Made by a program: the position numbers and the translations under genes. The notes beneath the pieces are model-generated. The model did not search any database. It saw only the letters and a list, made by a program, of their open reading frames with translations, and was not told the origin of the DNA. Positions 1-64,000 of a stretch of DNA of 64,000 nt are shown in pieces (the first letter of the stretch is position 1; each line of letters opens with the position of its first letter). This DNA is from an uncultured Paracoccaceae bacterium (GTDB taxonomy: Bacteria; Pseudomonadota; Alphaproteobacteria; Rhodobacterales; Rhodobacteraceae). The stretch spans positions 1 through 64,000 of the forward strand of contig CANLND010000010.1 in the NCBI GenBank assembly GCA_947492585.1, written 5' to 3'.

Positions 1-218
1 ACGCGCGTGTATCCCGGGCCGAAAGCAGCGCAAGACGACCGTCAAATACGACAAACGCCGATACAAACGGCGAAACCCCATCGAGATCATGTTCGGCAGG
101 CTCAAGGATTGGAGGCGTGGCGCAACCCGATATGACAGGTGCCCGAAGGTCTTCCTGTCAGCCATCGCTCTCGCAGCCATCGTCATCTACTGGCTTTGAA
201 ACTCAATGAGTCCAGACC
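1..218 (+). mobile_element. Right end of an IS5-family insertion sequence (window starts inside it)
   Basis: The segment holds the end of a transposase gene and, at 208-218, an inverted-repeat end (GAGTCCAGACC) of the type seen on IS5-family elements. It is followed at 219-222 by CTAG, the kind of target duplicated by IS5-type elements. The left end lies outside the window, so the duplication cannot be confirmed. The insertion cut off the 3' end of the neighbouring minus-strand gene. Confidence 0.8.
2..199 (+). CDS. IS5-family transposase, C-terminal part
   Basis: Open to the left window edge; 65 residues are visible before the TGA. The stretch NPIEIMFGRLKDWRR holds the third acidic residue (E) of the DDE catalytic triad, followed by the basic residues usual for IS5-group transposases. 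It ends in a hydrophobic helix (AIALAAIVIYWL), typical of the C-terminus. The enzyme would cut and join DNA at the element's terminal repeats. The rest of the gene is outside the window, so activity cannot be judged. Confidence 0.8.
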   Translation, partial: RACIPGRKQRKTTVKYDKRRYKRRNPIEIMFGRLKDWRRGATRYDRCPKVFLSAIALAAIVIYWL

Positions 219-769
219 CTAGGCAGATATTGGGTGCCTTTCACAACTTTTGTCGCATTTCCCCCCTTTTTTCCAAGCGGTAAAGGATGCCAACGCCCTT
301 GATATTGCTGAAATGCCACTGCATGGCCCTCAATGCGACTGTCCAAGTGGAAGCAAAAATCTTCACCAAGCTTGAGAACTTCATCGGGGTCTGGTTGGTT
401 TCGCTTTCGTTGCACTAAGCTCATTGATTTGTCGAGGCGGACGATGCTTAGTTTACCTTGGATAGCATAGTTTTTAAGGTAGTCGCCCCATGCATCTGTA
501 TGTTGTTTCGGGAATAATCGCGGATCAACCGTATGCGCCGTTTCGGCATGGTGTTCAGCGATCCAAGCGTGGATCAGCTTGGCTTTGGGCCGTCCGATGG
601 CTCCGCTGCGAAAATTGGATAGATAATCGGTGCCAACCATCAGTTTGTGACCGAAGGCTTGCTCCATAATGGCTTCCACGCTCAGGTTGGTGGTGTCCGC
701 AACAGCACGGGCGACATGATAGAGGGCGACGCGGTCAGCTTTGGTCGCTGACTTCCAATTGTTATCCAC
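203..769 (-). pseudogene. Unknown gene truncated at its 3' end by the IS5 insertion
   Basis: A 188-residue frame starts at 769. Its last five codons (RVWTH and the stop) come from the inserted element, so the native C-terminus is lost after about residue 183. The N-terminal half (for example DYLSNFRSGAIGRPKAKLIHAWI) looks helical and could bind DNA. The C-terminal part (DFCFHLDSRIEGHAVAFQQY) looks beta-rich. I do not recognise the family. It is divergent from the small gene at 984. The surviving part is long enough to fold, but I treat it as broken. Confidence 0.55.
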
Positions 770-983
770 ATCAAAATCCTTGCCTCAAAACTACCTGATT
801 TTACCCGCAACCTACGGCCATTGCAGCGGTATTTTAGGATATCCAGACCTCGAAGCCAGAAAATTCATGCTTTGGGTCTTGGGAATATTATCCTATGATG
901 TTCCACTTACGTTCTCTCGCGGTGAGAGGCAACAAAGGAGACCCCGAACCAGAGAAACGCCGAGAGGCAGAAAGAGGCAGGCC

Positions 984-1304
984 ATGACCGACATTCCCCC
1001 AGAATTTAATCCCGAAACGGCCCCGCCGCGCCTAACGATTGATTGGGATGCCTATCTGCCATTTTTCGAAGATGAAGATATCTCGGACGAACACAAGCGT
1101 GAGCTGATCGAAGCGCTGTGGTCCATCATGGTCAGCTTTGTCGATCTTGGGTTCGGCGTTCACCCCGTCCAACAGGCCTGTGGAAAAGACGTGTCTTTGG
1201 CAGAAATGCCCGCTGTGGATGTGCTAAGCTTACCCAATACCAAAACAACTTTTGCAACTGCCGCAGCCCCCGAGACTGACGCGCAACAGGAAGGGAGTCT
1301 TTAA
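984..1304 (+). CDS. Small acidic protein coupled to a serine recombinase
   Basis: 106 residues, starting at an ATG preceded by a purine-rich AGAGGCAGG. The frame is open further upstream, but the composition changes there and no better ribosome site is seen. The protein is acidic, with a helical centre (EHKRELIEALWSIMVSFVDLGFGVHPV) and a low-complexity C-terminus. Its stop overlaps the next start (TAATG at 1301-1305), so it is probably translationally coupled to the recombinase. From memory, small proteins of this kind sit directly before recombinases in Rhodobacteraceae prophages. Function unknown; a recombinase accessory factor is a guess. Confidence 0.6.
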   Translation: MTDIPPEFNPETAPPRLTIDWDAYLPFFEDEDISDEHKRELIEALWSIMVSFVDLGFGVHPVQQACGKDVSLAEMPAVDVLSLPNTKTTFATAAAPETDAQQEGSL

Positions 1305-2911
1305 TGGAAACAAAACAACACGCCGTCATTTACGCTCGCGTTTCGAGCGTCGCTCAATTGAAGAAGGGTGACGGGCTGGCGTCGCAAGAAAGCCGTTGCC
1401 GTGAATATGCGCGGTATAAGGGCTATGAGGTGCTTGATGTCTTCAATGACAACAAATCGGGTGGTGATGCTGATCGCCCTGCCATGATTGCTTTGCTGGC
1501 GTACCTCAAAGCGCAAAAAGAAACCTGCGTTGTCATCATTGACGACATCAACCGCTTTGCGCGGGATGTAGTTGGACATTGGCAATTGCGTGCGCTGCTG
1601 GCGGAAGCAGGCGGAAAGTTGGAAAGCCCGTCGATTGAATTCGGTGAGGACAGTGACAGCATTCTTGTGGAAAACCTGCTGGCGTCTGTGTCTCAGCACC
1701 AACGCCAGAAAAATGGTGAGCAAACCAAGAACCGTATGCGGGGCCGTGCGCTCAACGGTTACTGGGTGTTCCGAGCTCCGATTGGATACAAGTATGAGCG
1801 CCTTGCAGGTCATGGCAACATGCTGGTGCGGGATGAACCTCTAGCTTCCATCATCAAAGAGGCCTTGGAAGGATTTGCCTCAGGGCATTTTGAAACGCAG
1901 GCCGAAGTGAAACGGTTTCTGGAATCCAAACCTGCGTTCCCGAAAGATTTTGCTGATGGCACGATCCGTTTTGAACGGATTATCCGCCTGATGACCCGCA
2001 CACATTTTGCGGGTTACATCGAAATCCCCGAGTGGGATGTATCTCTCCGCAAAGGCCATCATGAAGGCCTGATCTCACTTGAAACCCATGAATTGATCCA
2101 GCAACGGATCAAGGACGGGGCCAGAGCGCCCGCTCGCAAGGATATCAACGCGGATTTCCCATTGCGGGGGTTCGTGTGCTGCGATGATTGCAACACACCT
2201 CTGACGGCCTGCTGGTCCACCAGCAAGTCGGGCAAGAAACATCCGTATTACCTCTGCCATGCCAAAGGATGCCCGAGCTATCGCAAATCGATCCGTCGTG
2301 ATGTGCTCGAAGGTGAGTTTGACGAATTGATGCAAAGTCTCAAACCATCCGAGGGCATGTTTGAAATGGCGTCAAAGATGTTCAAAGACGCTTGGGGACA
2401 ACGTGCGGGGCAAATGGAGGCTGACAAGCGCCTGATCCGAACCGAACGCAACAAACTGGAAAAACAAATCGAAGGCCTGCTGGATCGAGTCGTGGACGCG
2501 GATAGCCCAACCCTGATCACGGCCTACGAAAAGCGTATCGAAAAAATGGAGCGTGAGAAGCTGGTTCTGGACGAAAAGCTGCAAAACAAAGGAAAGCCAA
2601 TGCACACCTTCGACCAAATGTTCGAACACGCCCTACAATTCCTATCAAACCCTTGGAAACTCTGGAAAAGTGGCAACCTGATCGCCCAACGCACTGTCCT
2701 GAGACTGGCCTTTGCAGAGCAAATTACCTTTGCGCGAAACGAAGGACTTCGAACACCAAAAACCACCTTGCCATTCAAGGTGTTAGAGGGGTTTTCTTGC
2801 CAAAAGAAGATAATGGCGGAGAGACAGGGATTCGAACCCTGGGTGCCCGTGAAGGCACAACGGTTTTCGAGACCGTTTCTGAGGCTAAAGCCGAAAGGTT
2901 CAAACCAATAA
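1304..2911 (+). CDS. Large serine recombinase (resolvase/invertase family)
   Basis: 535 residues. The resolvase domain (about 1-150) begins AVIYARVSS with the catalytic serine and has the arginines of DDINRFARD. A recombinase domain follows (about 150-285). A zinc-ribbon-like segment comes next (FVCCDDCNTPLTAC and LCHAKGC). A long coiled coil (about 360-430) follows, as in large serine integrases of phages. The last 35 or so residues are not native: they are translated from the tRNA-Ser fragment (KIMAERQGFEPWVPVK) and then from island DNA after 2875. The gene probably belonged to a different element that used the same tRNA end. Whether the altered tail affects function is unknown. Confidence 0.85.
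   Translation: METKQHAVIYARVSSVAQLKKGDGLASQESRCREYARYKGYEVLDVFNDNKSGGDADRPAMIALLAYLKAQKETCVVIIDDINRFARDVVGHWQLRALLAEAGGKLESPSIEFGEDSDSILVENLLASVSQHQRQKNGEQTKNRMRGRALNGYWVFRAPIGYKYERLAGHGNMLVRDEPLASIIKEALEGFASGHFETQAEVKRFLESKPAFPKDFADGTIRFERIIRLMTRTHFAGYIEIPEWDVSLRKGHHEGLISLETHELIQQRIKDGARAPARKDINADFPLRGFVCCDDCNTPLTACWSTSKSGKKHPYYLCHAKGCPSYRKSIRRDVLEGEFDELMQSLKPSEGMFEMASKMFKDAWGQRAGQMEADKRLIRTERNKLEKQIEGLLDRVVDADSPTLITAYEKRIEKMEREKLVLDEKLQNKGKPMHTFDQMFEHALQFLSNPWKLWKSGNLIAQRTVLRLAFAEQITFARNEGLRTPKTTLPFKVLEGFSCQKKIMAERQGFEPWVPVKAQRFSRPFLRLKPKGSNQ
2814..2875 (+). repeat. attL: 62-bp copy of the tRNA-Ser(CGA) 3' part
   Basis: Identical over 62 bases to 32177-32238, which lies inside the intact tRNA-Ser gene. 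It covers the CCA end, T arm, variable arm and the anticodon stem-loop. Identity stops at GACCG|TTTCT here against GACCG|CCCCG at the right copy. This is the classic trace of a tyrosine integrase inserting at a tRNA 3' end. The repeat lies inside the serine recombinase reading frame. Confidence 0.95.
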
Positions 2912-3360
2912 AATAAGGACATTCTAACGGCGGATTAGGCAATCTCGGCACAGAAAGAGGGCAGGGGTGTCATAGAAAAGTGTCATAGTCATGTTGTATT
3001 CGGTCCACCCATTGAGCTGGTGTAAAATAGGGGAAAAATTTTCCGAACAGGGCGGAAAGCCCGTTGTTCAGAAAGGCAGGCTCTTCGTTCCGCGCTCAAA
3101 GTCCGAGAGCAATCAGTTAACCGCGTGACAAAGTCGTCATCGCTTGCACTCAGTGCGGCTGGCGCTGCGTGTATTCCAAGGCCAGGCTCATAGAGCTCGT
3201 CGGCCGGGATACTCCTCTTCCAACGGCTCTTGGGATCATTACAAAAGAATGTCCGTGTGTAAAACTTCGAGGAAACGTGCTGCATCGCCGATGCAAAACT
3301 CATTACCCAGAATTGTCCGGGTGATATAGTCAACGTGGGTTTATTGGAGAGAGATGAGTA
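2912..3360. other. Island left-end region without a convincing gene
   Basis: Frames here are short or of unlikely composition. The only structure I see is the pair of GTGTCATAG repeats at 2967-2988. A 144-codon minus-strand frame spans 2989-3423 but resembles nothing and overlaps the start of the small gene at 3361. Confidence 0.5.
2967..2988. promoter_or_regulatory. Candidate integrase arm sites, left end
   Basis: GTGTCATAG occurs twice, at 2967-2975 and 2980-2988, 13 bases apart. The inverted core TATGACAC recurs at 32088-32095 near the right end of the island. Repeats shared by both ends of a tRNA island are typical of integrase or excisionase arm binding. The assignment is inference. Confidence 0.4.
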
Positions 3361-3612
3361 ATGGATGATAGAGCGCTGATTTCCGAGATTAACAGAGTTT
3401 TGAAGATGCACGGCCTTGAGCATGGCAAGCGAGACGCGGCTTTTGACGTCCTCTGGATCTTATTGCATCCAGGTTCCACATCGACATCAACAAAGGAGAT
3501 TTGCGATGATGGAAGCATCCTCACGGTTCAGCGCTGGACTCTATCTAACAATGAACGTGAGAACGAAATGAAAGTTGAACTCTCGTATAATACTGATACT
3601 CCAAGAAAATAA
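3361..3612 (+). CDS. Small hypothetical protein
   Basis: 83 residues, with a GGAGAGAGATGAG run just before the ATG. The N-terminal part (ALISEINRVLKMHGLEHGKRDAAFDVLWILL) looks like two amphipathic helices; the C-terminal part is polar. No family recognised. It is isolated at the left edge of the island, and its short length means it could be chance. Confidence 0.35.
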   Translation: MDDRALISEINRVLKMHGLEHGKRDAAFDVLWILLHPGSTSTSTKEICDDGSILTVQRWTLSNNERENEMKVELSYNTDTPRK

Positions 3613-4065
3613 TCGGTTCAGAAATTTGTTTGCGAATCCAACGATCCCACCTTCTGATTGGTCAAAAAATGAGATTAGGGCAGATGAAGGTGGCATCGGC
3701 ACATCGATTTACACTGGTTCATGGTGAAATCTGTCGCATTCTCAATCAGCGGAATTGTCGCTTCTCGTTCCACCCTTTCCACCTCCGAAGCAAAGCAAAG
3801 ATCCTCAGGTGATTTGAGCATAAGGTTCGCGTTCACCGCATATCACTGTGTCACCTGTGTCTCTGAAATCCCCGTATTTGTTGCCTGCGCGCAAATCTCG
3901 TGCGTTTCTGCTTGGAGAAAAGAACGACTATGAGCGGCAGAATGGATTTTCATGAAACAGGCAAAAACGCCACTGTAGACGCGTCGATAATTGTTCAAGC
4001 AACGATCCAGGGAGATTTTCCAGCCTGTATCCTGCCAAAATGACCAAACCATTGGTGCCGATGGG
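3613..4065. other. Stretch with no supported gene
   Basis: Several 60-90-codon frames exist on both strands, but none has a good ribosome site or a recognisable product. I see no repeats of note. It may hold a decayed gene. Confidence 0.4.
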
Positions 4066-4446
4066 TTACCTTTCCTTCCAGCGCAACACTCTCTCCATGT
4101 TTTTGTGTGCAGAAAGCTCATCGATGAGAAGTTGAGCCTGATCAGCAGCCGCTAAAATAATCTGATCCATGCTGCTTTCAACGGCTTGATAAAATTCTCC
4201 GAATTCTCGAGGATGGACCAGCAATCTTAAATATGTCACGCCGAAGTGGAGAGGGGTCACTCCCAAAACCGTCCGCACTTCAGAAAATCGATTGCAAAGA
4301 CCATTGTTGTACAAGTCATAGTACACACAATTGGCACGGCGAAGTTTATTGAATGAACGGTGCGTCCTCATTGGATCATCGGTCAAACCTACCAATTCTT
4401 CCACCACACTCTGATAGGTTCCAGTCTGATCCCAGTAGCAGCCCAT
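4066..4446 (-). CDS. Hypothetical protein, 126 residues
   Basis: The start at 4446 (MGCYWDQTGTYQSVV) is chosen because AAGGAG lies eight bases upstream. The frame continues further upstream, but that extension is basic and atypical. The protein is mixed alpha/beta with conserved-looking stretches NCVYYDLYNNGLCN and GVTPLHFGVTYLRLL. It has no signal peptide or membrane segment. It is divergent from the Fic gene across the region carrying the 16-bp repeat array, which makes it a candidate regulator or partner of Fic. I do not recognise the family. Confidence 0.6.
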   Translation of the reverse strand: MGCYWDQTGTYQSVVEELVGLTDDPMRTHRSFNKLRRANCVYYDLYNNGLCNRFSEVRTVLGVTPLHFGVTYLRLLVHPREFGEFYQAVESSMDQIILAAADQAQLLIDELSAHKNMERVLRWKER

Positions 4447-4667
4447 TTCCCATTCTCCTTGATTTCTTGAGTAAGGTGAAACTGGGTCTCTATGCCAAAA
4501 ACCGGAAATACATGGCCTCGACTTTCTGGATCTATATTTCAAAAGTTTGTTCAGCTTTGAGGTTGGGCGCTTCTCTCCACGAAGTTGGGTACGGCCTGGG
4601 ATAGGTCAGATCAAACTGCAAAAGCGATGGTGGGGTGCCGAGATGTTGGTTTGATGGGGTGTTAGGG

Positions 4668-4873
4668 GGTGAGTCTTATGTACGAAGTCCTGTGATTGGT
4701 GAGGGGTTTGTGTGCGGGGTGAAAGAAATGTACAGATCCAAGCTCTTGATCTGACGGTGATGATAATGTGCAAAAATACCCATATGGTGAAAGAAAAGTA
4801 CAAAAGGTGATTGTTTTGTACGATCACGGTGATAGTGCTGTATGCATTCTAAGGCTTGGTGAGGGAATTGTAC
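4668..4873 (+). repeat. Array of eight 16-bp direct repeats, GGTGA-N6-TGTAC
   Basis: Copies start at 4668, 4698, 4718, 4756, 4786, 4806, 4828 and 4858. Exact GGTGA-N6-TGTAC copies are at 4668, 4718, 4806 and 4858. The others differ in the right half (TGTGT, TGTGC, AGTAC, TGTAT). Start-to-start distances are 30, 20, 38, 30, 20, 22 and 30, close to whole turns of the helix. The last copy ends two bases before the Fic GTG start and supplies its GGTGAGG ribosome site. It looks like a cooperative operator or an iteron-type protein-binding array. Confidence 0.8.
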
Positions 4874-4874
4874 G

Positions 4875-6389
4875 GTGATAACCCACTTTCATGGTCGAAG
4901 ACTGCCAGAACCAGGTAACCCGGCCGGATATGCCTGGATCGTCGACACCTACAATCTTCAAGTCCCCATGCCTCCGCGTCTGATGGCGGTCGCTGACCGG
5001 CACAGTCCGGTCTCCACCAATGACTGGATCATGCTGCGATCACGTCAACAGCCAAAAGATAATCTGATCGGTCATCTTCAACTCGCTTTCCGATATGAAG
5101 GCATCAATCTCAGTGTGCTTGATCGCCTTTTTCAGGTTGTCCCCGCCGAAGAGATCACCGAGATGGTACAGCACCATGTGACGGGCATGTTTTCCCGACG
5201 CCTGTGGTTCATTTACGAATGGATGACTGGCGCGCGGCTGGACCTGCCGGATCTCGGCAAGGTGAAGTATGTCAGTATCCTCGATGAGGAACTGCATCAT
5301 ACTGGCATCATCGTAGAGAATTCTGCGCGCCACAAAATCCATGACAACCTGCCCGGTACGCCCGCATTTTGTCCGACTGTCCGGCGGACTCCGGAACTGT
5401 TTCACCTGCTTGAAGTCAGAAACCTGACGGATGAGGCCAGTGCAGCGGCTGGCAGGGTTCCAGAAGACCTAATGCGCCGGGCCGCGGCCTTCATGCTCCT
5501 GGATGACAGCAAGGCATCATTTGCCATTGAGAATGAAAAGCCTACCCCTGCCCAGGGGGCTCGATGGGGACAGGCCATCGGAGAAGCCGGGCAGCATGAG
5601 CTTTCTGTCGATGAGCTCAACCGCCTCCAGCAAATCGTGATCGGAGACGCCAGGTTTGTGAGGCTTGGCATCAGGAAGGAAGAAGGGTTCATCGGCTCCC
5701 ATGATCGCAACACGATGGAGCCGATCCCATCGCATATCAGCGCCCGATGGGAAGACCTTGATAGCCTGATGGCAGGTCTGATCGATTACGATGAGATCTC
5801 ATTGGCGCGGCATCAGCATCCTATCCTGACGGCGGCAGTGCTGGCATTTGGTTTCGTCTTCATTCACCCCTATGTCGACGGAAATGGCAGGCTTCACAGG
5901 TACCTGTTCCATCACGTGCTGGCCCGCGCCGGGTTCAACCCTCCCGGGGTTGTATTCCCCATCAGCGCCGTGATCCTGAGAAACATTGAAGAGTACAACC
6001 GGGTTCTGAGAGCCTATTCTGGTCCTCTTCTGCCATTTATTGATTGGGCAGCCGATCCGAAGGGAAATGTTAAGATCGCCGGAGAGACGGCGCATCACTA
6101 CCGGTATTTCGACGCAACGGAACAGGCCACCTTCCTGGCACGTTGTGTCCAGACCACGATTGATGAAGACCTGCCACGAGAGGTTGGTTTCCTCAGAGGA
6201 TATGACCGGTTTGCCATGGGGCTTTCCCGCATTGTCGATATGCCCAACAAGGAAATTGAATTGCTTCGAAAGTTCCTGGCACAGAATGACGGCAAGCTCT
6301 CAAAGAGAACACGGGGTGGCGAATTCGAGGCCCTGAGTGATGACGAGGTCGAACAGATCGAACAACTCTATGCTGAGAGCTGGACGTAA
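4875..6389 (+). CDS. Fic-family AMP/NMP-transferase, class II (N-terminal inhibitory helix)
   Basis: 504 residues. Fic enzymes move AMP or another nucleotide moiety from a nucleotide onto a target hydroxyl, usually silencing it. The catalytic motif is complete at about 331-342, HPYVDGNGRLHR (consensus HPFxxGNGRxxR). A class II inhibitory motif SFAIEN (S/TxxxE(G/N)) is at 215-220. Its glutamate normally blocks productive ATP binding until relieved, so the protein carries its own antitoxin-like brake. The start is GTG 4875; no in-frame ATG lies nearby, and GGTGAGG ten bases upstream fits a ribosome site. The gene converges on the EcoRII-like operon and has the 16-bp repeat array as its promoter region. 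Its target is unknown. Confidence 0.9.
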   Translation: MITHFHGRRLPEPGNPAGYAWIVDTYNLQVPMPPRLMAVADRHSPVSTNDWIMLRSRQQPKDNLIGHLQLAFRYEGINLSVLDRLFQVVPAEEITEMVQHHVTGMFSRRLWFIYEWMTGARLDLPDLGKVKYVSILDEELHHTGIIVENSARHKIHDNLPGTPAFCPTVRRTPELFHLLEVRNLTDEASAAAGRVPEDLMRRAAAFMLLDDSKASFAIENEKPTPAQGARWGQAIGEAGQHELSVDELNRLQQIVIGDARFVRLGIRKEEGFIGSHDRNTMEPIPSHISARWEDLDSLMAGLIDYDEISLARHQHPILTAAVLAFGFVFIHPYVDGNGRLHRYLFHHVLARAGFNPPGVVFPISAVILRNIEEYNRVLRAYSGPLLPFIDWAADPKGNVKIAGETAHHYRYFDATEQATFLARCVQTTIDEDLPREVGFLRGYDRFAMGLSRIVDMPNKEIELLRKFLAQNDGKLSKRTRGGEFEALSDDEVEQIEQLYAESWT

Positions 6390-6552
6390 GACATTCAAAC
6401 AACATGAATTACATTCTGCAATTGCCTGCAAACCCGGAAGGCTTCGGAGGCAGGCTAAAGATCCTCCAATTCCGCCCCCCCCAGGATTTCTTCTGCTGTT
6501 GAAAGCAATATTATGAGTGCTCTGCGGAGATACCCGGAGATACGACTGGTTT

Positions 6553-8811
6553 TCAGTGGCCCCTTCGGAAGCCTCGAAGGACGATCCGTTGCGGAGCAAA
6601 CTCTTCGACGTCTTCTTCTTCCTGAATGGTTGGGACATCCTGAATGTCGTGCTTGGGTTTTTGAGCGTCGGCGGGCCGCAATTTTGTGTACCGGTGAAGC
6701 CTCCCCATTGGGTAGCCGGTGACGATAGCAACCAGGGCAGGCAGATATGGTGTGATTTGTTCTTTTTCGACGTCCCATCCCGCAGCCAACATGTCGGCGG
6801 CCAGGCTTGTGTCACCATCGGCCTTCTCGAAACATTCAGCGACAAAAGCCCAGTGCTCCAGGAAGGCGGTACTGAGGTGCACCGTGGATATTGCAAGGTT
6901 CTGGCCAATGTACACATCACTCAGAAAGCCCAACAAATCCGTTTCGATGCGTTTGATCGTTGAGCCGTAACCGCCCAAGTCTGAAGCAAGCGCCTCGGTG
7001 GTTGGCCTGTCCAACAATGCAACGGAAGAGCGCCGGGTGAAGACATCGGCCGCATGTGCCGAAATTTTCCGAGAGTTCAAAACGGAAACAGTTGTCGGGA
7101 TTATGCTTTCAAGGAAGCACAGCGGATCATTGACATCGTATATCGGAAGAAAGGCCACTTCCGTCAAATCCGTATATTTCCACCAATCGACCAGCCCATC
7201 AGGGTAGGTGCACTTGGCCAGCATTCGAATGCTGTCATACACCCGGCGGGTGTGGGAGGTATCTGAAGCAGATAGGGCTCCACTCTTTATCGCCGTGAGG
7301 AATTCACCAACCGTCGCAAAACCCTGTTCTTGAAGAACTGCTGCCGATTTGTGTACTTGAAGTAGCTTCAAGGGGAGGTCAACGATCGGGTGATCTCCCT
7401 TCTTGAACGGGGTAGTGTCAAACAGTACCGATGACTGAAACTCCTTCCCGGCCGCAAGCTCCCCAGTAATTATCGCAGTTACAAGAGGCAGGGCGTCTAC
7501 AAACTCCCGTCTCGGCACGGACCACGCCTTTTCAAGACCGTTGACAAAATCAACGAAGGAAATGTCGTCATCAGATTTTGAAAAGTATTCAGCGGCAGCT
7601 TTCCACGGTTCCGAAAACTCCGGACGGAAGCGGTAGGGCGCATTTGCATAGTCATCATGGATCAGAGCGTTGGCCAGGCGCGTAAGGATTTTTGCCTCCT
7701 TTTGTCTCACCCTTTCCCTTGTCACCTTTTCGGTGAAAAGATCGCTGACCGCTTCGAGGCTCAGCCTTTCCTTGGGCGGGGCCATGATCCTGCTTGCGAG
7801 AATGATACCGTCCTCTTCGCTTTCACAGGTTTCAAAAGCGTCTTTCAGGACCGCAGGAAGGCGGGCAAGTATTTGGGAAAAGCTGCCCTCCTGAGGTTCT
7901 TCAGGGAACAGCCCGATGTTCATTCCCTCGCAGTAAACTTCCCAGTCGATCGACCCGTCCGGGTTTTGGGATTCTGCAATTGCAGTCAACGCCCCATCAA
8001 TCCGCTTGGTGGTTGCCTTTCCCATTCCGGGGATGTCCAGAAGTGCTGATTGCGGGGCTGAGGCAAGGTCTCCGATGGTACCCAGGCCGTTCTCGATGAG
8101 CTTCCTGGTTTTTGGCCCAAGGTGAAGGCATCCTATGGTCAGTTCCCGGGTCTGTTCACTGAGAACTGAAATGATTTCAGGCTCTTCCCGAGAGGTATCG
8201 CGGTTTGGAAGCGGGGACACCAGAGGATGCAACGCAGCAAGCCGAGACAGGACGGAATTATCTGAGCGAGCTTCCTTTGCCAACGAAAGAAGCTGGGTCC
8301 AGAATGCGGCCAGCTTCTTTGCTCCCAACCCGGAAGGGAGAGGTGATATCCCGATACGAAGTGCATCAAGCAACTCTCCAAAACTCTTCAGCCCCTCCCG
8401 TTCAAACATGGCACCAGCGTTGCCGAATGACTTTCTGTTTACAGAAAACAGTGGGTTTTCAGAGTCGATTCCGTCGAATTCAGGGCAAACAAAGAAGAGC
8501 TCGTGTAAGCCATCCTCACACCCCTCGTAGTATTCAATCCAGTCAACATTGGCTCCCTGGATGCAGGATACAAGTCTAAGCAAGTTGGCAAGGAGGTCTT
8601 CTTTTGCCTCCTGTTTCAGTGAGACGGAGGAAAGTGCGCTCTCGAGGTCTTCGATGAAAATGTAACCCTGGTTTTCGAGAAGAGTGCTGGTTCCAGGTGA
8701 CAAATGAAGGTGTCGGTGGCTCATTTTAGGTGAAATGGCCGGTTTGTTAGGTTCGTCTTTGCGTAAACCTTGGTCCACGTCCTGAAATAAGTTCAATGAA
8801 TCCTTCTCCAT
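6553..8811 (-). CDS. Large HhH-repeat protein with sigma region-4-like helix-turn-helix
   Basis: 752 residues, last gene of the defence operon. Segments resembling the RNA-polymerase alpha C-terminal helix-hairpin-helix lie at about 36-80, 127-178, 226-281 and 479-534; the clearest reads LHLGPKTRKLIENGLGTIG, then LLDIPGMG. Three are followed by a short motif, VDWIEYYEG, IDWEVYCEG and VDWWKYTDL, so the protein arose by internal duplication. A sigma region-4-like HTH (SLEAVSDLFTEKVTRERVRQ) sits at 351-370. The acidic tail ends in RIVLRGFRRGH, matching the end of the upstream gene's product. It overlaps that gene by 19 bases. It probably binds DNA, or DNA with RNA polymerase, as sensor or scaffold. 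No nuclease motif seen. Confidence 0.85.
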   Translation of the reverse strand: MEKDSLNLFQDVDQGLRKDEPNKPAISPKMSHRHLHLSPGTSTLLENQGYIFIEDLESALSSVSLKQEAKEDLLANLLRLVSCIQGANVDWIEYYEGCEDGLHELFFVCPEFDGIDSENPLFSVNRKSFGNAGAMFEREGLKSFGELLDALRIGISPLPSGLGAKKLAAFWTQLLSLAKEARSDNSVLSRLAALHPLVSPLPNRDTSREEPEIISVLSEQTRELTIGCLHLGPKTRKLIENGLGTIGDLASAPQSALLDIPGMGKATTKRIDGALTAIAESQNPDGSIDWEVYCEGMNIGLFPEEPQEGSFSQILARLPAVLKDAFETCESEEDGIILASRIMAPPKERLSLEAVSDLFTEKVTRERVRQKEAKILTRLANALIHDDYANAPYRFRPEFSEPWKAAAEYFSKSDDDISFVDFVNGLEKAWSVPRREFVDALPLVTAIITGELAAGKEFQSSVLFDTTPFKKGDHPIVDLPLKLLQVHKSAAVLQEQGFATVGEFLTAIKSGALSASDTSHTRRVYDSIRMLAKCTYPDGLVDWWKYTDLTEVAFLPIYDVNDPLCFLESIIPTTVSVLNSRKISAHAADVFTRRSSVALLDRPTTEALASDLGGYGSTIKRIETDLLGFLSDVYIGQNLAISTVHLSTAFLEHWAFVAECFEKADGDTSLAADMLAAGWDVEKEQITPYLPALVAIVTGYPMGRLHRYTKLRPADAQKPKHDIQDVPTIQEEEDVEEFAPQRIVLRGFRRGH

Positions 8812-9227
8812 CCTCTCAGTACAATCCGATTGGATGTTTCACCTGTGTCTTCGTCAGAGTGGGAATTGGCGATCAGCCGTAATTTGAAAAAATCTTGGCC
8901 TTCGTCCTTGGAAAGCTCCAATTCGTCACCGGATTTTGCCCCGGACTGTCTTAGATACCCAGTCAGGCAGGTAAGCCTGAACTCATTTCGGGTTCCGGTT
9001 TCGACGTGGAGTTTGTTGTTATAGTAAATGAACTGCAACTCGATCTCCTCACCATGTTCATCAAGGCAGTGAATGGTTTTCCGTGGGTTCTTGACGGTTG
9101 GATCCAAGTCTCCGAGGAAAGACCTAAACTCAACGTCTGCCTTGGGAATGAGCATTCCGGCTTGGTGGCTCTTCGTCTCGCCGGCATCATTGGCGCTCAG
9201 TGTTTTTCTGTATGTCTTTTTCGTCAT
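8793..9227 (-). CDS. Stand-alone EcoRII N-terminal-like (effector) DNA-binding protein
   Basis: 144 residues. In EcoRII the N-terminal domain is a pseudobarrel that reads CCWGG and controls the catalytic domain. This protein matches that fold's signature: KTLSANDAGETKSHQAGMLIP at the start, then NPRKTI, FIYYNNKLH and TRNEFRLT, the places where EcoRII has LSAND, HQ.G.YIP, IYYN and TRNE.R. The PD-(D/E)XK catalytic part of EcoRII is absent. Start ATG 9227 overlaps the SNF2 stop by four bases. The tail RIVLRGWRRIH is shared with the next protein. Likely the sequence-reading subunit of the complex; CCWGG specificity is inferred from the family. Confidence 0.85.
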   Translation of the reverse strand: MTKKTYRKTLSANDAGETKSHQAGMLIPKADVEFRSFLGDLDPTVKNPRKTIHCLDEHGEEIELQFIYYNNKLHVETGTRNEFRLTCLTGYLRQSGAKSGDELELSKDEGQDFFKLRLIANSHSDEDTGETSNRIVLRGWRRIH

Positions 9228-11047
9228 GGCAATTGTGGCCTGATGTTCAGGGCATTCCTCAAATCTTCATCATCTCTTGTAGACACCGGGGCTATCTCGT
9301 TGCCCATTTTGTTTTTCCAAGCCGACCGATCAAGCATAATCCTTTCGACAGTATCCTCGTAATAAAGGTGGTAGATCGTGACCGGTAGTGTCTGCCCCCT
9401 TCGGTGTGCCCTTGCGCTTGCCTGAGCTTCCAAAGCAGGATTCCAGACTGGTGTCATGTGGATGACGACGGTCGCTGCAGTGATATTCAAGCCTGCTCCG
9501 GCAGCCTTCGGGTTCAATACCAAGATGGCCGGGCCGTCCTCGGCAGAGAATTCATCGATTATGCCTTGTCGGTCTGCTTGCGGTGTTCCTCCGTTGATTG
9601 CGCCCCAATAGGCGCCAGAAAGGTCGGGAGCCGCTTGCTGCAGCAAATCCCCGAGACGATTGAACAGGGCGAAGACCAAGACTTTCCGGCCTGCCGTGAA
9701 AGCCTCTCGGATCAACCGGACAGTTTGCTCCATCTTGGTGTTAATCAGCGGAAGATCTACAACTTCAACGATGTCGGCATTTTCGGTGTCGGTGAAATCG
9801 ATGCCGGATACACGCAGCCAAGGGTGAGCACACACCAACTGCAGCTGCAGGGTGGCGACGAGCGCCCCGGCGACTGGATATTTCTCCAGAGTGGCTTCCC
9901 GAACCGCGTTGTAATGCTCAACGAGAGCACTCTCCATTTCCAGAGGCATCTCGATATCTATACGCTCAGGAAGATCGTCGGCTACGTCTGCGACACGGCG
10001 CTTCAGCATGACAGGTTCGACGATTTTTGCGACTTCTGCCGCCGTCTCGATCCCATCAGGGAAATTGGCCTCAAAATCAGACAATGTGCCGAGAAGTCCG
10101 GGAATGGCGAAGTCGGCCAGTGACCATAGGTCCACAAGGCTATTTTCAACAGGTGTCCCGGTCATGGGAACAGTTCGGACGCGTGGAATGGTCGCAACGC
10201 AATTCCTCCGCCCAGAGGCCGGGTTCTTAATGGCCTGAGCCTCGTCACAAATTACCCAAGACCATTCAAATGCGGAAAAAATCGAGATGTCGTTCACCAT
10301 AGTGTCATACGTGGTGATGACTACCTGAGCACTCTGCAGACCGGTGAACACACCGGTTCTGTAGGCGCCACGGTGAACCAGGACCGACAGGGAGGGTGCA
10401 AACCTTTCGATTTCACGGACCCAGTTTGCAATGAGGCTGGTTGGGCATATGATCAATGCGGGTGATTGCTCTGGTGGGGGATCCTTCACGAGCAGCGCAA
10501 TTATCTGCAGGGTTTTCCCAAGGCCCATTTCGTCTGCGAGGATCAATCCTCCGTGCGCCTGGACGGTTTCCCACATCCAGGCTACGCCTTTGGCTTGGTA
10601 GGGGTACAAATCAGCGTTTAGACCGGGCAATTTCAGCTCGTCAGGATATCGGGAAGCGGATTCCGTGCCCGATTGCCCCACAGCATCGGTGAGTTGGATG
10701 CTCAAGGAACCATCCGATGAGGCGATGTGCTGGCGGAGCTGTCCGTATCCAACACTTCCGTCATGATCCACGTCCAAGGAAGCCTTCAGCAAATCCGCAG
10801 CATCATGAGGCAACGGGCGAATGGTCTTGTCATCAAGAACCCAATCGAATTGATTGCCAAAGGCAAGTATCAGTTTTTCTTCGCCTTTTACTGTTCGGCG
10901 CCCGGCCATTTTGGGAACGAGTTTCCCATTTTCCTTGTCGATGATGACCACTGGATCAAGGACACGTCCACTCAAGCGAATTCCCTCTGGAAGAGTATCC
11001 GGAAGGTCAGCAAATTTTTCGGGAAGTGAATTCACATCAGTGGACAT
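9224..11047 (-). CDS. SNF2-family (SWI2/SNF2) DNA-dependent ATPase
   Basis: 607 residues with a full helicase-superfamily-2 set: ADEMGLGKTLQ (Walker A, about 173-183), IICPTSLIANW (Ia), CDEAQAIKNP (DEAQ box, II), MTGTPVENSL (III), KVLVFALFNRLGDLL (IV), and ASARAHRRGQ (VI). Such ATPases translocate on duplex DNA and remodel bound proteins. Within the operon it would be the motor that connects a recognition site to cutting. It overlaps the HNH gene by 11 bases upstream and the EcoRII-N gene by four downstream, so stoichiometric co-translation is likely. N-terminal 130 residues form an unassigned accessory domain. Confidence 0.93.
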   Translation of the reverse strand: MSTDVNSLPEKFADLPDTLPEGIRLSGRVLDPVVIIDKENGKLVPKMAGRRTVKGEEKLILAFGNQFDWVLDDKTIRPLPHDAADLLKASLDVDHDGSVGYGQLRQHIASSDGSLSIQLTDAVGQSGTESASRYPDELKLPGLNADLYPYQAKGVAWMWETVQAHGGLILADEMGLGKTLQIIALLVKDPPPEQSPALIICPTSLIANWVREIERFAPSLSVLVHRGAYRTGVFTGLQSAQVVITTYDTMVNDISIFSAFEWSWVICDEAQAIKNPASGRRNCVATIPRVRTVPMTGTPVENSLVDLWSLADFAIPGLLGTLSDFEANFPDGIETAAEVAKIVEPVMLKRRVADVADDLPERIDIEMPLEMESALVEHYNAVREATLEKYPVAGALVATLQLQLVCAHPWLRVSGIDFTDTENADIVEVVDLPLINTKMEQTVRLIREAFTAGRKVLVFALFNRLGDLLQQAAPDLSGAYWGAINGGTPQADRQGIIDEFSAEDGPAILVLNPKAAGAGLNITAATVVIHMTPVWNPALEAQASARAHRRGQTLPVTIYHLYYEDTVERIMLDRSAWKNKMGNEIAPVSTRDDEDLRNALNIRPQLP

Positions 11048-11855
11048 TCGTATCCATCATACTCATCAGTTCTTCGATCGAATACGGCGTGGGCCGCCGT
11101 GTGTGGACTGCTCGGTGGCAATTCGGGCAAAGAGGAACAAGATCAGTCTTTGGATCGTAGTGCTTCTCCTCATGCAATTGAGACACTGGTTGCAGGTGGT
11201 GCACCTCAAGAACCTTGCCCGCAGGTCCATATTTCAACTGCGGTTTGAGCCCGCAGCAAATGCACTTGTAGCCATGCACTCTGAGGCAAAGGAGCCGGTT
11301 TCTCGGATTTCTCTCTCGCTTCCGAACAAGCGCGAGGGAAAGGGCTCCCTCCAATTCTCCTGACGTGTCCTCAGGGACTATTTCGTCGTAACCAATCAGT
11401 TCCGCCATTGCAGCCATTAGGGGCACAATGACTTCCCGGCAAGTAGCGACGATCGCATCACCGCCATCTGCTGTGGTTTCGTGTTTGAGTGTAGCTGCTA
11501 TCGTAAACCTACCATCATCAACCGTCCAGCATTCAAGGCTTTGACCAGGAATTTCCACGTTGGCCTCGACCCTGATGCTGGTTACGAGGGATCGTGCCAG
11601 TTGGATGTCTTCCGCAGGGGCTTCGGAGATCTGTTTCAAAATCTGCCTTGAGAAATTCCCGAACCGAAGTTGCACCCGGTGAGCTTTCAGACCATGCGGT
11701 CGGAGTTCGACAATCGGTCCCTGTCGTTTCTCCAAATCATGGAACCAAATATCCAAACCTGACCGAATTCCAGAGGCTACAATGCTCAAAGCGACAGACG
11801 CACCCGTACCTTCGCTCAACTCAGATGCAATCAGGTCTGCGTGATCTTTCAGCAT
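11037..11855 (-). CDS. HNH endonuclease
   Basis: 272 residues. The C-terminal 90 residues form an HNH nuclease: zinc-binding CICC and CPNC pairs, EVHHLQPVSQ with the catalytic histidine, and CHRAVH to close the motif. The N-terminal 170 residues are unassigned and may bind DNA or partners. This is the only obvious cutting enzyme in the operon besides Vsr, so it is the best candidate for the restriction activity. It lies nine bases after the GHKL gene and overlaps the SNF2 gene by 11. Confidence 0.9.
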   Translation of the reverse strand: MLKDHADLIASELSEGTGASVALSIVASGIRSGLDIWFHDLEKRQGPIVELRPHGLKAHRVQLRFGNFSRQILKQISEAPAEDIQLARSLVTSIRVEANVEIPGQSLECWTVDDGRFTIAATLKHETTADGGDAIVATCREVIVPLMAAMAELIGYDEIVPEDTSGELEGALSLALVRKRERNPRNRLLCLRVHGYKCICCGLKPQLKYGPAGKVLEVHHLQPVSQLHEEKHYDPKTDLVPLCPNCHRAVHTRRPTPYSIEELMSMMDTNVH

Positions 11856-11864
11856 TCGAAAGCT

Positions 11865-13502
11865 CTACTCGTCTTCAAGGTCGTCGCTGGTCGGTGTGGT
11901 CACGTCGCGCAACAGCTTTCTAAGGTTTGAGGAAATCTCTTCGCGGATATCTGAAAAAATCGGATCCAGTTCCTCGTTGGTGTTGTTCTGCTCGGCTGCA
12001 GTGAAGGCCCAGAGCAGAAGATCCATTCCCTGTACGGAATAGCCGCTGCTTGCCGCGCGAAGGTAGATTTTTTGGTAATAGTCGTGATGCTTGTTTAACA
12101 ATACTGCACCGACATGTCCCTCAACTCCCGCACTCCTATAGCTGGGTTCCCACAGGTCTCCTGACGTGATCGTGTCAACGGCTTCAATATAGAGACTACC
12201 AGGTTCGACGTTGTTTTCGATCTTCTGGCGAATTTTGATCTTCGGCCCGCGATTGTTCGAGATCACTGCACTTTGCGTGTCGGGATCCGCACCCTCAACT
12301 GTTGCTTGCCGCGTGTTTTTGGTGCCCTCCACAGTTCGGTTCGAAGAAGTATGATCAACCTTGGCCTTCGCTGCGGCTTTCTGGGCTTTCTTTCGGTATC
12401 GCAGGTTTGCTTCCCTGCGCGCTGGTCCGAGAAGCTTTTCGAGATATTCGGACAGGGCCGGATCAAAGAGAACACGGGATTTCTTCACGTCGATATGAAA
12501 TGCCTCATCCAGTTCGTGCCCAAAATCAAATTCAATTCGTAGCAATGACATATGTGGGTCGAGACCGCCGAAAACACTGAGCCATCCACCGCTACTGATC
12601 AACCGACCTTCCCTGTAGATGTAGAATCCCTGGCCCCTGTTGGTAATGCGAGCTTGGCTCTTTTCGTCGTCGTCCAGGTCGTCGCTGTGAGGCAGGATCC
12701 ATGCCGCGACCGAAGCATTGTGTGTACTCCCGTCTTCGACCTGCACCTCCATTGCCTGTTGTTTCTCAGCAAGGACCTGTTCCGAGCGTTCTCGGAAAAA
12801 TGGATCCCATGGCCCGACTTTGACGCCATCAACAGAAATCGTGATATTCCGCTCTCGGGTATCGGCTTGATCCAGAAAACGGTGATAGATCTCACTTACG
12901 TGTTTCTGCAATCCAGCAGAGAGACGGCCAATCGCAGCCTTTTCCTTCGCACCACCGGGTTCGTCATAGTTCTTTGAGAGGATCCTGTCGCATTTCGACC
13001 ATACGACGAGCGTTCCACTTCCTTCCCCACACAGTTCCTCGAAGGCTTCTTCCTCATCAACCGTCACCGGTTCCCTGCTCATTTCCCAGAGCCCCGATGC
13101 TTCGACGTGATCAAGGTCCCAGGAAAGCTTGCTCAGGGCTTCATCGGGTGAGTTTCTTGAGATCAGCGTGAATTGGCGGCACACGGAACTCGAGGCGGTT
13201 TTCAATCCGAGGCCAAACTTGCCAAGGCTTTCAGGGTTTTCACGCTCGGGAGCCCCGTAGCGCATCGCCTTGAACACACCGTCGGCATTCATACCGGAAC
13301 CATCATCGCCGAAATAGACAAGTTTTCGTCCGTCTTGCATCAAATCGATGCGAACATTGATCTCCTGAGCGCCAGCAGCCACCGAGTTGTCTATGATGTC
13401 GGCAGAAGCTGTCCGAAAGTCATAGCCTGTATCCCGTAGACCGTTGATCAGCCTTGGGGCGTCTGGTTCGTTAATCAGTTCGTTAATCAGTTCGTTGCTC
13501 AT
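11865..13502 (-). CDS. GHKL (MutL/MORC/Hsp90-like) ATPase
   Basis: 545 residues. The Bergerat ATP-binding fold is clear: N box ASADIIDNSVAAGAQ (about 32-46), G1 box DDGSGM (66-71), G2 box GKFGLGLK (94-101). The usual catalytic glutamate of the N box (ExxxN) is replaced by aspartate D35, with N39 kept. GHKL ATPases of MutL/MORC type act as ATP-driven DNA clamps, and related proteins have been described in restriction-modification loci as prokaryotic relatives of MORC. A tandem 12-bp repeat (13467-13490) duplicates the residues NELI at the start of the protein. Two bases separate it from vsr. Confidence 0.88.
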   Translation of the reverse strand: MSNELINELINEPDAPRLINGLRDTGYDFRTASADIIDNSVAAGAQEINVRIDLMQDGRKLVYFGDDGSGMNADGVFKAMRYGAPERENPESLGKFGLGLKTASSSVCRQFTLISRNSPDEALSKLSWDLDHVEASGLWEMSREPVTVDEEEAFEELCGEGSGTLVVWSKCDRILSKNYDEPGGAKEKAAIGRLSAGLQKHVSEIYHRFLDQADTRERNITISVDGVKVGPWDPFFRERSEQVLAEKQQAMEVQVEDGSTHNASVAAWILPHSDDLDDDEKSQARITNRGQGFYIYREGRLISSGGWLSVFGGLDPHMSLLRIEFDFGHELDEAFHIDVKKSRVLFDPALSEYLEKLLGPARREANLRYRKKAQKAAAKAKVDHTSSNRTVEGTKNTRQATVEGADPDTQSAVISNNRGPKIKIRQKIENNVEPGSLYIEAVDTITSGDLWEPSYRSAGVEGHVGAVLLNKHHDYYQKIYLRAASSGYSVQGMDLLLWAFTAAEQNNTNEELDPIFSDIREEISSNLRKLLRDVTTPTSDDLEDE

Positions 13503-13503
13503 T

Positions 13504-14001
13504 TCAAACGCTCGTTTTCGCTTTCTGGTTTGTTATTGAATGACTTTTTCGCCGTGTGTCAGAAGATATTTCTGCAAATTTTTCATGGGACTGCAACCAA
13601 TCGGTGATACAGGTGACAAGTTTCTCAACCTGAATTTCCCGAGTTGCACATTCCCAAACAATTAGAACGCGCCAGCCGCCATCGATAAGACACTGAACCG
13701 CTGCCTGATCGCGCTTTCTATTGGAGAGAAGTTTCTCTTGCCAGAATTCACGCCGTGTCTTTGGCAGTCTGAAATATCGGCAGCCTTCATGCGCATGCCA
13801 AAAACACCCATGGATAAAAATTGCTGACCGGTATTTGCTCAACACAAGATCCGGTTTTCCCGGAAGTTCCTTTCTGTGAAGTCGAAAACGAAATCCACAG
13901 GCGTGTAGTGCGCGCCTGACGACAAGTTCAGGCTTTGTGTCCTTGGACCCGATCCGCGACATCATCTGTGATCGGCTCATCGGGTGCCGTGTCTTAGGCA
14001 C
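13504..14001 (-). CDS. vsr: Very short patch repair (Vsr) endonuclease
   Basis: 165 residues, normal for the family. Signatures are [35 protein letters not shown] (catalytic Asp), [15 protein letters not shown] (zinc-binding and active-site His), RREFW, and VLIVWEC. Vsr nicks beside T:G mismatches made when 5-methylcytosine deaminates at Dcm sites, protecting the genome from C-to-T mutation. It overlaps the methyltransferase gene by eight bases, an arrangement like dcm-vsr of E. coli. Its presence supports 5-methylcytosine as the mark; it might also have been adopted for restriction here. Confidence 0.95.
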
Positions 14002-15070
14002 GATTCACCTTTCTTGACCTGATAGCCACCGTGTTGGTAAGCCACGGTTCCATGGCATTTGCGATCGCAATGGCGACCGGTGCGGCCACTGCGTTCCCAA
14101 ATTGGCGGTAAGCTTGGGTATCCGAAACAGGAATGATCCAGGGGCGATTGTTACCTGGTCGGTCAAACCCCATTAGACGTGAGCATTCCCGTGGGGTCAG
14201 GCGCCTCGGAATGTCTCCATCCTGCTCAATAAGGATTTCTGAACCGTCCTTGTAATACCTTGCGGACAGCGTTCTGGCGACATCGCCAGGCCCTCGCAAG
14301 CCGAAACCAAATCCATTGCCCGCAGCTTTGTGTTTTGCAGCGTACCTCTGAAGATAATCCCAGAGTTTGGGGGTCAGGGTATACTTTTCCGACACTTCAG
14401 CACGCGAGCCCACTGTAAACGGAAATTCAGCAATTTCAGATCCATCTTCAGGATGAAGGATATCTTTAAGAATGGGTTTACGCCCTTCAGGAATCTCCAC
14501 ATCTTCCATGGTAAAGTTGGTCGGAAAATCTCTACGGAAACCAGATATGAAAATCCGTTGCCGATGCTGGGGGACCCAACTTTGGGCATCTATGACGCGA
14601 TAGTCGACATCGTAATCGAGTTCGTCCAATGCATGCAAAATTACACGCATCGTATTCCCCTTGTCATGGCTCAGAAGGTTCTTCACGTTCTCCAGCAAGA
14701 ATGCCTTCGGTTTATGGTGCCTTAGGATCCGTACGACATCGAAGAATAGCGTGCCTTGAGTCTCGTCGGCAAAACCATGAGCTCTTCCCAAGGCATTTTT
14801 CTTGGATACCCCAGCGATTGAAAAGGGCTGGCATGGGAAACCCGCGAGCAACAAGTCGTGTGCCGGGACGTCCTTTTCATTGATCGCTGTGATGTCACCT
14901 TCGATTTTGTGGTCATCGTCTGGGAAATTCGCCCTATAGGTTTCTTGAGAGTATTTGTTCCACTCGGAGGTGAATACACATACTCCACCGATTGCTTCAA
15001 AACCGATCCGGAGGCCGCCGATTCCGGCAAATAGATCAATAAAACGAAATGGTTCAGTGGCTTTATTCAT
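13994..15070 (-). CDS. dcm: DNA (cytosine-5-)-methyltransferase, Dcm/EcoRII type
   Basis: 358 residues from ATG 15070; a longer frame from TTG 15166 adds residues unlike the family. All key motifs are present: [11 protein letters not shown] (AdoMet binding), GFPCQPFS with catalytic Cys80, ENVKNL, QHRQRIF, and the end blocks [14 protein letters not shown] and YRQFGNAVA. The segment [16 protein letters not shown] followed by GNGFGFG resembles E. coli Dcm and M.EcoRII, pointing to CCWGG as the target. As the first gene of the operon it would protect host sites. The start has only a weak ribosome site. Confidence 0.93.
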
Positions 15071-15575
15071 TCTGCTCGCCGTGCCGTACGTTAGAAGGTA
15101 TGCCCCACGGACCTCACACTCAAGATAAGGCGCAGTACGTGGTGTTTGGCTATATGTATGCGACAAGCGAGGCTCTCACACAACTGCTATGAGCCACCAC
15201 GTTGCAGGGAAACGACAATTTGGATACGGTGTCTGCTGGATCTCCCAAATTTATCGGTTGCTTCGTCTGAAGACTTCGGCGTTCTCGTTCGGTTCTCTTC
15301 AGTATCGTTGCTGCGGTTAGCACGCTGCGCAGCAAACAGTAGTATTGGTTTGACGGTTTGCTTCAGAACTCCCGAAGGGCGGCTATGCACGGGCAGGCTG
15401 AGGCACGTGCTGACACTTCGTGATGAGGGTCTTGGGTCACTTCAAATTTTGGGAAACAAACCCGGTCTGGAAGTCGAAAAAATCTTGGTTTCGCATAGCT
15501 CGATGAGGGTCACGACCCGCGCGCGCGGTCTTTCATCCACGGAAAAGCCCTGAAAACCGTGTCAAGTAGTGGGCC
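15071..15575. other. Upstream region of the defence operon; no gene seen
   Basis: This stretch lies between dcm and the iterons. Frames on both strands are short and of unlikely composition. It must hold the operon promoter (minus strand), but I cannot fix the -35 and -10 boxes by eye. Confidence 0.45.
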
Positions 15576-15680
15576 CTGCAAAATCTGCACCGGTTTCTGT
15601 AAAATCTGCACACTAAGCTGAAATTTCTGCATCTTTGGCTGCAAAACCTGCATATTCGCCTGCAAAAGTTACATTCCACC
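15576..15680 (+). repeat. Iteron array: five 21-bp direct repeats
   Basis: Units begin exactly every 21 bases, at 15576, 15597, 15618, 15639 and 15660. The shared core is CTGCAAAATCTGCA; units 1, 2 and 4 match it best and the fifth diverges in its second half. The last seven bases of each unit vary. A 21-bp period (two helical turns) is typical of plasmid iterons bound by an initiator. No CRISPR-like unique spacers are present. An origin or partition-like site is inferred. Confidence 0.85.
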
Positions 15681-16101
15681 CTTTTCAAGGTGTTGAAATC
15701 ATGAGGCAAACTGCCCTTCCGAAAGAAGAGAAACTCCAGAAAGAATAGAAAGGCCTCTGGTGAGGCCGATTTCTGTTTTGAGTCGATGACCCCACATATC
15801 CCACCTCTCTGGGTACGTCTGACGCGTGCTGATTGACGGGCCGATGACGACCGCAGAGCCGCCTGCCGGGGAGTTTTCCTATTCAGATTGAAGGGTCAGG
15901 TTTCTCTCAGGCATGTTGTCCGAACATGGCAGCGCAATACCGTGACTTCCGATCTGGAAAACCTGGTCGTGTCGGCGAAACAGGTTCGCTGAGATCATCC
16001 CAAACACCCTCAGTCTAACGGCAAGAAACAAATTTGTCCTCACATTTTCAGAGTTTCGGAAATCGACCGCATCTCCTTCCCGATGAAAGAAGGAGAAACC
16101 C
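15681..16101. other. Region between the iterons and the HTH gene
   Basis: No gene is supported. A short hairpin GGCCTC-tggt-GAGGCC lies at 15752-15767. The last bases (GAAGGAG before ATG 16102) are the ribosome site of the next gene. If the iterons are an origin, this could be the unwinding region, but no strongly AT-rich block stands out. Confidence 0.4.
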
Positions 16102-16479
16102 ATGCTTAACACTGCCGAAGTTGCCCATCATTTTGACCTGACTGGCGAAACCGTTCGAAGAAAGATCCGAGCTGGAGAGCTCATGGCGACACGCGATCGC
16201 CGGGACTACCGTGTGACTTGGCAAAGCGTCTGGGCCTGTGAGCAAGGCCCAATGCCCAAGCGTAATCATTGTGAGCGTTACAAGGAACCTCTGCTGTCCA
16301 AGAAGCATCTTGCCGGTTCCACAGGGTATGACATTCGCACGGTCGAACGCTGGATCCAAGACGGGCTGCCGACACGGAATGCCTTCGGCAGCGTGCGGAT
16401 CAACCCTTCCGATGCAAAGGAATGGCTGAAACATGTGCGGGGCCTCGAGATTGAAAATCTCGAACGCGTTGAGGTGTGA
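16102..16479 (+). CDS. Tandem excisionase/AlpA-like helix-turn-helix protein
   Basis: 125 residues with a strong AAGGAG ribosome site. Two similar DNA-binding modules are visible. Residues about 3-45 read TAEVAHHFDLTGETVRRKIRAGEL; residues about 64-115 read KKHLAGSTGYDIRTVERWI, then DGLP and SVRINPSDAKEWL. Both match the plan helix-turn-helix, a GLP-type turn, then a wing ending in a W-rich helix, as in AlpA and Xis proteins. It lies next to the iterons and could regulate them. A second protein of the same plan is encoded at 24792. Confidence 0.7.
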   Translation: MLNTAEVAHHFDLTGETVRRKIRAGELMATRDRRDYRVTWQSVWACEQGPMPKRNHCERYKEPLLSKKHLAGSTGYDIRTVERWIQDGLPTRNAFGSVRINPSDAKEWLKHVRGLEIENLERVEV

Positions 16480-16773
16480 CTTGGACATGTCTTGCACAGA
16501 TCCGTTGGCAGTTCTTCCGACAGAACAGGATACCTCCCGACATTTGCACAAAGGTCCGCAAACAGGAATCGGCGTTGTGTTTGAGGGCGGTTTTGCAAAT
16601 CGAGGGATTTTCCCGACATATCGTGCGATTTTCCTCCTCATCCCCGTCATCCTCCAACAGTGTTGATTGTCGCTGAGAACTGACCCGGTAGCCCCATAAA
16701 TTGTCACTGAGAATTGACCCATGTGAACACACTTCCCCGACGGTTTTGGTTGGGGGGATTGGGAGTGATCGAC

Positions 16774-18303
16774 ATGGGATTTTTGAGTGTCATTCGACGC
16801 TGGGCATTGCGTGACAAAATGCCAATCAGGGAGATTGCCCGGCGGACGGGTTTGTCTCGGAACACGATCAAGAAGTAACTGCGTGAAGGTGCGGTGGAAC
16901 CGAAGTTCAAGACGCCCAAGCGTCCAAGCAAGCTGGATCCCTACGCGGATCGGCTGTCAGCTTGGCTTTTAGTCCAGACGCGGAAGTCACGCAAAGAGCG
17001 GCGGACAGTGAAGCAAATGCATGCTGATCTGGTGAATCTGGGATATGATGGCTCCTATGAACGCGTGGCAGCTTTCGCCCGGGCATGGCGTGAAGATCGG
17101 CATCGAGCGGAACAGACGACGGGGCGCGGCACCTACGTGCCTTTGGTGTTCACGCCCGACGAAGCATTCCAATTCGATTGGAGCGAGGACTGGGCCAACA
17201 TCAGCGGTGAGCGCGTCAAACTTCAGGTCGCTCATATCAAGCTATCGCACAGCCGCGCTTTCTTGGTGCGGGCCGACCCGCTGCAAACGCACGAGATGCT
17301 GTTTGACGCCCACTGGCATGCATTCCGCGTGTTCGGCGGTGTGCCTGGTCGCGGGATCTACGACAATATGAAGACCGCCGTTGATCGTGTGGGCAAAGGC
17401 AAGCAGCGAGACGTCAATGCACGCTTCAAAGCTATGGCCAGCCATTATGTGTTTGAGCCCGAGTTCTGCAATCCGGCGGCCGGTTGGGAGAAAGGCCAGG
17501 TTGAGAAGAATGTGCAGGATGCGCGCAACCGCATGTGGCAGGTCATGCCGGTCTGTGCCGATCTGGCAGAGCTGAACCAATGGCATGAAGATCGCTGTAT
17601 CGCCCTTTGGACAGAGACGCCGCACAAGGTTTTACCGGGGTCCATCGCTGACGTGTGGGAGGCCGAGAAGCCTACGCTGATGGCACTGCCGCCGGCATTC
17701 GATGGCTTTATTGAACACAGTAAGCGTGTGTCACCCACATGCCTGATCACGTTCGAACGCAATCGCTACAGCGTTCCCGCCAGCTTTGCAAACCGCCGTG
17801 TCAGTTTGCATGTCTATCCCGAACGACTGATCGTGGTCGCTGAAGGGCAAACGGTTTGCGAACATGCGCGGATCATCGAGCGGTCTCATCGCAGGCCCGG
17901 CAAGGTCATCTATGACTGGCGCCACTATCTCGCTGTTATCCAACGCAAACCGGGCGCACTTCGGAATGGTGCGCCATTCACGGAGATGCCGGATGCCTTC
18001 CGTCAATTGCAGGATCACATGCTGCGTAAAGAAGGTGGTGACCGAGAGATGGTCGACATTCTGTCTTTGGTTCTTCAGCACAACGAAGAGGACGTTTTGT
18101 GTGCAGTGGAACTGGCACTTGAAGCAGGCGTCCCCACCAAGACGCACATCCTGAACCTGTTGCATCGATTGATCGACCGCAGACCGACAGATCATCCCGA
18201 GGTCGATCCGCCGGACGCCCTGGCATTGCAGACAACGCCAGAGGCCAACGTCGATCGCTATGACGGCTTGAGACAAGCTGGGGAGAAGCGCCATGCGTCA
18301 TGA
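16774..18303 (+). pseudogene. istA: istA transposase of IS21, broken by a nonsense codon
   Basis: The reading frame from ATG 16774 (MGFLSVIRRWALRDKMPIRE) carries an N-terminal helix-turn-helix, then stops at TAA 16876-16878, where relatives read KKYLREG (tyrosine expected). The frame stays open after it to 18303. A GTG at 16894 could restart a 469-residue protein without the DNA-binding part. The core has the DDE-type integrase region, with FQFDWSEDWANI early and [12 protein letters not shown] in the middle. One base change (TAC/TAT to TAA) explains the break. Confidence 0.85.
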
Positions 18304-19079
18304 TCCAGCAGGAGCCTCTATCGTCATCATGCTGCGCAGTCTTAAGCTCTATGGCAAATGCGATTGAAGACTTGGTCGCCCAGGGCGCGCCAGCGTTCGA
18401 AGCTGCCACACCAATGCTGTCACAGCTGCTCAAGGCCGAGATCGCCGAACGCGAAGTACGGTCCATCGCCTACCACACGAAGGTTGCCCGCTTCCCCGCA
18501 TACAAAGATCTGACGGGCTTCGACTTTGCATCGAGTGAGATCAACGAAGCGACAGTGCGGCAGCTACACCGATGCGAGTTTATCGAAGCGGCCGAGAATG
18601 TCGTTTTGATCGGGGGACCCGGAACGGGCAAGAGCCACACAGCCACAGCAATCGGCGTCCAAGCCATCGAACATCACCGGCGTAAGGTGCGCTTCTTCTC
18701 GACCGTGGAATTGGTCAATACGCTGGAGCAGGAAAAGGCGCTTGGTAAGGCAGGGAAACTCGCTGAGATGCTGACGAAGGTCGACTTGGTCATCTTGGAC
18801 GAACTCGGCGACCTGCCGTTCAGTTCAACGGGCGGAGCGCTGCTCTTCCATCTGCTCAGCAGGCTCTACGAGCGCACCAGCGTCATCATCACCACAAACC
18901 TCAGCTTCTCAGAATGGGCGCAGGTCTTCGGGGATGCAAAGATGACAACCGCGCTCCTCGATAGGCTGACCCACCGCTGCCACATCCTCGAAACCGGAAA
19001 CGACAGCTACCGCTTCAAGGCCAGCGCTGAGGCTGCAAAGAAAACACGAAAGGAGACCAAAACGTTGACCGCGTCATAA
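18293..19079 (+). pseudogene. istB: istB ATPase helper of IS21, with an N-terminal frameshift
   Basis: From ATG 18293 the frame reads [21 protein letters not shown], as IstB proteins start, then shifts and ends at TGA. The normal sequence resumes in another frame at ATG 18351 ([17 protein letters not shown]). Loss of one unit of a presumed ATGGC-ATGGC repeat would give exactly this 5-base deletion. The rest is intact: Walker [10 protein letters not shown], Walker [13 protein letters not shown], and [10 protein letters not shown] shortened protein from 18351 is possible. Confidence 0.8.
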
Positions 19080-19429
19080 ACCACGACGCATAACTGAGGG
19101 TGGGTCAAATCTCGGTGAAAATACCGGGTCAGTTCTCAGCGACAATCAACACTCAACGCTTTCATTTGCGAAGAGACCGCCGGTCGAGAATGACATCTTG
19201 TATTTTTGTTGCCTTTTCGACATCTCGCCTCGATTTGCGTCAGACTATAACTCTTTGAAAGAACGTTATTTTGTTCGCGCTCTTTTTGGGAGATATTGGC
19301 CGAGATGACGAAAGAACGCAAGGCGGGACGGCCAAAGGAGAGCGGGCAGGACTGAGGATGCTACACAGCATCCGGAAGCCATCTTTCAGGCTCTCTTCCA
19401 CAGCTTTCACACGCAGCGAAACAGGCCGC

Positions 19430-20020
19430 CTACTTTGGACCCAACATCGGCAATTTGGAGAGAATTTCATCCTTTACAGCCAGCTGAACGCGCAGGGCGA
19501 TGATTTCCTTCTCCAACTCGTTGCGTTCCACCTTCAATTCCTCCGTTAGGGCATGCAGCTTGTCGTTTCGTTCATATGATGCCTCCAACTGCCGTGCAAA
19601 TTTTGTGCTTTCCTGTTCACTACGCTCCCGTTCAGATCGAGCCACATTCAGAAGGTCACGCAGTTCCTGTATCGGGAGTGCATTCTTTTTCTGGAGCTCG
19701 CTGTAGCCTTCTGCAAACCCGAGAAGAAGCTGACGTTTTGCCAAATCGCAGGCATGATCGAGGAAACCAATGGCTTCAGACGGAAGGGCTTCGATCAACC
19801 GTAGTGTGCGTTCCTCCGTTTCCCGGGCCAGGATTTCGTCAATCATGGCTTGCAAAGCTTCGGGTCTCGGGTTGATTGAGAGATGCTGTTCTTCGCGGAG
19901 ATGCCGCTTAACAGCCTCAACTGTAGGTTCAACCTCACGTCCGGCCAAGTCCTGGAGCGCTCTGGCAACTTGGTTCTGATTGTAGGATTTCGGACGTCCT
20001 GCGCTTGTCCTCGTAGTCAT
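19430..20020 (-). CDS. KfrA-like plasmid coiled-coil DNA-binding protein
   Basis: 196 residues. The N-terminal 90 residues (RPKSYNQNQVARALQDLAGREVE, then PTVEAVKRHL) match the KfrA N-terminal DNA-binding domain. The remainder is a long heptad coiled coil (about 105-185: QELRDLLNVARSERERSEQE and onward). KfrA proteins are plasmid-encoded, bind their own promoter and aid stable inheritance. Its gene is divergent from the one at 20503; the inverted repeat ACCAAT-N10-ATTGGT at 20062-20083 is a candidate operator. It is one of the plasmid-like features of this island. Confidence 0.7.
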   Translation of the reverse strand: MTTRTSAGRPKSYNQNQVARALQDLAGREVEPTVEAVKRHLREEQHLSINPRPEALQAMIDEILARETEERTLRLIEALPSEAIGFLDHACDLAKRQLLLGFAEGYSELQKKNALPIQELRDLLNVARSERERSEQESTKFARQLEASYERNDKLHALTEELKVERNELEKEIIALRVQLAVKDEILSKLPMLGPK

Positions 20021-20502
20021 GGGTTCCCCTTAGTGTATGGGAATTTGCCTAATCCGGTTTGACCAATGATTTGACAAATTGGTGCTCGTTTGAGGAAACC
20101 GGGCTCGTCCCGGTGCCTGACAGGGAAGTGGGGTCACCATTTTTTCGCAACAAACCGGGTTTGATTGCTGTTTCCAGCATCACCCCGTGAGAGGGTCTTC
20201 GTCGCCGCATCAATGCAGTGACTACGCCCGGAACTTGCAGGAGGGGTGAACTCCAAACACCCAAAGACCCAGTGTGATTTCAAGATTGGTGGATTTCCTT
20301 AAGTTCCTAAGCGAAAAGCACTGCGTTTCCAGCGTGGTAAAGCACCAGCGACCTGCCCGAGCGGGATTTTACTTTCCAAAACGGGATGGTGGCCGATTGA
20401 AACGGGATCAAAAGCTTTCAAAACGGTTGGTGCACTCAAACCCGATTTCGATATCCAGTATTGGTCCCAGGTTTCCTGAACACAGCAAGAAGGAAACCTG
20501 AA
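20021..20502. other. Divergent control region between the KfrA-like gene and the gene at 20503
   Basis: No gene. It contains the ACCAAT/ATTGGT inverted repeat near the KfrA-like start, several AAACCGGG-type motifs (around 20095 and 20151), and three AAACGGGAT-type repeats 21 bases apart at 20378-20426. The layout of repeats, KfrA-like gene and next gene resembles a plasmid replication control region. Confidence 0.5.
20378..20426 (+). repeat. Three AAACGGGAT-type repeats at 21-bp spacing
   Basis: AAAACGGGAT at 20378-20387, GAAACGGGAT at 20399-20408 and AAAACGGTTG at 20420-20429, each 21 bases from the next. A weaker GCGGGAT lies at 20361-20367. The array precedes the gene at 20503 by about 75 bases. 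Spacing by two helical turns suggests one protein bound side by side. Confidence 0.5.
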
Positions 20503-21276
20503 ATGGTAGCAGACAACGGAAAGTTCAGGGTATCGGCAATGATGATCGAATACCTTCGCGTCAGCCAACTTACCTTGAGGGATCAGAGGTTTCTGCTGGC
20601 TACCATCTATTTTCAGCACCTGCTCGGGGACTGGCCGAGTATAGACTGGGGTGTAGCCCGCAATCAGGAACACTGGATGCCCTTGAAAGCCTATCGCAAC
20701 CTTGGCTGCGCTCCCAGATCCAACGATGCCAGGCATTTTCAGGCGGCAACAGAGTTCTGGCAGGAAGAAAGGGTGCTCTTTGATAACATCGCGTTGACGA
20801 AGGATCACCGGCATGTCCGATGGCGGTTTTCGGAATTCAGCTTCAACATGATGTCCGAGATGGACAGATACGCTCTGATGATCGCTGAAAGACTGAAAGC
20901 GGCCCGAACGGATCTGGACTTAGATGTCCTTCTTCAGGCCGTGCTGCATCACAAAATGCGGCGACCGGAATTCCGGATGCTCGATCAGGGTTTTCAATGC
21001 CAGGACGGCGGGCTCGTGTCCTTCAGGTTGAAGCATGTCGATGGAAAACTCAAAGGCAGCTTGCAGCGCCTGGCGGATCTCACCGGTTACCGTTTTGTCG
21101 TTGGCTACCTGCAGGAAGGCCGGATGCCGGGGTACACTTCCGCCATCATTCGTATTCAGCACAAAGGAACGGAATGGCCATCAGGGCGCATTTTCAAGTT
21201 TCCGCCACGGACCAGGCAATTCTCTCTGGTCCCAGAAACCGGCGAAGTTCAACAATCCTTGCAAATGAAGGTCTGA
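20503..21276 (+). CDS. Hypothetical protein, possible plasmid-type initiator
   Basis: 257 residues from ATG 20503, with AAGGAAACC upstream; the frame extends further upstream without a better start. No family is firmly recognised. The centre (RFSEFSFNMMSEMDRYALMI) and a later block (LKGSLQRLADLTGYRFVVGYLQ) have the helix-rich look of winged-helix proteins. It lies opposite a KfrA-like gene and behind repeats spaced 21 bp apart, so a replication-initiator or repeat-binding role is possible, on context only. It heads a plus-strand group with 21346 and 22296. Confidence 0.55.
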   Translation: MVADNGKFRVSAMMIEYLRVSQLTLRDQRFLLATIYFQHLLGDWPSIDWGVARNQEHWMPLKAYRNLGCAPRSNDARHFQAATEFWQEERVLFDNIALTKDHRHVRWRFSEFSFNMMSEMDRYALMIAERLKAARTDLDLDVLLQAVLHHKMRRPEFRMLDQGFQCQDGGLVSFRLKHVDGKLKGSLQRLADLTGYRFVVGYLQEGRMPGYTSAIIRIQHKGTEWPSGRIFKFPPRTRQFSLVPETGEVQQSLQMKV

Positions 21277-21345
21277 CAAAAAATGGCATAAAACTGCTTT
21301 GGGAAACCCAAAACCGGCCAATCTCCTATGCAAAGGAGAAGCGGA

Positions 21346-22299
21346 ATGATGTTTCAACAATTGAAATCCTGGGGAGACACAGACGGACTTCCTGAAGGGG
21401 GCTGGCCAAGACTGAAGGCCGCGATTGAATTCCACGAAGCCTTTGCATGCGATGGCGATCATGCTGACATTGTTCATCCGCATGAATTTGAGGATGCCTG
21501 GCCTCACGATCTGGAAGATGTGCCAGAGCATTTCAGAAATCCGGCACAGTACCAAGCCTGGCGGAATATTCTGATTTCCGGGCTGGAGGTGTTTTCCGGA
21601 CAGTTGTCCCGGAAATCAGTAAGCCAAGAAGAGGCGAACGACGATTGGCTAAGGCTGCGTGACTTGTGCAGGGAACGGGACTTTGGTGGCGTGCATGAGA
21701 ACAAGCTGCTGGCGTTGCGCCGGATTGCCCTCAGGCTTGACATCGCACCTTCAAGAGTGACCCAAGACTGGGCAGAAAAGGTGCAACAAGGCTTGGAGCC
21801 TTCTCAGCGCGCCATGTTCAGGTCTGGTGTTGGCGCTTTTGAGAAGGCTCGCTCTGATCCTGAAATTCGTGAGGAGTTTGGTCTGACGGAAACACCGATT
21901 GGACAGCTCCAGTTCAGGCCTTCGCCTAACGAAGAACAGCCGTTGCCGCCGCGCCTCAAGGCGGACTTCGAAGAATGGATTGGTGTTCTGGCCGCTGGGG
22001 AGGCAATCGGGTTCCGGGGGCGGCGGCGTAAACCCGTAGCGGAGGCAACCCTGCGCCAGTACCGGTTTGCGGTCGCCTGGTATTGGCGTTGCTTTGCTGT
22101 TGCGTTCCCGGACCAATTCAACCCGGAAACTGCCAAACTCGCACGCCAGGTTGTGTTGGAGGAAATCTCCGAGATCGCGGACGAGGCAAAAGGTCTTCAG
22201 CTTAAACCGGGCATGAAAAAGGAATACTTTTCTAAAGTCCTACCCTTCCTCCACCAATGGAATCCACGGCTGGTGCAACCAGGGAAGGGGAAAGAATGA
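21346..22299 (+). CDS. Recombinase-like N-terminal domain protein without catalytic domain (paralogue A)
   Basis: 317 residues; start after AAAGGAGAAGCGG. It parallels the N-terminal half of the recombinase at 25636: both have YxAWR (here YQAWRNILISGLEVFSGQL, there YKAWRRKVSAAIKGATGQL), then L..(I/L)R(K/R)(L/I)A (ALRRIALRLDIAPSRVTQDW against IPIRKLADLARQNGKDPSQI), then a weakly matching IxxWV segment. The catalytic RxxH and Tyr region is missing altogether. It overlaps the next gene by four bases, exactly as the 25636/27387 pair does. It could modulate the recombinases or be a remnant. Confidence 0.6.
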   Translation: MMFQQLKSWGDTDGLPEGGWPRLKAAIEFHEAFACDGDHADIVHPHEFEDAWPHDLEDVPEHFRNPAQYQAWRNILISGLEVFSGQLSRKSVSQEEANDDWLRLRDLCRERDFGGVHENKLLALRRIALRLDIAPSRVTQDWAEKVQQGLEPSQRAMFRSGVGAFEKARSDPEIREEFGLTETPIGQLQFRPSPNEEQPLPPRLKADFEEWIGVLAAGEAIGFRGRRRKPVAEATLRQYRFAVAWYWRCFAVAFPDQFNPETAKLARQVVLEEISEIADEAKGLQLKPGMKKEYFSKVLPFLHQWNPRLVQPGKGKE

Positions 22300-22679
22300 C
22301 AACGATGAAGGATAAGCAGACGGGGAAATTCGTGTGCACCGGGCGGATCAGCGAACACCTCGCCGCAATGGAAGCACCAGAGAAGTTTGTAACTCAGGCA
22401 AGGGCGATTGAATCTGGGGAAACCGGCCTGAAAGGATACCTCCATAAACCTGCTCTCAATGGAATGTTCAGGTTTATTGATTTAGCGGTTAACCAAGACC
22501 TTCCGTTGGACTTCCAAAAGAGCACGATCGTGGCATTTCTCGATGATCTTGATAAACGATCCACTGGCTCTGCGTATTGGTTGCGCTACGCAAATGCGAT
22601 GCAGGAAGTGGCGCGCGAGATGGGTTACCCCTTCCAAGTCATCGATGGGTTCGAGGCGAGGTTGGGGCCAAAAGCGTGA
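22296..22679 (+). CDS. Recombinase-like N-terminal domain protein (paralogue B)
   Basis: 127 residues, start ATG 22296 overlapping the previous stop (ATGA). The pattern FIDLAVNQDLPLDFQKSTIV, then SAYWLRYANAMQEVAREMGYP, resembles the N-terminal part of the recombinase at 27387 (FLAFIEGRQIASIWELSVSD, then SANRLRALKKAMQAVFPAQP). No catalytic residues exist. With its upstream neighbour it copies the order and overlap of the active-looking pair. Confidence 0.55.
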   Translation: MTTMKDKQTGKFVCTGRISEHLAAMEAPEKFVTQARAIESGETGLKGYLHKPALNGMFRFIDLAVNQDLPLDFQKSTIVAFLDDLDKRSTGSAYWLRYANAMQEVAREMGYPFQVIDGFEARLGPKA

Positions 22680-22865
22680 AATCATGATGGGTTCGATAAA
22701 CAATCATGGTCCATAATTGCTGGTTTGCTTCGTTAACTGTTTGGCAGCCCTCAGTATAACGCTGGTTCGCGGTATTATGTTTGCTGAGACAAGGTTGATT
22801 GAAATGGGCGGCCGGCCTCCTCTCTCTCTTTCCGGTCGCAATTGAACGAAGCCAAAGCCACTGCG

Positions 22866-23879
22866 CTATTGTTCAGGCACGACAACGAGAAACGGGCTAT
22901 TGGTTTCTTGTTTGGCAGCCTGAATAAACGCCCTGCCGCCGGTCCCCGCATCGGCGAGTGCACGTGCCAGCGATTGCTGCTCACTGAGGTTTTCCACGGC
23001 CCTTTCAAAGCCATCGGCGATATTGCCGACAAGCCCGGCTGCCTCGCGGCGTTTGGCCACGATCTTTGCCAGGTTGGTTTCGCCAGCGGCAACCAATCGG
23101 GCCATGGCATCCGGGTTCTGCTGGTCCAGGCAACGAAGATTGTCGTTCATGTAGCGTCCCGCGTAGTCGTCCGCATGAGTCAAGTCCTCGGACACGAAGA
23201 GGGCCCGCAGCTCGGCGCCTTCGCAAAGCCACTTGGCTGAGCTCAACGTCCAGATCAGATCCAGCCGAGCCATAGGCAGGCTGGTCTCGTTGCCGATGGC
23301 CATGGCTTCGGTCAAAAGGTCATTGAGTGCGCTGACATGAGACGAAAATTGCCTTTGCAGGCTGCTTGCAAGGGCAAGATGGTCGGTTCGCGTTGTGACG
23401 CTGTCAAGATCCTTGAGTGCAGCGCGGATGTCGCTGAACAGACGGCGTATCTCGGAGGCCTGGATCATCTTGCCGATTTCCCGGACGTCCTGGCGCAAAT
23501 GCCCAAGATTGTTCTCGATCGCATTCAGGCGCATGTTCATGACCGCAAACCCGGCGACCGACACGCCAATTCCGACCCCGGTCAGCGCCATGTTGGCAAT
23601 CTGCAGATTTTGAACAAGACCCAGTCCCAGCTCAAGCCTTTCGATACCAGACTTGATCTGTTCTCCCTGAATGGCCCCGATGATTCCAAGGGGTGAAAAA
23701 CCGGATTGCGCCATGGCGCCGCCGGCTTGAACGAAAATGTCGAAAAAACCCTGAGTCGGCTGGACATGCGCCAGGATCCTGCCAGACGCGACTTCCTTGA
23801 CGAGCGCGCCGACGACTTCAGCCTCACCGGACGCGATCCGACCAGCAACCTTTAGAGGTATTTCGTAGAGAAGGGGCAT
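22866..23879 (-). CDS. Membrane protein with coiled coil, second of a pair
   Basis: 337 residues from ATG 23879, which overlaps the upstream stop by one base (TGATG). The frame extends upstream but in another composition. A glycine- and alanine-rich hydrophobic stretch (MALTGVGIGVSVAGFAVMNM, about 117-136) is likely a membrane segment, followed by coiled-coil-prone helices (LNAIENNLGHLRQDVREIGK) and a long helical C-terminal half. No enzyme motif seen. The tight linkage to 23879-24559 suggests one complex. Function unknown; a defence role is possible from context only. Confidence 0.6.
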   Translation of the reverse strand: MPLLYEIPLKVAGRIASGEAEVVGALVKEVASGRILAHVQPTQGFFDIFVQAGGAMAQSGFSPLGIIGAIQGEQIKSGIERLELGLGLVQNLQIANMALTGVGIGVSVAGFAVMNMRLNAIENNLGHLRQDVREIGKMIQASEIRRLFSDIRAALKDLDSVTTRTDHLALASSLQRQFSSHVSALNDLLTEAMAIGNETSLPMARLDLIWTLSSAKWLCEGAELRALFVSEDLTHADDYAGRYMNDNLRCLDQQNPDAMARLVAAGETNLAKIVAKRREAAGLVGNIADGFERAVENLSEQQSLARALADAGTGGRAFIQAAKQETNSPFLVVVPEQ

Positions 23880-24559
23880 CAGACGGACTCCAATTTTGCT
23901 TCGAGGCGACGCAGTGTGGCAGCTTGGAGATCGGTCACGAAACTGCGATCGCCCGGCGTAAGCCCATGACCCAGCGTCGCGGTCAGGGCTCGCCCTTGCA
24001 GGCGGTTCACAAGCCGTACGCGGTTTTTGTCGGCAAGCCATTTGACGCCTTTGCTGCCGGCAAATGAGGTCACGGCAAGACCAGCACCGCCCACCGCAAT
24101 GATCGGCCACGAAATGGTGGTGGTCGACAGAACAAAGAAGGACGTGGTCGTGATTGTTCCAAGCGAAACAACCGAGGGGATGGCGGCAAGAGAGGCCGCA
24201 AGCACCCCGGCCCCGGCAATGGCGGGGCGCGCAACACGCAAAGCCTCGCCAAGCGTGCCCTTCTCTGAAAATGACGCTGTGAGCTCACCAATTTCTTTTT
24301 CCATTCGCGCCTCGACAAGGCTGGCGGTCCTTTTAGCCCAGGGTTCAAATAGGTTCTTCCAAAGACCATCAGGAAAGACCTGTGACTTACTCGCCGTATA
24401 GGTCGACATCGAAGCGACGGTCTCTTCGATGTCTGTCATGAGCTCGGGGAGAGCTTCTTCAACGACTTGAGTGATTTCCTCGAAGCGTGCCTGCTTCCAT
24501 CGGATCATTTCAAGCTCGTCAGCCGGGTCGAGCGGGAATGCGGGCTCGTGTATTTTCAT
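23879..24559 (-). CDS. Membrane protein, first of a pair
   Basis: 226 residues from ATG 24559; a longer frame to 24646 lacks support. An N-terminal helical region (ELEMIRWKQARFEEITQVVE) is followed by a long hydrophobic hairpin (about 122-185: AGAGVLAASLAAIPSVVSLG and SWPIIAVGGAGLAVTSFAG) with two likely membrane helices, then a basic stretch and a short soluble tail. No family recognised. It is translated together with 22866-23879 and divergent from the gene at 24792. Confidence 0.6.
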   Translation of the reverse strand: MKIHEPAFPLDPADELEMIRWKQARFEEITQVVEEALPELMTDIEETVASMSTYTASKSQVFPDGLWKNLFEPWAKRTASLVEARMEKEIGELTASFSEKGTLGEALRVARPAIAGAGVLAASLAAIPSVVSLGTITTTSFFVLSTTTISWPIIAVGGAGLAVTSFAGSKGVKWLADKNRVRLVNRLQGRALTATLGHGLTPGDRSFVTDLQAATLRRLEAKLESV

Positions 24560-24791
24560 ATTGAATCGCGTGCGCCTTAATGCGGGGGGCAAAATAGTTG
24601 TCCTCAGAACAATTGCATATTGCTCAGGGCATTGAACGCCCTGCAAGTGTTTTCAATCGCCACGTTTTCCTTTCCCAGTGGCATCCCGTGTTAGAGGAAA
24701 GACAGAAATCCGACCGACAACCGTGTCCCTTCTGAAACCAATTTCTTGAAATTCGCACTGAACCCATCTCCTCCCCGACAGAGGAGAGCAG

Positions 24792-25334
24792 ATGGAACAT
24801 TCAGACGCAAAACTTGAGCAACCAGACTTCGCGGCGGTCAAGGATCTTGCCAACTTTCTCCGGATAGATCGCACCGCTGTGCCGGGCATCATGACAACAA
24901 TGGGTGTCCCGAGACGGGGCGCGGGCTATCCTTGGGTCAGGATCTGGGTTGCTCTCGGAATCGGCCTCGAAACTGTGAAAGACATTGAAGAGCTCAAAAC
25001 CCCTTTGCTGGAGCTGAAACAGGTGGCCGCAAAGCTGGGAGAAAGCGCAAAGACATCGCGCCGCCGAAGTGAAGGCGAGCACCGGGATAAATCCCTTCCG
25101 GCGCATATCGACCTCGGTCCGCGAAAGCGGCTTTTCTTTCCGGCAGAAATCGAAGCCTGGCGCTTGGGCGAGCCGGTGCGTTTCGAGCGAAGACAGGAGA
25201 ACCTGTCGTTCGTCCCGGCCCGGAAGAAAAATAACAGCGCGCTCGGTAAAACACGCAGCGAACCCCAATCACGCAAACCTTCGCTCCCTTCAGGGATGAC
25301 CACCATGTTCATGGCGCCGCCCAAACCCGGCTGA
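24792..25334 (+). CDS. Tandem AlpA-like helix-turn-helix protein
   Basis: 180 residues; start after GACAGAGGAGAGCAG. Two modules can be seen: KDLANFLRIDRTAVPGIMTT (about 17-36) and a second (about 75-135) ending RLFFPAEIEAWRLGEPV, each with the helix-turn-helix then wing plan. A basic, serine-rich tail follows. It stands 302 bases before the recombinase pair, and its design resembles the protein at 16102. It may be the regulator or excisionase of the recombinase pair and a candidate binder of the AAAATGACA sites. Confidence 0.6.
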   Translation: MEHSDAKLEQPDFAAVKDLANFLRIDRTAVPGIMTTMGVPRRGAGYPWVRIWVALGIGLETVKDIEELKTPLLELKQVAAKLGESAKTSRRRSEGEHRDKSLPAHIDLGPRKRLFFPAEIEAWRLGEPVRFERRQENLSFVPARKKNNSALGKTRSEPQSRKPSLPSGMTTMFMAPPKPG

Positions 25335-25456
25335 ACCAAACCCGGATTTTCAGAAGCTCATCTCGAAACCTACCTCCTTTCCGCACCCGGAAAGGAGGTT
25401 TTCTGTTGTCTGTCAGCAGGGTGCACCACACCTGCTTCATCAACAACACTCCCGCG

Positions 25457-25612
25457 AAAATGACACCTGGGCAGGAAATTAGTCGAACAACGGACAGATG
25501 ACAGGCCGAACGGACAAAATGACAAACGCCCTCCAACTTTCGGTTCTGGCAAGTGGAGGATTATTTGTCATTTTCGGCTTCGGTTTGGGGAATAACGGCC
25601 AATTTGTCATTC
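25457..25612. promoter_or_regulatory. Cluster of AAAATGACA operator-like motifs
   Basis: AAAATGACA occurs at 25457-25465 and 25516-25524, and its complement at 25564-25574 and 25603-25611. The copies at 25516-25526 (AAAATGACAAA) and 25564-25574 (TTTGTCATTTT) form a perfect 11-bp inverted repeat. A related CAGATGACAGG lies at 25497. All lie between the gene at 24792 and the recombinase start, so a repressor or excisionase site is likely. Confidence 0.5.
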
Positions 25613-25635
25613 AGCGGACAAGAAAAGAGGCCTTC

Positions 25636-27390
25636 ATGAGCTTTTTCACACCCATCGCGCCGATGACATTCCAGAACGTGCTGGACTGGACCATCGCGCA
25701 AAACAAGAAAGACTACGTCTCCCCGGTCAAGCGGTGCATTGAGTTGTACAAGAACCGGCACCTGCAAGACATTCCGGCCGATCTGGATGAATTCAAGCGA
25801 CGCTTTCCGCTGGGCGGTTTCGATCCCCGGCATTTCAAGACCGAGAAGGCCTATAAGGCCTGGCGCCGGAAAGTGTCCGCCGCCATCAAAGGGGCCACCG
25901 GGCAGCTGCACGAAGAACAGGTGCGTCGGGCGCGACAAGACGCCTGGGCGGAGCTGATCGATGCTCTGGAGCCGCTCACCGGCATGCCTGACGAGGCGAT
26001 GTATCCGCACCAAGTGCTGATCCCAATCCGGAAGCTGGCCGATCTTGCCCGGCAAAATGGCAAAGACCCCAGCCAAATTTCCCAGGAATGGCTGTGCGGG
26101 CTGCGAACACGTTTGGGATCAAATGAATGGAAATCCCTGCAATCCGCTCTTCGGCGGCTGAATCATTTCCGGTACCTATCTTCGGTCCGGCCGCTGCTTC
26201 CGCCTGAGCCGTTTGCCGAACCCGCGGTTCTGCGCGCCAACATCCTGCCGGGGATCCCGGCTCACGTCGCAGCTGAGATCAATGACTGGGTGCTCAACGC
26301 GACGCGTGGAGAATACGATCCGGTCGAAGATAGATACGAGGAAGGGACCTCTGAGGATGACAAGTCCTTCAAGACAGCGGCGTTGCGCAAGTTTGTCAGC
26401 ACCCTGTCGGAATGCGCTGATCCGGTGGCGGATCTCGGGTTGAGGGAACTCCTTTCTCCTGCTTATGCAATCCAGGTCGTGCGCAGGTGGTCGTCCAACA
26501 TGGATGGGGCCGGCAAGATCGCCGCCCGGACGGCACATGACTACCTCAAAGCCATCTACGTCGTGATGGCGCGCAACGGCCTGCCGCCGGATGCGATGAA
26601 GGCGCAGCTCGCAAACAACCGGTTTTTGAAGCAGGGGAAGAAACAGGGCAGCCATATGTCACTCGGCGCAAGGACCTTCTGTGAAACTCTGCTGGGATCG
26701 CAGAAACTGACCCTGACCTTCCTTTCCCTGCACGTGCAGCTGCGCAACCGGGCCCAGGAGCTCCTCAACAACTTCACGGCGAATGGGCGGGCGATGACCT
26801 CGAGAGAGATCGAGGAGGTGCGTTCCATTGGTTCGGTGGCGGCCGTCTGCGCTCTCGAAACCCGCGGCGCGCCGATCCGCATCGAGAACGCGCTTTCGCT
26901 GGCAATCCGCGGCGATAACATCACCTTCCACTTGCCGGGCAGGATGACCGATCACGCGACAATCACGCTGTCGCCGGAGCACACCAAGAACGACAACGAG
27001 ATCTGGGCGCCGATCGAACGCGGCAACCTGAACGGGCTCGAAGTGATCGTATGGTACATGGAAACGATCCATCCGCTGTATCCGCGTGCGGATAGCAGCG
27101 ATTTCCTGTTCCCGGGGATTATTGCGGAGGGCAATCTGCCCTATGAGACCTTTCTCGGCTGGTTCAAGCGCGAAACCCGTGCTGCCGGCCTGCCGATGAC
27201 CCCGCATAATTTCCGCCACGGCTTGGCCTCGTTGTTGATCGAAGCCAACCCGGGAAGGTGGGACCTGCTCGAGAGGCTGCTCGACGACACCGTCGGCACT
27301 GCCAGGAAAAACTATGGCTGGGTCAACAAACGCGTGCAGCGCTCCGAGGTGCAGAAATACGTGCTCGATCTGACGAGGCTGAAGGCATGA
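25636..27390 (+). CDS. Tyrosine recombinase/integrase-like protein
   Basis: 584 residues from ATG 25636 after AAAAGAGG; an upstream in-frame start at 25498 lies inside the operator cluster. The N-terminal half is a helical DNA-binding region. The C-terminal half is the tyrosine-recombinase fold: first arginine in ALETRGAPIR, PHNFRHGLASLLI with the HxxR box, and a final tyrosine in TARKNYGWVNKR. These residues make a covalent tyrosine-DNA bond. It overlaps the next recombinase by four bases (ATGA). Two linked recombinases recall multi-recombinase units such as RIT elements, though only two are found here. Confidence 0.8.
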   Translation: MSFFTPIAPMTFQNVLDWTIAQNKKDYVSPVKRCIELYKNRHLQDIPADLDEFKRRFPLGGFDPRHFKTEKAYKAWRRKVSAAIKGATGQLHEEQVRRARQDAWAELIDALEPLTGMPDEAMYPHQVLIPIRKLADLARQNGKDPSQISQEWLCGLRTRLGSNEWKSLQSALRRLNHFRYLSSVRPLLPPEPFAEPAVLRANILPGIPAHVAAEINDWVLNATRGEYDPVEDRYEEGTSEDDKSFKTAALRKFVSTLSECADPVADLGLRELLSPAYAIQVVRRWSSNMDGAGKIAARTAHDYLKAIYVVMARNGLPPDAMKAQLANNRFLKQGKKQGSHMSLGARTFCETLLGSQKLTLTFLSLHVQLRNRAQELLNNFTANGRAMTSREIEEVRSIGSVAAVCALETRGAPIRIENALSLAIRGDNITFHLPGRMTDHATITLSPEHTKNDNEIWAPIERGNLNGLEVIVWYMETIHPLYPRADSSDFLFPGIIAEGNLPYETFLGWFKRETRAAGLPMTPHNFRHGLASLLIEANPGRWDLLERLLDDTVGTARKNYGWVNKRVQRSEVQKYVLDLTRLKA

Positions 27391-28775
27391 AGAAACCTGA
27401 TCGCCGGACCGTTCCGGAAATCCTGCAGCACCCGCGATGGGATCCCTTGGCCGCAACGCTGAACATGAGGGCTGTCACCGCGCCGCAATTGCGTGTCCTC
27501 GATGATTTCCTCGCCTTCATTGAAGGCAGGCAGATTGCTTCGATTTGGGAACTTTCGGTTTCGGACTGCCATTCATTCGATGCCGGGTACCGGTCCGCCA
27601 ACCGCCTGCGCGCCTTGAAAAAGGCGATGCAGGCGGTTTTCCCGGCCCAGCCCGCCATCCTCGTCCTGACCGACGCCATCCGCCGGAAAGAGGCGCAGAC
27701 CCGGAAGCCGGCGGCCACGGCGCCGAGGCGGCGCAAGCTCAGGGTGTCGATTCCGGAGGAGGAACTGCCAGAACACTGGAAAAGCGCGCTGGCAGACATG
27801 GCGGCGGGCTTTGACGGGGACGGTGTCATCGCACCGTCTCCCAAAATGATCCCGACATACAGAATGAAGCTGAGGCAGCTGGCCTGTTCGGCCAGAAAGG
27901 CTGGGGTGCCGGAGGAAATCTCGGTTGAGGCAGTGAAGGCCTTCACCCGCGACATGCGTGGACGCGGGCTGGCCGCCGCGACACAGCTGGCCTCTTTCTC
28001 TGCATTGAATAAATGTGCCCGCTATGTCGTCGCCGACCAGGAGGCGCAGGAGCTATTGTCGCAGCTCCTGCGAAAGGCTGAGGATCAAGCCCGCAAAGCA
28101 CCCAAAAAGAAGTATGAAAAGCTGCAGAAAACCGGATATTCGCCGGTAGCGATCATCGGCCGCGCGGAGGACTTTCTGAAGGAGGCGGAAAGCCTGACAA
28201 GCCCACGCTCGCGCCAGGCGTTGAGAAACACCGCCGCTGCTTTGGCGCTGTTTTCTGTGCTGCCGGTCCGCTTGGCGGATACACGGCTGGTATTCGGGGA
28301 GCACCTGTCGTGGCGGCAAGGGCGATATGAGCTGCACATTACCCTGTCCAAGGATGGTGAGACTTATGACGCGGAAATTGATCCCCGGCTGAATGTATTC
28401 ATTGATGCACTGATCCTCAGGGGATGTGACGAGGCTTGGCTCGACCAGATGCGCAACGGCTGTCTGAAGTCCAATCGGCCTCTCTTCGTTCGAAACGATG
28501 GGGTAGGTGTGGGCTACAACTATATCTCTGATTGCTGGCGCAGTGTTTTCGGCACCGGAGAGCATATAGCCCGCACCGTCCTTCATACCTTTCTCGGTAT
28601 TGAGTTGGGGGCCACCGGCACGGATATGGCCTTGGCGGCCAACGGCCAGAAATCACCTCGGACAGCCGCGGATTACCAAGACCAAATGGTTGCAAAAGCA
28701 CAGCGTCTGCAAGGGCAGAAAGCCTTTGAGAATATGATCGACGCTGTGCACCTGATGCTCTTTGAATTCACTTGA
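27387..28775 (+). CDS. Second tyrosine recombinase-like protein
   Basis: 462 residues from ATG 27387, which overlaps the previous stop. An N-terminal core-binding-like region is followed by a catalytic-domain-like part: first arginine in SVLPVRLADTRLVFG, an HIARTVLHTFLGIELGATG block where the HxxR box is expected, and a candidate tyrosine in PRTAADYQDQMV. The motif spacing is less standard than in its partner, so catalysis is uncertain. The two may form a heteromeric complex. A long inverted repeat follows right after its stop. Confidence 0.7.
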   Translation: MKKPDRRTVPEILQHPRWDPLAATLNMRAVTAPQLRVLDDFLAFIEGRQIASIWELSVSDCHSFDAGYRSANRLRALKKAMQAVFPAQPAILVLTDAIRRKEAQTRKPAATAPRRRKLRVSIPEEELPEHWKSALADMAAGFDGDGVIAPSPKMIPTYRMKLRQLACSARKAGVPEEISVEAVKAFTRDMRGRGLAAATQLASFSALNKCARYVVADQEAQELLSQLLRKAEDQARKAPKKKYEKLQKTGYSPVAIIGRAEDFLKEAESLTSPRSRQALRNTAAALALFSVLPVRLADTRLVFGEHLSWRQGRYELHITLSKDGETYDAEIDPRLNVFIDALILRGCDEAWLDQMRNGCLKSNRPLFVRNDGVGVGYNYISDCWRSVFGTGEHIARTVLHTFLGIELGATGTDMALAANGQKSPRTAADYQDQMVAKAQRLQGQKAFENMIDAVHLMLFEFT

Positions 28776-28783
28776 AGCAGGGC

Positions 28784-28844
28784 TTGGAGGCGCGCTTTTC
28801 AGCGCATCCCTCGAGGTGAGAATGCGCTGAAAAGCGTCCTCCAA
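28784..28844. repeat. Long inverted repeat after the recombinase pair
   Basis: Left arm 28784-28807 and right arm 28822-28844, separated by 14 bases. The inner 15 bp (CGCTTTTCAGCGCAT and its complement) and the outer 7 bp (TTGGAGG/CCTCCAA) pair perfectly, with two bases against one between them. No T-run follows, so it is not an ordinary terminator. It could be a recombination site or a stem-loop in the mRNA before the exonuclease gene. Confidence 0.65.
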
Positions 28845-28863
28845 CCCAGAGAAAGGAAGAAAT

Positions 28864-29376
28864 ATGGAACCTGCTTTCATTGACTTCGAAGCTTCAAGCC
28901 TGAAGCCCAAAAGCTGGCCGATCGAAGTTGGTATCGCTTGGGTGAACAACGGTCGGGTTGCTGTCGAGGCGCAACTCATCCGTCCGGAGCCGTCTTGGTC
29001 GATAGATGATTGGCATCCGGCAAGCGAGAAGGTGCACCGCATCCCCAGAGGTGCCCTGAATGAGGCGGAAACGGCGGGAAACGTAGCGATGTGGCTTCGG
29101 GGCAAGCTCCAAGGAAAACGCGTTGTCAGCGACGCTCCGGAATTCGATCAGCGTTGGCTCGATCGGCTTATGAAGACAGCCTGTGAACAGCATGAAATCA
29201 GGATCGATGATTTTGACCGGGTGGTTTGGTGGGCGTTTTCGGAAATGGACGGTCAGATTGCGCCTGGACGGCTGCACGACGTGTACAGCCATCTGGCGAA
29301 TGAAACGACAATTCATCGCGCAGGTGAAGATGCGGCCAAACTGGCCCGGGCTTGGCTGGCAGGGATCATGGGCTGA
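28864..29376 (+). CDS. DEDDh-type 3'-5' exonuclease
   Basis: 170 residues after GAGAAAGGAAGAAAT. RNase-H-fold exonuclease motifs: FIDFEASSLKPKSWPIEVG (first D and E), SDAPEFDQRWLDRLM (second D), and HRAGEDA (H and last D), matching the DEDDh class that includes DnaQ. It probably degrades single-stranded DNA or RNA from the 3' end. It lies right after the recombinase inverted repeat. As a short solo domain it may serve the island's DNA processing or a defence role. Confidence 0.85.
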   Translation: MEPAFIDFEASSLKPKSWPIEVGIAWVNNGRVAVEAQLIRPEPSWSIDDWHPASEKVHRIPRGALNEAETAGNVAMWLRGKLQGKRVVSDAPEFDQRWLDRLMKTACEQHEIRIDDFDRVVWWAFSEMDGQIAPGRLHDVYSHLANETTIHRAGEDAAKLARAWLAGIMG

Positions 29377-29459
29377 CAGGAATGAGGCTTAAATGGTGAT
29401 AATGCCGAATAGGAATTTGATTATCTGGCCGAACCCACAATCACGAAGAGATCGAAGAC

Positions 29460-29507
29460 CTTTGTTTACCGCGCAGTCCTCAGGTTGAGACAGCGCAGAA
29501 AACAAAG
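29460..29507. repeat. Imperfect hairpin in a gene-free gap
   Basis: CTTTGTTT at 29460-29467 pairs with AAACAAAG at 29500-29507, and inside it GCGC sequences can pair imperfectly. It lies between the exonuclease gene and the gene at 29602. There is no T-run, so it is a weak terminator at best. Confidence 0.3.
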
Positions 29508-29601
29508 TCATTCGAAAACTGAAAAGGAACAACACAGCGACGCTCCGCCCCCTTCTTGAGCTGTCCTTTGTGGCAGCAAACCACAAACAAGGAGCCGCAC
29601 T

Positions 29602-29973
29602 ATGCACACATCCCCTTCACCTGCCGTTCAGGCCCTCTTTCTCTTTCTTTCTGAGAATAATGAGGGCCTACAAAATGCCGCACTCGTTTTGGGAGGCGGA
29701 AAAGCCCTCAAGCGCGTTCAGTCTCTGTTGGATCATTTGGGATTGACCCGGCAGCTGACCCGTCGTGCCAGTCTCGATCTCGTCTCCCTTCACGAGCTGT
29801 TCACCCTGAAATTCGTTGGTGACCCTCTGCGCCTGGAAACCGCGCTCTTCGCGGAAATAGATCCGATGGATCCGGTGGTTGAGGAGATCTGTCTTTTGAC
29901 AGACTGCCTGGAGGATCACATGCGCGCAATTGATGCCGCGTTGGACCTGCCTGTCTTCGATTTGGCTGCATGA
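29602..29973 (+). CDS. Hypothetical protein, 123 residues
   Basis: Start ATG 29602 after AAGGAG. Probably all helical: ALFLFLSENNEGLQNAALVL, then ALKRVQSLLDHLGLTRQLTR. No family recognised and no membrane segment or signal peptide evident. Its stop overlaps the next start (ATGA), making a two-gene unit with 29970-30401. Confidence 0.55.
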   Translation: MHTSPSPAVQALFLFLSENNEGLQNAALVLGGGKALKRVQSLLDHLGLTRQLTRRASLDLVSLHELFTLKFVGDPLRLETALFAEIDPMDPVVEEICLLTDCLEDHMRAIDAALDLPVFDLAA

Positions 29974-30401
29974 GGGAGGTTCAGATGCAATACGACACAG
30001 AATTCGATCCAGAAACCCCGCTCGAGCGATCCGCCCTCAGAGCCGTCAAAACTGCTCGCTGGTTCGTCAGGGAGTGGCGTGACACGAACATCGATGTCGG
30101 TGGGCGGCGGCTGAGGCAAATGACGCCGACACTCGAACGCCTCATGGATGGTATCCTGTTCGACATGCAGGATGAAACCGTCCTGGAGATCTTCGAGAAG
30201 GTCATAGTCGAGCACCTCAACACTCTTCTCGAAGACTACGGCACCCGTGCTCTCTATCGGAATACACGTGGTGATGAGTTGCGCAGCCATGAATTGGAGC
30301 AGGGGCGCGATCTGATCGAAACATGGAAGTCCTTCAAACATGCCCGACAGCACGTGATCGACCTCAGGCGTGCCCGCATCGTCGCTGATCAGTTCGGGTG
30401 A
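29970..30401 (+). CDS. Hypothetical protein, 143 residues
   Basis: Starts at ATG 29970 inside the previous stop; a second ATG at 29985 (MQYDTEFD) is also possible and has GGGAGG before it. Helical and charged (LRAVKTARWFVREWRDTNID, LIETWKSFKHARQHVIDLRR). No family recognised. A hairpin at 30415-30441 follows. Presumed partner of the preceding protein. Confidence 0.55.
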   Translation: MREVQMQYDTEFDPETPLERSALRAVKTARWFVREWRDTNIDVGGRRLRQMTPTLERLMDGILFDMQDETVLEIFEKVIVEHLNTLLEDYGTRALYRNTRGDELRSHELEQGRDLIETWKSFKHARQHVIDLRRARIVADQFG

Positions 30402-30414
30402 GATTGTGTCTTCA

Positions 30415-30441
30415 CCCGTCTCCTGTGAGCCAGGAGGCGGG
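30415..30441. terminator. Hairpin, possible terminator
   Basis: CCCGTCTCCT-gtgagcc-AGGAGGCGGG forms a stable stem after the two-gene unit ending at 30401. The following bases have no clear T-run, so it could be a terminator or an mRNA-stabilising loop. Confidence 0.35.
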
Positions 30442-30607
30442 CTGAGACGGAACAAGTTGGTCTGCAAACTTTCGGAATGACGAAGCCGAGTAAGGGATTA
30501 CCGGACCTCGGCATCGCTATCAAACCGTGTCCAATCTTTTTTCGCATTTTTCATCCTGAACACACCTCCCGGCTACGCAAACACACCCTCGTGCTGGAGG
30601 CACAACG

Positions 30608-30994
30608 ATGAGCATTCAAACCAATCAAACAAAAATTTCGGTTTCTGAGGAAAGGGCAAATGTCCTCGAAACGATGAAACCGAGGCTCAGGACGCCGGTC
30701 GTCGCAAAGCTGAGTGGTAAGTCCCGAAGGGCGATCACGCAGCACGCGGCAAACGACGACATTCCAGGCGCCGTCAAACATGGCGGTGTCTGGACGTTCG
30801 ACCACGACCTGGCCCTGATATGGATAAATGAGGGCAGCAAATGTCTAACAAAGAAGAAAAACCAAAAAACATCTTCAAGCCAAATAACAGCAAGTATTGG
30901 TGGCTCCGGGTCAAGATCCACGGCGTCACCCACCGAGAGTCGCTTCGCACAACTTCTCAAAGAGTCGCGGAGAAAAAAGCCAAAGGCCGCATAA
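30608..30994 (+). CDS. Excisionase-like helix-turn-helix protein overlapping the integrase
   Basis: Start ATG 30608 after GGAGGCAC. The first 78 residues form a compact HTH (VVAKLSGKSRRAITQHAAND, then GVWTFDHDLALIWI), as in AlpA and Xis proteins that direct excision. The frame continues for 154 bases inside the integrase gene, giving a basic serine-rich tail with the look of an out-of-frame reading. The real protein may simply carry this tail, or its own stop was lost. Position next to int fits an excisionase. Confidence 0.6.
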   Translation: MSIQTNQTKISVSEERANVLETMKPRLRTPVVAKLSGKSRRAITQHAANDDIPGAVKHGGVWTFDHDLALIWINEGSKCLTKKKNQKTSSSQITASIGGSGSRSTASPTESRFAQLLKESRRKKPKAA

Positions 30995-31938
30995 AGGAAC
31001 TGAGAGGACTGGATGAGGCTGGCGAATTGGATTGGAGCTTTGGTGCTGGCCTTGCCAAATTCTATGACGTTTTGGGTTTGGAAAGCAGCTCGTGGGGTGC
31101 CGAGACGCGTAAACGCTATAGGTGCAGCCTGCGACAGATCCTGCGTGTTATCGACGGGTACTGCGACGACATTGGTTGTAACATCGAAGATTTGATGGCA
31201 GCCGAAATTACGACAGCCGTTGTATCAGAATTCGTGTCACGTAGGCGCGAAGAAGGGGTGACGGTGTCCACCATCAATCGAGATCTGACAGCGTTCGCAA
31301 ATCTCATGAGGTCGATCAAAAACGACGGATGGATCGAAACAAATCCGGTTCAAAACTATGAAAAGCAGGGAATGAAAGAGATTCTGCCCGTTATTATTCC
31401 ACCGTCAGAAGCCAGCATTCAGAAGCTGTCGGCGCGGGCACCTGGCACTTTGTTCTACTTTCCCAAATTCCTGGATGCTACTGGTGGCCGTGTGACTGAG
31501 ATGGCGATGTTGCTCTGGTCGGATATCTCGGGCTTCGAAAACCCCGTTGAAGGGAACGTTCAGGCGATTTTGAGAAATACCAAGGGCAAGAAGGTTCGAG
31601 CAATCGAATTGCGACAAGAGGTTATCGACATTTTGTTGAAGATCCCGCGATCAAATGCCTCGCCCTACGTGTTCTGGAATTCCACAGAACACGGCTACTA
31701 CAAGGATCCGTCGAACCTCTTCTGGGAATACGGACAGGAAACAGGGTTCAATGCCCGACTTCACGATCTGAGGCACAAATTTGCCATCGAACGTCTCAAG
31801 GAAGGCTGGTCTATCTATCGCGTCCAGAAATACATCGGCCATGGATCGGTGCTGACAACTGAACGGTACTATCTCAGGTATCTTACGGAAGAAGAGAAGA
31901 CCCGAGTTTCCGCAGATGGTGACAACGGATTTCGATAA
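30841..31938 (+). CDS. int: Tyrosine site-specific integrase of the island
   Basis: 365 residues. The N-terminal arm-binding region (SKYWWLRVKIHGVTHRESLR), core-binding region (about 60-165) and catalytic domain are complete: DATGGRVTEMAML (first R), LHDLRHKFAIERL (HxxR), IGHGSVLTTERYY (second H region and the nucleophile Tyr). It lies about 240 bases from the tRNA with its 3' end toward it, the usual arrangement. It most likely recombined the 62-bp tRNA sequence to insert the island. A terminator follows. Confidence 0.95.
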   Translation: MSNKEEKPKNIFKPNNSKYWWLRVKIHGVTHRESLRTTSQRVAEKKAKGRIKELRGLDEAGELDWSFGAGLAKFYDVLGLESSSWGAETRKRYRCSLRQILRVIDGYCDDIGCNIEDLMAAEITTAVVSEFVSRRREEGVTVSTINRDLTAFANLMRSIKNDGWIETNPVQNYEKQGMKEILPVIIPPSEASIQKLSARAPGTLFYFPKFLDATGGRVTEMAMLLWSDISGFENPVEGNVQAILRNTKGKKVRAIELRQEVIDILLKIPRSNASPYVFWNSTEHGYYKDPSNLFWEYGQETGFNARLHDLRHKFAIERLKEGWSIYRVQKYIGHGSVLTTERYYLRYLTEEEKTRVSADGDNGFR

Positions 31939-31958
31939 GAAACGCCAAGAAAAATGAG

Positions 31959-31992
31959 AAAGGGATCCCGTGATTGCGGGGTCCCTTTTTTC
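31959..31992 (+). terminator. Rho-independent terminator after int
   Basis: AAAGGGATCCCG-tgatt-GCGGGGTCCCTTTTTT: a GC-rich stem with a short loop and a run of six T, 20 bases after the integrase stop. Confidence 0.85.
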
Positions 31993-32080
31993 ATGGTTGG
32001 AGAGTGCTGCCAGCCGTGGAAAGGGGCATAGATACCGGCCCAAGGGGGCATTGTCGGCATAGCCGGAAGGCCCAAAAGGG

Positions 32081-32095
32081 GTCATAGTATGACAC
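32081..32095. promoter_or_regulatory. Candidate integrase arm site, right end
   Basis: GTCATAGTATGAC (32081-32093) is a perfect 13-bp palindrome, and TATGACAC at 32088-32095 is the complement of the GTGTCATA repeated near the left end (2967-2988). It lies about 85 bases from the attachment site. Confidence 0.4.
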
Positions 32096-32176
32096 CTTTG
32101 GCTGAAAATATCGCCAACGACAGAAACCAAACTACGCCTGAAATGCGTGAATTACCTTTTTATTTCAGGGATATAG

Positions 32177-32266
32177 TGGCGGAGAGACAGGGATTCGAAC
32201 CCTGGGTGCCCGTGAAGGCACAACGGTTTTCGAGACCGCCCCGTTCGACCACTCCGGCACCTCTCC
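32177..32266 (-). tRNA. tRNA-Ser(CGA)
   Basis: 90 bases with the CCA end encoded, GGTTCGAATCC in the T arm, a long variable arm typical of serine tRNAs, and an anticodon loop CTCGAAA (anticodon CGA). The acceptor stem GGAGAGG pairs with CTCTCC at the 3' side. The 3' 62 bases are the island attachment site; since they are identical in the repeat, the gene stays functional after insertion. Confidence 0.97.
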
Positions 32267-32392
32267 GCGCTAGGGGTCTGTGTGGGGGCGTTTAAAGATG
32301 CCTGTCGCGTGACACAAGAGAAAAAAACACGCGCCGTACAGAAAATTCGATTTTTTCTTGTCAGCACCAAAGTTTAGCCTAAGGTTTTCGGT

Positions 32393-33238
32393 ATGAGAAA
32401 CATGTTTGCCCCCCGCCCAGTGTTGTTGCAGTTCCTCTTGGGTCTGTTTGTATGCGTCACTTCGTCAATTGCGCAGGCCGCCGAACGAGAGCGGATAGAA
32501 ACCTTCTTGTCGGTCACCGGATTTGACGTGGCCTTGGACAGCATTGCGCTGACCGCAGAAAGCGCGCCGCAGATCCTGGGGCTGGAAAGCAGCGATTTTG
32601 GCGCGCAATGGGGGCGCGTGTCGGCCCAGGTGTTTGCCAAAGACACGATGCGGGGTATTGCTTTGGACCTGTTAGAGGCCTCGTTGAGTGACGAAGCGTT
32701 GCAACATGCAGAAGATTTTTACGGCAGCGCATTGGGGCAGCGCATTGTGAAGGCCGAAAACGCCTCCCATATGGTTGAGGATTCCGAAACCACACAGGTG
32801 GCCGGACGACGGATTATCGCGGATCTGGTGCGCGACGGGGCAGGGCGGGTGCAGATCCTCAACCGCATGAGCCGCGCCGTGGATGCGGCGGAAACAGCGC
32901 TGGCCTCTCTGCAAGAGGTTCAGTTTCGGTTCATCATGGCCGCCAGTGCCGCCGGAGTGATTGAATTGCAATTGGACGGCAACGACCTGCGCGCAGTAAT
33001 GGCCGAGCAAGAGGACGAGATGCGCCTGAGCCTGCAACGCAGCAATCTGGCGGCTTCAGCCTATGCGTATCAAGCCTTTGATGATGCTGAACTGACCACC
33101 TATGTAACAGCGCTGGAAACCCCGCTGATGCAGGAGGTTTACACCCTGCTGAATGCGATCCAGTTTGAGATCACCGCCAACAGATTTGAAGCCCTGGCCT
33201 ATGAGCTGGCCAAGGTGGGGCAGGGCGAAGATATTTAA
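32393..33238 (+). CDS. DUF2059-type secreted protein
   Basis: 281 residues with a signal peptide (VLLQFLLGLFVCVTSSIAQA, cleavage likely after AQA). The mature protein is helical and has the repeat of about 60 residues (YGSALGQRIVKAENA and DAELTTYVTALETPLMQEVY) typical of DUF2059-domain periplasmic proteins. Function unknown. Core chromosome begins here, and the gene reads away from the tRNA. Confidence 0.75.
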   Translation: MRNMFAPRPVLLQFLLGLFVCVTSSIAQAAERERIETFLSVTGFDVALDSIALTAESAPQILGLESSDFGAQWGRVSAQVFAKDTMRGIALDLLEASLSDEALQHAEDFYGSALGQRIVKAENASHMVEDSETTQVAGRRIIADLVRDGAGRVQILNRMSRAVDAAETALASLQEVQFRFIMAASAAGVIELQLDGNDLRAVMAEQEDEMRLSLQRSNLAASAYAYQAFDDAELTTYVTALETPLMQEVYTLLNAIQFEITANRFEALAYELAKVGQGEDI

Positions 33239-33373
33239 GGGGCCCAAAAGGGGGGGCAATCAGCGCGTAACAGTCGTTCGTGTTCTGCGCAGCAGAAGTT
33301 GGGTGCGAGCCCAAAACACCGAATGCCGCGGGAGCACGAATGTCCACTTGGCGGGAAACTTCGTGAAGCAACC

Positions 33374-34482
33374 TTATTGGTTTCGATTTTCATCTTCGAA
33401 CCGCTTCAACCCATGAGAGATCAATCGGTCGATAAGCTCCAGCCCGTCGATCCCGCTCACCGCCATTGCTCTTGGATACATGCTGATATCCGTGAAACCC
33501 GGCATGGTGTTCAACTCGTTCACGACGAACTCACCATCTGCTTTCAGGAAGAAATCGACGCGAGCGAGTCCATCGCACCCGACAGCGCGAAACGCCTTCG
33601 CGGCCATCGCGCGGATCGACGTTTCCTCTGTGTCGGAGAGATCGGCCGGAGCGCATAGTTCGGCCCCTTCCGGATCAACGTATTTTGCATCGAAGTGTAG
33701 AAGTCGTGTGTGGCGGATGGGACAATCTCACCCGGCCTGGAGACGAAAAGCGACCCATCCATGTTTTCCAGAACTGCGCACTCAATTTCGCGGCCTGTCA
33801 TGTATTCTTCCGCGAGCACCCGTTGATCGTGTTGGAGGCCGGTCGCCAGCACGGATTGAAACTCCTCGTCGTTTGTGACTTTTCCTACTCCGACCGATGA
33901 TCCTTGCGTGACGGGTTTCAGGAAAAATGGAAGGCCCAACCCCTTTTTGACCAGATCAAAAGAAGTAGGGTTGTCCCGATGGAGAACCATCGATCGAGCT
34001 ACTGGCAAACCTGCCTCGCTCAGAAGTCGTTTCGTGATTTCCTTGTCCAGTGCATTTGCCGAACCCGAAATGCCGCAACCGATCAGGGGCACGCACAATG
34101 TGACGATGGACCCCTGTATCGATCCGTCTTCGCCCCATTGGCCATGTAGTACTGGAAAGATTGCGTCAACGGGAGCTAATTCGGCAATTGGGGTATCTGC
34201 CTCCACTACTAATAGGCGGCCCCGCCCACCTGGGACTGGAGCGATGCATGGTCCTTCAGTTGGCTTGGAGAGTTGCCCCTCAATAATACTGCTGAGCTTC
34301 CAACGACCGTCCCGTCCGATATGGACCGGCACCGGCTCATATTTAGTGCGATCCATTGCTGATAATACATTCGTTGCTGAAAGGACTGAGACTTCGTGCT
34401 CATCCGACCGGCCACCAAACAGCACTATCACGCGCAGCCGCTTTCTATCTTCCGTGTGCGTCATCATGTTCTTATCCTGCAT
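33374..34482 (-). pseudogene. ddl: D-alanine--D-alanine ligase, frameshifted
   Basis: ATP-grasp enzyme of peptidoglycan precursor synthesis. The first part (MTHTEDRKRLRVIVLFGGRS, PVLHGQWGEDGSIQG, QGSSVGVGK, EEYMTGREIECAVLEN) is normal to HDFYT. There the frame shifts: one base is missing at about 33695-33696 (TAC-AC-TTC where TAC-ACN-TTC is expected). The other frame continues FDAKYVDPEGAEL and then ARVDFFLKADGEFVVNELNTMPGFT, with the metal- and ATP-binding residues, to the stop at 33374. The coding potential is intact except for this deletion. Real inactivation or a sequencing error cannot be told apart. It overlaps the MFS gene by 11 bases. Confidence 0.85.
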
Positions 34483-35677
34483 TGATTGCGGTCGCAGAAG
34501 GTTCTGGCCTCCGGTTCCATACTAAGATTATGATCGCAGTCACAGTGATCTGGGCTATCGCAAACACCACCATCGCTGATTGAAGGCCGAGCATATCCGC
34601 AAGTGCGCCGCTGGCGATTACGGGAAGCGAAAATCCGAAGTAGGCGTAGACAAACAGGCCTGCCGTTGCTCGCGCCCGGTCATCCGGAGCGCGCAAGGAG
34701 ACCTCTGCCAGTGAGGCGAGGTAGGTGAAACCGTAGCTTGCCGCACTGGTAATACAGGTGCCGATAAGAACGAGTGTCAGCATCTTCACCCAAACACCTA
34801 CCAGAAGGACAAGAAAGCCAAACGGGATCAGAACGAAGCCGAGAGCGAGGGCGCGGTCGTTGGTCATGCGTCGGGCTATTGGCTGACAGAGGAATCCCAC
34901 GAAGATAGCCAGAAAGATGACGAGACCGGTCCACCCTCCGAGATCGTTTGCGGCCAGCTCCAGTGGAACAACAGCGATGGTCATCCCGGTTGTGGACCAT
35001 GCCAGCGCCATAGCCGCCCCAAAGACCCATGTTCCTGTGGGGAACACCGGAAGGCGCAAGAGTGAGACCGGCCTTGGTTTGTCGATGCGGGGCAGTGCCA
35101 AGGCAATCATCGCCAAGACAGGAGCGGCCACGAATAGTGCGATATAGCTAGTAGGTAACAGCGTATGACCTTGCAGGCCGAGACTGATACCGGTTGCCAG
35201 TGCGCCTCCACCAAAACCAAGAGACGTAGCCGAAGTCACAATAAGGGCCGCGTTCTTCGCGCGGTCAGCGCCCAGGATTTCTGTCATGTAGGCGGTTCCG
35301 GCTGTTGTCGCGAGGCCGGTGCCGATCCCGAGCATAAAACGTGCGATCACCAGACTGATCCAGCTTGGGGCTTGTACGAGAAGCGTTGTCGCAACCGTGC
35401 CAAGGATCAACGCCAGTGCAATTGGAATCCGCCGCCCAATCCGGTCGGAAAGGCCGCCGATCAACAACAGCGTCGGCATAAGCCCCCCAACGTAGGCCGC
35501 AAAGGCTATCGTTACGGCCGTCGCACCCACATTACTTTCCGCCGCATAGGCATCATAGAGAGGGGCCTGAAGGTTCACGGCAAATGTCACAGTGAAAAGA
35601 CCAAGGGCGAGAAATGAAACCGGGATTACTTTGGGCACGGGCGGACCTCGAAGATTGACTTGAGATTGAAATGCCAC
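34472..35677 (-). CDS. Major facilitator superfamily transporter
   Basis: 401 residues with about 12 membrane helices and the loop 2-3 motif GGLSDRIGRRIP (MFS motif A). It presumably exports or takes up a small molecule. It is co-oriented with the frameshifted ddl and divergent from a MocR-type regulator, so the three form one unit. Given a D-Ala-D-Ala ligase and a PLP regulator, transport of a D-amino acid, a peptide or a cell-wall antibiotic such as cycloserine is conceivable; this is inference only. Confidence 0.8.
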   Translation of the reverse strand: MAFQSQVNLRGPPVPKVIPVSFLALGLFTVTFAVNLQAPLYDAYAAESNVGATAVTIAFAAYVGGLMPTLLLIGGLSDRIGRRIPIALALILGTVATTLLVQAPSWISLVIARFMLGIGTGLATTAGTAYMTEILGADRAKNAALIVTSATSLGFGGGALATGISLGLQGHTLLPTSYIALFVAAPVLAMIALALPRIDKPRPVSLLRLPVFPTGTWVFGAAMALAWSTTGMTIAVVPLELAANDLGGWTGLVIFLAIFVGFLCQPIARRMTNDRALALGFVLIPFGFLVLLVGVWVKMLTLVLIGTCITSAASYGFTYLASLAEVSLRAPDDRARATAGLFVYAYFGFSLPVIASGALADMLGLQSAMVVFAIAQITVTAIIILVWNRRPEPSATAINAG

Positions 35678-35705
35678 GAAGAAGAATGCATGACAATTTA
35701 TCTAT

Positions 35706-35718
35706 TGTACTAGATACA
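35706..35718. promoter_or_regulatory. Candidate MocR operator
   Basis: TGTACTAGATACA (TGTA-N5-TACA) lies in the 43-base gap between the MFS gene and the MocR gene, where an autoregulatory site is expected. Confidence 0.4.
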
Positions 35719-35726
35719 GTGTGAAT

Positions 35727-37058
35727 ATGAAGAAACCCAGATACGTGCGTTTGGCAGACGTGCTTTCCACCGCGATCCAGGATGGCAAGCTGGCTCCGGG
35801 CACAAAGTTGCCGACGCATCGAGCATTTGCGGAACAGGCTGGTGTAGCTCTCGCCACCGCAACCGGCGCTTACAGAGAACTTGAAAAACGGGGCCTGATT
35901 ATCGGCGAAACCGGTCGTGGTACATTCGTGCGCGACCTCGGATTGCCACCAACGCTCGGCGTTCAGCAGACTGCCACCGATGGCCTTGTTGATCTGATCT
36001 TCAATATGCCAAGTGATGCATCTGATGCCGATATGCTTCGTACAGGACTCCGGAAACTCGCATCAGCGGGCGATCTTGAGGCGATGTTGCGCTATCAACC
36101 TCACGGCGGGCGAGCGCATGAACGTCGGATCATAGCCGAAAGCCTCGGCAGCGTCCTCGGACCGATTGATCCGGAATGCCTTCTGGTCACATCCGGCGGG
36201 CAACATGGGCTGGCGACCATTGCACTCGGGCTGTTTCGTCATGGGGAGGCAATCGCGACTGACACCATAACATATCCTGGCTTCAAATCCGTCGCGGCGC
36301 TGACGGGTCTCGAACTCGTTCCCGTGGAAGGTAGTGACGGTGTAATGGACCCTGACGATCTTGAACGACAATGCCACGCGAACAAGCTGCGGGCGATCTA
36401 TCTCATGCCGACCGTCCATAGCCCTTTAGGCGCGGTCATGGATGTTGCGACACGCCTGCGTCTGATCGAGATCGCCCGCAAGCATGATCTGCTGATCATT
36501 GAGGACGCAGCCTATGCCTTCCTTGAGCCTGACCCACCGCCAAGCCTCATTTCACTTGCGCCGGAGCGGACTGTTTACGTGGGCGGTTTCTCAAAAAGTA
36601 TTGGGACTGGGTTGCGCCTTGGATACGTGATTACTCCCACCACGCACATCGACAGATTACTTGAGGCAATCAGAGCGACGACTTGGAACGCTCCGGCTTT
36701 GATCTCCGGTCTGGTCACTGGCTGGATCGAAGACGGCACGCTCGCCAAATCCGAAGAGGCCCGAAAGCAGGATGGGGCAGAGCGACAGTGGATTTGCAGA
36801 AACGTATTGGGAGAAACATCTATTCTCGCGCATCCGAATGCAGGTTTCGCCTGGTTGTCGCTTGAAAAGGGAGTTCGGGCTGAACCGATTGTCACGCGTC
36901 TGAAAGAGAACGGTTTTTCAGCATCCGGAGCGGAACCGTTCGCGACAACGACAGCCGTGCCGCAGGCTTTGCGGCTCGCTTTCGGAGGTATTCCGAAAGA
37001 AGAGCTACCGGGTGTCTTCAAAGTGGTTCGTGAGACAATCGAAGAGTCTTTGGTGTGA
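35727..37058 (+). CDS. MocR/GntR-family PLP-dependent transcriptional regulator
   Basis: About 443 residues from ATG 35727 (a GTG two codons earlier is an alternative). An N-terminal winged helix (LAPGTKLPTHRAFAEQAGVA, TGAYRELEKRGLI) is joined to an aminotransferase-fold domain with VTSGGQHGLATIAL and the lysine region VYVGGFSKSIGTGLRLGY that binds PLP. MocR proteins sense amino-acid or vitamin B6 related ligands. The divergent ddl and MFS genes are likely targets; a MocR regulator of ddl (DdlR) is known in other bacteria. Confidence 0.88.
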   Translation: MKKPRYVRLADVLSTAIQDGKLAPGTKLPTHRAFAEQAGVALATATGAYRELEKRGLIIGETGRGTFVRDLGLPPTLGVQQTATDGLVDLIFNMPSDASDADMLRTGLRKLASAGDLEAMLRYQPHGGRAHERRIIAESLGSVLGPIDPECLLVTSGGQHGLATIALGLFRHGEAIATDTITYPGFKSVAALTGLELVPVEGSDGVMDPDDLERQCHANKLRAIYLMPTVHSPLGAVMDVATRLRLIEIARKHDLLIIEDAAYAFLEPDPPPSLISLAPERTVYVGGFSKSIGTGLRLGYVITPTTHIDRLLEAIRATTWNAPALISGLVTGWIEDGTLAKSEEARKQDGAERQWICRNVLGETSILAHPNAGFAWLSLEKGVRAEPIVTRLKENGFSASGAEPFATTTAVPQALRLAFGGIPKEELPGVFKVVRETIEESLV

Positions 37059-37183
37059 TAGATCTCTGAAAACAGACATTCGCCTAAGTGCGGCGAATGC
37101 CGGGTTTGTCCGCACATTTGCCTTTCATCATTTTGCTTTGCAAAGGTCACTATTTGCGCATTGTTGCACGCCCAACATCCCCA

Positions 37184-37213
37184 TTGACACAAGGCCCCGT
37201 TCCCACCTAAAAG
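37184..37213 (+). promoter_or_regulatory. Promoter upstream of rplU
   Basis: TTGACA at 37184-37189 and TAAAAG at 37208-37213, 18 bases apart. The expected start lies right before the terminator hairpin at 37221. Confidence 0.5.
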
Positions 37214-37220
37214 ACCCCAT

Positions 37221-37253
37221 CCCGGCACAGATTCCGTCTGCGCCGGGGTTTTT
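37221..37253 (+). terminator. Terminator/attenuator hairpin in the rplU leader
   Basis: CCCGGCACAG-attccgt-CTGCGCCGGG (one mismatch) followed by GTTTTTC. It lies a few bases after a promoter and about 100 bases before rplU. It may stop upstream transcripts or act as a leader attenuator for the L21 operon. Confidence 0.7.
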
Positions 37254-37354
37254 CTGTAATACGGCCCCTGATGGGGCGCGCTGTTCGAGGTGGGGATCTC
37301 CCCAAAACACCCGCAAGGGGACCGTAGGACGCGGGTAACAAAAGGAATAACGCA

Positions 37355-37891
37355 ATGTTTGCGGTCCTCAAGACTGGCGGTAAGCAGTACAAGGTACAGG
37401 CAGGTGACATCCTGCGTGTTGAAAAGCTTGTGGCTGACGCTGGCGAAACAGTACAATTCAACGACATCCTGATGCTGGGCGGCGACGCTCCAGTTGTGGG
37501 TGCTCCTCTGGTAGACGGCGCGGCGGTTCAAGCCGAAGTTGTTGACCAGATCAAAGGCGAAAAAGTTATCAACTTCGTCAAGCGCCGTCGTAAGCACTCG
37601 TCCAAGCGCACCGTTGGCCACCGTCAAAAACTGACCCTGATCAAGATCACTGAGATCCTGGCATCAGGCGCAGCAGACACCGGTGTCAAAGTTGCAACCG
37701 GCAAAGGTGACGTCAAAGCCGACGATCTGACAGCCCTGACCGGTGTTGGTCCAGCGGCAGCTGAAAAGCTGAACGCGGCTGGCCTGCGCAGCTTTGCTCA
37801 GATCGCTGCCTTGTCTGCAGACGATATTGCTGCTATCGACACCATCAAAGTGAAGCCCGAGTGGGTTTCGCAGGCTAAAGATCTGGCCTAA
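37355..37891 (+). CDS. rplU: 50S ribosomal protein L21 with C-terminal extension
   Basis: 178 residues. Residues 1-103 are a normal L21 ([18 protein letters not shown], then [19 protein letters not shown]), which binds 23S rRNA. About 75 more residues follow a linker and hold a helix-hairpin-helix ([20 protein letters not shown], then [12 protein letters not shown]). This extension is frequent in Rhodobacterales and alphaproteobacterial L21 proteins as far as I recall. It lies 17 bases before rpmA. Confidence 0.95.
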
Positions 37892-37908
37892 GGCGAAGGA
37901 GAGACAGA

Positions 37909-38178
37909 ATGGCACATAAAAAAGCTGGCGGTTCATCCCGCAACGGTCGCGACTCCGCTGGTCGTCGTCTTGGTGTAAAACTGTTTGGTGGCCAAGCTGC
38001 CATCGCAGGTAACATTATCGTGCGTCAGCGCGGCACCAAATTTTGGCCCGGTGAAGGCGTAGGTATCGGTAAAGATCACACGATCTTTGCAACGACCGAA
38101 GGCGCTGTAACCTTCCAAAAAGGCCTGAAAGGCCGCACCTTTATTTCGGTTCTGCCAGTGGCGGAGGCCGCTGAATAA
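37909..38178 (+). CDS. rpmA: 50S ribosomal protein L27
   Basis: 89 residues with the family start [19 protein letters not shown] and the typical end block ([20 protein letters not shown]). L27's N-terminal tail reaches the peptidyl transferase centre. AAGGAGAGACAGA precedes the ATG; co-transcribed with rplU. A hairpin follows at 38210. Confidence 0.97.
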
Positions 38179-38209
38179 ACCGAACCCACAAAGGTTTACC
38201 AAAAATTTA

Positions 38210-38245
38210 GGGGGATCGGTTACACAGCCGGTCCCTCTTTCTTTT
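38210..38245 (+). terminator. Terminator after rpmA
   Basis: GGGGATCGG-ttacacag-CCGGTCCCTC followed by a T-rich run (TTTCTTTTTG). Confidence 0.7.
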
Positions 38246-38447
38246 TGTTTGAGAGTACCATGTTACGGTTTTTGTTAAAAAACGACGCCTTCGACCACCC
38301 GAAGGTGCCGGTGTCGGACGTCCACGCCTGGGGAGAGCGCTGTGACGCCCTTGTGACACCACCCTGCGCTTCCTACCTATTAGGCGGCGCACTGCTGCGG
38401 GGCCCGTGCCCCAAACGATACGAACTGTTTGAAGGAGGAGCGCAGTC

Positions 38448-38984
38448 ATGAGCTTGGATCAGCTATGCACACAACCGATCATTGAAACGGACCGCTTTGT
38501 ATTACGGCCGGTGCGAAAATCTGACGTGGGTCTGATTTCCCATTACGCCAGCGAAGAACGTGTTGCGCGCATGACCAGTCGCATTCCACATCCGCTGCCG
38601 CCCGGCGCAATCGAAGCCTTTGTTGAGCGCGCCATGGCGGACAATCGCGACGAATATGTTTGGGCCATCGACGGCACACGCGACGGCGGACCGGAACTGC
38701 AGGGCGTCATTTCATTGGATCGCATGGACCGAGGCCAATCCGAAGTGGGCTATTGGGTTGCGCCTGTGTTCTGGAACACAGGCCTCGCCACCGAGGCCGT
38801 CCGCGCGCTGGTTGACGGTAACCCCTTTAGCGATGCAACCATGTTTGCCAGCGTGTTTCAGGACAACCCGGCGTCAGCCCGCGTGTTGATCCATTGCGGA
38901 TTTGAATATCTGGGAGATGCGGAAACTTTTTCCGTCGCGCGCGATGCCAATGTCGCAACCTGGACCTACAGCCGCAAACTATAA
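38448..38984 (+). CDS. GNAT-family N-acetyltransferase (RimJ/RimL type)
   Basis: 178 residues with the pattern FVLRPVRKSDVGLISHYASE, then GYWVAPVFWNTGLATEAVRAL (acetyl-CoA-binding region) and NPASARVLIHCGFEYLG. Likely acetylates a protein N-terminus or a small amine; substrate unknown. GGAGGAG lies before the ATG. It sits between rpmA and obgE, as is common in Rhodobacterales. Confidence 0.85.
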   Translation: MSLDQLCTQPIIETDRFVLRPVRKSDVGLISHYASEERVARMTSRIPHPLPPGAIEAFVERAMADNRDEYVWAIDGTRDGGPELQGVISLDRMDRGQSEVGYWVAPVFWNTGLATEAVRALVDGNPFSDATMFASVFQDNPASARVLIHCGFEYLGDAETFSVARDANVATWTYSRKL

Positions 38985-41248
<2,264 letters not shown>

Positions 41249-41358
41249 CCGCACAGCTGGCACTTTTTTCTGTTCTGCGGAGCTTCTCCCTGTCATCTTG
41301 TCCAAAATACTCCCGTCAAAGGTCTCTTTGACGTGCCGCAAACACAGGCAGATATGAC

Positions 41359-42627
41359 ATGAATACTACAGACACTACCATTTCCGACATGATGCTCGAC
41401 CTCGGCCAGCGCGCCAAGGCCGCAGCGCAGGTGCTGGCGACGGCCACTGCGGATCAAAAAACCACAGCACTGATGGCGGCTGCAGATGCGGTATGGGCCG
41501 CGCGTGCTGACATCATCAACTCCAACGCGCAAGATCTTGAATTTGGTCGGGAAAAAGGTCTGACCGATGCGATGATGGACCGGCTTTTGCTGGATGAATC
41601 TCGTGTTCAGGGCATCGTGGATGGCCTGCGTGCGGTGGCTGGACAGAATGATCCCGTTGGTGAGGTTCTGACCGAATGGGATCAGCCCTCGGGCCTGAAT
41701 ATCCAGAGAGTGCGCACGCCACTGGGTGTGATCGGCGTGATCTACGAAAGCCGTCCCAACGTTACCGCGGACGCAGGCGCGCTATGTCTCAAATCTGGCA
41801 ATGCGGTAATCCTGCGCGGAGGTTCTGAGAGCTTTCACTCGAGCCAGGCCATTCATGCCTGTTTTGTCAAAGGCTTAGAAGCCGCAGGTCTTCCTGCTGA
41901 TGCTGTACAGCTGGTGCCCACGCGCGACCGGGCGGCTGTTCAATGTCTGCTGACGATGACCGACTATGTGGATGTGATTGTACCACGTGGTGGCAAAGGT
42001 CTGGTTGGGTTGGTTCAGCGTGAAGCGCGTGTGCCGGTGTTTGCGCATCTGGAGGGCATCGTGCACATCTACATCGACAAAGCGGCTGATCCTCAAAAAG
42101 CGTTGGACGTCGTGTTGAATGCCAAAACCCGCCGCACCGGAATTTGTGGCGCTGCCGAGTGCCTGTTGATCCACCGTGACATCGCCGAGACAGTGGGCAA
42201 AGATATCCTGTCTGCGCTCAGCGCAGCTGGGGTGGAAATTCGCGCAGAACGAGACTTGCCCGGACCAGATGGCATGACCCCCGCAACGGACAGCGACTGG
42301 GGCTGCGAATATCTGGATGCAATCATCGCCGCGCGTGCGGTCGACAGCATCGATGATGCAATTGAGTATATCCGCACACATCACTCGCAGCACACCGATT
42401 GTATTCTGACCGAAGATGACGCCGCCGTCGCGCAGTTTTTCTCGGAATTGGACAGCGCCATTTTGATGCACAACGCCTCCACCCAATTTGCGGATGGCGG
42501 GGAGTTTGGTATGGGCGCCGAGATCGGCATCGCGACTGGTAAGATGCATGCCCGCGGTCCCGTGGGGGCAGCTCAGTTGACCAGTTTCAAATACTTGGTG
42601 CGCGGCAATGGCGCCGTACGCAGCTAA
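41359..42627 (+). CDS. proA: Gamma-glutamyl phosphate reductase
   Basis: 422 residues. NADPH-dependent reduction of glutamyl phosphate to glutamate semialdehyde, the second proline step. The aldehyde-dehydrogenase-fold nucleophile is the cysteine in [14 protein letters not shown]. Other family blocks are [18 protein letters not shown] and [18 protein letters not shown]. It lies 110 bases after proB, with a small inverted repeat (GTCAAAG-gtct-CTTTGAC) between, and ends before a strong terminator. Confidence 0.96.
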
Positions 42628-42639
42628 CTGAAATATAGA

Positions 42640-42667
42640 AAAGCGCCGGTTTAAATCGGCGCTTTTA
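42640..42667. terminator. Terminator between proA and chpT
   Basis: AAAGCGCCG-gtttaaat-CGGCGCTTTT, symmetrical enough to serve both converging genes. Confidence 0.85.
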
Positions 42668-42696
42668 CTTTTACTATCAGAGGATTGCACAAAGAT

Positions 42697-43293
42697 CTAA
42701 AAGTGAATTGAGATCTGATCTGCGGTTTGCTCAACGCGCAACGCTTTTGACAATTCGCTGGCCAACTGCGGCAACAACGCAAATTGTACCTGCGCAGGAG
42801 ACAGCTTGTTTTCAGATGGCCCACCGGTCAGACGTGCCCAGAGATCTTCATCGAGCTTTAGCTTGTTGCCTTGGCCGGAAATTTTCCAAACGCCAGCTGA
42901 GCACTCCATCTCAACCATGCCGCCGTACGGCAGCGCGCTTTCCAGACACAGCGCCGCCAGAAACGCCAATCGCACTTCGGCACGGGTTGCCGGTTCGGTC
43001 AGCAGCCATTGATATTTCAACCGGCCGCCTTTGCTGACGTCGTCGAGAACCGATACAACCTCAGCACGCCCCAAACCCTGTTCACCAGCCTGCCCAAAGG
43101 CAATACGGAAGAAACGGATGCGGGCATTGGCATTGTTCACACTGTCAGCAATCAGCTCCAGTTCGGGGCCGTCCATTGCGCCTGCCATGCCCAACAGCTC
43201 CAAGCCGTTGTTGATGGCGCCCACGGGGCTAATCAGATCGTGACAAATCCGAGACCCTATCAAAGTCGCCACATTGACGTTATCTACCGTCAT
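42697..43293 (-). CDS. chpT: Histidine phosphotransferase ChpT (CckA-CtrA pathway)
   Basis: 198 residues. The phospho-accepting histidine lies in RICHDLISPVGAINNGLELL, followed by a degenerate GHKL-like domain without an ATP site. ChpT passes phosphate from CckA to CtrA and CpdR in alphaproteobacteria. In Rhodobacterales CtrA controls motility and gene-transfer-agent functions rather than the cell cycle. It is divergent from the DUF3553 gene. Confidence 0.85.
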   Translation of the reverse strand: MTVDNVNVATLIGSRICHDLISPVGAINNGLELLGMAGAMDGPELELIADSVNNANARIRFFRIAFGQAGEQGLGRAEVVSVLDDVSKGGRLKYQWLLTEPATRAEVRLAFLAALCLESALPYGGMVEMECSAGVWKISGQGNKLKLDEDLWARLTGGPSENKLSPAQVQFALLPQLASELSKALRVEQTADQISIHF

Positions 43294-43319
43294 ACTATTC
43301 CTCCGAAGTGGGCCACATT

Positions 43320-43502
43320 ATGAATGACCTCAACGCTATTCTTGCTCCAGGCATGTTTGTCAAACATCCGGACCACCCCGACTGGGGTGTTGGTCAGGTC
43401 CAATCAAACATAGGCGGCAAGATCACCGTAAACTTTCGCGATCAGGGAAAGCTGGTGATCGATGGTGCCCGCGTGGCCTTGATCCCAGTCTTTGATCTGT
43501 GA
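43320..43502 (+). CDS. DUF3553 small protein
   Basis: 60 residues from ATG 43320 (MNDLNAILAPGMFVKHPDHP, then WGVGQVQSNIGGKITVNF). A Tudor/SH3-like barrel of the kind found at the C-terminus of UvrD/PcrA helicases. Probably binds protein or nucleic acid. Paired head-to-head with chpT. Confidence 0.8.
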   Translation: MNDLNAILAPGMFVKHPDHPDWGVGQVQSNIGGKITVNFRDQGKLVIDGARVALIPVFDL

Positions 43503-43508
43503 AAACGG

Positions 43509-43524
43509 TTTACGAACCGTTAAC
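43509..43524 (+). promoter_or_regulatory. Possible CtrA-binding site
   Basis: TTTA-cgaaccg-TTAAC matches the CtrA consensus TTAA-N7-TTAAC at all but one base, about 90 bases before olsB. It also forms an inverted repeat AACGGTT-tacg-AACCGTT (43504-43521). Confidence 0.35.
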
Positions 43525-43612
43525 GAACTCCTGAATATTACCCTAATTCCTTGCTCAATCAGTGCCTCATGCTGTAACTGCGCGCAAGTCTGAACCGAAA
43601 CGGGATCTTGAG

Positions 43613-44365
43613 ATGGCCGAACCCAACCGCGATTTCACCGTCAAGATCGCCGAGAGCGACGAAGAACTGCGCGCGGCGCAGGCGTTACGCTATGACGTTT
43701 TTGTACGCGAGCTGGGCAGCGACGGCGACATGGTGGACCACGAGACGGGGTTGGAACGCGACCAGTTCGACCCGTTCTTTGACCACATGACTGTAACAGA
43801 CAATGCCACCGGCGCGATGGTCGGCGTCTATCGTCTGTTGCGGTCGGATCAGGCTGCGAAAATGGGTCAGTATTATTCCGACGATGAATATGACCTGTCG
43901 GTACTGAAAGCTTCGGGTCGCAAGGTTCTGGAATTAGGGCGTTCTTGCCTGCACCGCGACTATCGTGGTGGCATGGCAATGTATCATTTGTGGAACGGAT
44001 TGTCGGCCTATGTTTTGCAGCATGAGATCGAACTCTTGTTTGGAACCGCTAGTTTTCATGGCACAGATCCAACTGAACTGGCCGCGCCGTTATCACTTTT
44101 GCACCACAACCACCTTGCGCCACCGGATTTGCGCGTGCGATCTAAGTCTTTTCAAAACATGGACTTGATCGCCAAAGATGATTTGGATCGGAAGGCCGCG
44201 ATGCTACAGATCCCCGCCTTGATCAAAGCCTATCTGCGGCTTGGGGGCTTCATAGGCGAAGGGGCTTATGTGGATCACGCATTTAACACCATTGACGTCT
44301 GCCTGATCCTTGATGTTGCGCGTATGAACGATCGTCAGCGCAAAATTTACACCGGAGGGCGTTGA
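43613..44365 (+). CDS. olsB: Ornithine lipid acyltransferase OlsB (GNAT fold)
   Basis: 250 residues from ATG 43613; a GTG at 43562 would add 17 residues. It makes lyso-ornithine lipid from ornithine and 3-hydroxyacyl-ACP. Family blocks: QALRYDVFVRELGSDGDMVD, DPFFDHMTV, LELGRSCLHRDYRGG, LFGTASFHGTDP. It lies four bases before olsA, which finishes the lipid. Confidence 0.85.
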   Translation: MAEPNRDFTVKIAESDEELRAAQALRYDVFVRELGSDGDMVDHETGLERDQFDPFFDHMTVTDNATGAMVGVYRLLRSDQAAKMGQYYSDDEYDLSVLKASGRKVLELGRSCLHRDYRGGMAMYHLWNGLSAYVLQHEIELLFGTASFHGTDPTELAAPLSLLHHNHLAPPDLRVRSKSFQNMDLIAKDDLDRKAAMLQIPALIKAYLRLGGFIGEGAYVDHAFNTIDVCLILDVARMNDRQRKIYTGGR

Positions 44366-44368
44366 CGC

Positions 44369-45199
44369 ATGACGGTCAGCTGGCAAAGCAAAACGCCCCC
44401 GGATGAGGTGCGCCTTGGGTTTGGAAATTGGCTGCTGATCCTACTGCGCGCACCGTTGCTGGCTGCGCTGGTGTTTGGCGGTCTCATGGTGCTGTTGCTG
44501 CTGCGGTTGATCGAACGACCTATTTGCGGTTTGGCACGTCCCGTGACGCCATATATTACACAAGCTGTGTGCCGTAGTGCATTGAAAATAATCGGCTTTA
44601 AATTCAAAGTCACAGGGCAGGGGATGCGCGATCCCGGTGCGGTGGTCGCCAACCATTCGACATGGCTAGATATTTTTGCCCTGAACGCGACCAAACGAAT
44701 TTACTTTGTCTCGAAAGCCGAAGTCGCCAACTGGCCGGGCATCGGCTGGCTGGCACGTGCTACTGGCACCGTGTTCATTGAGCGCGACCGCAGCAAGGCA
44801 CGCGAGCAGGCGGATCTGTTTGAGCGCCGACTCAAAGCTGGGCACAAACTGTTGTTCTTTCCCGAAGGAACTTCAACAGATGGACGTCGTGTTTTACCCT
44901 TCAAAACAACACTCTTTGCACCATTTCTAAGCGAGGATTTGAAGCCGCTGCTATCGGTGCAACCCGTGTCGGTGGCGTATCTGGCCCCGGTCGGTCAACC
45001 GGATCGGTTCTATGGCTGGTGGGCCGAGATGGGGTTCGGTCCAAACTTGCTGAAAATTCTTGGCCAGCCCAAACAGGGCTGCATTTCAGTTCATTTTCAT
45101 ACGCCCCTGAAAGTGTCCGATTTCACCAACCGTAAGACGCTGGCTGCCGCAGCGGAACAGGCGGTGCGCGCGGGTTTCCAAAAACAACTCCCACGCTGA
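44369..45199 (+). CDS. olsA: Lyso-ornithine-lipid O-acyltransferase OlsA
   Basis: 276 residues. A 1-acylglycerol-phosphate acyltransferase fold with the NHSTWLDIF (HX4D) catalytic box and [17 protein letters not shown]. An N-terminal membrane helix ([19 protein letters not shown]). Pairing with olsB favours OlsA over PlsC. Confidence 0.85.
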
Positions 45200-45219
45200 G
45201 CTTTTTACGGCCAAAACAC

Positions 45220-45248
45220 TTGCCATGGGGGGGATTGTCCCATATACG
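45220..45248 (+). promoter_or_regulatory. rpsB promoter
   Basis: TTGCCA at 45220-45225 and TATACG at 45243-45248, 17 bases apart. A leader of about 115 bases follows with GGGGAGACATCCCAG-type pairing, a possible S2 autoregulation site. Confidence 0.5.
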
Positions 45249-45369
45249 CGCGGCATTCGAACCCGCAGGTGGGGTTTGGTGTGATCTGGGGAGACATCCC
45301 AGACGGACCGCCGGTTGGAGCATTCGCTCTAAACCCCCACTGAGGATTAAACCGGAAAAGGATATACAC

Positions 45370-46137
45370 ATGGCTCTTCCCGAGTTCACAATGCGTCAGC
45401 TGCTTGAAGCTGGTGTACACTTTGGTCACCAGACACAGCGCTGGAACCCACGCATGGACCCGTTCATCTACGGTTCGCGCAACGGCATCCACATCATGGA
45501 CCTGACACAGACTGTTCCAATGCTGGACCAGGCTCTGACAGCTGTTCGTGACACCGTTGCAAAAGGCGGCCGCGTACTGTTCGTCGGCACCAAGCGTCAG
45601 GCCGCAGGCCCCATCGCAGAAGCTGCTGAGAAATCTGCTCAGTACTTCATGAACCACCGCTGGTTGGGTGGCACGCTGACCAACTGGAAAACCGTTTCCC
45701 AGTCGATCCAACGTCTGAAAGACATCGACGAGAAAATGGAAATGGGCGCCGAAGGCCTGACCAAGAAAGAGCGTCTGCACATGGAGCGTGACCAAGAGAA
45801 GCTGCAAGCTTCTTTGGGTGGTATCCGCGACATGGGCGGTGTTCCTGATCTGCTGTTCGTTGTTGACGTGAAAAAAGAAGCACTGGCCATCGCCGAAGCC
45901 AACAAACTGGGTATCCCGGTTGTTGCGATCGTCGACACCAACTGCTCACCCGACGGTATCGACTACATCATCCCCGGCAACGACGACGCGTCCCGCGCGA
46001 TCTCGCTGTATTGCGACCTGATGGCGCGTGCCGCTCTGGACGGTATGACCGCTCAGCTGGGTGCTGCAGGCGTTGACCTGGGCGCGCTGGAAGATGCCCC
46101 CGAAGAAGAAGCAGTCGCAGCAGAAGCAACCGCTTAA
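45370..46137 (+). CDS. rpsB: 30S ribosomal protein S2
   Basis: 255 residues from ATG 45370 ([20 protein letters not shown]), with AAAAGGATATACAC before it; an open frame upstream is leader. Blocks typical of S2: [51 protein letters not shown]2 is assembled late on the 30S subunit and often regulates its own operon. It is followed by tsf, as in most bacteria. Confidence 0.97.
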
Positions 46138-46176
46138 TCTGCCCTCGCTGAACTTCGTGTCACATGTTTGACATAT

Positions 46177-46198
46177 GGGGCAGGGTATCACCTGCCCC
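46177..46198 (+). terminator. Hairpin between rpsB and tsf
   Basis: GGGGCAGG-gtatca-CCTGCCCC. A perfect 8-bp stem without a T-run, likely a partial terminator or mRNA-processing element that tunes the S2 to EF-Ts ratio. Confidence 0.5.
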
Positions 46199-46229
46199 AA
46201 ACTCATTTCGAATTTGAGGAGAGCCGAAG

Positions 46230-47105
46230 ATGGCAATCACAGCTGCACTCGTTAAAGAACTGCGCGACACCACCGGCGCTGGCATGATGGACGCCAAAAA
46301 AGCGCTGACCGAAACCAACGGCGACATGGACGCTGCGGTTGATTGGCTGCGCACCAAAGGTCTGGCCAAAGCGGCGAAAAAATCCGGCCGTACCGCGGCA
46401 GAAGGCCTGGTGGCTGTTGTTGTGAACGGCGGCACTGGCGTTGCTGTTGAGATCAACTCCGAAACCGACTTCGTTGGTAAAAACGCTGAGTTCCAAGAAA
46501 TGGTTTCTGCCATCGCAACTGCGGCTCTGCCCGTTGCGGGTCTGGACGCGTTGAACGCCGCCGAAATCGACGGCAAAGCCGTTTCCAGCGTCATCACCGA
46601 CAAGATCGCTACCATTGGCGAGAACATGAACCTGCGTCGCATGGCGAAGCTGGAAGGCGAAACCGTTGTAGCCTATGTGCACAACGCGGCAGCCGCTGGC
46701 ATGGGTAAAATCGGTGTTCTGGTCGCGCTGAACGGCGGCGACGAAACCATCGGCAAACAGATCGCAATGCACATTGCTGCTGTGAACCCTGCGGCCTTGT
46801 CCGAAGCCGATATGGACGCGTCGGTTGTTGAGAAAGAAAAACAAGTTCAGATGGACATCGCGCGCGAGTCCGGCAAGCCTGAGCAAGTCATCGAAAAGAT
46901 GATCGTTGGCCGCATGAAGAAATTCGTCGCCGAAGCAACTCTGCTGAACCAGCAGTTTGTTGTGAACCCTGACCTGACCGTTGAAGCGGCTGCAAAAGAA
47001 GCAGGCGCCACCATCACTGGTTTCGTGCGTCTGGAAGTTGGCGAAGGCATCGAAGTCGAAAAAGAAGACTTTGCAGCTGAAGTAGCTAAGGCAGCTCAGG
47101 GCTAA
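46230..47105 (+). CDS. tsf: Elongation factor Ts
   Basis: 291 residues. Recharges EF-Tu with GTP. Typical N-terminal domain [20 protein letters not shown], the core [10 protein letters not shown] with the EF-Tu-contacting residues, and the C-terminal dimer/coiled-coil part. GAGGAGAGCC before the ATG. Confidence 0.97.
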
Positions 47106-47130
47106 ATCGCCTCAAAGCTTGAAAATTGAA

Positions 47131-47160
47131 ACCGGGGAGCATTGGCTCTCCGGTTTTTTT
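47131..47160 (+). terminator. Terminator after tsf
   Basis: ACCGGGGAGC-attg-GCTCTCCGGT followed by seven T. Confidence 0.9.
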
Positions 47161-47607
47161 GTGACGACCCGCCGTTGGAGCGTATGATTTAAAAAACCTA
47201 TCGCGTGACACAGAGGCGCGTTGCGCCAAGTTGTGGTGAAACACATCCCGAACAAAAAAAATGACCCGCAAGACGCAAAGCGCACGGGAATGTTCTGTTG
47301 CAGCTATAAAATTCAAGAAGTGAAAGAGGGGCCCCACTGATGGGGATGGATGGGACCCCTCTAGAAATCTGGGACTCACGCTGACTAAACGCATTCGAAC
47401 ACCAGAAGGACAGCAGAGCCTAGAAATCACTAGGTTGAAGCCCCAAGTTCCCAGGCTAAAGCCACCACTCACGGAACATCTATAGTATGTTACTATAAGG
47501 TTAAAATTAGTAGTAGTGTATTCCATACCCTTTTGACGCGATTTATCATCATTTGCGTGATCTGCTCACTTCCGCGGCAGTCCACCTCATCAAAAGGGTG
47601 GTTTTGC
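47161..47607. other. Intergenic region after tsf
   Basis: No convincing gene; a 146-codon minus-strand frame looks like chance. A nested hairpin lies at 47325-47362 (AGAGGGG ... CCCCTCT, with CCCC-actgat-GGGG inside). It could belong to a small RNA, but no clear promoter is seen. Confidence 0.4.
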
Positions 47608-48363
47608 CTAATTTTCCAACTGAAAAATCTGGTTGTGCATCGCGGCTTTCAGAACGGCCTGCGCCGTGGTCTCCACTGCAAGCGCTTCGCGTGCAAGACG
47701 GAGGTGCTTTTCGATGGTTGCAGTGGTCAAACCCATGATCGTGGCAATATCTTTGGTGGTCTTTCCATCTCCAACCCATTGAAGAGTCTCACGTTGCCTG
47801 CTGGTTAAGCCGCGATTGGGCGGCATATACGGCAGCGTCACGATCTTGAGATGCGCCATGTTGTTGATCAGCTGAATATCCCGCCCATGCTCGGCCCAGA
47901 TGGCATTCACTGCCTCTTGGCTGACACCGGGGGCAGGGGCCAAAGAGATGGCGCCCTTAAAGCGGCTGGAGATCGAATAGAAACTGACTGTATAGCCTGC
48001 GGTCATTTCCATCTTCTGGTTGAATTCAACAACCTTCTGCGCCTGAGGCGTCAACCCACCTTGGGCGATCTGCTCGCGCACCAGATCCCAGCTGCAAGCG
48101 CCGTCGTTTTGGACCGCCCAACGCACCATAGGCGCGTGAAAATACAGACCACTGCGCAGGAATCCATTCAAATACTCCTGGCCATGGTTCGACAGCACCA
48201 GAAAATCTTCGGGATCCCCAAGTGAACGCTCGGTTTTATAGCGGGTGTAGCCGTAGATGATCCGTTCGAATCCAAATTCCGCCATTTTTTCCTGATGGGC
48301 TTTCCACAGCTGTTCAAGGCTGCGGACCTCCGCAAGGGAGTGCAGATAATCCAGAATTTCCAT
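47608..48363 (-). CDS. LuxR-family regulator with autoinducer-binding domain
   Basis: 251 residues. N-terminal autoinducer-binding domain (about 15-170) and C-terminal LuxR HTH (LTSRQRETLQWVGDGKTTKD, IATIMGLTTATIEKHLRLAR). In typical acyl-homoserine lactone receptors an aspartate follows the Y..D.P pattern; here the region reads GLYFHAPMVRW, with histidine in that place, so ligand specificity is doubtful. No luxI gene is nearby, so this is a 'solo'. Co-oriented behind aroQ with seven bases between. Confidence 0.8.
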   Translation of the reverse strand: MEILDYLHSLAEVRSLEQLWKAHQEKMAEFGFERIIYGYTRYKTERSLGDPEDFLVLSNHGQEYLNGFLRSGLYFHAPMVRWAVQNDGACSWDLVREQIAQGGLTPQAQKVVEFNQKMEMTAGYTVSFYSISSRFKGAISLAPAPGVSQEAVNAIWAEHGRDIQLINNMAHLKIVTLPYMPPNRGLTSRQRETLQWVGDGKTTKDIATIMGLTTATIEKHLRLAREALAVETTAQAVLKAAMHNQIFQLEN

Positions 48364-48370
48364 ATCTCAC

Positions 48371-48808
48371 CTAAACGCTGGCGCAGGCGATGAGAGCACC
48401 GATCGCCATCAGATACCCATGTGAGCCAAAACCGCAGATCTGACCGACGACAGCACGCGAAATATAGGACGTATGACGAAACTCTTCACGGGCATGGATG
48501 TTCGACAGATGGACCTCAACCGCGGGCAGCTCCACGGAAAAGAGCGCGTCCATCAAGGCAATTGACGTATGGGTGTAGGCACCCGCATTCAATACAATCC
48601 CGTCGTGAACTCCTTTGGCGGCGTGGATATGATCTAGCAGCACACCTTCGTGATTGGATTGCTCAAACGCAATCTCAACGCCGCGCTGAGCACCATAGTC
48701 CAGGCATTTCTGCTGTACCATCTCCAGCGTTTCATCGCCGTAAACCTCAGGTTGTCGCGTCCCCAATAGATTGAGGTTTGGACCATTCAAAATTAAAATG
48801 CTGCGCAT
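48371..48808 (-). CDS. aroQ: 3-dehydroquinate dehydratase, type II
   Basis: 145 residues from ATG 48808; the frame to 48850 has no family match. Shikimate pathway: 3-dehydroquinate to 3-dehydroshikimate. Signatures ILNGPNLNLLGTRQPEVYG with the catalytic Tyr, FEQSNHEG, LNAGAYTHTSIALMDAL, and EVHLSNIHAREEFRHTS with the catalytic His. Possibly co-transcribed with the LuxR gene. Confidence 0.95.
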   Translation of the reverse strand: MRSILILNGPNLNLLGTRQPEVYGDETLEMVQQKCLDYGAQRGVEIAFEQSNHEGVLLDHIHAAKGVHDGIVLNAGAYTHTSIALMDALFSVELPAVEVHLSNIHAREEFRHTSYISRAVVGQICGFGSHGYLMAIGALIACASV

Positions 48809-49126
48809 GTGGCCATCCCAGATTTCCCCACCCGCCGAAGTATTCGGCAATTTCTATAAAACTCGAGAGGTATCACGAGAGTTATGTGAAGATTAAAGAG
48901 AAATACAGGGTCACAACAAGCAATCTCTCGCTTATTGGCGGGAAATATCGACCAAAATCGATCAAACTGGACAATTAATTTGTCTACATACCGAACAACA
49001 ACGTCAGGGCTGCAAATCCTACGATGAAACGGGGAAATATTGCCTGTGGTAAGGCTTTGCACATCACCAGTGTGCATAGTCGGGCGAAAACCTCGCGTAT
49101 GCAATGACCCTTAGGAGTATGGACCA
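48809..49126. other. Divergent intergenic region
   Basis: No gene supported. Short frames only. It must hold promoters for aroQ and for the crotonase-like gene at 49127, but I cannot assign boxes with confidence. Confidence 0.4.
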
Positions 49127-49783
49127 ATGGAGGCGCAAAGCTGGCTCACTCGCCGCGATCATGGTGCCGGAATTATCGAGCTACAGATGGGCAAAGGGCC
49201 GGACAACGGGCTGGACACCGCGTTTCTGGCTGAAATTGAACAGAGCTTAATTGATCTTGCGCAGGACAGTAATTGCAAAACTGTTGTGCTGGGCAGTCCG
49301 TTTGCAGCGTTTTGCGCGGGTACGGCAGCAAGCCAAGATGAAGCCTGTCCGTCGTATCAACAGCAGTTGACCTCAACCTTTCAGACGCTCATTGCCGTTC
49401 CCAAGCCAACCATAGCAGCGGTGAACGGCAACGCGCATGGACCAGGGCTTTTGTTTGCGATCTGTTGTGATATCGCCATTGGCCGCAGTCGCACCACGTA
49501 TCGATTTGATGGCGTGGCTGGCGGCACCATGCTGCCAGCAGAGCTTATTACACTTGCACAGCACCGTCTGGGTCAAACCGTAAGTCGAAGATTGTTTCTA
49601 ACAAATCAAGAGCTTGGTCCAATTGCAGCACGCAATTATGGGCTCTTGGACATTCTTGCTGAAGATATGGACGACCTGTGGACCTACACGCTGCGCGAAG
49701 CAAAAGCACGGATCAAATTTGATCCTGTGCGTTATGCAACGCTGAAACGACAGCTTTGGCCAGTAAATATAACCGTTATTTAA
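49127..49783 (+). CDS. Enoyl-CoA hydratase/isomerase-like protein (crotonase fold), short
   Basis: 218 residues; crotonases usually have about 255-270. The core has GSPFAAFCAGT (first oxyanion-hole segment) and KPTIAAVNGNAHGPGLLFAICCDIAIG (second). After it, VAGGTMLPAELITLAQHRLG corresponds to the active-site helix; the canonical glutamates are not where expected, and the C-terminal helices are shortened. It may have lost or changed catalytic activity. Confidence 0.65.
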   Translation: MEAQSWLTRRDHGAGIIELQMGKGPDNGLDTAFLAEIEQSLIDLAQDSNCKTVVLGSPFAAFCAGTAASQDEACPSYQQQLTSTFQTLIAVPKPTIAAVNGNAHGPGLLFAICCDIAIGRSRTTYRFDGVAGGTMLPAELITLAQHRLGQTVSRRLFLTNQELGPIAARNYGLLDILAEDMDDLWTYTLREAKARIKFDPVRYATLKRQLWPVNITVI

Positions 49784-49808
49784 CAATGAGATACATGGCG
49801 CATTACAT

Positions 49809-49847
49809 GTATTATGGTATATAAAGGAAATTTATATACCATAATAC
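49809..49847. repeat. Perfect 17-bp AT-rich inverted repeat
   Basis: GTATTATGGTATATAAA (49809-49825), loop ggaaa, and its exact complement 49831-49847. It lacks a GC stem and T-run, so it is not a rho-independent terminator. It may be an operator or an RNA processing hairpin after the crotonase gene. Confidence 0.7.
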
Positions 49848-49913
49848 CAATTACAAAGCCTCTGTGTGTGCGACCAAATACCCCTAAACATCTCGTTTTA
49901 AGCGCTCACAAAC

Positions 49914-49948
49914 AATAAGAAGCCGGACCATTGGCCCGGCTTCTTATT
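49914..49948. terminator. Bidirectional terminator
   Basis: AATAAGAAGCCGG-accattggc-CCGGCTTCTTATT, 13-bp perfect stem flanked by A and T runs, between the crotonase gene and the converging methyltransferase gene. Confidence 0.9.
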
Positions 49949-49975
49949 CATCGTTCTGTCTTACGTCTTGGAATA

Positions 49976-51043
49976 TTATCCGCGACGGCGCCGACGTCCG
50001 GCGCGACCACCTGCGGGTGCTGCGTCGGGATCTTTGTTGAACTTGATCCAAGCCGCGCCGCCATCATCATTGTTGGTCAAGAAGTTGGCCGCACGGATCG
50101 CTTCCATTTCCTTGCCAGCGCGCGGCAGCGTTGACCCCATGCCGAACATTTTCACAAAGGCCTCATCATCCATGCCATCCGGCAGAATGATACCTGCGGC
50201 TTCGATCTCAGCTTTCTTGGCCGCGATCTTCTTTGGACCCACGGGCAACGCCACCGGGTTCATAATCGCGGATGTCATGCCGGTTGCCATTGCCATCGGC
50301 AAAAACGCGTTGTTGATGCCGTGACGGTTTGGCAAGCCAAATGAGATGTTGGAGGCGCCGCACGTGGTGTTCACGCCCAGCTCGTTGCGCAAACGATTGT
50401 TCAGCTCAAACACCTGAAGGCCCGCAGTGCCCATAGCACCAATTGGCATCACCAGCGGATCCACAACGATGTCATGTGCTGGGATGCCAAAGTCCGCAGC
50501 GCGCTCAACGATTTTCTTGGCGACGGCAAAGCGCACGTCGGGATCTTCGGAAATCCCGGTGTCATCGTTCGAGATCGCAACAACTGGTACGTTGTATTTT
50601 TTCACCAGCGGCAGCACCAGCTCCAGCCGTTCTTCTTCTCCGGTGACAGAGTTCAGCAGCGGACGACCTTCGGCGGCTTCCAGGCCAGCTTCAAGCGCGC
50701 CTGGAACAGATGAGTCGATACACAGCGGCGTGTCGGTCACGGCCTGAACGATTTTCACCAGCTGGCGCATCAGATCCGGTTCGACAAAGTTGTTGTCGGC
50801 ATACCGCGGATCTTCGGCCATCTTGTTGGAGAACACCGCACCCGAGTTAATGTCGAGCACGGTAGCGCCAGCTGCAACCTGTGCAAGCGCATCACGTTCG
50901 ACCCGGCTGAAATCGCCGCGTTCGAGTTCTTCGTTCAGGATCTTGCGGCCCGTCGGATTGATACGCTCACCGATGACGGTGAATGGCTGATCGAAGCCAA
51001 TGATCGTGGTTTTTGTTTTTGATTCAATGATAGTACGGGTCAT
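49976..51043 (-). CDS. Methyltetrahydrofolate:cobalamin (corrinoid) methyltransferase, pterin-binding
   Basis: 355 residues from ATG 51043, overlapping the upstream stop by four bases. A dihydropteroate-synthase-type TIM barrel: FTVIGERINPTGRKILNEEL, GATVLDINSGA, PLCIDSS, LLNSVTGEEE, GASNISFGLPNRH. Moves methyl groups between tetrahydrofolate and a corrinoid protein. The tail ends in arginines (GRAGRRRRRG). The cluster with a methylenetetrahydrofolate reductase-like protein and a 'virulence factor' protein is, as I recall, linked in Rhodobacterales to catabolism of methylated compounds. Confidence 0.8.
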   Translation of the reverse strand: MTRTIIESKTKTTIIGFDQPFTVIGERINPTGRKILNEELERGDFSRVERDALAQVAAGATVLDINSGAVFSNKMAEDPRYADNNFVEPDLMRQLVKIVQAVTDTPLCIDSSVPGALEAGLEAAEGRPLLNSVTGEEERLELVLPLVKKYNVPVVAISNDDTGISEDPDVRFAVAKKIVERAADFGIPAHDIVVDPLVMPIGAMGTAGLQVFELNNRLRNELGVNTTCGASNISFGLPNRHGINNAFLPMAMATGMTSAIMNPVALPVGPKKIAAKKAEIEAAGIILPDGMDDEAFVKMFGMGSTLPRAGKEMEAIRAANFLTNNDDGGAAWIKFNKDPDAAPAGGRAGRRRRRG

Positions 51044-51972
51044 GCATGATCCTTTGCCGGCACTGCCGAAGCACCACCATTGTTGATCGCCCAAGTGGCG
51101 TTGGTCTTAATTCCACCCAATGGGAAGAAGTGCACATTGGTTATGTTAAATTCGGGGTTTGCCGCCTTATAGGCCGCCAGCTCTGTCAGAACTTCGGTTG
51201 GCTCATACGGCAACAGAAGCTTGGACACATCCATCGCGCGTTTCTGTAGAACCTTCAATGATGGACCGACACCACAGGCAATGGCAAATTTGATCAGCGT
51301 TTGCAGCTTGGCTGGACCCGCAATCCCGATGTGAATTGGAATGTCCACACCTGCCTCTTTCAGGCCATTTGCCCATGCGATGATGGGTTTCGCCTCAAAT
51401 GCAAACTGGGTCGCCAATGCCATCTTGGCATCAGTGCGTTCGCTGAATTTCTGTTTCCATTGAAGCGCTTCTGAGACGTTCTTCATCGTTCCGTCGGGAT
51501 CGATATCTCTGTTGCCTTCGGGATGGCCGGCGACGTGCAAATTGGTGAAATTCGCCTGGTCAAACAGGCCGGTTTCCAGCAGCTGCATTGAGCTGTCAAA
51601 ATCCCCATGTGGCGTGGTCACACCCCCGGCAAGCAGCAGCGCTTGCTTGACGTTTGCTTCGCCCTGGTAGCGTGCAATCCAATCCGCCAGCGTGGCTTTG
51701 TCCTTGATAATTCGGGCTGGGAAATGCGGCATGACCGAAAAACCCTGGTCGTTCAATCGCTTGGCGGTCGAAACCATGTCTTCGATTGGCGTGCCGTCGA
51801 TATGGGCAATGTAGACGCGCGTTTCTTGAGGCAGAAGAGCGCGGAAATCGTCCACTTTGGCGGCCGTACGCGGCATGACCTCAATCGAGTAACCCTGCAA
51901 AAAGGCTTCGACCTCAGGGGTCACGGTTTTGGCGCCGCCTGTGTCACGTTTTTTAAAGTTCAACAAAGCCAT
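51040..51972 (-). CDS. Methylenetetrahydrofolate reductase-like protein
   Basis: 310 residues from ATG 51972, chosen over 52008 because of the GGGGGG run upstream and family length. TIM-barrel pattern with YIAHIDGTPIEDMVSTAKRL, VMPHFPARIIKD, LLLAGGVTTPHGDFDSS, NLHVAGHPEGN and DIPIHIGIAGPAKL. Likely interconverts methylene- and methyl-tetrahydrofolate, feeding the neighbouring methyltransferase. The cofactor (flavin) is inferred. Confidence 0.75.
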   Translation of the reverse strand: MALLNFKKRDTGGAKTVTPEVEAFLQGYSIEVMPRTAAKVDDFRALLPQETRVYIAHIDGTPIEDMVSTAKRLNDQGFSVMPHFPARIIKDKATLADWIARYQGEANVKQALLLAGGVTTPHGDFDSSMQLLETGLFDQANFTNLHVAGHPEGNRDIDPDGTMKNVSEALQWKQKFSERTDAKMALATQFAFEAKPIIAWANGLKEAGVDIPIHIGIAGPAKLQTLIKFAIACGVGPSLKVLQKRAMDVSKLLLPYEPTEVLTELAAYKAANPEFNITNVHFFPLGGIKTNATWAINNGGASAVPAKDHA

Positions 51973-51998
51973 TGCGGCCCCCCATAAAGATCCTAGGC

Positions 51999-52295
51999 TT
52001 ATGCCCATCCGTCATTGGCGATCAGCGCTTTTAGCCGATCCTGATCGTACTCTCTCTCCAGACGCAAGGCTTCGGTTTCGACGACATCGGCAGCCTCCCC
52101 GTCGACAGAATACGGCGCGGCCTTGCGCCATTCTGCCAGATACGCATCCGCATCTTTCGCGTTCACCTTCATCGCTGCGCGATCTATAGCCTGTTCAAAC
52201 CGCTCTTCCAGCTGTCGCTTGGATCCACGGCGTCCCTTGCCAACGATGACCTGAGCGGGAATGTCGCGCCAATAAACTATTGTCACATCTGCCAT
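51999..52295 (-). CDS. Virulence-factor family small protein
   Basis: 98 residues from ATG 52295, after GGAGGGATCATCA. The beginning MADVTIVYWRDIPAQVIVGK, then GRRGSKRQLEERFEQAIDRA, matches the family annotated as 'virulence factor' that sits in corrinoid/tetrahydrofolate clusters. The role is unknown; the name is historical. The frame extends to 52460 but without a family match. First gene of the three-gene minus-strand cluster. Confidence 0.75.
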   Translation of the reverse strand: MADVTIVYWRDIPAQVIVGKGRRGSKRQLEERFEQAIDRAAMKVNAKDADAYLAEWRKAAPYSVDGEAADVVETEALRLEREYDQDRLKALIANDGWA

Positions 52296-52576
52296 TGATG
52301 ATCCCTCCACTGCATCCACGTGTTTACGTTCATAATGTGCCATTTGCGCCCGCGTGCGTCGGATTTCGACCACACGCAGATAAACAACGACCTTTTGACA
52401 GGTTGGAAATACCCGCTGGCGCGCGGTCTGGCTATGGGAGTGGCTCGTCATAATGTTCATTTGGATTATGAACGGTTTGAGAGAAGATGGATCGTTCGAA
52501 ACCTTTCAGGCGATCTTGCGCCGACCGTCGCCGCGGCCTATTCTAAATTCAACACGATATTCGGAGGGCGTGAATC

Positions 52577-53689
52577 ATGGCGTCCAGGCGTTCCAAAGGA
52601 GCAGGTGCGTTTCCCCGTGCGGTCGAATCCCCTGCCCCGGCCCGCCCCGATCCTGATGCGCTGTATGCGGCGCTGGATTTGGGAACAAATAGCTGTCGCA
52701 TGCTCATTGCCCAACCCAAGGGCAGCGGGATCCATGTGGTGGATAGCTTTTCAAAATCGGTGCAACTGGGTGCCGGGCTTGAAAAAACCGGGCGTTTGTC
52801 CCGGTCTTCAATGGTGCGGACCATTCAAGCACTCCGCATTTGCCAACAAAAGCTAAAACGCAATCGCGTCAAGAATATGCGGCTGGTGACCACTGAAGCC
52901 TGTCGTCGCGCAAAAAACGCGCGCGAATTCATCCGGCAAGTCAAACGCGAAACCGGTCTGACGCTGGAAATCATTAAGCCAGAAGAAGAAGCGCGGCTCG
53001 CGGTGATTTCCTGTGCCCCTCTGGTGTCCACCAAAACCACGCAGCTCTTGGTCGTCGACATAGGCGGTGGTTCAACTGAATTGGTGTGGATCGACCTGTC
53101 ATCGGTGCCGCGTCGCGATCGTCCGTCAGCGATTATGCGGCTGCATGCGGGGTTTCACCCTGCCGAAAGCCCCTTCCCGGCCGCCAAGGTGGTGGACTGG
53201 ATAAGTGTGCCTTTGGGGGTGGCAACGTTGCGCGATCAGTTCAGCGACGTCGAAGATGACGCCGCCCGCTTTGCGTTGATGAGCTGGTTTTTTGAAGAAA
53301 ACCTTGCCGACTTTGCACCCTACAAAAACGAACAGGCGCGTGCTGGATTTCAGATTGTCGGCACGTCGGGCACCGTGACCACGGTTGCAGCCTCGCATCT
53401 GGGGCTCAAACGCTATGATCGTACCAAGGTTGACGGATTGCGTATGACGTCGGATCAAATAGACAAGGTCATTCGTGGCTATCTTGAACTGGGCCCCAAG
53501 GGACGACGCAATGATCCTCGCATTGGCGATGACCGACAGGCCTTGATCATGTCCGGTTCTGCAATTTTGCAGGCTCTGCTGCGGTGCTGGCCTACTGATA
53601 GGCTCTCTGTTGCAGATCGTGGCCTACGTGAGGGGCTGCTTTATGCGCAGATGAGTGCTGACGGTGTACTGGAGGACGGCCCCTACTAA
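52577..53689 (+). CDS. Ppx/GppA-family phosphatase (exopolyphosphatase/guanosine pentaphosphatase)
   Basis: 370 residues. Actin-like ATPase fold: LYAALDLGTNSCRMLIAQP, TTEACRRAKN, EARLAVISC, VVDIGGGSTELVW, GTSGTVTTVAA. Hydrolyses polyphosphate or pppGpp to ppGpp. It lacks the C-terminal HD-like domain found in long Ppx proteins. Divergent from the C1 cluster; a small inverted repeat GTTCAT-ttggatt-ATGAAC (52455-52473) lies in the gap. Confidence 0.88.
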   Translation: MASRRSKGAGAFPRAVESPAPARPDPDALYAALDLGTNSCRMLIAQPKGSGIHVVDSFSKSVQLGAGLEKTGRLSRSSMVRTIQALRICQQKLKRNRVKNMRLVTTEACRRAKNAREFIRQVKRETGLTLEIIKPEEEARLAVISCAPLVSTKTTQLLVVDIGGGSTELVWIDLSSVPRRDRPSAIMRLHAGFHPAESPFPAAKVVDWISVPLGVATLRDQFSDVEDDAARFALMSWFFEENLADFAPYKNEQARAGFQIVGTSGTVTTVAASHLGLKRYDRTKVDGLRMTSDQIDKVIRGYLELGPKGRRNDPRIGDDRQALIMSGSAILQALLRCWPTDRLSVADRGLREGLLYAQMSADGVLEDGPY

Positions 53690-53716
53690 TTTCGTATTAT
53701 TTTCAGGATTTTATTC

Positions 53717-54103
53717 ATGTTATCTATTGTCGCCATTGCGCATTCCCATGGGACTTGGTCAGCTGCCGTTTGCGGATTGACTGGGGCTGGTTATCAGGTT
53801 TTTTCCCCGCATTTTCATATGACGCTGCAAATGCCGCACTACAGTCTTGCTCTGGGTGGCATCCCCATTCAAGTTCCTCAGTATCAAGCAGAAGATGCCG
53901 CGCAGTTTTTGGCTGCGGTTGAGCGGAACTCTATGCTGATCCTGTCAGAGGTGCCCGACAGTCCTGAAGAGGACACGCCAAGAAGGCATCCCCGTCACCA
54001 CAAAGCACTGCGCATTATAGGTCATATCCTTGGGTACTACTGGGTGGGTGTCTCTGCGCCGTGGGATCATCTGTCTCTGACCGGACCGCGCCCCTTCTCT
54101 TGA
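53717..54103 (+). CDS. DUF2007-like small protein
   Basis: 128 residues. The pattern AAVCGLTGAGYQVFSPHFHM, then LALGGIPIQVPQYQAEDAAQ, FLAAVE resembles the DUF2007 signalling domain (GlnB-like fold). A histidine- and arginine-rich part (RRHPRHHKALRI) precedes a hydrophobic stretch (GHILGYYWVGVSA). It lies between ppx and rlmE. Confidence 0.6.
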   Translation: MLSIVAIAHSHGTWSAAVCGLTGAGYQVFSPHFHMTLQMPHYSLALGGIPIQVPQYQAEDAAQFLAAVERNSMLILSEVPDSPEEDTPRRHPRHHKALRIIGHILGYYWVGVSAPWDHLSLTGPRPFS

Positions 54104-54163
54104 TTCCCCGTGGCCAACAGTTTATCTGCGTGCGACGCAACTGATGCATTTGAGATCGGAACC

Positions 54164-54880
54164 ATGGCCAAGACACCAACCGGAAAAAACACCTCGGGAC
54201 GCGGTCAGCGGGATCTGAAGGTCAAGGTTAAATCCGCACGCGGACGCACCACCAGCTCAACCCGTTGGTTGCAACGGCAATTGAACGATCCATATGTAAA
54301 ACGCGCGACCGCCGAAGGGTATCGCGGACGTGCCGCCTATAAAATCATGGAATTGGACGATCGGTTCCGATTTCTGGTCCCGGGGGCACGCGTCGTTGAT
54401 CTGGGCTGCGCTCCGGGTGGCTGGGCGCAGGTTGCGGTGAAACGCATCAATGTTCTGGGGGAAAAACCCGGAAAACGCGTTGGCCGGATCATCGGTGTTG
54501 ACCTGCAAGAAGTGGAATCTTTGGCTGGGGCCGAATTTCATCAACTGGATTTCATGGATGAAGGTGCTGACGATCAGGTAAAAGAATGGCTTGGCGGTCA
54601 GGCGGATGTTGTGATGTCGGATATGGCCGCGTCCAGTTCGGGGCACAAACAGACCGACCACCTTAAAATTATGGCCCTGTGTGAAGCGGCCGCATATTTT
54701 GCCTTTGATGTGTTAGAACCCGGCGGCACCTTTATCGCCAAAACGCTTGCAGGTGGTGCTGAGGGCGATTTGCAAAAGCTGCTCAAGCAAAAGTTCACCA
54801 AGGTCATGAACATCAAACCGCCGTCGTCTCGTGCTGACAGTTCGGAAAAATTTGTTGTGGCCACTGGATTTCGTGGCTAG
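54164..54880 (+). CDS. rlmE: 23S rRNA (uridine-2'-O-)-methyltransferase
   Basis: 238 residues from ATG 54164; the frame upstream to 54110 is probably leader. RrmJ/FtsJ family: [18 protein letters not shown] (catalytic K), [15 protein letters not shown] (AdoMet site), [13 protein letters not shown] (D), FIAKTLAGG (K), VKPPSSR-like [12 protein letters not shown] (E). Methylates U2552 of 23S rRNA late in 50S assembly. Confidence 0.93.
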
Positions 54881-54941
54881 CACCCACGTCTATGCAAAGA
54901 TGCCCCGGCGTCCAGCGCCGGGAACCTGCATTCGCGCAAAT

Positions 54942-55115
54942 TCAGGCGCGCCGTTGACGTTTGCGCAAGGAATGTGACGCCAATTCGCGCTGAAGACGCA
55001 AGGTGTCCGGCTCACCGTCGCTCAACCGAGAAATCCGCGGCGCCTGTTCGGAAACGCGTGCACCCAACAAAGCCAATGCGCGAAGCGAGTGAAATGTGCG
55101 AGCCAATGTTTGCAT
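54942..55115 (-). CDS. Small basic protein, 57 residues
   Basis: Reading on the minus strand, MQTLARTFHSLRALALLGAR, VSEQAPRISRLSDGEPD, TLRLQRELASHSLRKRQRRA. AGGGA lies about ten bases upstream. A hydrophobic helix followed by a basic tail. The codon choice looks like the neighbours. No family recognised. A GC-rich hairpin (CCCGGCG-tccag-CGCCGGG, 54904-54922) lies between it and rlmE. Confidence 0.5.
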   Translation of the reverse strand: MQTLARTFHSLRALALLGARVSEQAPRISRLSDGEPDTLRLQRELASHSLRKRQRRA

Positions 55116-55241
55116 GACGTTCTGTCCCTGTTGGTATCTTCTGACACCTCAAAACTAGATCGCAAAAACGGGCAAGTGATGACGTAAATAGGGCATTTAC
55201 GCCTTATTGTTTTTGACAGCGAAACAATGTCCCACCCTGCC

Positions 55242-56093
55242 CTAAGTCTTGTTGTTGGCACGCAGATCCATGAGAGCGCCGTTGTATTCGGCCCCAAAGA
55301 TCAGGATTGCAGCGTTCAGGTACAAAAATATCAGGGCTGCCATGGCTCCGGCCAAACCTGCATAAGTCGCTGAATACTGGGCGAAGCGTCCGATATATAT
55401 GGCAAACCCAAGACCCGCAGCCCACCACAATACAAATGTAAGCAAAACCCCCGGCGCGATCTGCGCCACGGTATATCGGTGTTTTGGTAAGACGAGGTGA
55501 CACATCAGGACTGCTGCCAGTGGTAAAACCGTAACCAACACACCGTTTAGCCCGTTCTCCCATCCTGCGCCCAATTGGACCATCGGCAAGAAATCAGCCA
55601 GATTTCGAGCATAAAACGGCAAAAGCACCTCAAAAATAGCGGCCAGCAGCAAGGCTGCGCCCCCGGCAATGACCAAACTGATGCAGATCAGGCGGCTGTG
55701 CCAAAACGGGCGCTGGTCTGCCTCGTGATAGGCTGAGACAAGCGCCAACCGAATAGCATCGACACCGTTAGAGGCGAAATACATTGCAAGAACCGCGCCA
55801 AAGGTGGCTAATTTCACGCCCGAGGTTTGCAAAACTGCATTTATCTCGACAACGATAGGCTCCGCCACACCTTGAGGCCAGGCCCCAAAAACAAGCTCAA
55901 TAACCTCTTGTCGATCCATGGCTTGCGCAGAGATGTCAGCAAACGCACCCGCCATGGCAACTGTGAACAAGACAAAGGGAAACAGTGCAAGCATCATCGA
56001 CATGGCGATGTGACTGCTCAGCACCCAGCCCTTTTTTCGATTGAACCGTCGTGCAGCCGTAACTGCTGCCTGTGTGAACATCAAAATACTCAC
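55242..56093 (-). CDS. YihY/BrkB-family inner-membrane protein
   Basis: 283 residues with about six membrane helices (SMMLALFPFVLFTVAMAGAF, LICISLVIAGGAALLLAAIF, VLVTVLPLAAVLMCHLVL). Family pattern: SSHIAMSMMLALFPFVLF, and AGLAGAMAALIFLYLNAAIL with FGAEYNGAL at the end. Once misnamed ribonuclease BN; function is unknown. It overlaps the small gene upstream by four bases (ATGA). Confidence 0.88.
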   Translation of the reverse strand: MSILMFTQAAVTAARRFNRKKGWVLSSHIAMSMMLALFPFVLFTVAMAGAFADISAQAMDRQEVIELVFGAWPQGVAEPIVVEINAVLQTSGVKLATFGAVLAMYFASNGVDAIRLALVSAYHEADQRPFWHSRLICISLVIAGGAALLLAAIFEVLLPFYARNLADFLPMVQLGAGWENGLNGVLVTVLPLAAVLMCHLVLPKHRYTVAQIAPGVLLTFVLWWAAGLGFAIYIGRFAQYSATYAGLAGAMAALIFLYLNAAILIFGAEYNGALMDLRANNKT

Positions 56094-56407
56094 TTATGTT
56101 GCGCCAGACATGCCAGGTAAGCGGCTTCGAACTTCAATTCTGCCTGCTTGCGTTCTCTCTCGGCCGCATCAAGAGCGGAATAGGTCGATGTGTCACCACC
56201 TCCCCGTCGAACACCAAACTGCGCCGACCCGGAAATAATCAATTTTGTGCGCCCACGTTGCGCAATGATCGTTCCAGGATTGTAGCCGCTGATGGCTTCA
56301 GCGCGTCTTTCACACAATGCGCGTTGCTCGGCCCGAGGCGCAGACAGCGATTCCTGAGCAAGCGTAGAAATCACGGCTGCGACAGCAAAGTGAATTGTCT
56401 TTCCCAT
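56090..56407 (-). CDS. Small secreted hypothetical protein
   Basis: 105 residues from ATG 56407 (a longer frame to 56464 adds a non-signal leader). Signal-peptide-like start MGKTIHFAVAAVISTLAQES. The mature part has paired cysteines (RALCERRAEA and YLACLAQ) and a helical end. It is the first gene of a pair with yihY and divergent from the ABC gene at 56519. No family recognised. Confidence 0.65.
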   Translation of the reverse strand: MGKTIHFAVAAVISTLAQESLSAPRAEQRALCERRAEAISGYNPGTIIAQRGRTKLIISGSAQFGVRRGGGDTSTYSALDAAERERKQAELKFEAAYLACLAQHK

Positions 56408-56518
56408 AACTGGCCTCCACACTTCATCAGAACGGCTCACAAAGTGGGCGGGACTGCCACACAAGTCAATCTGTGCAATCGCTTTTCTATAGGGCGACGA
56501 GCTGACCGAAGGATCAAG

Positions 56519-57178
56519 ATGGCTCTAATTTTGAACAGCGTAACCAAACGATTTGCGGGACAGACTGATCAAACCGCGGTCCTAAAAGACGTCTCACTTC
56601 ATCTGGATCCCGGGGCGAGCCTTGCGCTTACCGGTGAAAGCGGATCTGGGAAAAGCACATTGCTGCACCTTGTCGCGGCTCTTGATACCTTTGATCACGG
56701 GGAAATTTCACTAAATGGAACACGCTATAGCACCCTCAGCGAAAACGCCCGTGCGGCATTGCGTCGGCGAAACGTATCTATTGTTTTTCAGCAGTTTAAT
56801 CTAATTCCTTCACTCACCGTTGATGCCAACATTGCGCTGCATGCTCGCATTGCAAACCGGTATGACGCCCAATGGTGTGATCAGCTGATCACGCGTCTTG
56901 GTCTGCGCGACTTAATTGCGCGTTATCCCGAGAACTTGTCAGGTGGCCAGCAGCAGCGCGTGGCAATCGCGCGTGCCCTTGCTGTGCGCCCCGATGTATT
57001 GCTAGCGGACGAGCCAACCGGAAATCTCGATGAACAAAGCAGTTCCGAGGTGATTGATCTGATGCTTGATCTGGTGCGCGATCACGAGACGGCCCTATTC
57101 CTTGTGACCCATTCAAGCGAAATCGCCGCGCGTTTGGATCGTAGGCTGCACTTGCAACATGGCCGTGTTGTTCCATGA
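56519..57178 (+). CDS. ABC transporter ATP-binding protein (LolD/MacB type)
   Basis: 219 residues from ATG 56519; the open frame upstream is not coding-like. Walker A GESGSGKST, Q loop FQQFNLIPS, signature LSGGQQQRVAIARAL, Walker B VLLADEPTGNLD, H loop LVTHSSE. It overlaps the permease by four bases. With the next two genes it forms an export or lipoprotein-handling unit like AttEFGH. Confidence 0.9.
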   Translation: MALILNSVTKRFAGQTDQTAVLKDVSLHLDPGASLALTGESGSGKSTLLHLVAALDTFDHGEISLNGTRYSTLSENARAALRRRNVSIVFQQFNLIPSLTVDANIALHARIANRYDAQWCDQLITRLGLRDLIARYPENLSGGQQQRVAIARALAVRPDVLLADEPTGNLDEQSSSEVIDLMLDLVRDHETALFLVTHSSEIAARLDRRLHLQHGRVVP

Positions 57179-59604
57179 AAACACGGCATAATCTATCTGG
57201 TGGATTTGCTGCCGCTGCCGCGTTGCTGTCGTATTGGCGCAAGGCGCCGGGGCAGCTTTTTGCGCTCATTTTTGGTCTGGCGCTGGCTACGGCGCTCTGG
57301 TCAGCGGTTCAGGCAATTAACAGCGAAGCACGTGCCAGCTATGATCGGGCCGACGGGCACCTCTCTAGCACGGGTTTTGCGACGCTTACGCATCGGGATC
57401 GGCCACTCGCGCTATCGGATTACATTACCTTGCGTCGCGCCGGCTGGGCCGTCAGCCCTGTGCGCGAGGCCACTGTGGCCTTGGGCGCAGAGGAGTTCCC
57501 AATTGTACTGGTCGATAGCATCAGCCATCCGTTGATGTCGAAAACCACAAATTTGGCGAACAAAAGTGAAGGTGCTGAAATTGGTGTTCGCTCTCTCCGT
57601 CTTGCACATCCGAGCCTGAAGAATGATATTCAAGGTGATGTTTTGAAAGGATCTTTTACCTACTCAGATATTGTTCCACCGGGCCTAATTGTTGCAGATT
57701 TCGGCCACGCAGATGACCTTGGTGTTCCCAGTGTTCCGTTTAGCTACCTGATCCTGTTGCCCAAGCAATTGAGCGATCTTACCCCGCTTGTGCAGTTAAT
57801 CCCGGGGATCATCACACATTCCGCCGGGGCTGGACTGGAGACCGGGGAGCTAACTCAGAGCTTTCACCTCAATCTAACGGCGTTTGGTCTGTTGTCGTTT
57901 GTTGTCGGTCTGTTCATCGTCCACAGCACGATCAATCTGGCGTTGGAACAGCGACGGGGCCTGATCCGGACTTTGCGATGTCTTGGAGTGCCATTTCCCA
58001 AACTCATCGTACTCCTTGCCGCCGAATTGTTACTCTTTGCGGTGTGCGGGGCCTTGCTGGGGGTGTTGATCGGATATGGTATCGCCGGGCTGTTGATGCC
58101 AGGGGTGTCGGCAACACTTCAAGGACTGTATGGGGCAGATATAGAAGGGTCTTTAAGTCTACGAAAAAATTGGATTTTATCTGGATTTTCAATGGCAATC
58201 CTAGGAAGTCTTTTGGCGGGAGCACGGGGTCTATTTGTGGTGGCACAGTTGCCCATCCTTCAAGGTCCAGCGCAACGGGCGCGTGGACAAACCGTAGGTC
58301 GAATACGCGCCACGGGCGCACTCATCGGGTCGATCTTGTTAGGATGCGCGGCGATCATCTTGTTGTTGTCAGACAGTTTGATTTCTGGATTTTTGTTTTT
58401 AGGTTCCATGATGTTAGGCGCCGCTCTGTTGTTGCCCGTGATACTGTCATGGATATTGGGCCGCGTTGCGCGTCGAGCAGTCCCCGGTTTGTCCCAGTGG
58501 CTTTGGGCAGACTTACGATCGCAGTTGCCAATGTTGGCGACCCCCTTGATGGCGTTGATGCTTGCGATTTCGACAAATATAGGCGTTGAAACAATGACAT
58601 ATAGTTTTCGCCTCACCTTAGTCGACTGGTTGGAACACCGGTTCGCGGCCGATCTTTATCTGCGTTTGCGCGCGGATGATGACCCTGAACAAATTTCCGC
58701 ATGGCTCCACGATCACGGGGCCACTGCATTGCCTTTGGTGACAACTGTGATCGCGCATCAGGGCCACGAGATTTCGCTCTACGGTGTGATTGACCATCCA
58801 CATTATGCAAGCACATGGCCGCTTCGATCTGCCGAGCCAGACCCATGGCAGAAGCTCCATGCGGGATCTGGGGTGTTGATCAATGAGCAAATGGCCTACG
58901 GTCTGAACCTCTGGCCAGGGGCGAATCTCACTCATGCTCAGGCAGGTGAGCTGCGGATCACCGGGGTTTATCCGGACTATGGCAATCCGGGTTTTCAAAT
59001 GGTCACCTCTGCGGCACAGGTGCGAAAACTCCTACCAGATTACGCAGTTCCAAGTTTGACTATCCTGTTGGGTTCTCCCTCAAAAACACCAATTTTAAGG
59101 GGCTTATCTGAGGAATTTGATGTCAACTCCACAGCGATTTTGGACCAACCCGCGTTGCGAGCGCGGTCTTTGGCGATCTTTGATCAGACGTTTGTGATCA
59201 CCGCTGCGCTGAATGTTCTGACATTGGCGGTGGCGGGCTTTGCATTGCTGACCAGTTTTCTTGCGATGTGGGGGCAGCGTTTGCCTCAGCTCGCGCCGGT
59301 GTGGGCCATGGGGGTTCCACCACGCACCCTCGCCCGATACGAGCTGTTTCGCAGCCTTGCGCTAACTGTCCTGACAGCTGTGCTGGCACTTCCGCTTGGG
59401 TTGGCCCTTGCGTGGACACTGTTGAACCTGATCAATGTGCAAGCGTTTGGCTGGCGATTGCCCATGTACCTCTTTCCACTGTCGTGGTTGAAAATCTTCT
59501 CACTGTCTCTTGGCGCGGCGCTATTGGCGGCAGCGATACCTGCGCTTCGCTTGCGGAGAATTTCACCGGCCACACTGTTAAAGGTTTTTGCAAGTGAACG
59601 TTAG
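57175..59604 (+). CDS. ABC transporter permease with two FtsX-like domains
   Basis: 809 residues. An N-terminal membrane helix (FALIFGLALATALWSAVQAI), a periplasmic domain, then four-helix FtsX block (about 235-350), a second helix group (about 375-430), another periplasmic domain and a C-terminal FtsX block (about 675-800). This doubled plan is typical of MacB/AttFG-like permeases that act on periplasmic substrates and are not true importers. It overlaps the following gene by 17 bases. Confidence 0.88.
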   Translation: MKTRHNLSGGFAAAAALLSYWRKAPGQLFALIFGLALATALWSAVQAINSEARASYDRADGHLSSTGFATLTHRDRPLALSDYITLRRAGWAVSPVREATVALGAEEFPIVLVDSISHPLMSKTTNLANKSEGAEIGVRSLRLAHPSLKNDIQGDVLKGSFTYSDIVPPGLIVADFGHADDLGVPSVPFSYLILLPKQLSDLTPLVQLIPGIITHSAGAGLETGELTQSFHLNLTAFGLLSFVVGLFIVHSTINLALEQRRGLIRTLRCLGVPFPKLIVLLAAELLLFAVCGALLGVLIGYGIAGLLMPGVSATLQGLYGADIEGSLSLRKNWILSGFSMAILGSLLAGARGLFVVAQLPILQGPAQRARGQTVGRIRATGALIGSILLGCAAIILLLSDSLISGFLFLGSMMLGAALLLPVILSWILGRVARRAVPGLSQWLWADLRSQLPMLATPLMALMLAISTNIGVETMTYSFRLTLVDWLEHRFAADLYLRLRADDDPEQISAWLHDHGATALPLVTTVIAHQGHEISLYGVIDHPHYASTWPLRSAEPDPWQKLHAGSGVLINEQMAYGLNLWPGANLTHAQAGELRITGVYPDYGNPGFQMVTSAAQVRKLLPDYAVPSLTILLGSPSKTPILRGLSEEFDVNSTAILDQPALRARSLAIFDQTFVITAALNVLTLAVAGFALLTSFLAMWGQRLPQLAPVWAMGVPPRTLARYELFRSLALTVLTAVLALPLGLALAWTLLNLINVQAFGWRLPMYLFPLSWLKIFSLSLGAALLAAAIPALRLRRISPATLLKVFASER

Positions 59605-60637
59605 TCAGCTGTTTTTAATTATATTTCTCGTTTCCACATCCGCCAATGCTCAAGGCTTTGCGGGTTTGGGCACGACCGCCGATGGGTTTTCTGTACCCGA
59701 TCCAGCCTATCAGCTCCAATTTCCAGAAGACCACGGCGCGCATCCCGATTTTCGGATAGAATGGTGGTATCTGACTGCTAACCTGCAAGACGCACAGGCC
59801 CGCGACTACGGTGTGCAGTGGACGCTGTTTCGGCTAGCCACTGCCCCTTCCGAGGAGGACGGTTGGAACAGCCCGCAGGTGTGGATGGGACACGCAGCGG
59901 TGACCACCGCATCGCTACATCGTTTTGCAGAGCGGATCGCGCGCGGCGGTATCGGCCAAGCAGGCGCCACGGCTGCCCCATTTGAAGCGTGGATCGATCA
60001 TTGGTTCATACGCAATAATGCAGGTGAAACGACGCAGGAAATCCATGCGTCAGGTGATGATTTTTCATATAATATCAAACTGATACCTGATGGTCCTATA
60101 GTCGCTCATGGCGTCAATGGGTATTCGGTCAAATCCGCTGAAGGACAGGCCAGTCACTATTATTCCCAACCTCACTTTCAGGCGCAGGGCACGCTGGAAT
60201 TGGACGGGACGCCTGTATCGGTCACGGGGCACGCGTGGTTCGACCGGGAATGGTCAAGCCAGCCGTTGGCTTCGGATCAAACCGGTTGGGATTGGTTTTC
60301 GCTGCGGTTTGACGGAGGCGCCAAACTCATGGCGTTTGTTCTGCGCGGGTCTGGCGAAAATTTCACCTCCGGAACCTGGATCTCACCCGATGGGACAGCC
60401 AGTGCATTGCCACACGGCTCGGTGCAGGCGACGCCGTTGTTTCGGTACGTGATTGACGGTCGCAGCATTCCCACCCGTTGGCAAATCAACGTACCCGAAT
60501 ACGAGCTGTCGGTTGAGGTTGAAGCTTTGAACCCAAGCAGTTGGATGGACACAAGTTTTTCATATTGGGAAGGCCCGGTGCATGTGTCGGGATCGCATGT
60601 CGGGCGTGGGTATCTTGAGATGACCGGTTACGAATAA
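59588..60637 (+). CDS. Lipocalin-like secreted protein (AttH/CrtC-like)
   Basis: 349 residues with a signal peptide (LFLIIFLVSTSANAQG). Typical blocks are HPDFRIEWWYLTANLQD, VQWTLFRLA, WMGHAAVT, and VTGHAWFDREWSSQPL with WDWFSLRFDGG. This two-lipocalin fold includes hydroxyneurosporene synthase CrtC and AttH; the latter is encoded with an ABC transporter as here. A lipid-like ligand is probable. No photosynthesis genes are nearby, so CrtC function is unlikely. Confidence 0.85.
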   Translation: MQVNVSQLFLIIFLVSTSANAQGFAGLGTTADGFSVPDPAYQLQFPEDHGAHPDFRIEWWYLTANLQDAQARDYGVQWTLFRLATAPSEEDGWNSPQVWMGHAAVTTASLHRFAERIARGGIGQAGATAAPFEAWIDHWFIRNNAGETTQEIHASGDDFSYNIKLIPDGPIVAHGVNGYSVKSAEGQASHYYSQPHFQAQGTLELDGTPVSVTGHAWFDREWSSQPLASDQTGWDWFSLRFDGGAKLMAFVLRGSGENFTSGTWISPDGTASALPHGSVQATPLFRYVIDGRSIPTRWQINVPEYELSVEVEALNPSSWMDTSFSYWEGPVHVSGSHVGRGYLEMTGYE

Positions 60638-60724
60638 TCTGTTCCATCGCGGCCGGATCTTGACTTTGCTGTCATTTCACCGTTCCAAGGCGTTGGTAAA
60701 CAGATCACGAACCGGGAGCACCCC

Positions 60725-61816
60725 ATGAAGGTCAACGGCACGCACTATCGTTCATTGTGGTGGGACACCACCGCAGAGGCCCTGCAAATCATCGATCAAC
60801 GCTGGCTGCCTCATGACTTTCGCGTACAGCAATTGGACACATTGGCCGATTTCGATGCCGCGATTGTTGAAATGCGCGTGCGCGGCGCGCCATTGATTGG
60901 TGCCACGGCCGCGTATGGTATGGCTCTGGCCGCGCGGCTCGATCCAACTGACGATGGGTTGAATGCCGCTTGGGCGCAGTTGAATGCGACCCGACCAACC
61001 GCCATTAACCTGCGATGGGCGCTTGATCGGTGCCGTGCTGCGTTGTTGCCGCTACCTGTCGACGCCCGTGCCAGCGCGGCTTTGGCTTTGGCGCATGAGA
61101 TTGCCGATGAAGACGTCGAGATCAACCGTCGCATTGGCGAATACGGATTGCAATTGATCCGCGATGTCGCGGCCAAGAAATCAGATGGTGAACCAGTTCG
61201 CATTCTAACCCATTGTAATGCTGGATGGATTGCGACCGTTGATTGGGGCACTGCCACCAGTCCGATGTATCACGCCCATGACGCAGGCATCCCAATCCAC
61301 GTCTGGGTTGGTGAAACCCGTCCACGCAATCAAGGCGCGCTGACGGCGTGGGAGCTGGGCGGCCATGGCATCAGCCACACCTATGTAACCGACAATGCGG
61401 GTGGTCATCTGATGCAGCACGGTGAGGTGGATTTGGTCATCATCGGGACTGATCGCACCACCCGTCAAGGCGACGTATGTAATAAAATTGGCACTTATCT
61501 CAAGGCTTTAGCGGCCAAAGATAATGGTGTTCCCTTTTATGTTGCACTGCCATCTCCCACCATTGACTGGACGGTCACCGATGGCGTTTCTGAGATCCCA
61601 ATCGAAGAACGCAACCCTCGCGAGGTCACCCATGTGCAGGGCGCGCTTGACGATGGTGGCATCGGTTTGGCCCAGGTCACGCCACAAGGAACGCCGGGCG
61701 GGAACCCAGCGTTTGATGTCACCCCAAATCGATTGGTTACAGGGTTGATCACCGAACGTGGAATTTGCGACGCCTCTTCAAACGGCCTGGCGACGCTCTT
61801 TCCTGAAATGGTCTAG
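60725..61816 (+). CDS. mtnA: S-methyl-5-thioribose-1-phosphate isomerase
   Basis: 363 residues. Converts methylthioribose-1-phosphate to methylthioribulose-1-phosphate. Family blocks: VEMRVRGAPLIGATAAYGMA, ILTHCNAGWIATVDWGTA (catalytic Cys), VGETRPRNQGALTAWEL, IIGTDRTTRQGDVCNKIGTY (catalytic Asp). Five bases before the aldolase gene. Confidence 0.95.
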   Translation: MKVNGTHYRSLWWDTTAEALQIIDQRWLPHDFRVQQLDTLADFDAAIVEMRVRGAPLIGATAAYGMALAARLDPTDDGLNAAWAQLNATRPTAINLRWALDRCRAALLPLPVDARASAALALAHEIADEDVEINRRIGEYGLQLIRDVAAKKSDGEPVRILTHCNAGWIATVDWGTATSPMYHAHDAGIPIHVWVGETRPRNQGALTAWELGGHGISHTYVTDNAGGHLMQHGEVDLVIIGTDRTTRQGDVCNKIGTYLKALAAKDNGVPFYVALPSPTIDWTVTDGVSEIPIEERNPREVTHVQGALDDGGIGLAQVTPQGTPGGNPAFDVTPNRLVTGLITERGICDASSNGLATLFPEMV

Positions 61817-61821
61817 GATCT

Positions 61822-62490
61822 ATGACTTCAAAGGCTTACAGCGATACTCTCATCTTGCGGCAGGCGATCATTGATGCCTGCCTTGAGATGAACCAGAGCG
61901 GGATAAATCAAGGCACATCGGGAAATATATCCGTGCGAACCGGGGATCAGATGCTGATCACCCCGTCTGGCGTGCCCTATGAGAAATTGACGCCAGAGAT
62001 GATCGTAACGATGCCGTTGGATGACGGCACGCCTGTGTCCGGTCAAATGAAGCCGTCGTCTGAATGGCGATTTCACCGGGACATTCTGCGCGCGAAGCCC
62101 GAGGCCCATGCTGTGGTGCATGCACATCCCGTTTACTGCACAGCGCTGGCGATGAACCGTCAGGAAATTCCGGCTTGTCACTATATGATCGCGGCCTTTG
62201 GCGGCGCGACCGTCCCCGTGGCGGGTTACGCGCTGTTTGGAACTGATGGCCTGTCGGCAAACGTATGTAATGCGTTGCAAGACCGGTCAGGCTGTCTGAT
62301 GGCCAACCACGGCGCGGTTGTGATTGGGGACACGCTGGAGCGCGCGCTTTGGCGTATGGTGGAACTGGAAACTCTGGCAAAAGGGTATTCCGTCAGTCTC
62401 AGCATTGGTACCCCACAGATCCTAAGCGCTTCTGAAGTTGCGGAAACTCTGGTGGCATTTGCGGATTACGGTCTCAAAACAGAGCTATAG
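61822..62490 (+). CDS. Class II aldolase/adducin-family protein (probable methylthioribulose-phosphate aldolase)
   Basis: 222 residues. L-fuculose-phosphate aldolase fold: INQGTSGNISVRTGDQMLIT, SSEWRFHRDILRA, VVHAHPVYCTALA (zinc-binding His pair) and NHGAVVIG (His). The catalytic glutamate is in PSSEWRFH. Being directly behind mtnA, it probably cleaves 5-methylthioribulose-1-phosphate to dihydroxyacetone phosphate and methylthioacetaldehyde (DHAP shunt) instead of the MtnB route. The substrate assignment is inferred from context. Confidence 0.75.
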   Translation: MTSKAYSDTLILRQAIIDACLEMNQSGINQGTSGNISVRTGDQMLITPSGVPYEKLTPEMIVTMPLDDGTPVSGQMKPSSEWRFHRDILRAKPEAHAVVHAHPVYCTALAMNRQEIPACHYMIAAFGGATVPVAGYALFGTDGLSANVCNALQDRSGCLMANHGAVVIGDTLERALWRMVELETLAKGYSVSLSIGTPQILSASEVAETLVAFADYGLKTEL

Positions 62491-62569
62491 GATGCGTCAC
62501 GTCGGGTTTACTTGAAAACAACACTTTCGCGCTAGGGTGGATCAGCTGATCTTTGGCGCGGAGGGCCCG

Positions 62570-62920
62570 ATGAATCTGTATCACTGCTCAATCGATCTCA
62601 AGCATGAAGCAAAGGCGCTGGTCTTTGCCAATGCGGTGGATCAATGGATGTCTTACCTGCAAGAGCGCGATGTCGTGCACACCTGGCGTTTGCTGCGGCG
62701 CAAATTGCATCTTGCCAGCGACAAGGATCGTGATTTCATCCTTGAGGTTGAATTCGACAATATGATCCAGCTCGACAAGGCATTTAGCGTGCTGGGAGAG
62801 CATGACGAAGAGGTGGAGCGCCTGTATGAAAACGTCTCAAATCTGATTGGCGCATTTGAGGTGGGGCTCTACCGTCCCTTCCCTGACCCGGAACGCGCCG
62901 AACGTATGGCGCTTATCTAA
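62570..62920 (+). CDS. Conserved small cytoplasmic protein, 116 residues
   Basis: From ATG 62570 after GGAGGGCCC. Alpha/beta with an N-terminal strand (MNLYHCSIDLKHEAKALVFA), a middle strand pair (HTWRLLRRKLHLASDKDRDF) and a C-terminal helix. Dimeric ferredoxin-like fold is plausible. I recall homologues in Rhodobacterales annotated as DUF of unknown function. A palindrome GTGACGCGTCAC (62924-62935) follows its stop. Confidence 0.65.
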   Translation: MNLYHCSIDLKHEAKALVFANAVDQWMSYLQERDVVHTWRLLRRKLHLASDKDRDFILEVEFDNMIQLDKAFSVLGEHDEEVERLYENVSNLIGAFEVGLYRPFPDPERAERMALI

Positions 62921-62960
62921 GATGTGACGCGTCACGCCTTGAGGCGCTTAGCGTGGCATC

Positions 62961-62990
62961 AAAAAAGCCGGGACAAAATCCCGGCTTTGT
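62961..62990. terminator. Bidirectional terminator
   Basis: AAAAAAGCCGGG-acaaaat-CCCGGCTTTGT between the gene at 62570 and the converging carboxypeptidase gene. Confidence 0.85.
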
Positions 62991-63010
62991 AATGTTTCAG
63001 ATAGAGCGAT

Positions 63011-64000
63011 TTAGAGGTCGTAGATATTTGAAAATTTCTCTTCCAAATAGCTCATCAGCGGCGCGTGGCTGGGCGTTTCACCGGTCGCGTGGGTGATGGT
63101 GTCCACCGGCATGCGCAGACCGCCATGTTGTTGCAAATTGTCCCGCAACCAATTTGTCGCGCGCTCAGTATTGCCGTGGGTCAGATCCTGATCCAAATCG
63201 GGCACATCGCGGCGCAGCGCCTGATACAGGCAGCCGGCATAGACATTGCCCAAGCTATAGGTCGGGAAATAGCCAAACAAACCCACCGACCAATGCACAT
63301 CCTGAAGCACACCATTTGACGGTTTATCAACGGCGTATCCAAAGTCCGCTGCAAAACGATCGTTCCACGCCGCCTCAAGATCAACAACCTCAAGATCTCC
63401 GCTCATCAAGGCGCGTTCCAGATCAAAGCGCAGCATCACATGCAGGTTGTATTGCAGTTCGTCCGCTTCGGTGCGGATGTAGCCCTTTTGCACAGCGTTG
63501 ACGGCGGCATAAAAACCGTCGGCGTCCGCAATGCCGAAATCGCCAAACGCGTCTTGCATCTGACCAAATAACCAACCGGTATAGGCGCGGCTGCGGCCCA
63601 GCTGATTTTCGTAAATCCGGCTTTGGCTTTCGTGCACCCCCATTGACACGCCACTGCCCAGTGGCGTGAGCAAATACGCACGATCAATGTTTTGTTCGTA
63701 ACAGGCATGACCGGTTTCGTGGATGGTCGAATAGATGCAGTTAAACGGATCCTCAGCGCTGGTACGGGTGGTGATGCGGACATCCAAGCCACCACCGGAA
63801 CAAAACGGATGCACCGCTTTGTCGACGCGGCCATGCGCCATGTCATAGCCAAAGGACTTGGCCAGTTTGCGCGTCAGCTTCATCTGCGCGCCCTGATCAA
63901 AAAGGGCACTGACACCTTTTGGCTGCGGCTTTTCAAGCACGCGCGCTCTCAGATCGACCAAGCCGGGACGCAACGCCTCAAAGACCGCTGAAATTTCAGC
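63011..64000 (-). CDS. Carboxypeptidase M32 (carboxypeptidase Taq family), C-terminal part
   Basis: The frame is open through the window edge; 329 residues are visible of about 490 usual. Metal-dependent removal of C-terminal amino acids. The zinc motif HETGH is in IYSTIHETGHACYEQNI, with the third ligand glutamate in GVHESQSRIYEN. Family blocks HPFCSGGGLDVRITTR, DDLDVE-like GDLEVVDLEAAWN and YFPTYSLGNVYAG. Cytoplasmic; no signal seen in the visible part. Confidence 0.93.
   Translation of the reverse strand, partial: AEISAVFEALRPGLVDLRARVLEKPQPKGVSALFDQGAQMKLTRKLAKSFGYDMAHGRVDKAVHPFCSGGGLDVRITTRTSAEDPFNCIYSTIHETGHACYEQNIDRAYLLTPLGSGVSMGVHESQSRIYENQLGRSRAYTGWLFGQMQDAFGDFGIADADGFYAAVNAVQKGYIRTEADELQYNLHVMLRFDLERALMSGDLEVVDLEAAWNDRFAADFGYAVDKPSNGVLQDVHWSVGLFGYFPTYSLGNVYAGCLYQALRRDVPDLDQDLTHGNTERATNWLRDNLQQHGGLRMPVDTITHATGETPSHAPLMSYLEEKFSNIYDL

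Follow-up and report, generated by a model that had tools for sequence, protein, structure and literature searches.

The window, by which we mean the whole 64,000-nucleotide stretch of DNA analysed, contains seven open reading frames at 6553-15070, all on the minus strand and tightly coupled. Calculated from the coordinates, four of the inter-gene junctions overlap, by 8, 11, 4 and 19 bases, and the other two leave gaps of 1 and 9 bases, in agreement with an earlier sequence-only reading that had described seven overlapping or touching minus-strand genes. The identities proposed in that reading (Dcm, Vsr, GHKL, HNH, SNF2 and EcoRII-N) are borne out by Pfam matches between 4.7e-85 and 1.3e-07, with a weaker match for the seventh gene, G. 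The operon sits inside a tRNA-Ser island. The tRNA-Ser gene (32177-32266, minus strand) is overlapped over its 3' part by an att-like repeat (32173..32238), whose partner at the far island end (2810..2875) matches it in direct orientation over 66 bp at 98.5% identity, and the tyrosine integrase of the island is encoded at 30841..31938 on the plus strand (Phage_integrase, 1.7e-15).

Gene A (13994..15070) encodes a Dcm-type C5-cytosine methyltransferase of 358 aa (Pfam DNA_methylase, 4.7e-85); its start is the ATG at 15070, while the mechanical open reading frame extends to a TTG at 15166. The protein is 58.5% identical to Dcm of E. coli MG1655 over 340 aligned columns, including the stretch from motif VIII to motif X, between which we take the Dcm target region to lie. 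Judged by this similarity, CCWGG is the likely target of A, as had been supposed. Gene B (13504..14001) encodes a Vsr mismatch endonuclease (Pfam Vsr, 2.2e-30; TIGR00632, 143 bits against a cut-off of 97.85) with 38.6% identity to E. coli Vsr over 153 columns. Gene C (11865..13502) encodes a prokaryotic MORC ATPase with GHKL and S5 domains (Pfam HATPase_c_3, 6.6e-24). The MORC kinship suggested for this ATPase holds: the MORC motif GFYIYREGRLI is found at residue 292, and MORC2 entries were the sole matches among PDB sequences up to E 0.01. The motif is strictly present in 82 of 86 C proteins of at least 450 aa (window included), the other four having one Tyr replaced by His. Gene D (11037..11855) encodes an HNH nuclease (Pfam HNH, 1.3e-07) with the HNH motif from residue 198. 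Its HNH domain is McrA-like, matching the McrA structure 6ghc at 3.5e-4 over residues 189-267, the sole solved structure returned up to E 0.1; no identity was found for the N-terminal ~190 aa. The product of gene E (9224..11047) is an SNF2 ATPase with the motifs DEMGLGKT and DEAQ (Pfam SNF2-rel_dom, 3.3e-57; Helicase_C, 1e-14).

Gene F (8793..9227) encodes a putative stand-alone EcoRII-N/B3 DNA reader with a C-terminal tail. The earlier view of EcoRII-N as a lone reader is upheld by its Pfam match (EcoRII-N, 3.3e-11) and by an AlphaFold model (mean pLDDT 86.4) in which the fold of this separate protein is that of EcoRII-N, the best PDB folds being EcoRII (1na6, 4.6e-6) and EcoRII-N with DNA (3hqf, 5.5e-6). 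Residues H21, R80, N81, E82 and R84 are invariant among the aligned F proteins (35 of 96). The alignment places no lysine at the positions of EcoRII Lys92 and Lys97, whose numbering and roles, like residue roles in EcoRII-N generally, we have assumed; this counts against the restriction reading favoured below.

To survey related loci, 96 were recruited by F. Genomes contributed the 80 best of their 289 hits, viral contigs another 9 and plasmids 6 of 136 records, and the window completes the set. Because the loci were ranked by likeness to the window F, shares of this set, which includes some near-identical pairs, are not population frequencies. We distinguish 58 type-1 and 37 type-2 loci, and one unclear locus (L086) that a quick SNF2 tree with long-branch warnings counts with type 2. 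Among the scored genes, C-D-E-F are adjacent and in this order in 51 of 58 type-1 loci, and the order is E-F-C-D in 36/37 type-2 loci. Of the eight exceptions, six are truncated by the end of a contig. As the search used F only and returned the same neighbours, the gene set is not a matter of chance. The sequence-only reading had proposed counting how often all seven genes co-occur in order. A MORC-HNH-SNF2-F core is near-invariant, and the full ordered set occurs in 11 of 96 loci, the window counted. The sigma-like protein G, which that reading took as part of the set, does belong to the window operon but is optional: it is present in 16/58 type-1 loci (10/42 among those with full flanks) and 0/37 type-2 loci. 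Its absence from the other 42 type-1 loci and from all 37 of type 2 indicates that G is dispensable.

The survey also bears on the description of this operon as a 'dissected EcoRII'. The absence of the catalytic domain stands: the window operon has no EcoRII-like nuclease gene, and no EcoRII-C was found in the genome's own assembly (95.6% complete), in a run where no control genome matched; the same search did detect EcoRII-C in 6 of 6 positive-control genomes that have it. The dissection itself does not stand. A profile search found an EcoRII-like nuclease beside F in 18/37 type-2 and 6/58 type-1 loci (the figures used here; a single-sequence search gave 17/37 and 3/58). These nucleases have a diverged EcoRII-N-like domain of their own (hhalign 99.2%; 19 aligned), and the L004 copy retains the reading motif's R, E and R. 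F is thus an extra, separate copy, and the splitting of an EcoRII gene in two was rejected.

Gene G (6553..8811) encodes an HhH/sigma4-like protein of 752 aa (Pfam HHH_5, 1.8e-05; 25.5 bits, cut-off 27). Model and profiles resolve it into four HhH and two HTH modules, of which the first HTH is sigma4-like, and show an internal duplication: residues 215-455 align with 470-705 (hhalign 99.9%, 6.7e-32), and the two HTH modules with each other at 85.1%. Further profile matches are weak (Pfam RNA_pol_A_CTD, 0.042, and Sigma70_r4, 0.14; NCBIfam RpoD C-terminus, 5e-4). The AlphaFold model (mean pLDDT 79.8, pTM 0.43) gave 0/176 matches to PDB folds at E 0.001 or better; one local match to the RNA polymerase alpha-CTD (9dvt_A) has a TMt of 0.86 but an E-value of 2.0. 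A disordered linker (706-741) precedes the C-terminal tail, with pLDDT below 50 at 706-742 and 749-752. The G of L046 has 377 aa and lacks the sigma4 part. A two-sequence query confirmed no G in viral contigs, and none was found in phage records.

F and G end in the same tail, approximately RIxLRG[WF]RRxH, which the sequence-only reading had overlooked. In F it spans residues 134-144 (RIVLRGWRRIH; 8796..8828, minus strand) and in G residues 742-752 (RIVLRGFRRGH; 6556..6588, minus strand). Mean column entropy among 35 aligned F proteins is 1.19 bits in the tail versus 3.03 bits in residues 118-133, and Trp140 is invariant. The strict form occurs in 54 of 58 type-1 F proteins and close variants in the remaining four; type-2 F proteins keep the Trp and a related tail, though no G is found there. 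Phe replaces this Trp in all 12 aligned G, and 13/14 stop-ended G proteins end in L[RK]GF[RH]xxH (near-identical pairs such as L002/L024 counted). The pattern was present in 0 of 8,287 other open reading frames; an 18-base version searched in 35 genomes matched at a rate like that of the reversed control and was thus uninformative. In the window the two tails share 9 of 11 residues, with equal third bases in four of those nine. As protein matches exceed silent-base matches, selection and not fresh copying lies behind the likeness, and fresh gene conversion was rejected as its source on account of the diverged silent bases. Within an operon, the F and G tails resemble each other slightly more than tails paired across operons do (p 0.003; all 14 pairs, L017 included, kinship uncorrected). 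We found no description of this tail in the open-licence literature.

That two unrelated putative DNA readers end in one tail suggests a docking peptide for readers. It may instead pack on F itself, since AlphaFold makes residues 139-143 a strand after a disordered linker (mean pLDDT 85 for the block 141-144 and 60 for 131-140). The tail would then be the last beta-strand of the F barrel, into which the G copy could slot by strand exchange, giving an F-G reader pair in place of docking to the machine. The closeness of own-operon tails fits such a pair, as does the finding that G, when sought alone, always came with F: G or a G remnant occurs in 4/198 family genomes, all four with F, and in one plasmid record, where F is also present. 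However, tailed F is common without G in both locus types, the Trp is Phe in every aligned G, and an ankyrin protein of the Burkholderia locus L051 also bears a version of the tail. We regard strand exchange as doubtful.

How does the operon compare with known systems? The earlier reading did not recognise the seven-gene set, but its core is not new. Six of the seven parts belong to predicted operons described in 2008, which combine a MORC ATPase, SNF2, an HNH or EcoRII-like nuclease, VP1/RAV (B3), a cytosine methylase and Vsr and were predicted to act in restriction-modification (Iyer, Abhiman and Aravind; PMC2292703). GFYIYREGRLI in the S5 domain fits their MORC signature GhXhhpXXRhl, and the window has their SNF2 and HNH/EcoRII-like nuclease pairing along with the frequent B3, C5-methylase and Vsr genes. 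The words sigma and HhH are absent from the main text of that paper, in which we found no description of the shared tail. Apparently new here are the G architecture, a duplicated HhH and sigma4-like chain whose description we did not find in the open-licence literature, and the F/G tail. EcoRII (type IIE) shares with the window the EcoRII-N fold and a Dcm-like methyltransferase; the window genome differs in that no EcoRII-C was found and the reader is separate, beside ATPases. CglI/NgoAVII likewise has a C5-methylase, a B3-domain reader and an SF2 ATPase, and cleaves with ATP hydrolysis, but there reader and PLD nuclease form one fusion protein, and its three genes, as far as that account describes them, include no MORC, HNH, Vsr or G (PMC4267653). 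No PLD domain is among the Pfam matches of the seven window proteins. The full sets of DISARM, Druantia, Zorya and Dpd are absent: among the PADLOC matches listed, the SNF2 gene accounts for ZorD, DpdE and DrmD and the methylase for DrmMII and DruM, with no other of their proteins.

The MZA defence system, whose MzaA we take to be sigma-like, resembles the window in having a GHKL ATPase and a sigma-like protein. C matches the NCBIfam MzaB model at 187 bits against a cut-off of 850, making it a relative outside the family. G reaches 17.9 bits against the MzaA cut-off of 800, over residues 321-379, the HTH alone. No NCBIfam match to further Mza proteins (MzaE and others) was found among the seven window proteins, and an MzaA family search returned none over the cut-off, housekeeping sigma factors dominating in 120/120 genomes. 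L051, in contrast, has MzaA-like and MzaE-like AIPR genes beside the same core; its sigma70 protein, with sigma regions 1.2-4 and ankyrins, matches the MzaA model at 527 bits over residues 12-752, also below 800. G might be a regulator instead of a target reader, mimicking the promoter-touching parts of RNA polymerase (alpha-CTD and sigma4) and controlling the operon or sensing or blocking phage transcription, as MzaA may in MZA. Its HhH and HTH modules and the neighbours of the L051 core are consistent with this. But the scanned G proteins (window, L046, L056 and L059) had no match to sigma region 2 or 3, and a tail equal to that of F ties G to the core complex, which makes a regulator unlikely. 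An identity of G with MzaA or a sigma factor was rejected, as the MzaA match is confined to the HTH and these sigma regions had no match in the G proteins scanned.

On balance we lean towards a mobile, ATP-dependent restriction-modification system directed against unmethylated CCWGG, with its readers docked by the tail. We infer as follows what each component does, which site is targeted, how and on what the readers dock and what G contributes. A would methylate host CCWGG, and B would mend the T:G mismatches left by deaminated 5-methylcytosine. On incoming DNA, F would recognise CCWGG-like sites that lack methylation and pass them to the MORC-SNF2-HNH machine, in which SNF2 would move along or remodel DNA, MORC would clamp or loop it and HNH would cut. 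Cutting would thus be licensed by F, with unmethylated rather than methylated CCWGG attacked. The reader parts of F and G, each on a flexible linker ending in the same tail, would be plugged into the machine by it. G would be an optional second reader, composed of sigma4-like modules and alpha-CTD-like HhH modules, that may direct the machine to promoter-like DNA. More tentatively, the readers may be exchangeable, unrelated B3, HhH/sigma4 and ankyrin proteins attaching to one MORC-SNF2-HNH core through the tail and new readers being gained by appending it. The shared tail makes reader attachment and exchange a sharp, testable hypothesis. A small operon with an EcoRII-N reader (expected site CCWGG), MORC, SNF2 and HNH also offers a direct route to bacterial MORC function: eukaryotic chromatin MORCs have been proposed to derive from such operons (Iyer et al., PMC2292703), and we found no experiments on the MORC/SNF2 type in the open-licence literature.

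A methyl-dependent, type IV-like attack, in which the McrA-like HNH cuts 5-methylcytosine DNA recognised by F or D, is very improbable. D matches McrA, and also a PADLOC type IV model (1.8e-5), yet the McrA similarity is confined to the HNH domain and the host would attack itself, since the same operon makes the methylation. We can hardly credit a DNA-repair or housekeeping cassette of a MutL-like ATPase with Vsr: Vsr does accompany a GHKL ATPase here and occasional repair recruitment of such ATPases is mentioned in PMC2292703, but the operon lies in an island with att-like repeats and an integrase, relatives have EcoRII-like nucleases in the same neighbourhood, and the distribution is patchy, with F of the window kind in 5/198 family genomes.

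All seven genes lie on the minus strand, neighbours overlapping by 4–19 bases or separated by gaps of 1–9 bases, in agreement with the coordinates and spacing of the sequence-only reading. Family scans were concordant with its gene identities: DNA_methylase (A), Vsr (B), HATPase_c_3 (C), HNH (D), SNF2 (E), EcoRII-N (F) and, in the 752-residue protein G, a borderline HhH and a weak sigma4 match. A likely methylates CCWGG, since its sequence shows 58.5% identity to that of E. coli Dcm across 340 columns. The same genome encodes a second C5-cytosine methylase (L143, G000:C7:143220-144128). C carries the MORC family motif as named by Iyer et al., and a PDB sequence search up to E 0.01 returned MORC2 entries as its sole matches, by which we classify C as a true MORC. 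D has a match to McrA in its HNH domain. The AlphaFold model of F (mean pLDDT 86.4) has the predicted fold of EcoRII-N, with 1na6 and 3hqf as its best PDB folds (TMq 0.63–0.64), and R80-N81-E82-x-R84 is invariant in 35/35 aligned F.

Using F as the sole query, we recruited the best 80 of 289 genome hits, nine putative viral contigs and 6 of 136 plasmid records, to which the window was added. The order was MORC-HNH-SNF2-F (type 1) in 58 loci and SNF2-F-MORC-HNH (type 2) in 37, with one further locus unclear; type 2 forms one side of a branch in a quick tree of 91 SNF2 rows. As to how regularly the set proposed by the sequence-only reading occurs together, these four core genes were ordered and, among scored genes, adjacent in 51 of the 58 type-1 and 36 of the 37 type-2 loci, and all seven were ordered in 11 loci including the window, the end of G missing in two (L017, L021). 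Of the seven type-1 core exceptions, contig ends truncate five; in L030 the SNF2 gene is only partial, and in L092 the end is rearranged. The sole type-2 exception is a cut locus. A to F were all present in 46/58 type-1 and 28/37 type-2 loci. One relative, L016, has the other six genes, and the stretch separating its methylase and MORC genes (2497-2589) gave no match to Vsr.

G accompanies 16 of the 58 type-1 loci and none of the 37 of type 2; where type-1 loci extend at least 6 kb upstream and 2.5 kb downstream, it is present in 10 of 42. On the SNF2 tree the label 'type 1 with G' requires seven changes, four forced by well-supported branches. Among 198 genomes of the window's own family, F of this kind was found in five; three additional F hits lie in frames of 403–424 aa, which are probably whole EcoRII-like enzymes. 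G was found in three of these genomes and as a remnant in one, all four with F (a weak 55-residue hit, 8.2e-4, in a fifth was excluded). Across 385 genomes drawn from the class, G was found in the window's own genome only, and three weak hits span 77–112 residues around the HTH. Nine IMG/VR contigs (L092–L100) contain all or part of the system, and G is absent from each.

In line with the sequence-only reading, which had noted the missing catalytic domain, a search of the own assembly (3.59 Mb, 95.6% complete, GCA_947492585.1) detected no EcoRII-C. Applied to the genomes of 36 relatives, this search recovered 6/6 with a known local copy; of the other 30, all type 1, four had EcoRII-C, near F in L026, L034 and L060 and on another contig in L015. 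EcoRII-like nucleases accompany 18/37 type-2 and 6/58 type-1 loci. In the three of them scanned with Pfam, EcoRII-C was the only domain reported, but a profile comparison of 19 placed a diverged EcoRII-N-like domain ahead of EcoRII-C (99.2%), which speaks against the proposed 'dissected EcoRII', and we reject it. Since the nucleases keep this domain in front, F reads as a second, separate EcoRII-N, the nuclease being absent from the window's lineage.

F and G end alike, in RIVLRGWRRIH and RIVLRGFRRGH in the window. L[RK]GF[RH]xxH closes 13 of 14 stop-ended G proteins, the exception being L017, whose stop lies 60 bases short of the contig end; two additional G are cut by contig ends. Among 8,287 further ORFs in the loci that are at least 60 aa long and end in a stop, none closes with this pattern, strict or looser. 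The strict F tail, W[RHSA][RK]xH, is present in 54/58 type-1 loci, the remaining four having close variants, and type-2 F ends in a GW[RK]VV-like form in 34/37. Over 35 F, the tail (entropy 1.19) is about as conserved as B3 residues 1–90 (1.28), whereas the preceding linker is not (3.03; residues 91–117, 2.0). Within one operon the F and G tails agree better in protein sequence than at silent bases: in the window 9/11 residues are identical, with identical third positions in 4 of those 9. In L012 (10437-10733, G620), G is a 98-aa ORF that lacks the middle and keeps the C-terminal tail.

That the tail sits at the end of a flexible linker suggests a docking role, although by the model of F it may instead fold back on F itself. 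In CglI/NgoAVII, cutting by a B3-domain nuclease is reported to require an SF2 ATPase and ATP hydrolysis (PMC4267653), the EcoRII N-domain is described as an allosteric sensor for further CCWGG sites (PMC4081073), and Iyer et al. proposed that MORC loops DNA between recognition and cutting sites (PMC2292703). By analogy to CglI/NgoAVII and EcoRII, F would sense unmethylated CCWGG and then commit a MORC-SNF2-HNH complex.

The halves of G align with each other (hhalign 99.9%, 6.7e-32), marking it at the sequence level as an internal duplication. A model built from 12 sequences predicts HhH modules at residues 30–110 and 118–190, two repeat units of HhH, HTH and a small helical domain (221–452 and 474–702), and a disordered linker (706–741) before the tail; likeness between the two HTH reaches 85.1% only. 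The whole model gave 0/176 matches to PDB folds at E 0.001, and locally it fits 9dvt_A, a chain labelled RNA-polymerase alpha-CTD (TMt 0.86, rmsd 1.2, 60 columns, E 2.0). G may bring in a second class of targets or act in regulation. Of the set that the sequence-only reading did not recognise among named systems, the core was already predicted in 2008 (Iyer et al., PMC2292703); we found no description of G or the tail in openly licensed literature.

A looser tail scan gave 17 hits besides F and G among 23,088 fragments, and sorting by eye left one further real tail bearer, in Burkholderia sp. BCC0506 (L051). There, at 9453-14416, the core is followed after F by an ankyrin protein ending in RIKLRSAWRRYIE, which does not fit the strict form, then by an ankyrin-sigma70 protein matching MzaA over residues 12–752 (527 bits against a cut-off of 800) and by a MzaE-like AIPR protein (983 bits against 1050). 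Because the core adjoins MzaA-like and MzaE-like genes here, this operon type and the defence system MZA share parts.

The operon sits in a 29.4 kb island flanked by two copies of a 66 bp direct repeat, at 2810-2875 and at 32173-32238 (98.5% identical); the latter copy overlies the 3' portion of a tRNA-Ser, and a tyrosine integrase lies beside it. A genome from a different genus of the family (G598) shares window 2809-16663 with 98.3% DNA identity and 29803-32294 with 94.8%; past the tRNA, the backbone matches at 72–84%. In L013 (91%) and in L012 (90%; the middle of G is absent there), DNA likeness to the window is limited to about 6,533-15,192, the operon, besides which the tRNA-derived repeat of L012 also matches. 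This confinement suggests that the seven genes are also mobile as one unit. The island further holds a Fic-domain protein convergent with the operon (4875-6389; PADLOC candidate PDC-S24, 2.3e-184) and an IS21-type transposase pair (16894-19079; Mu-transpos_C_2 and IstB_IS21).
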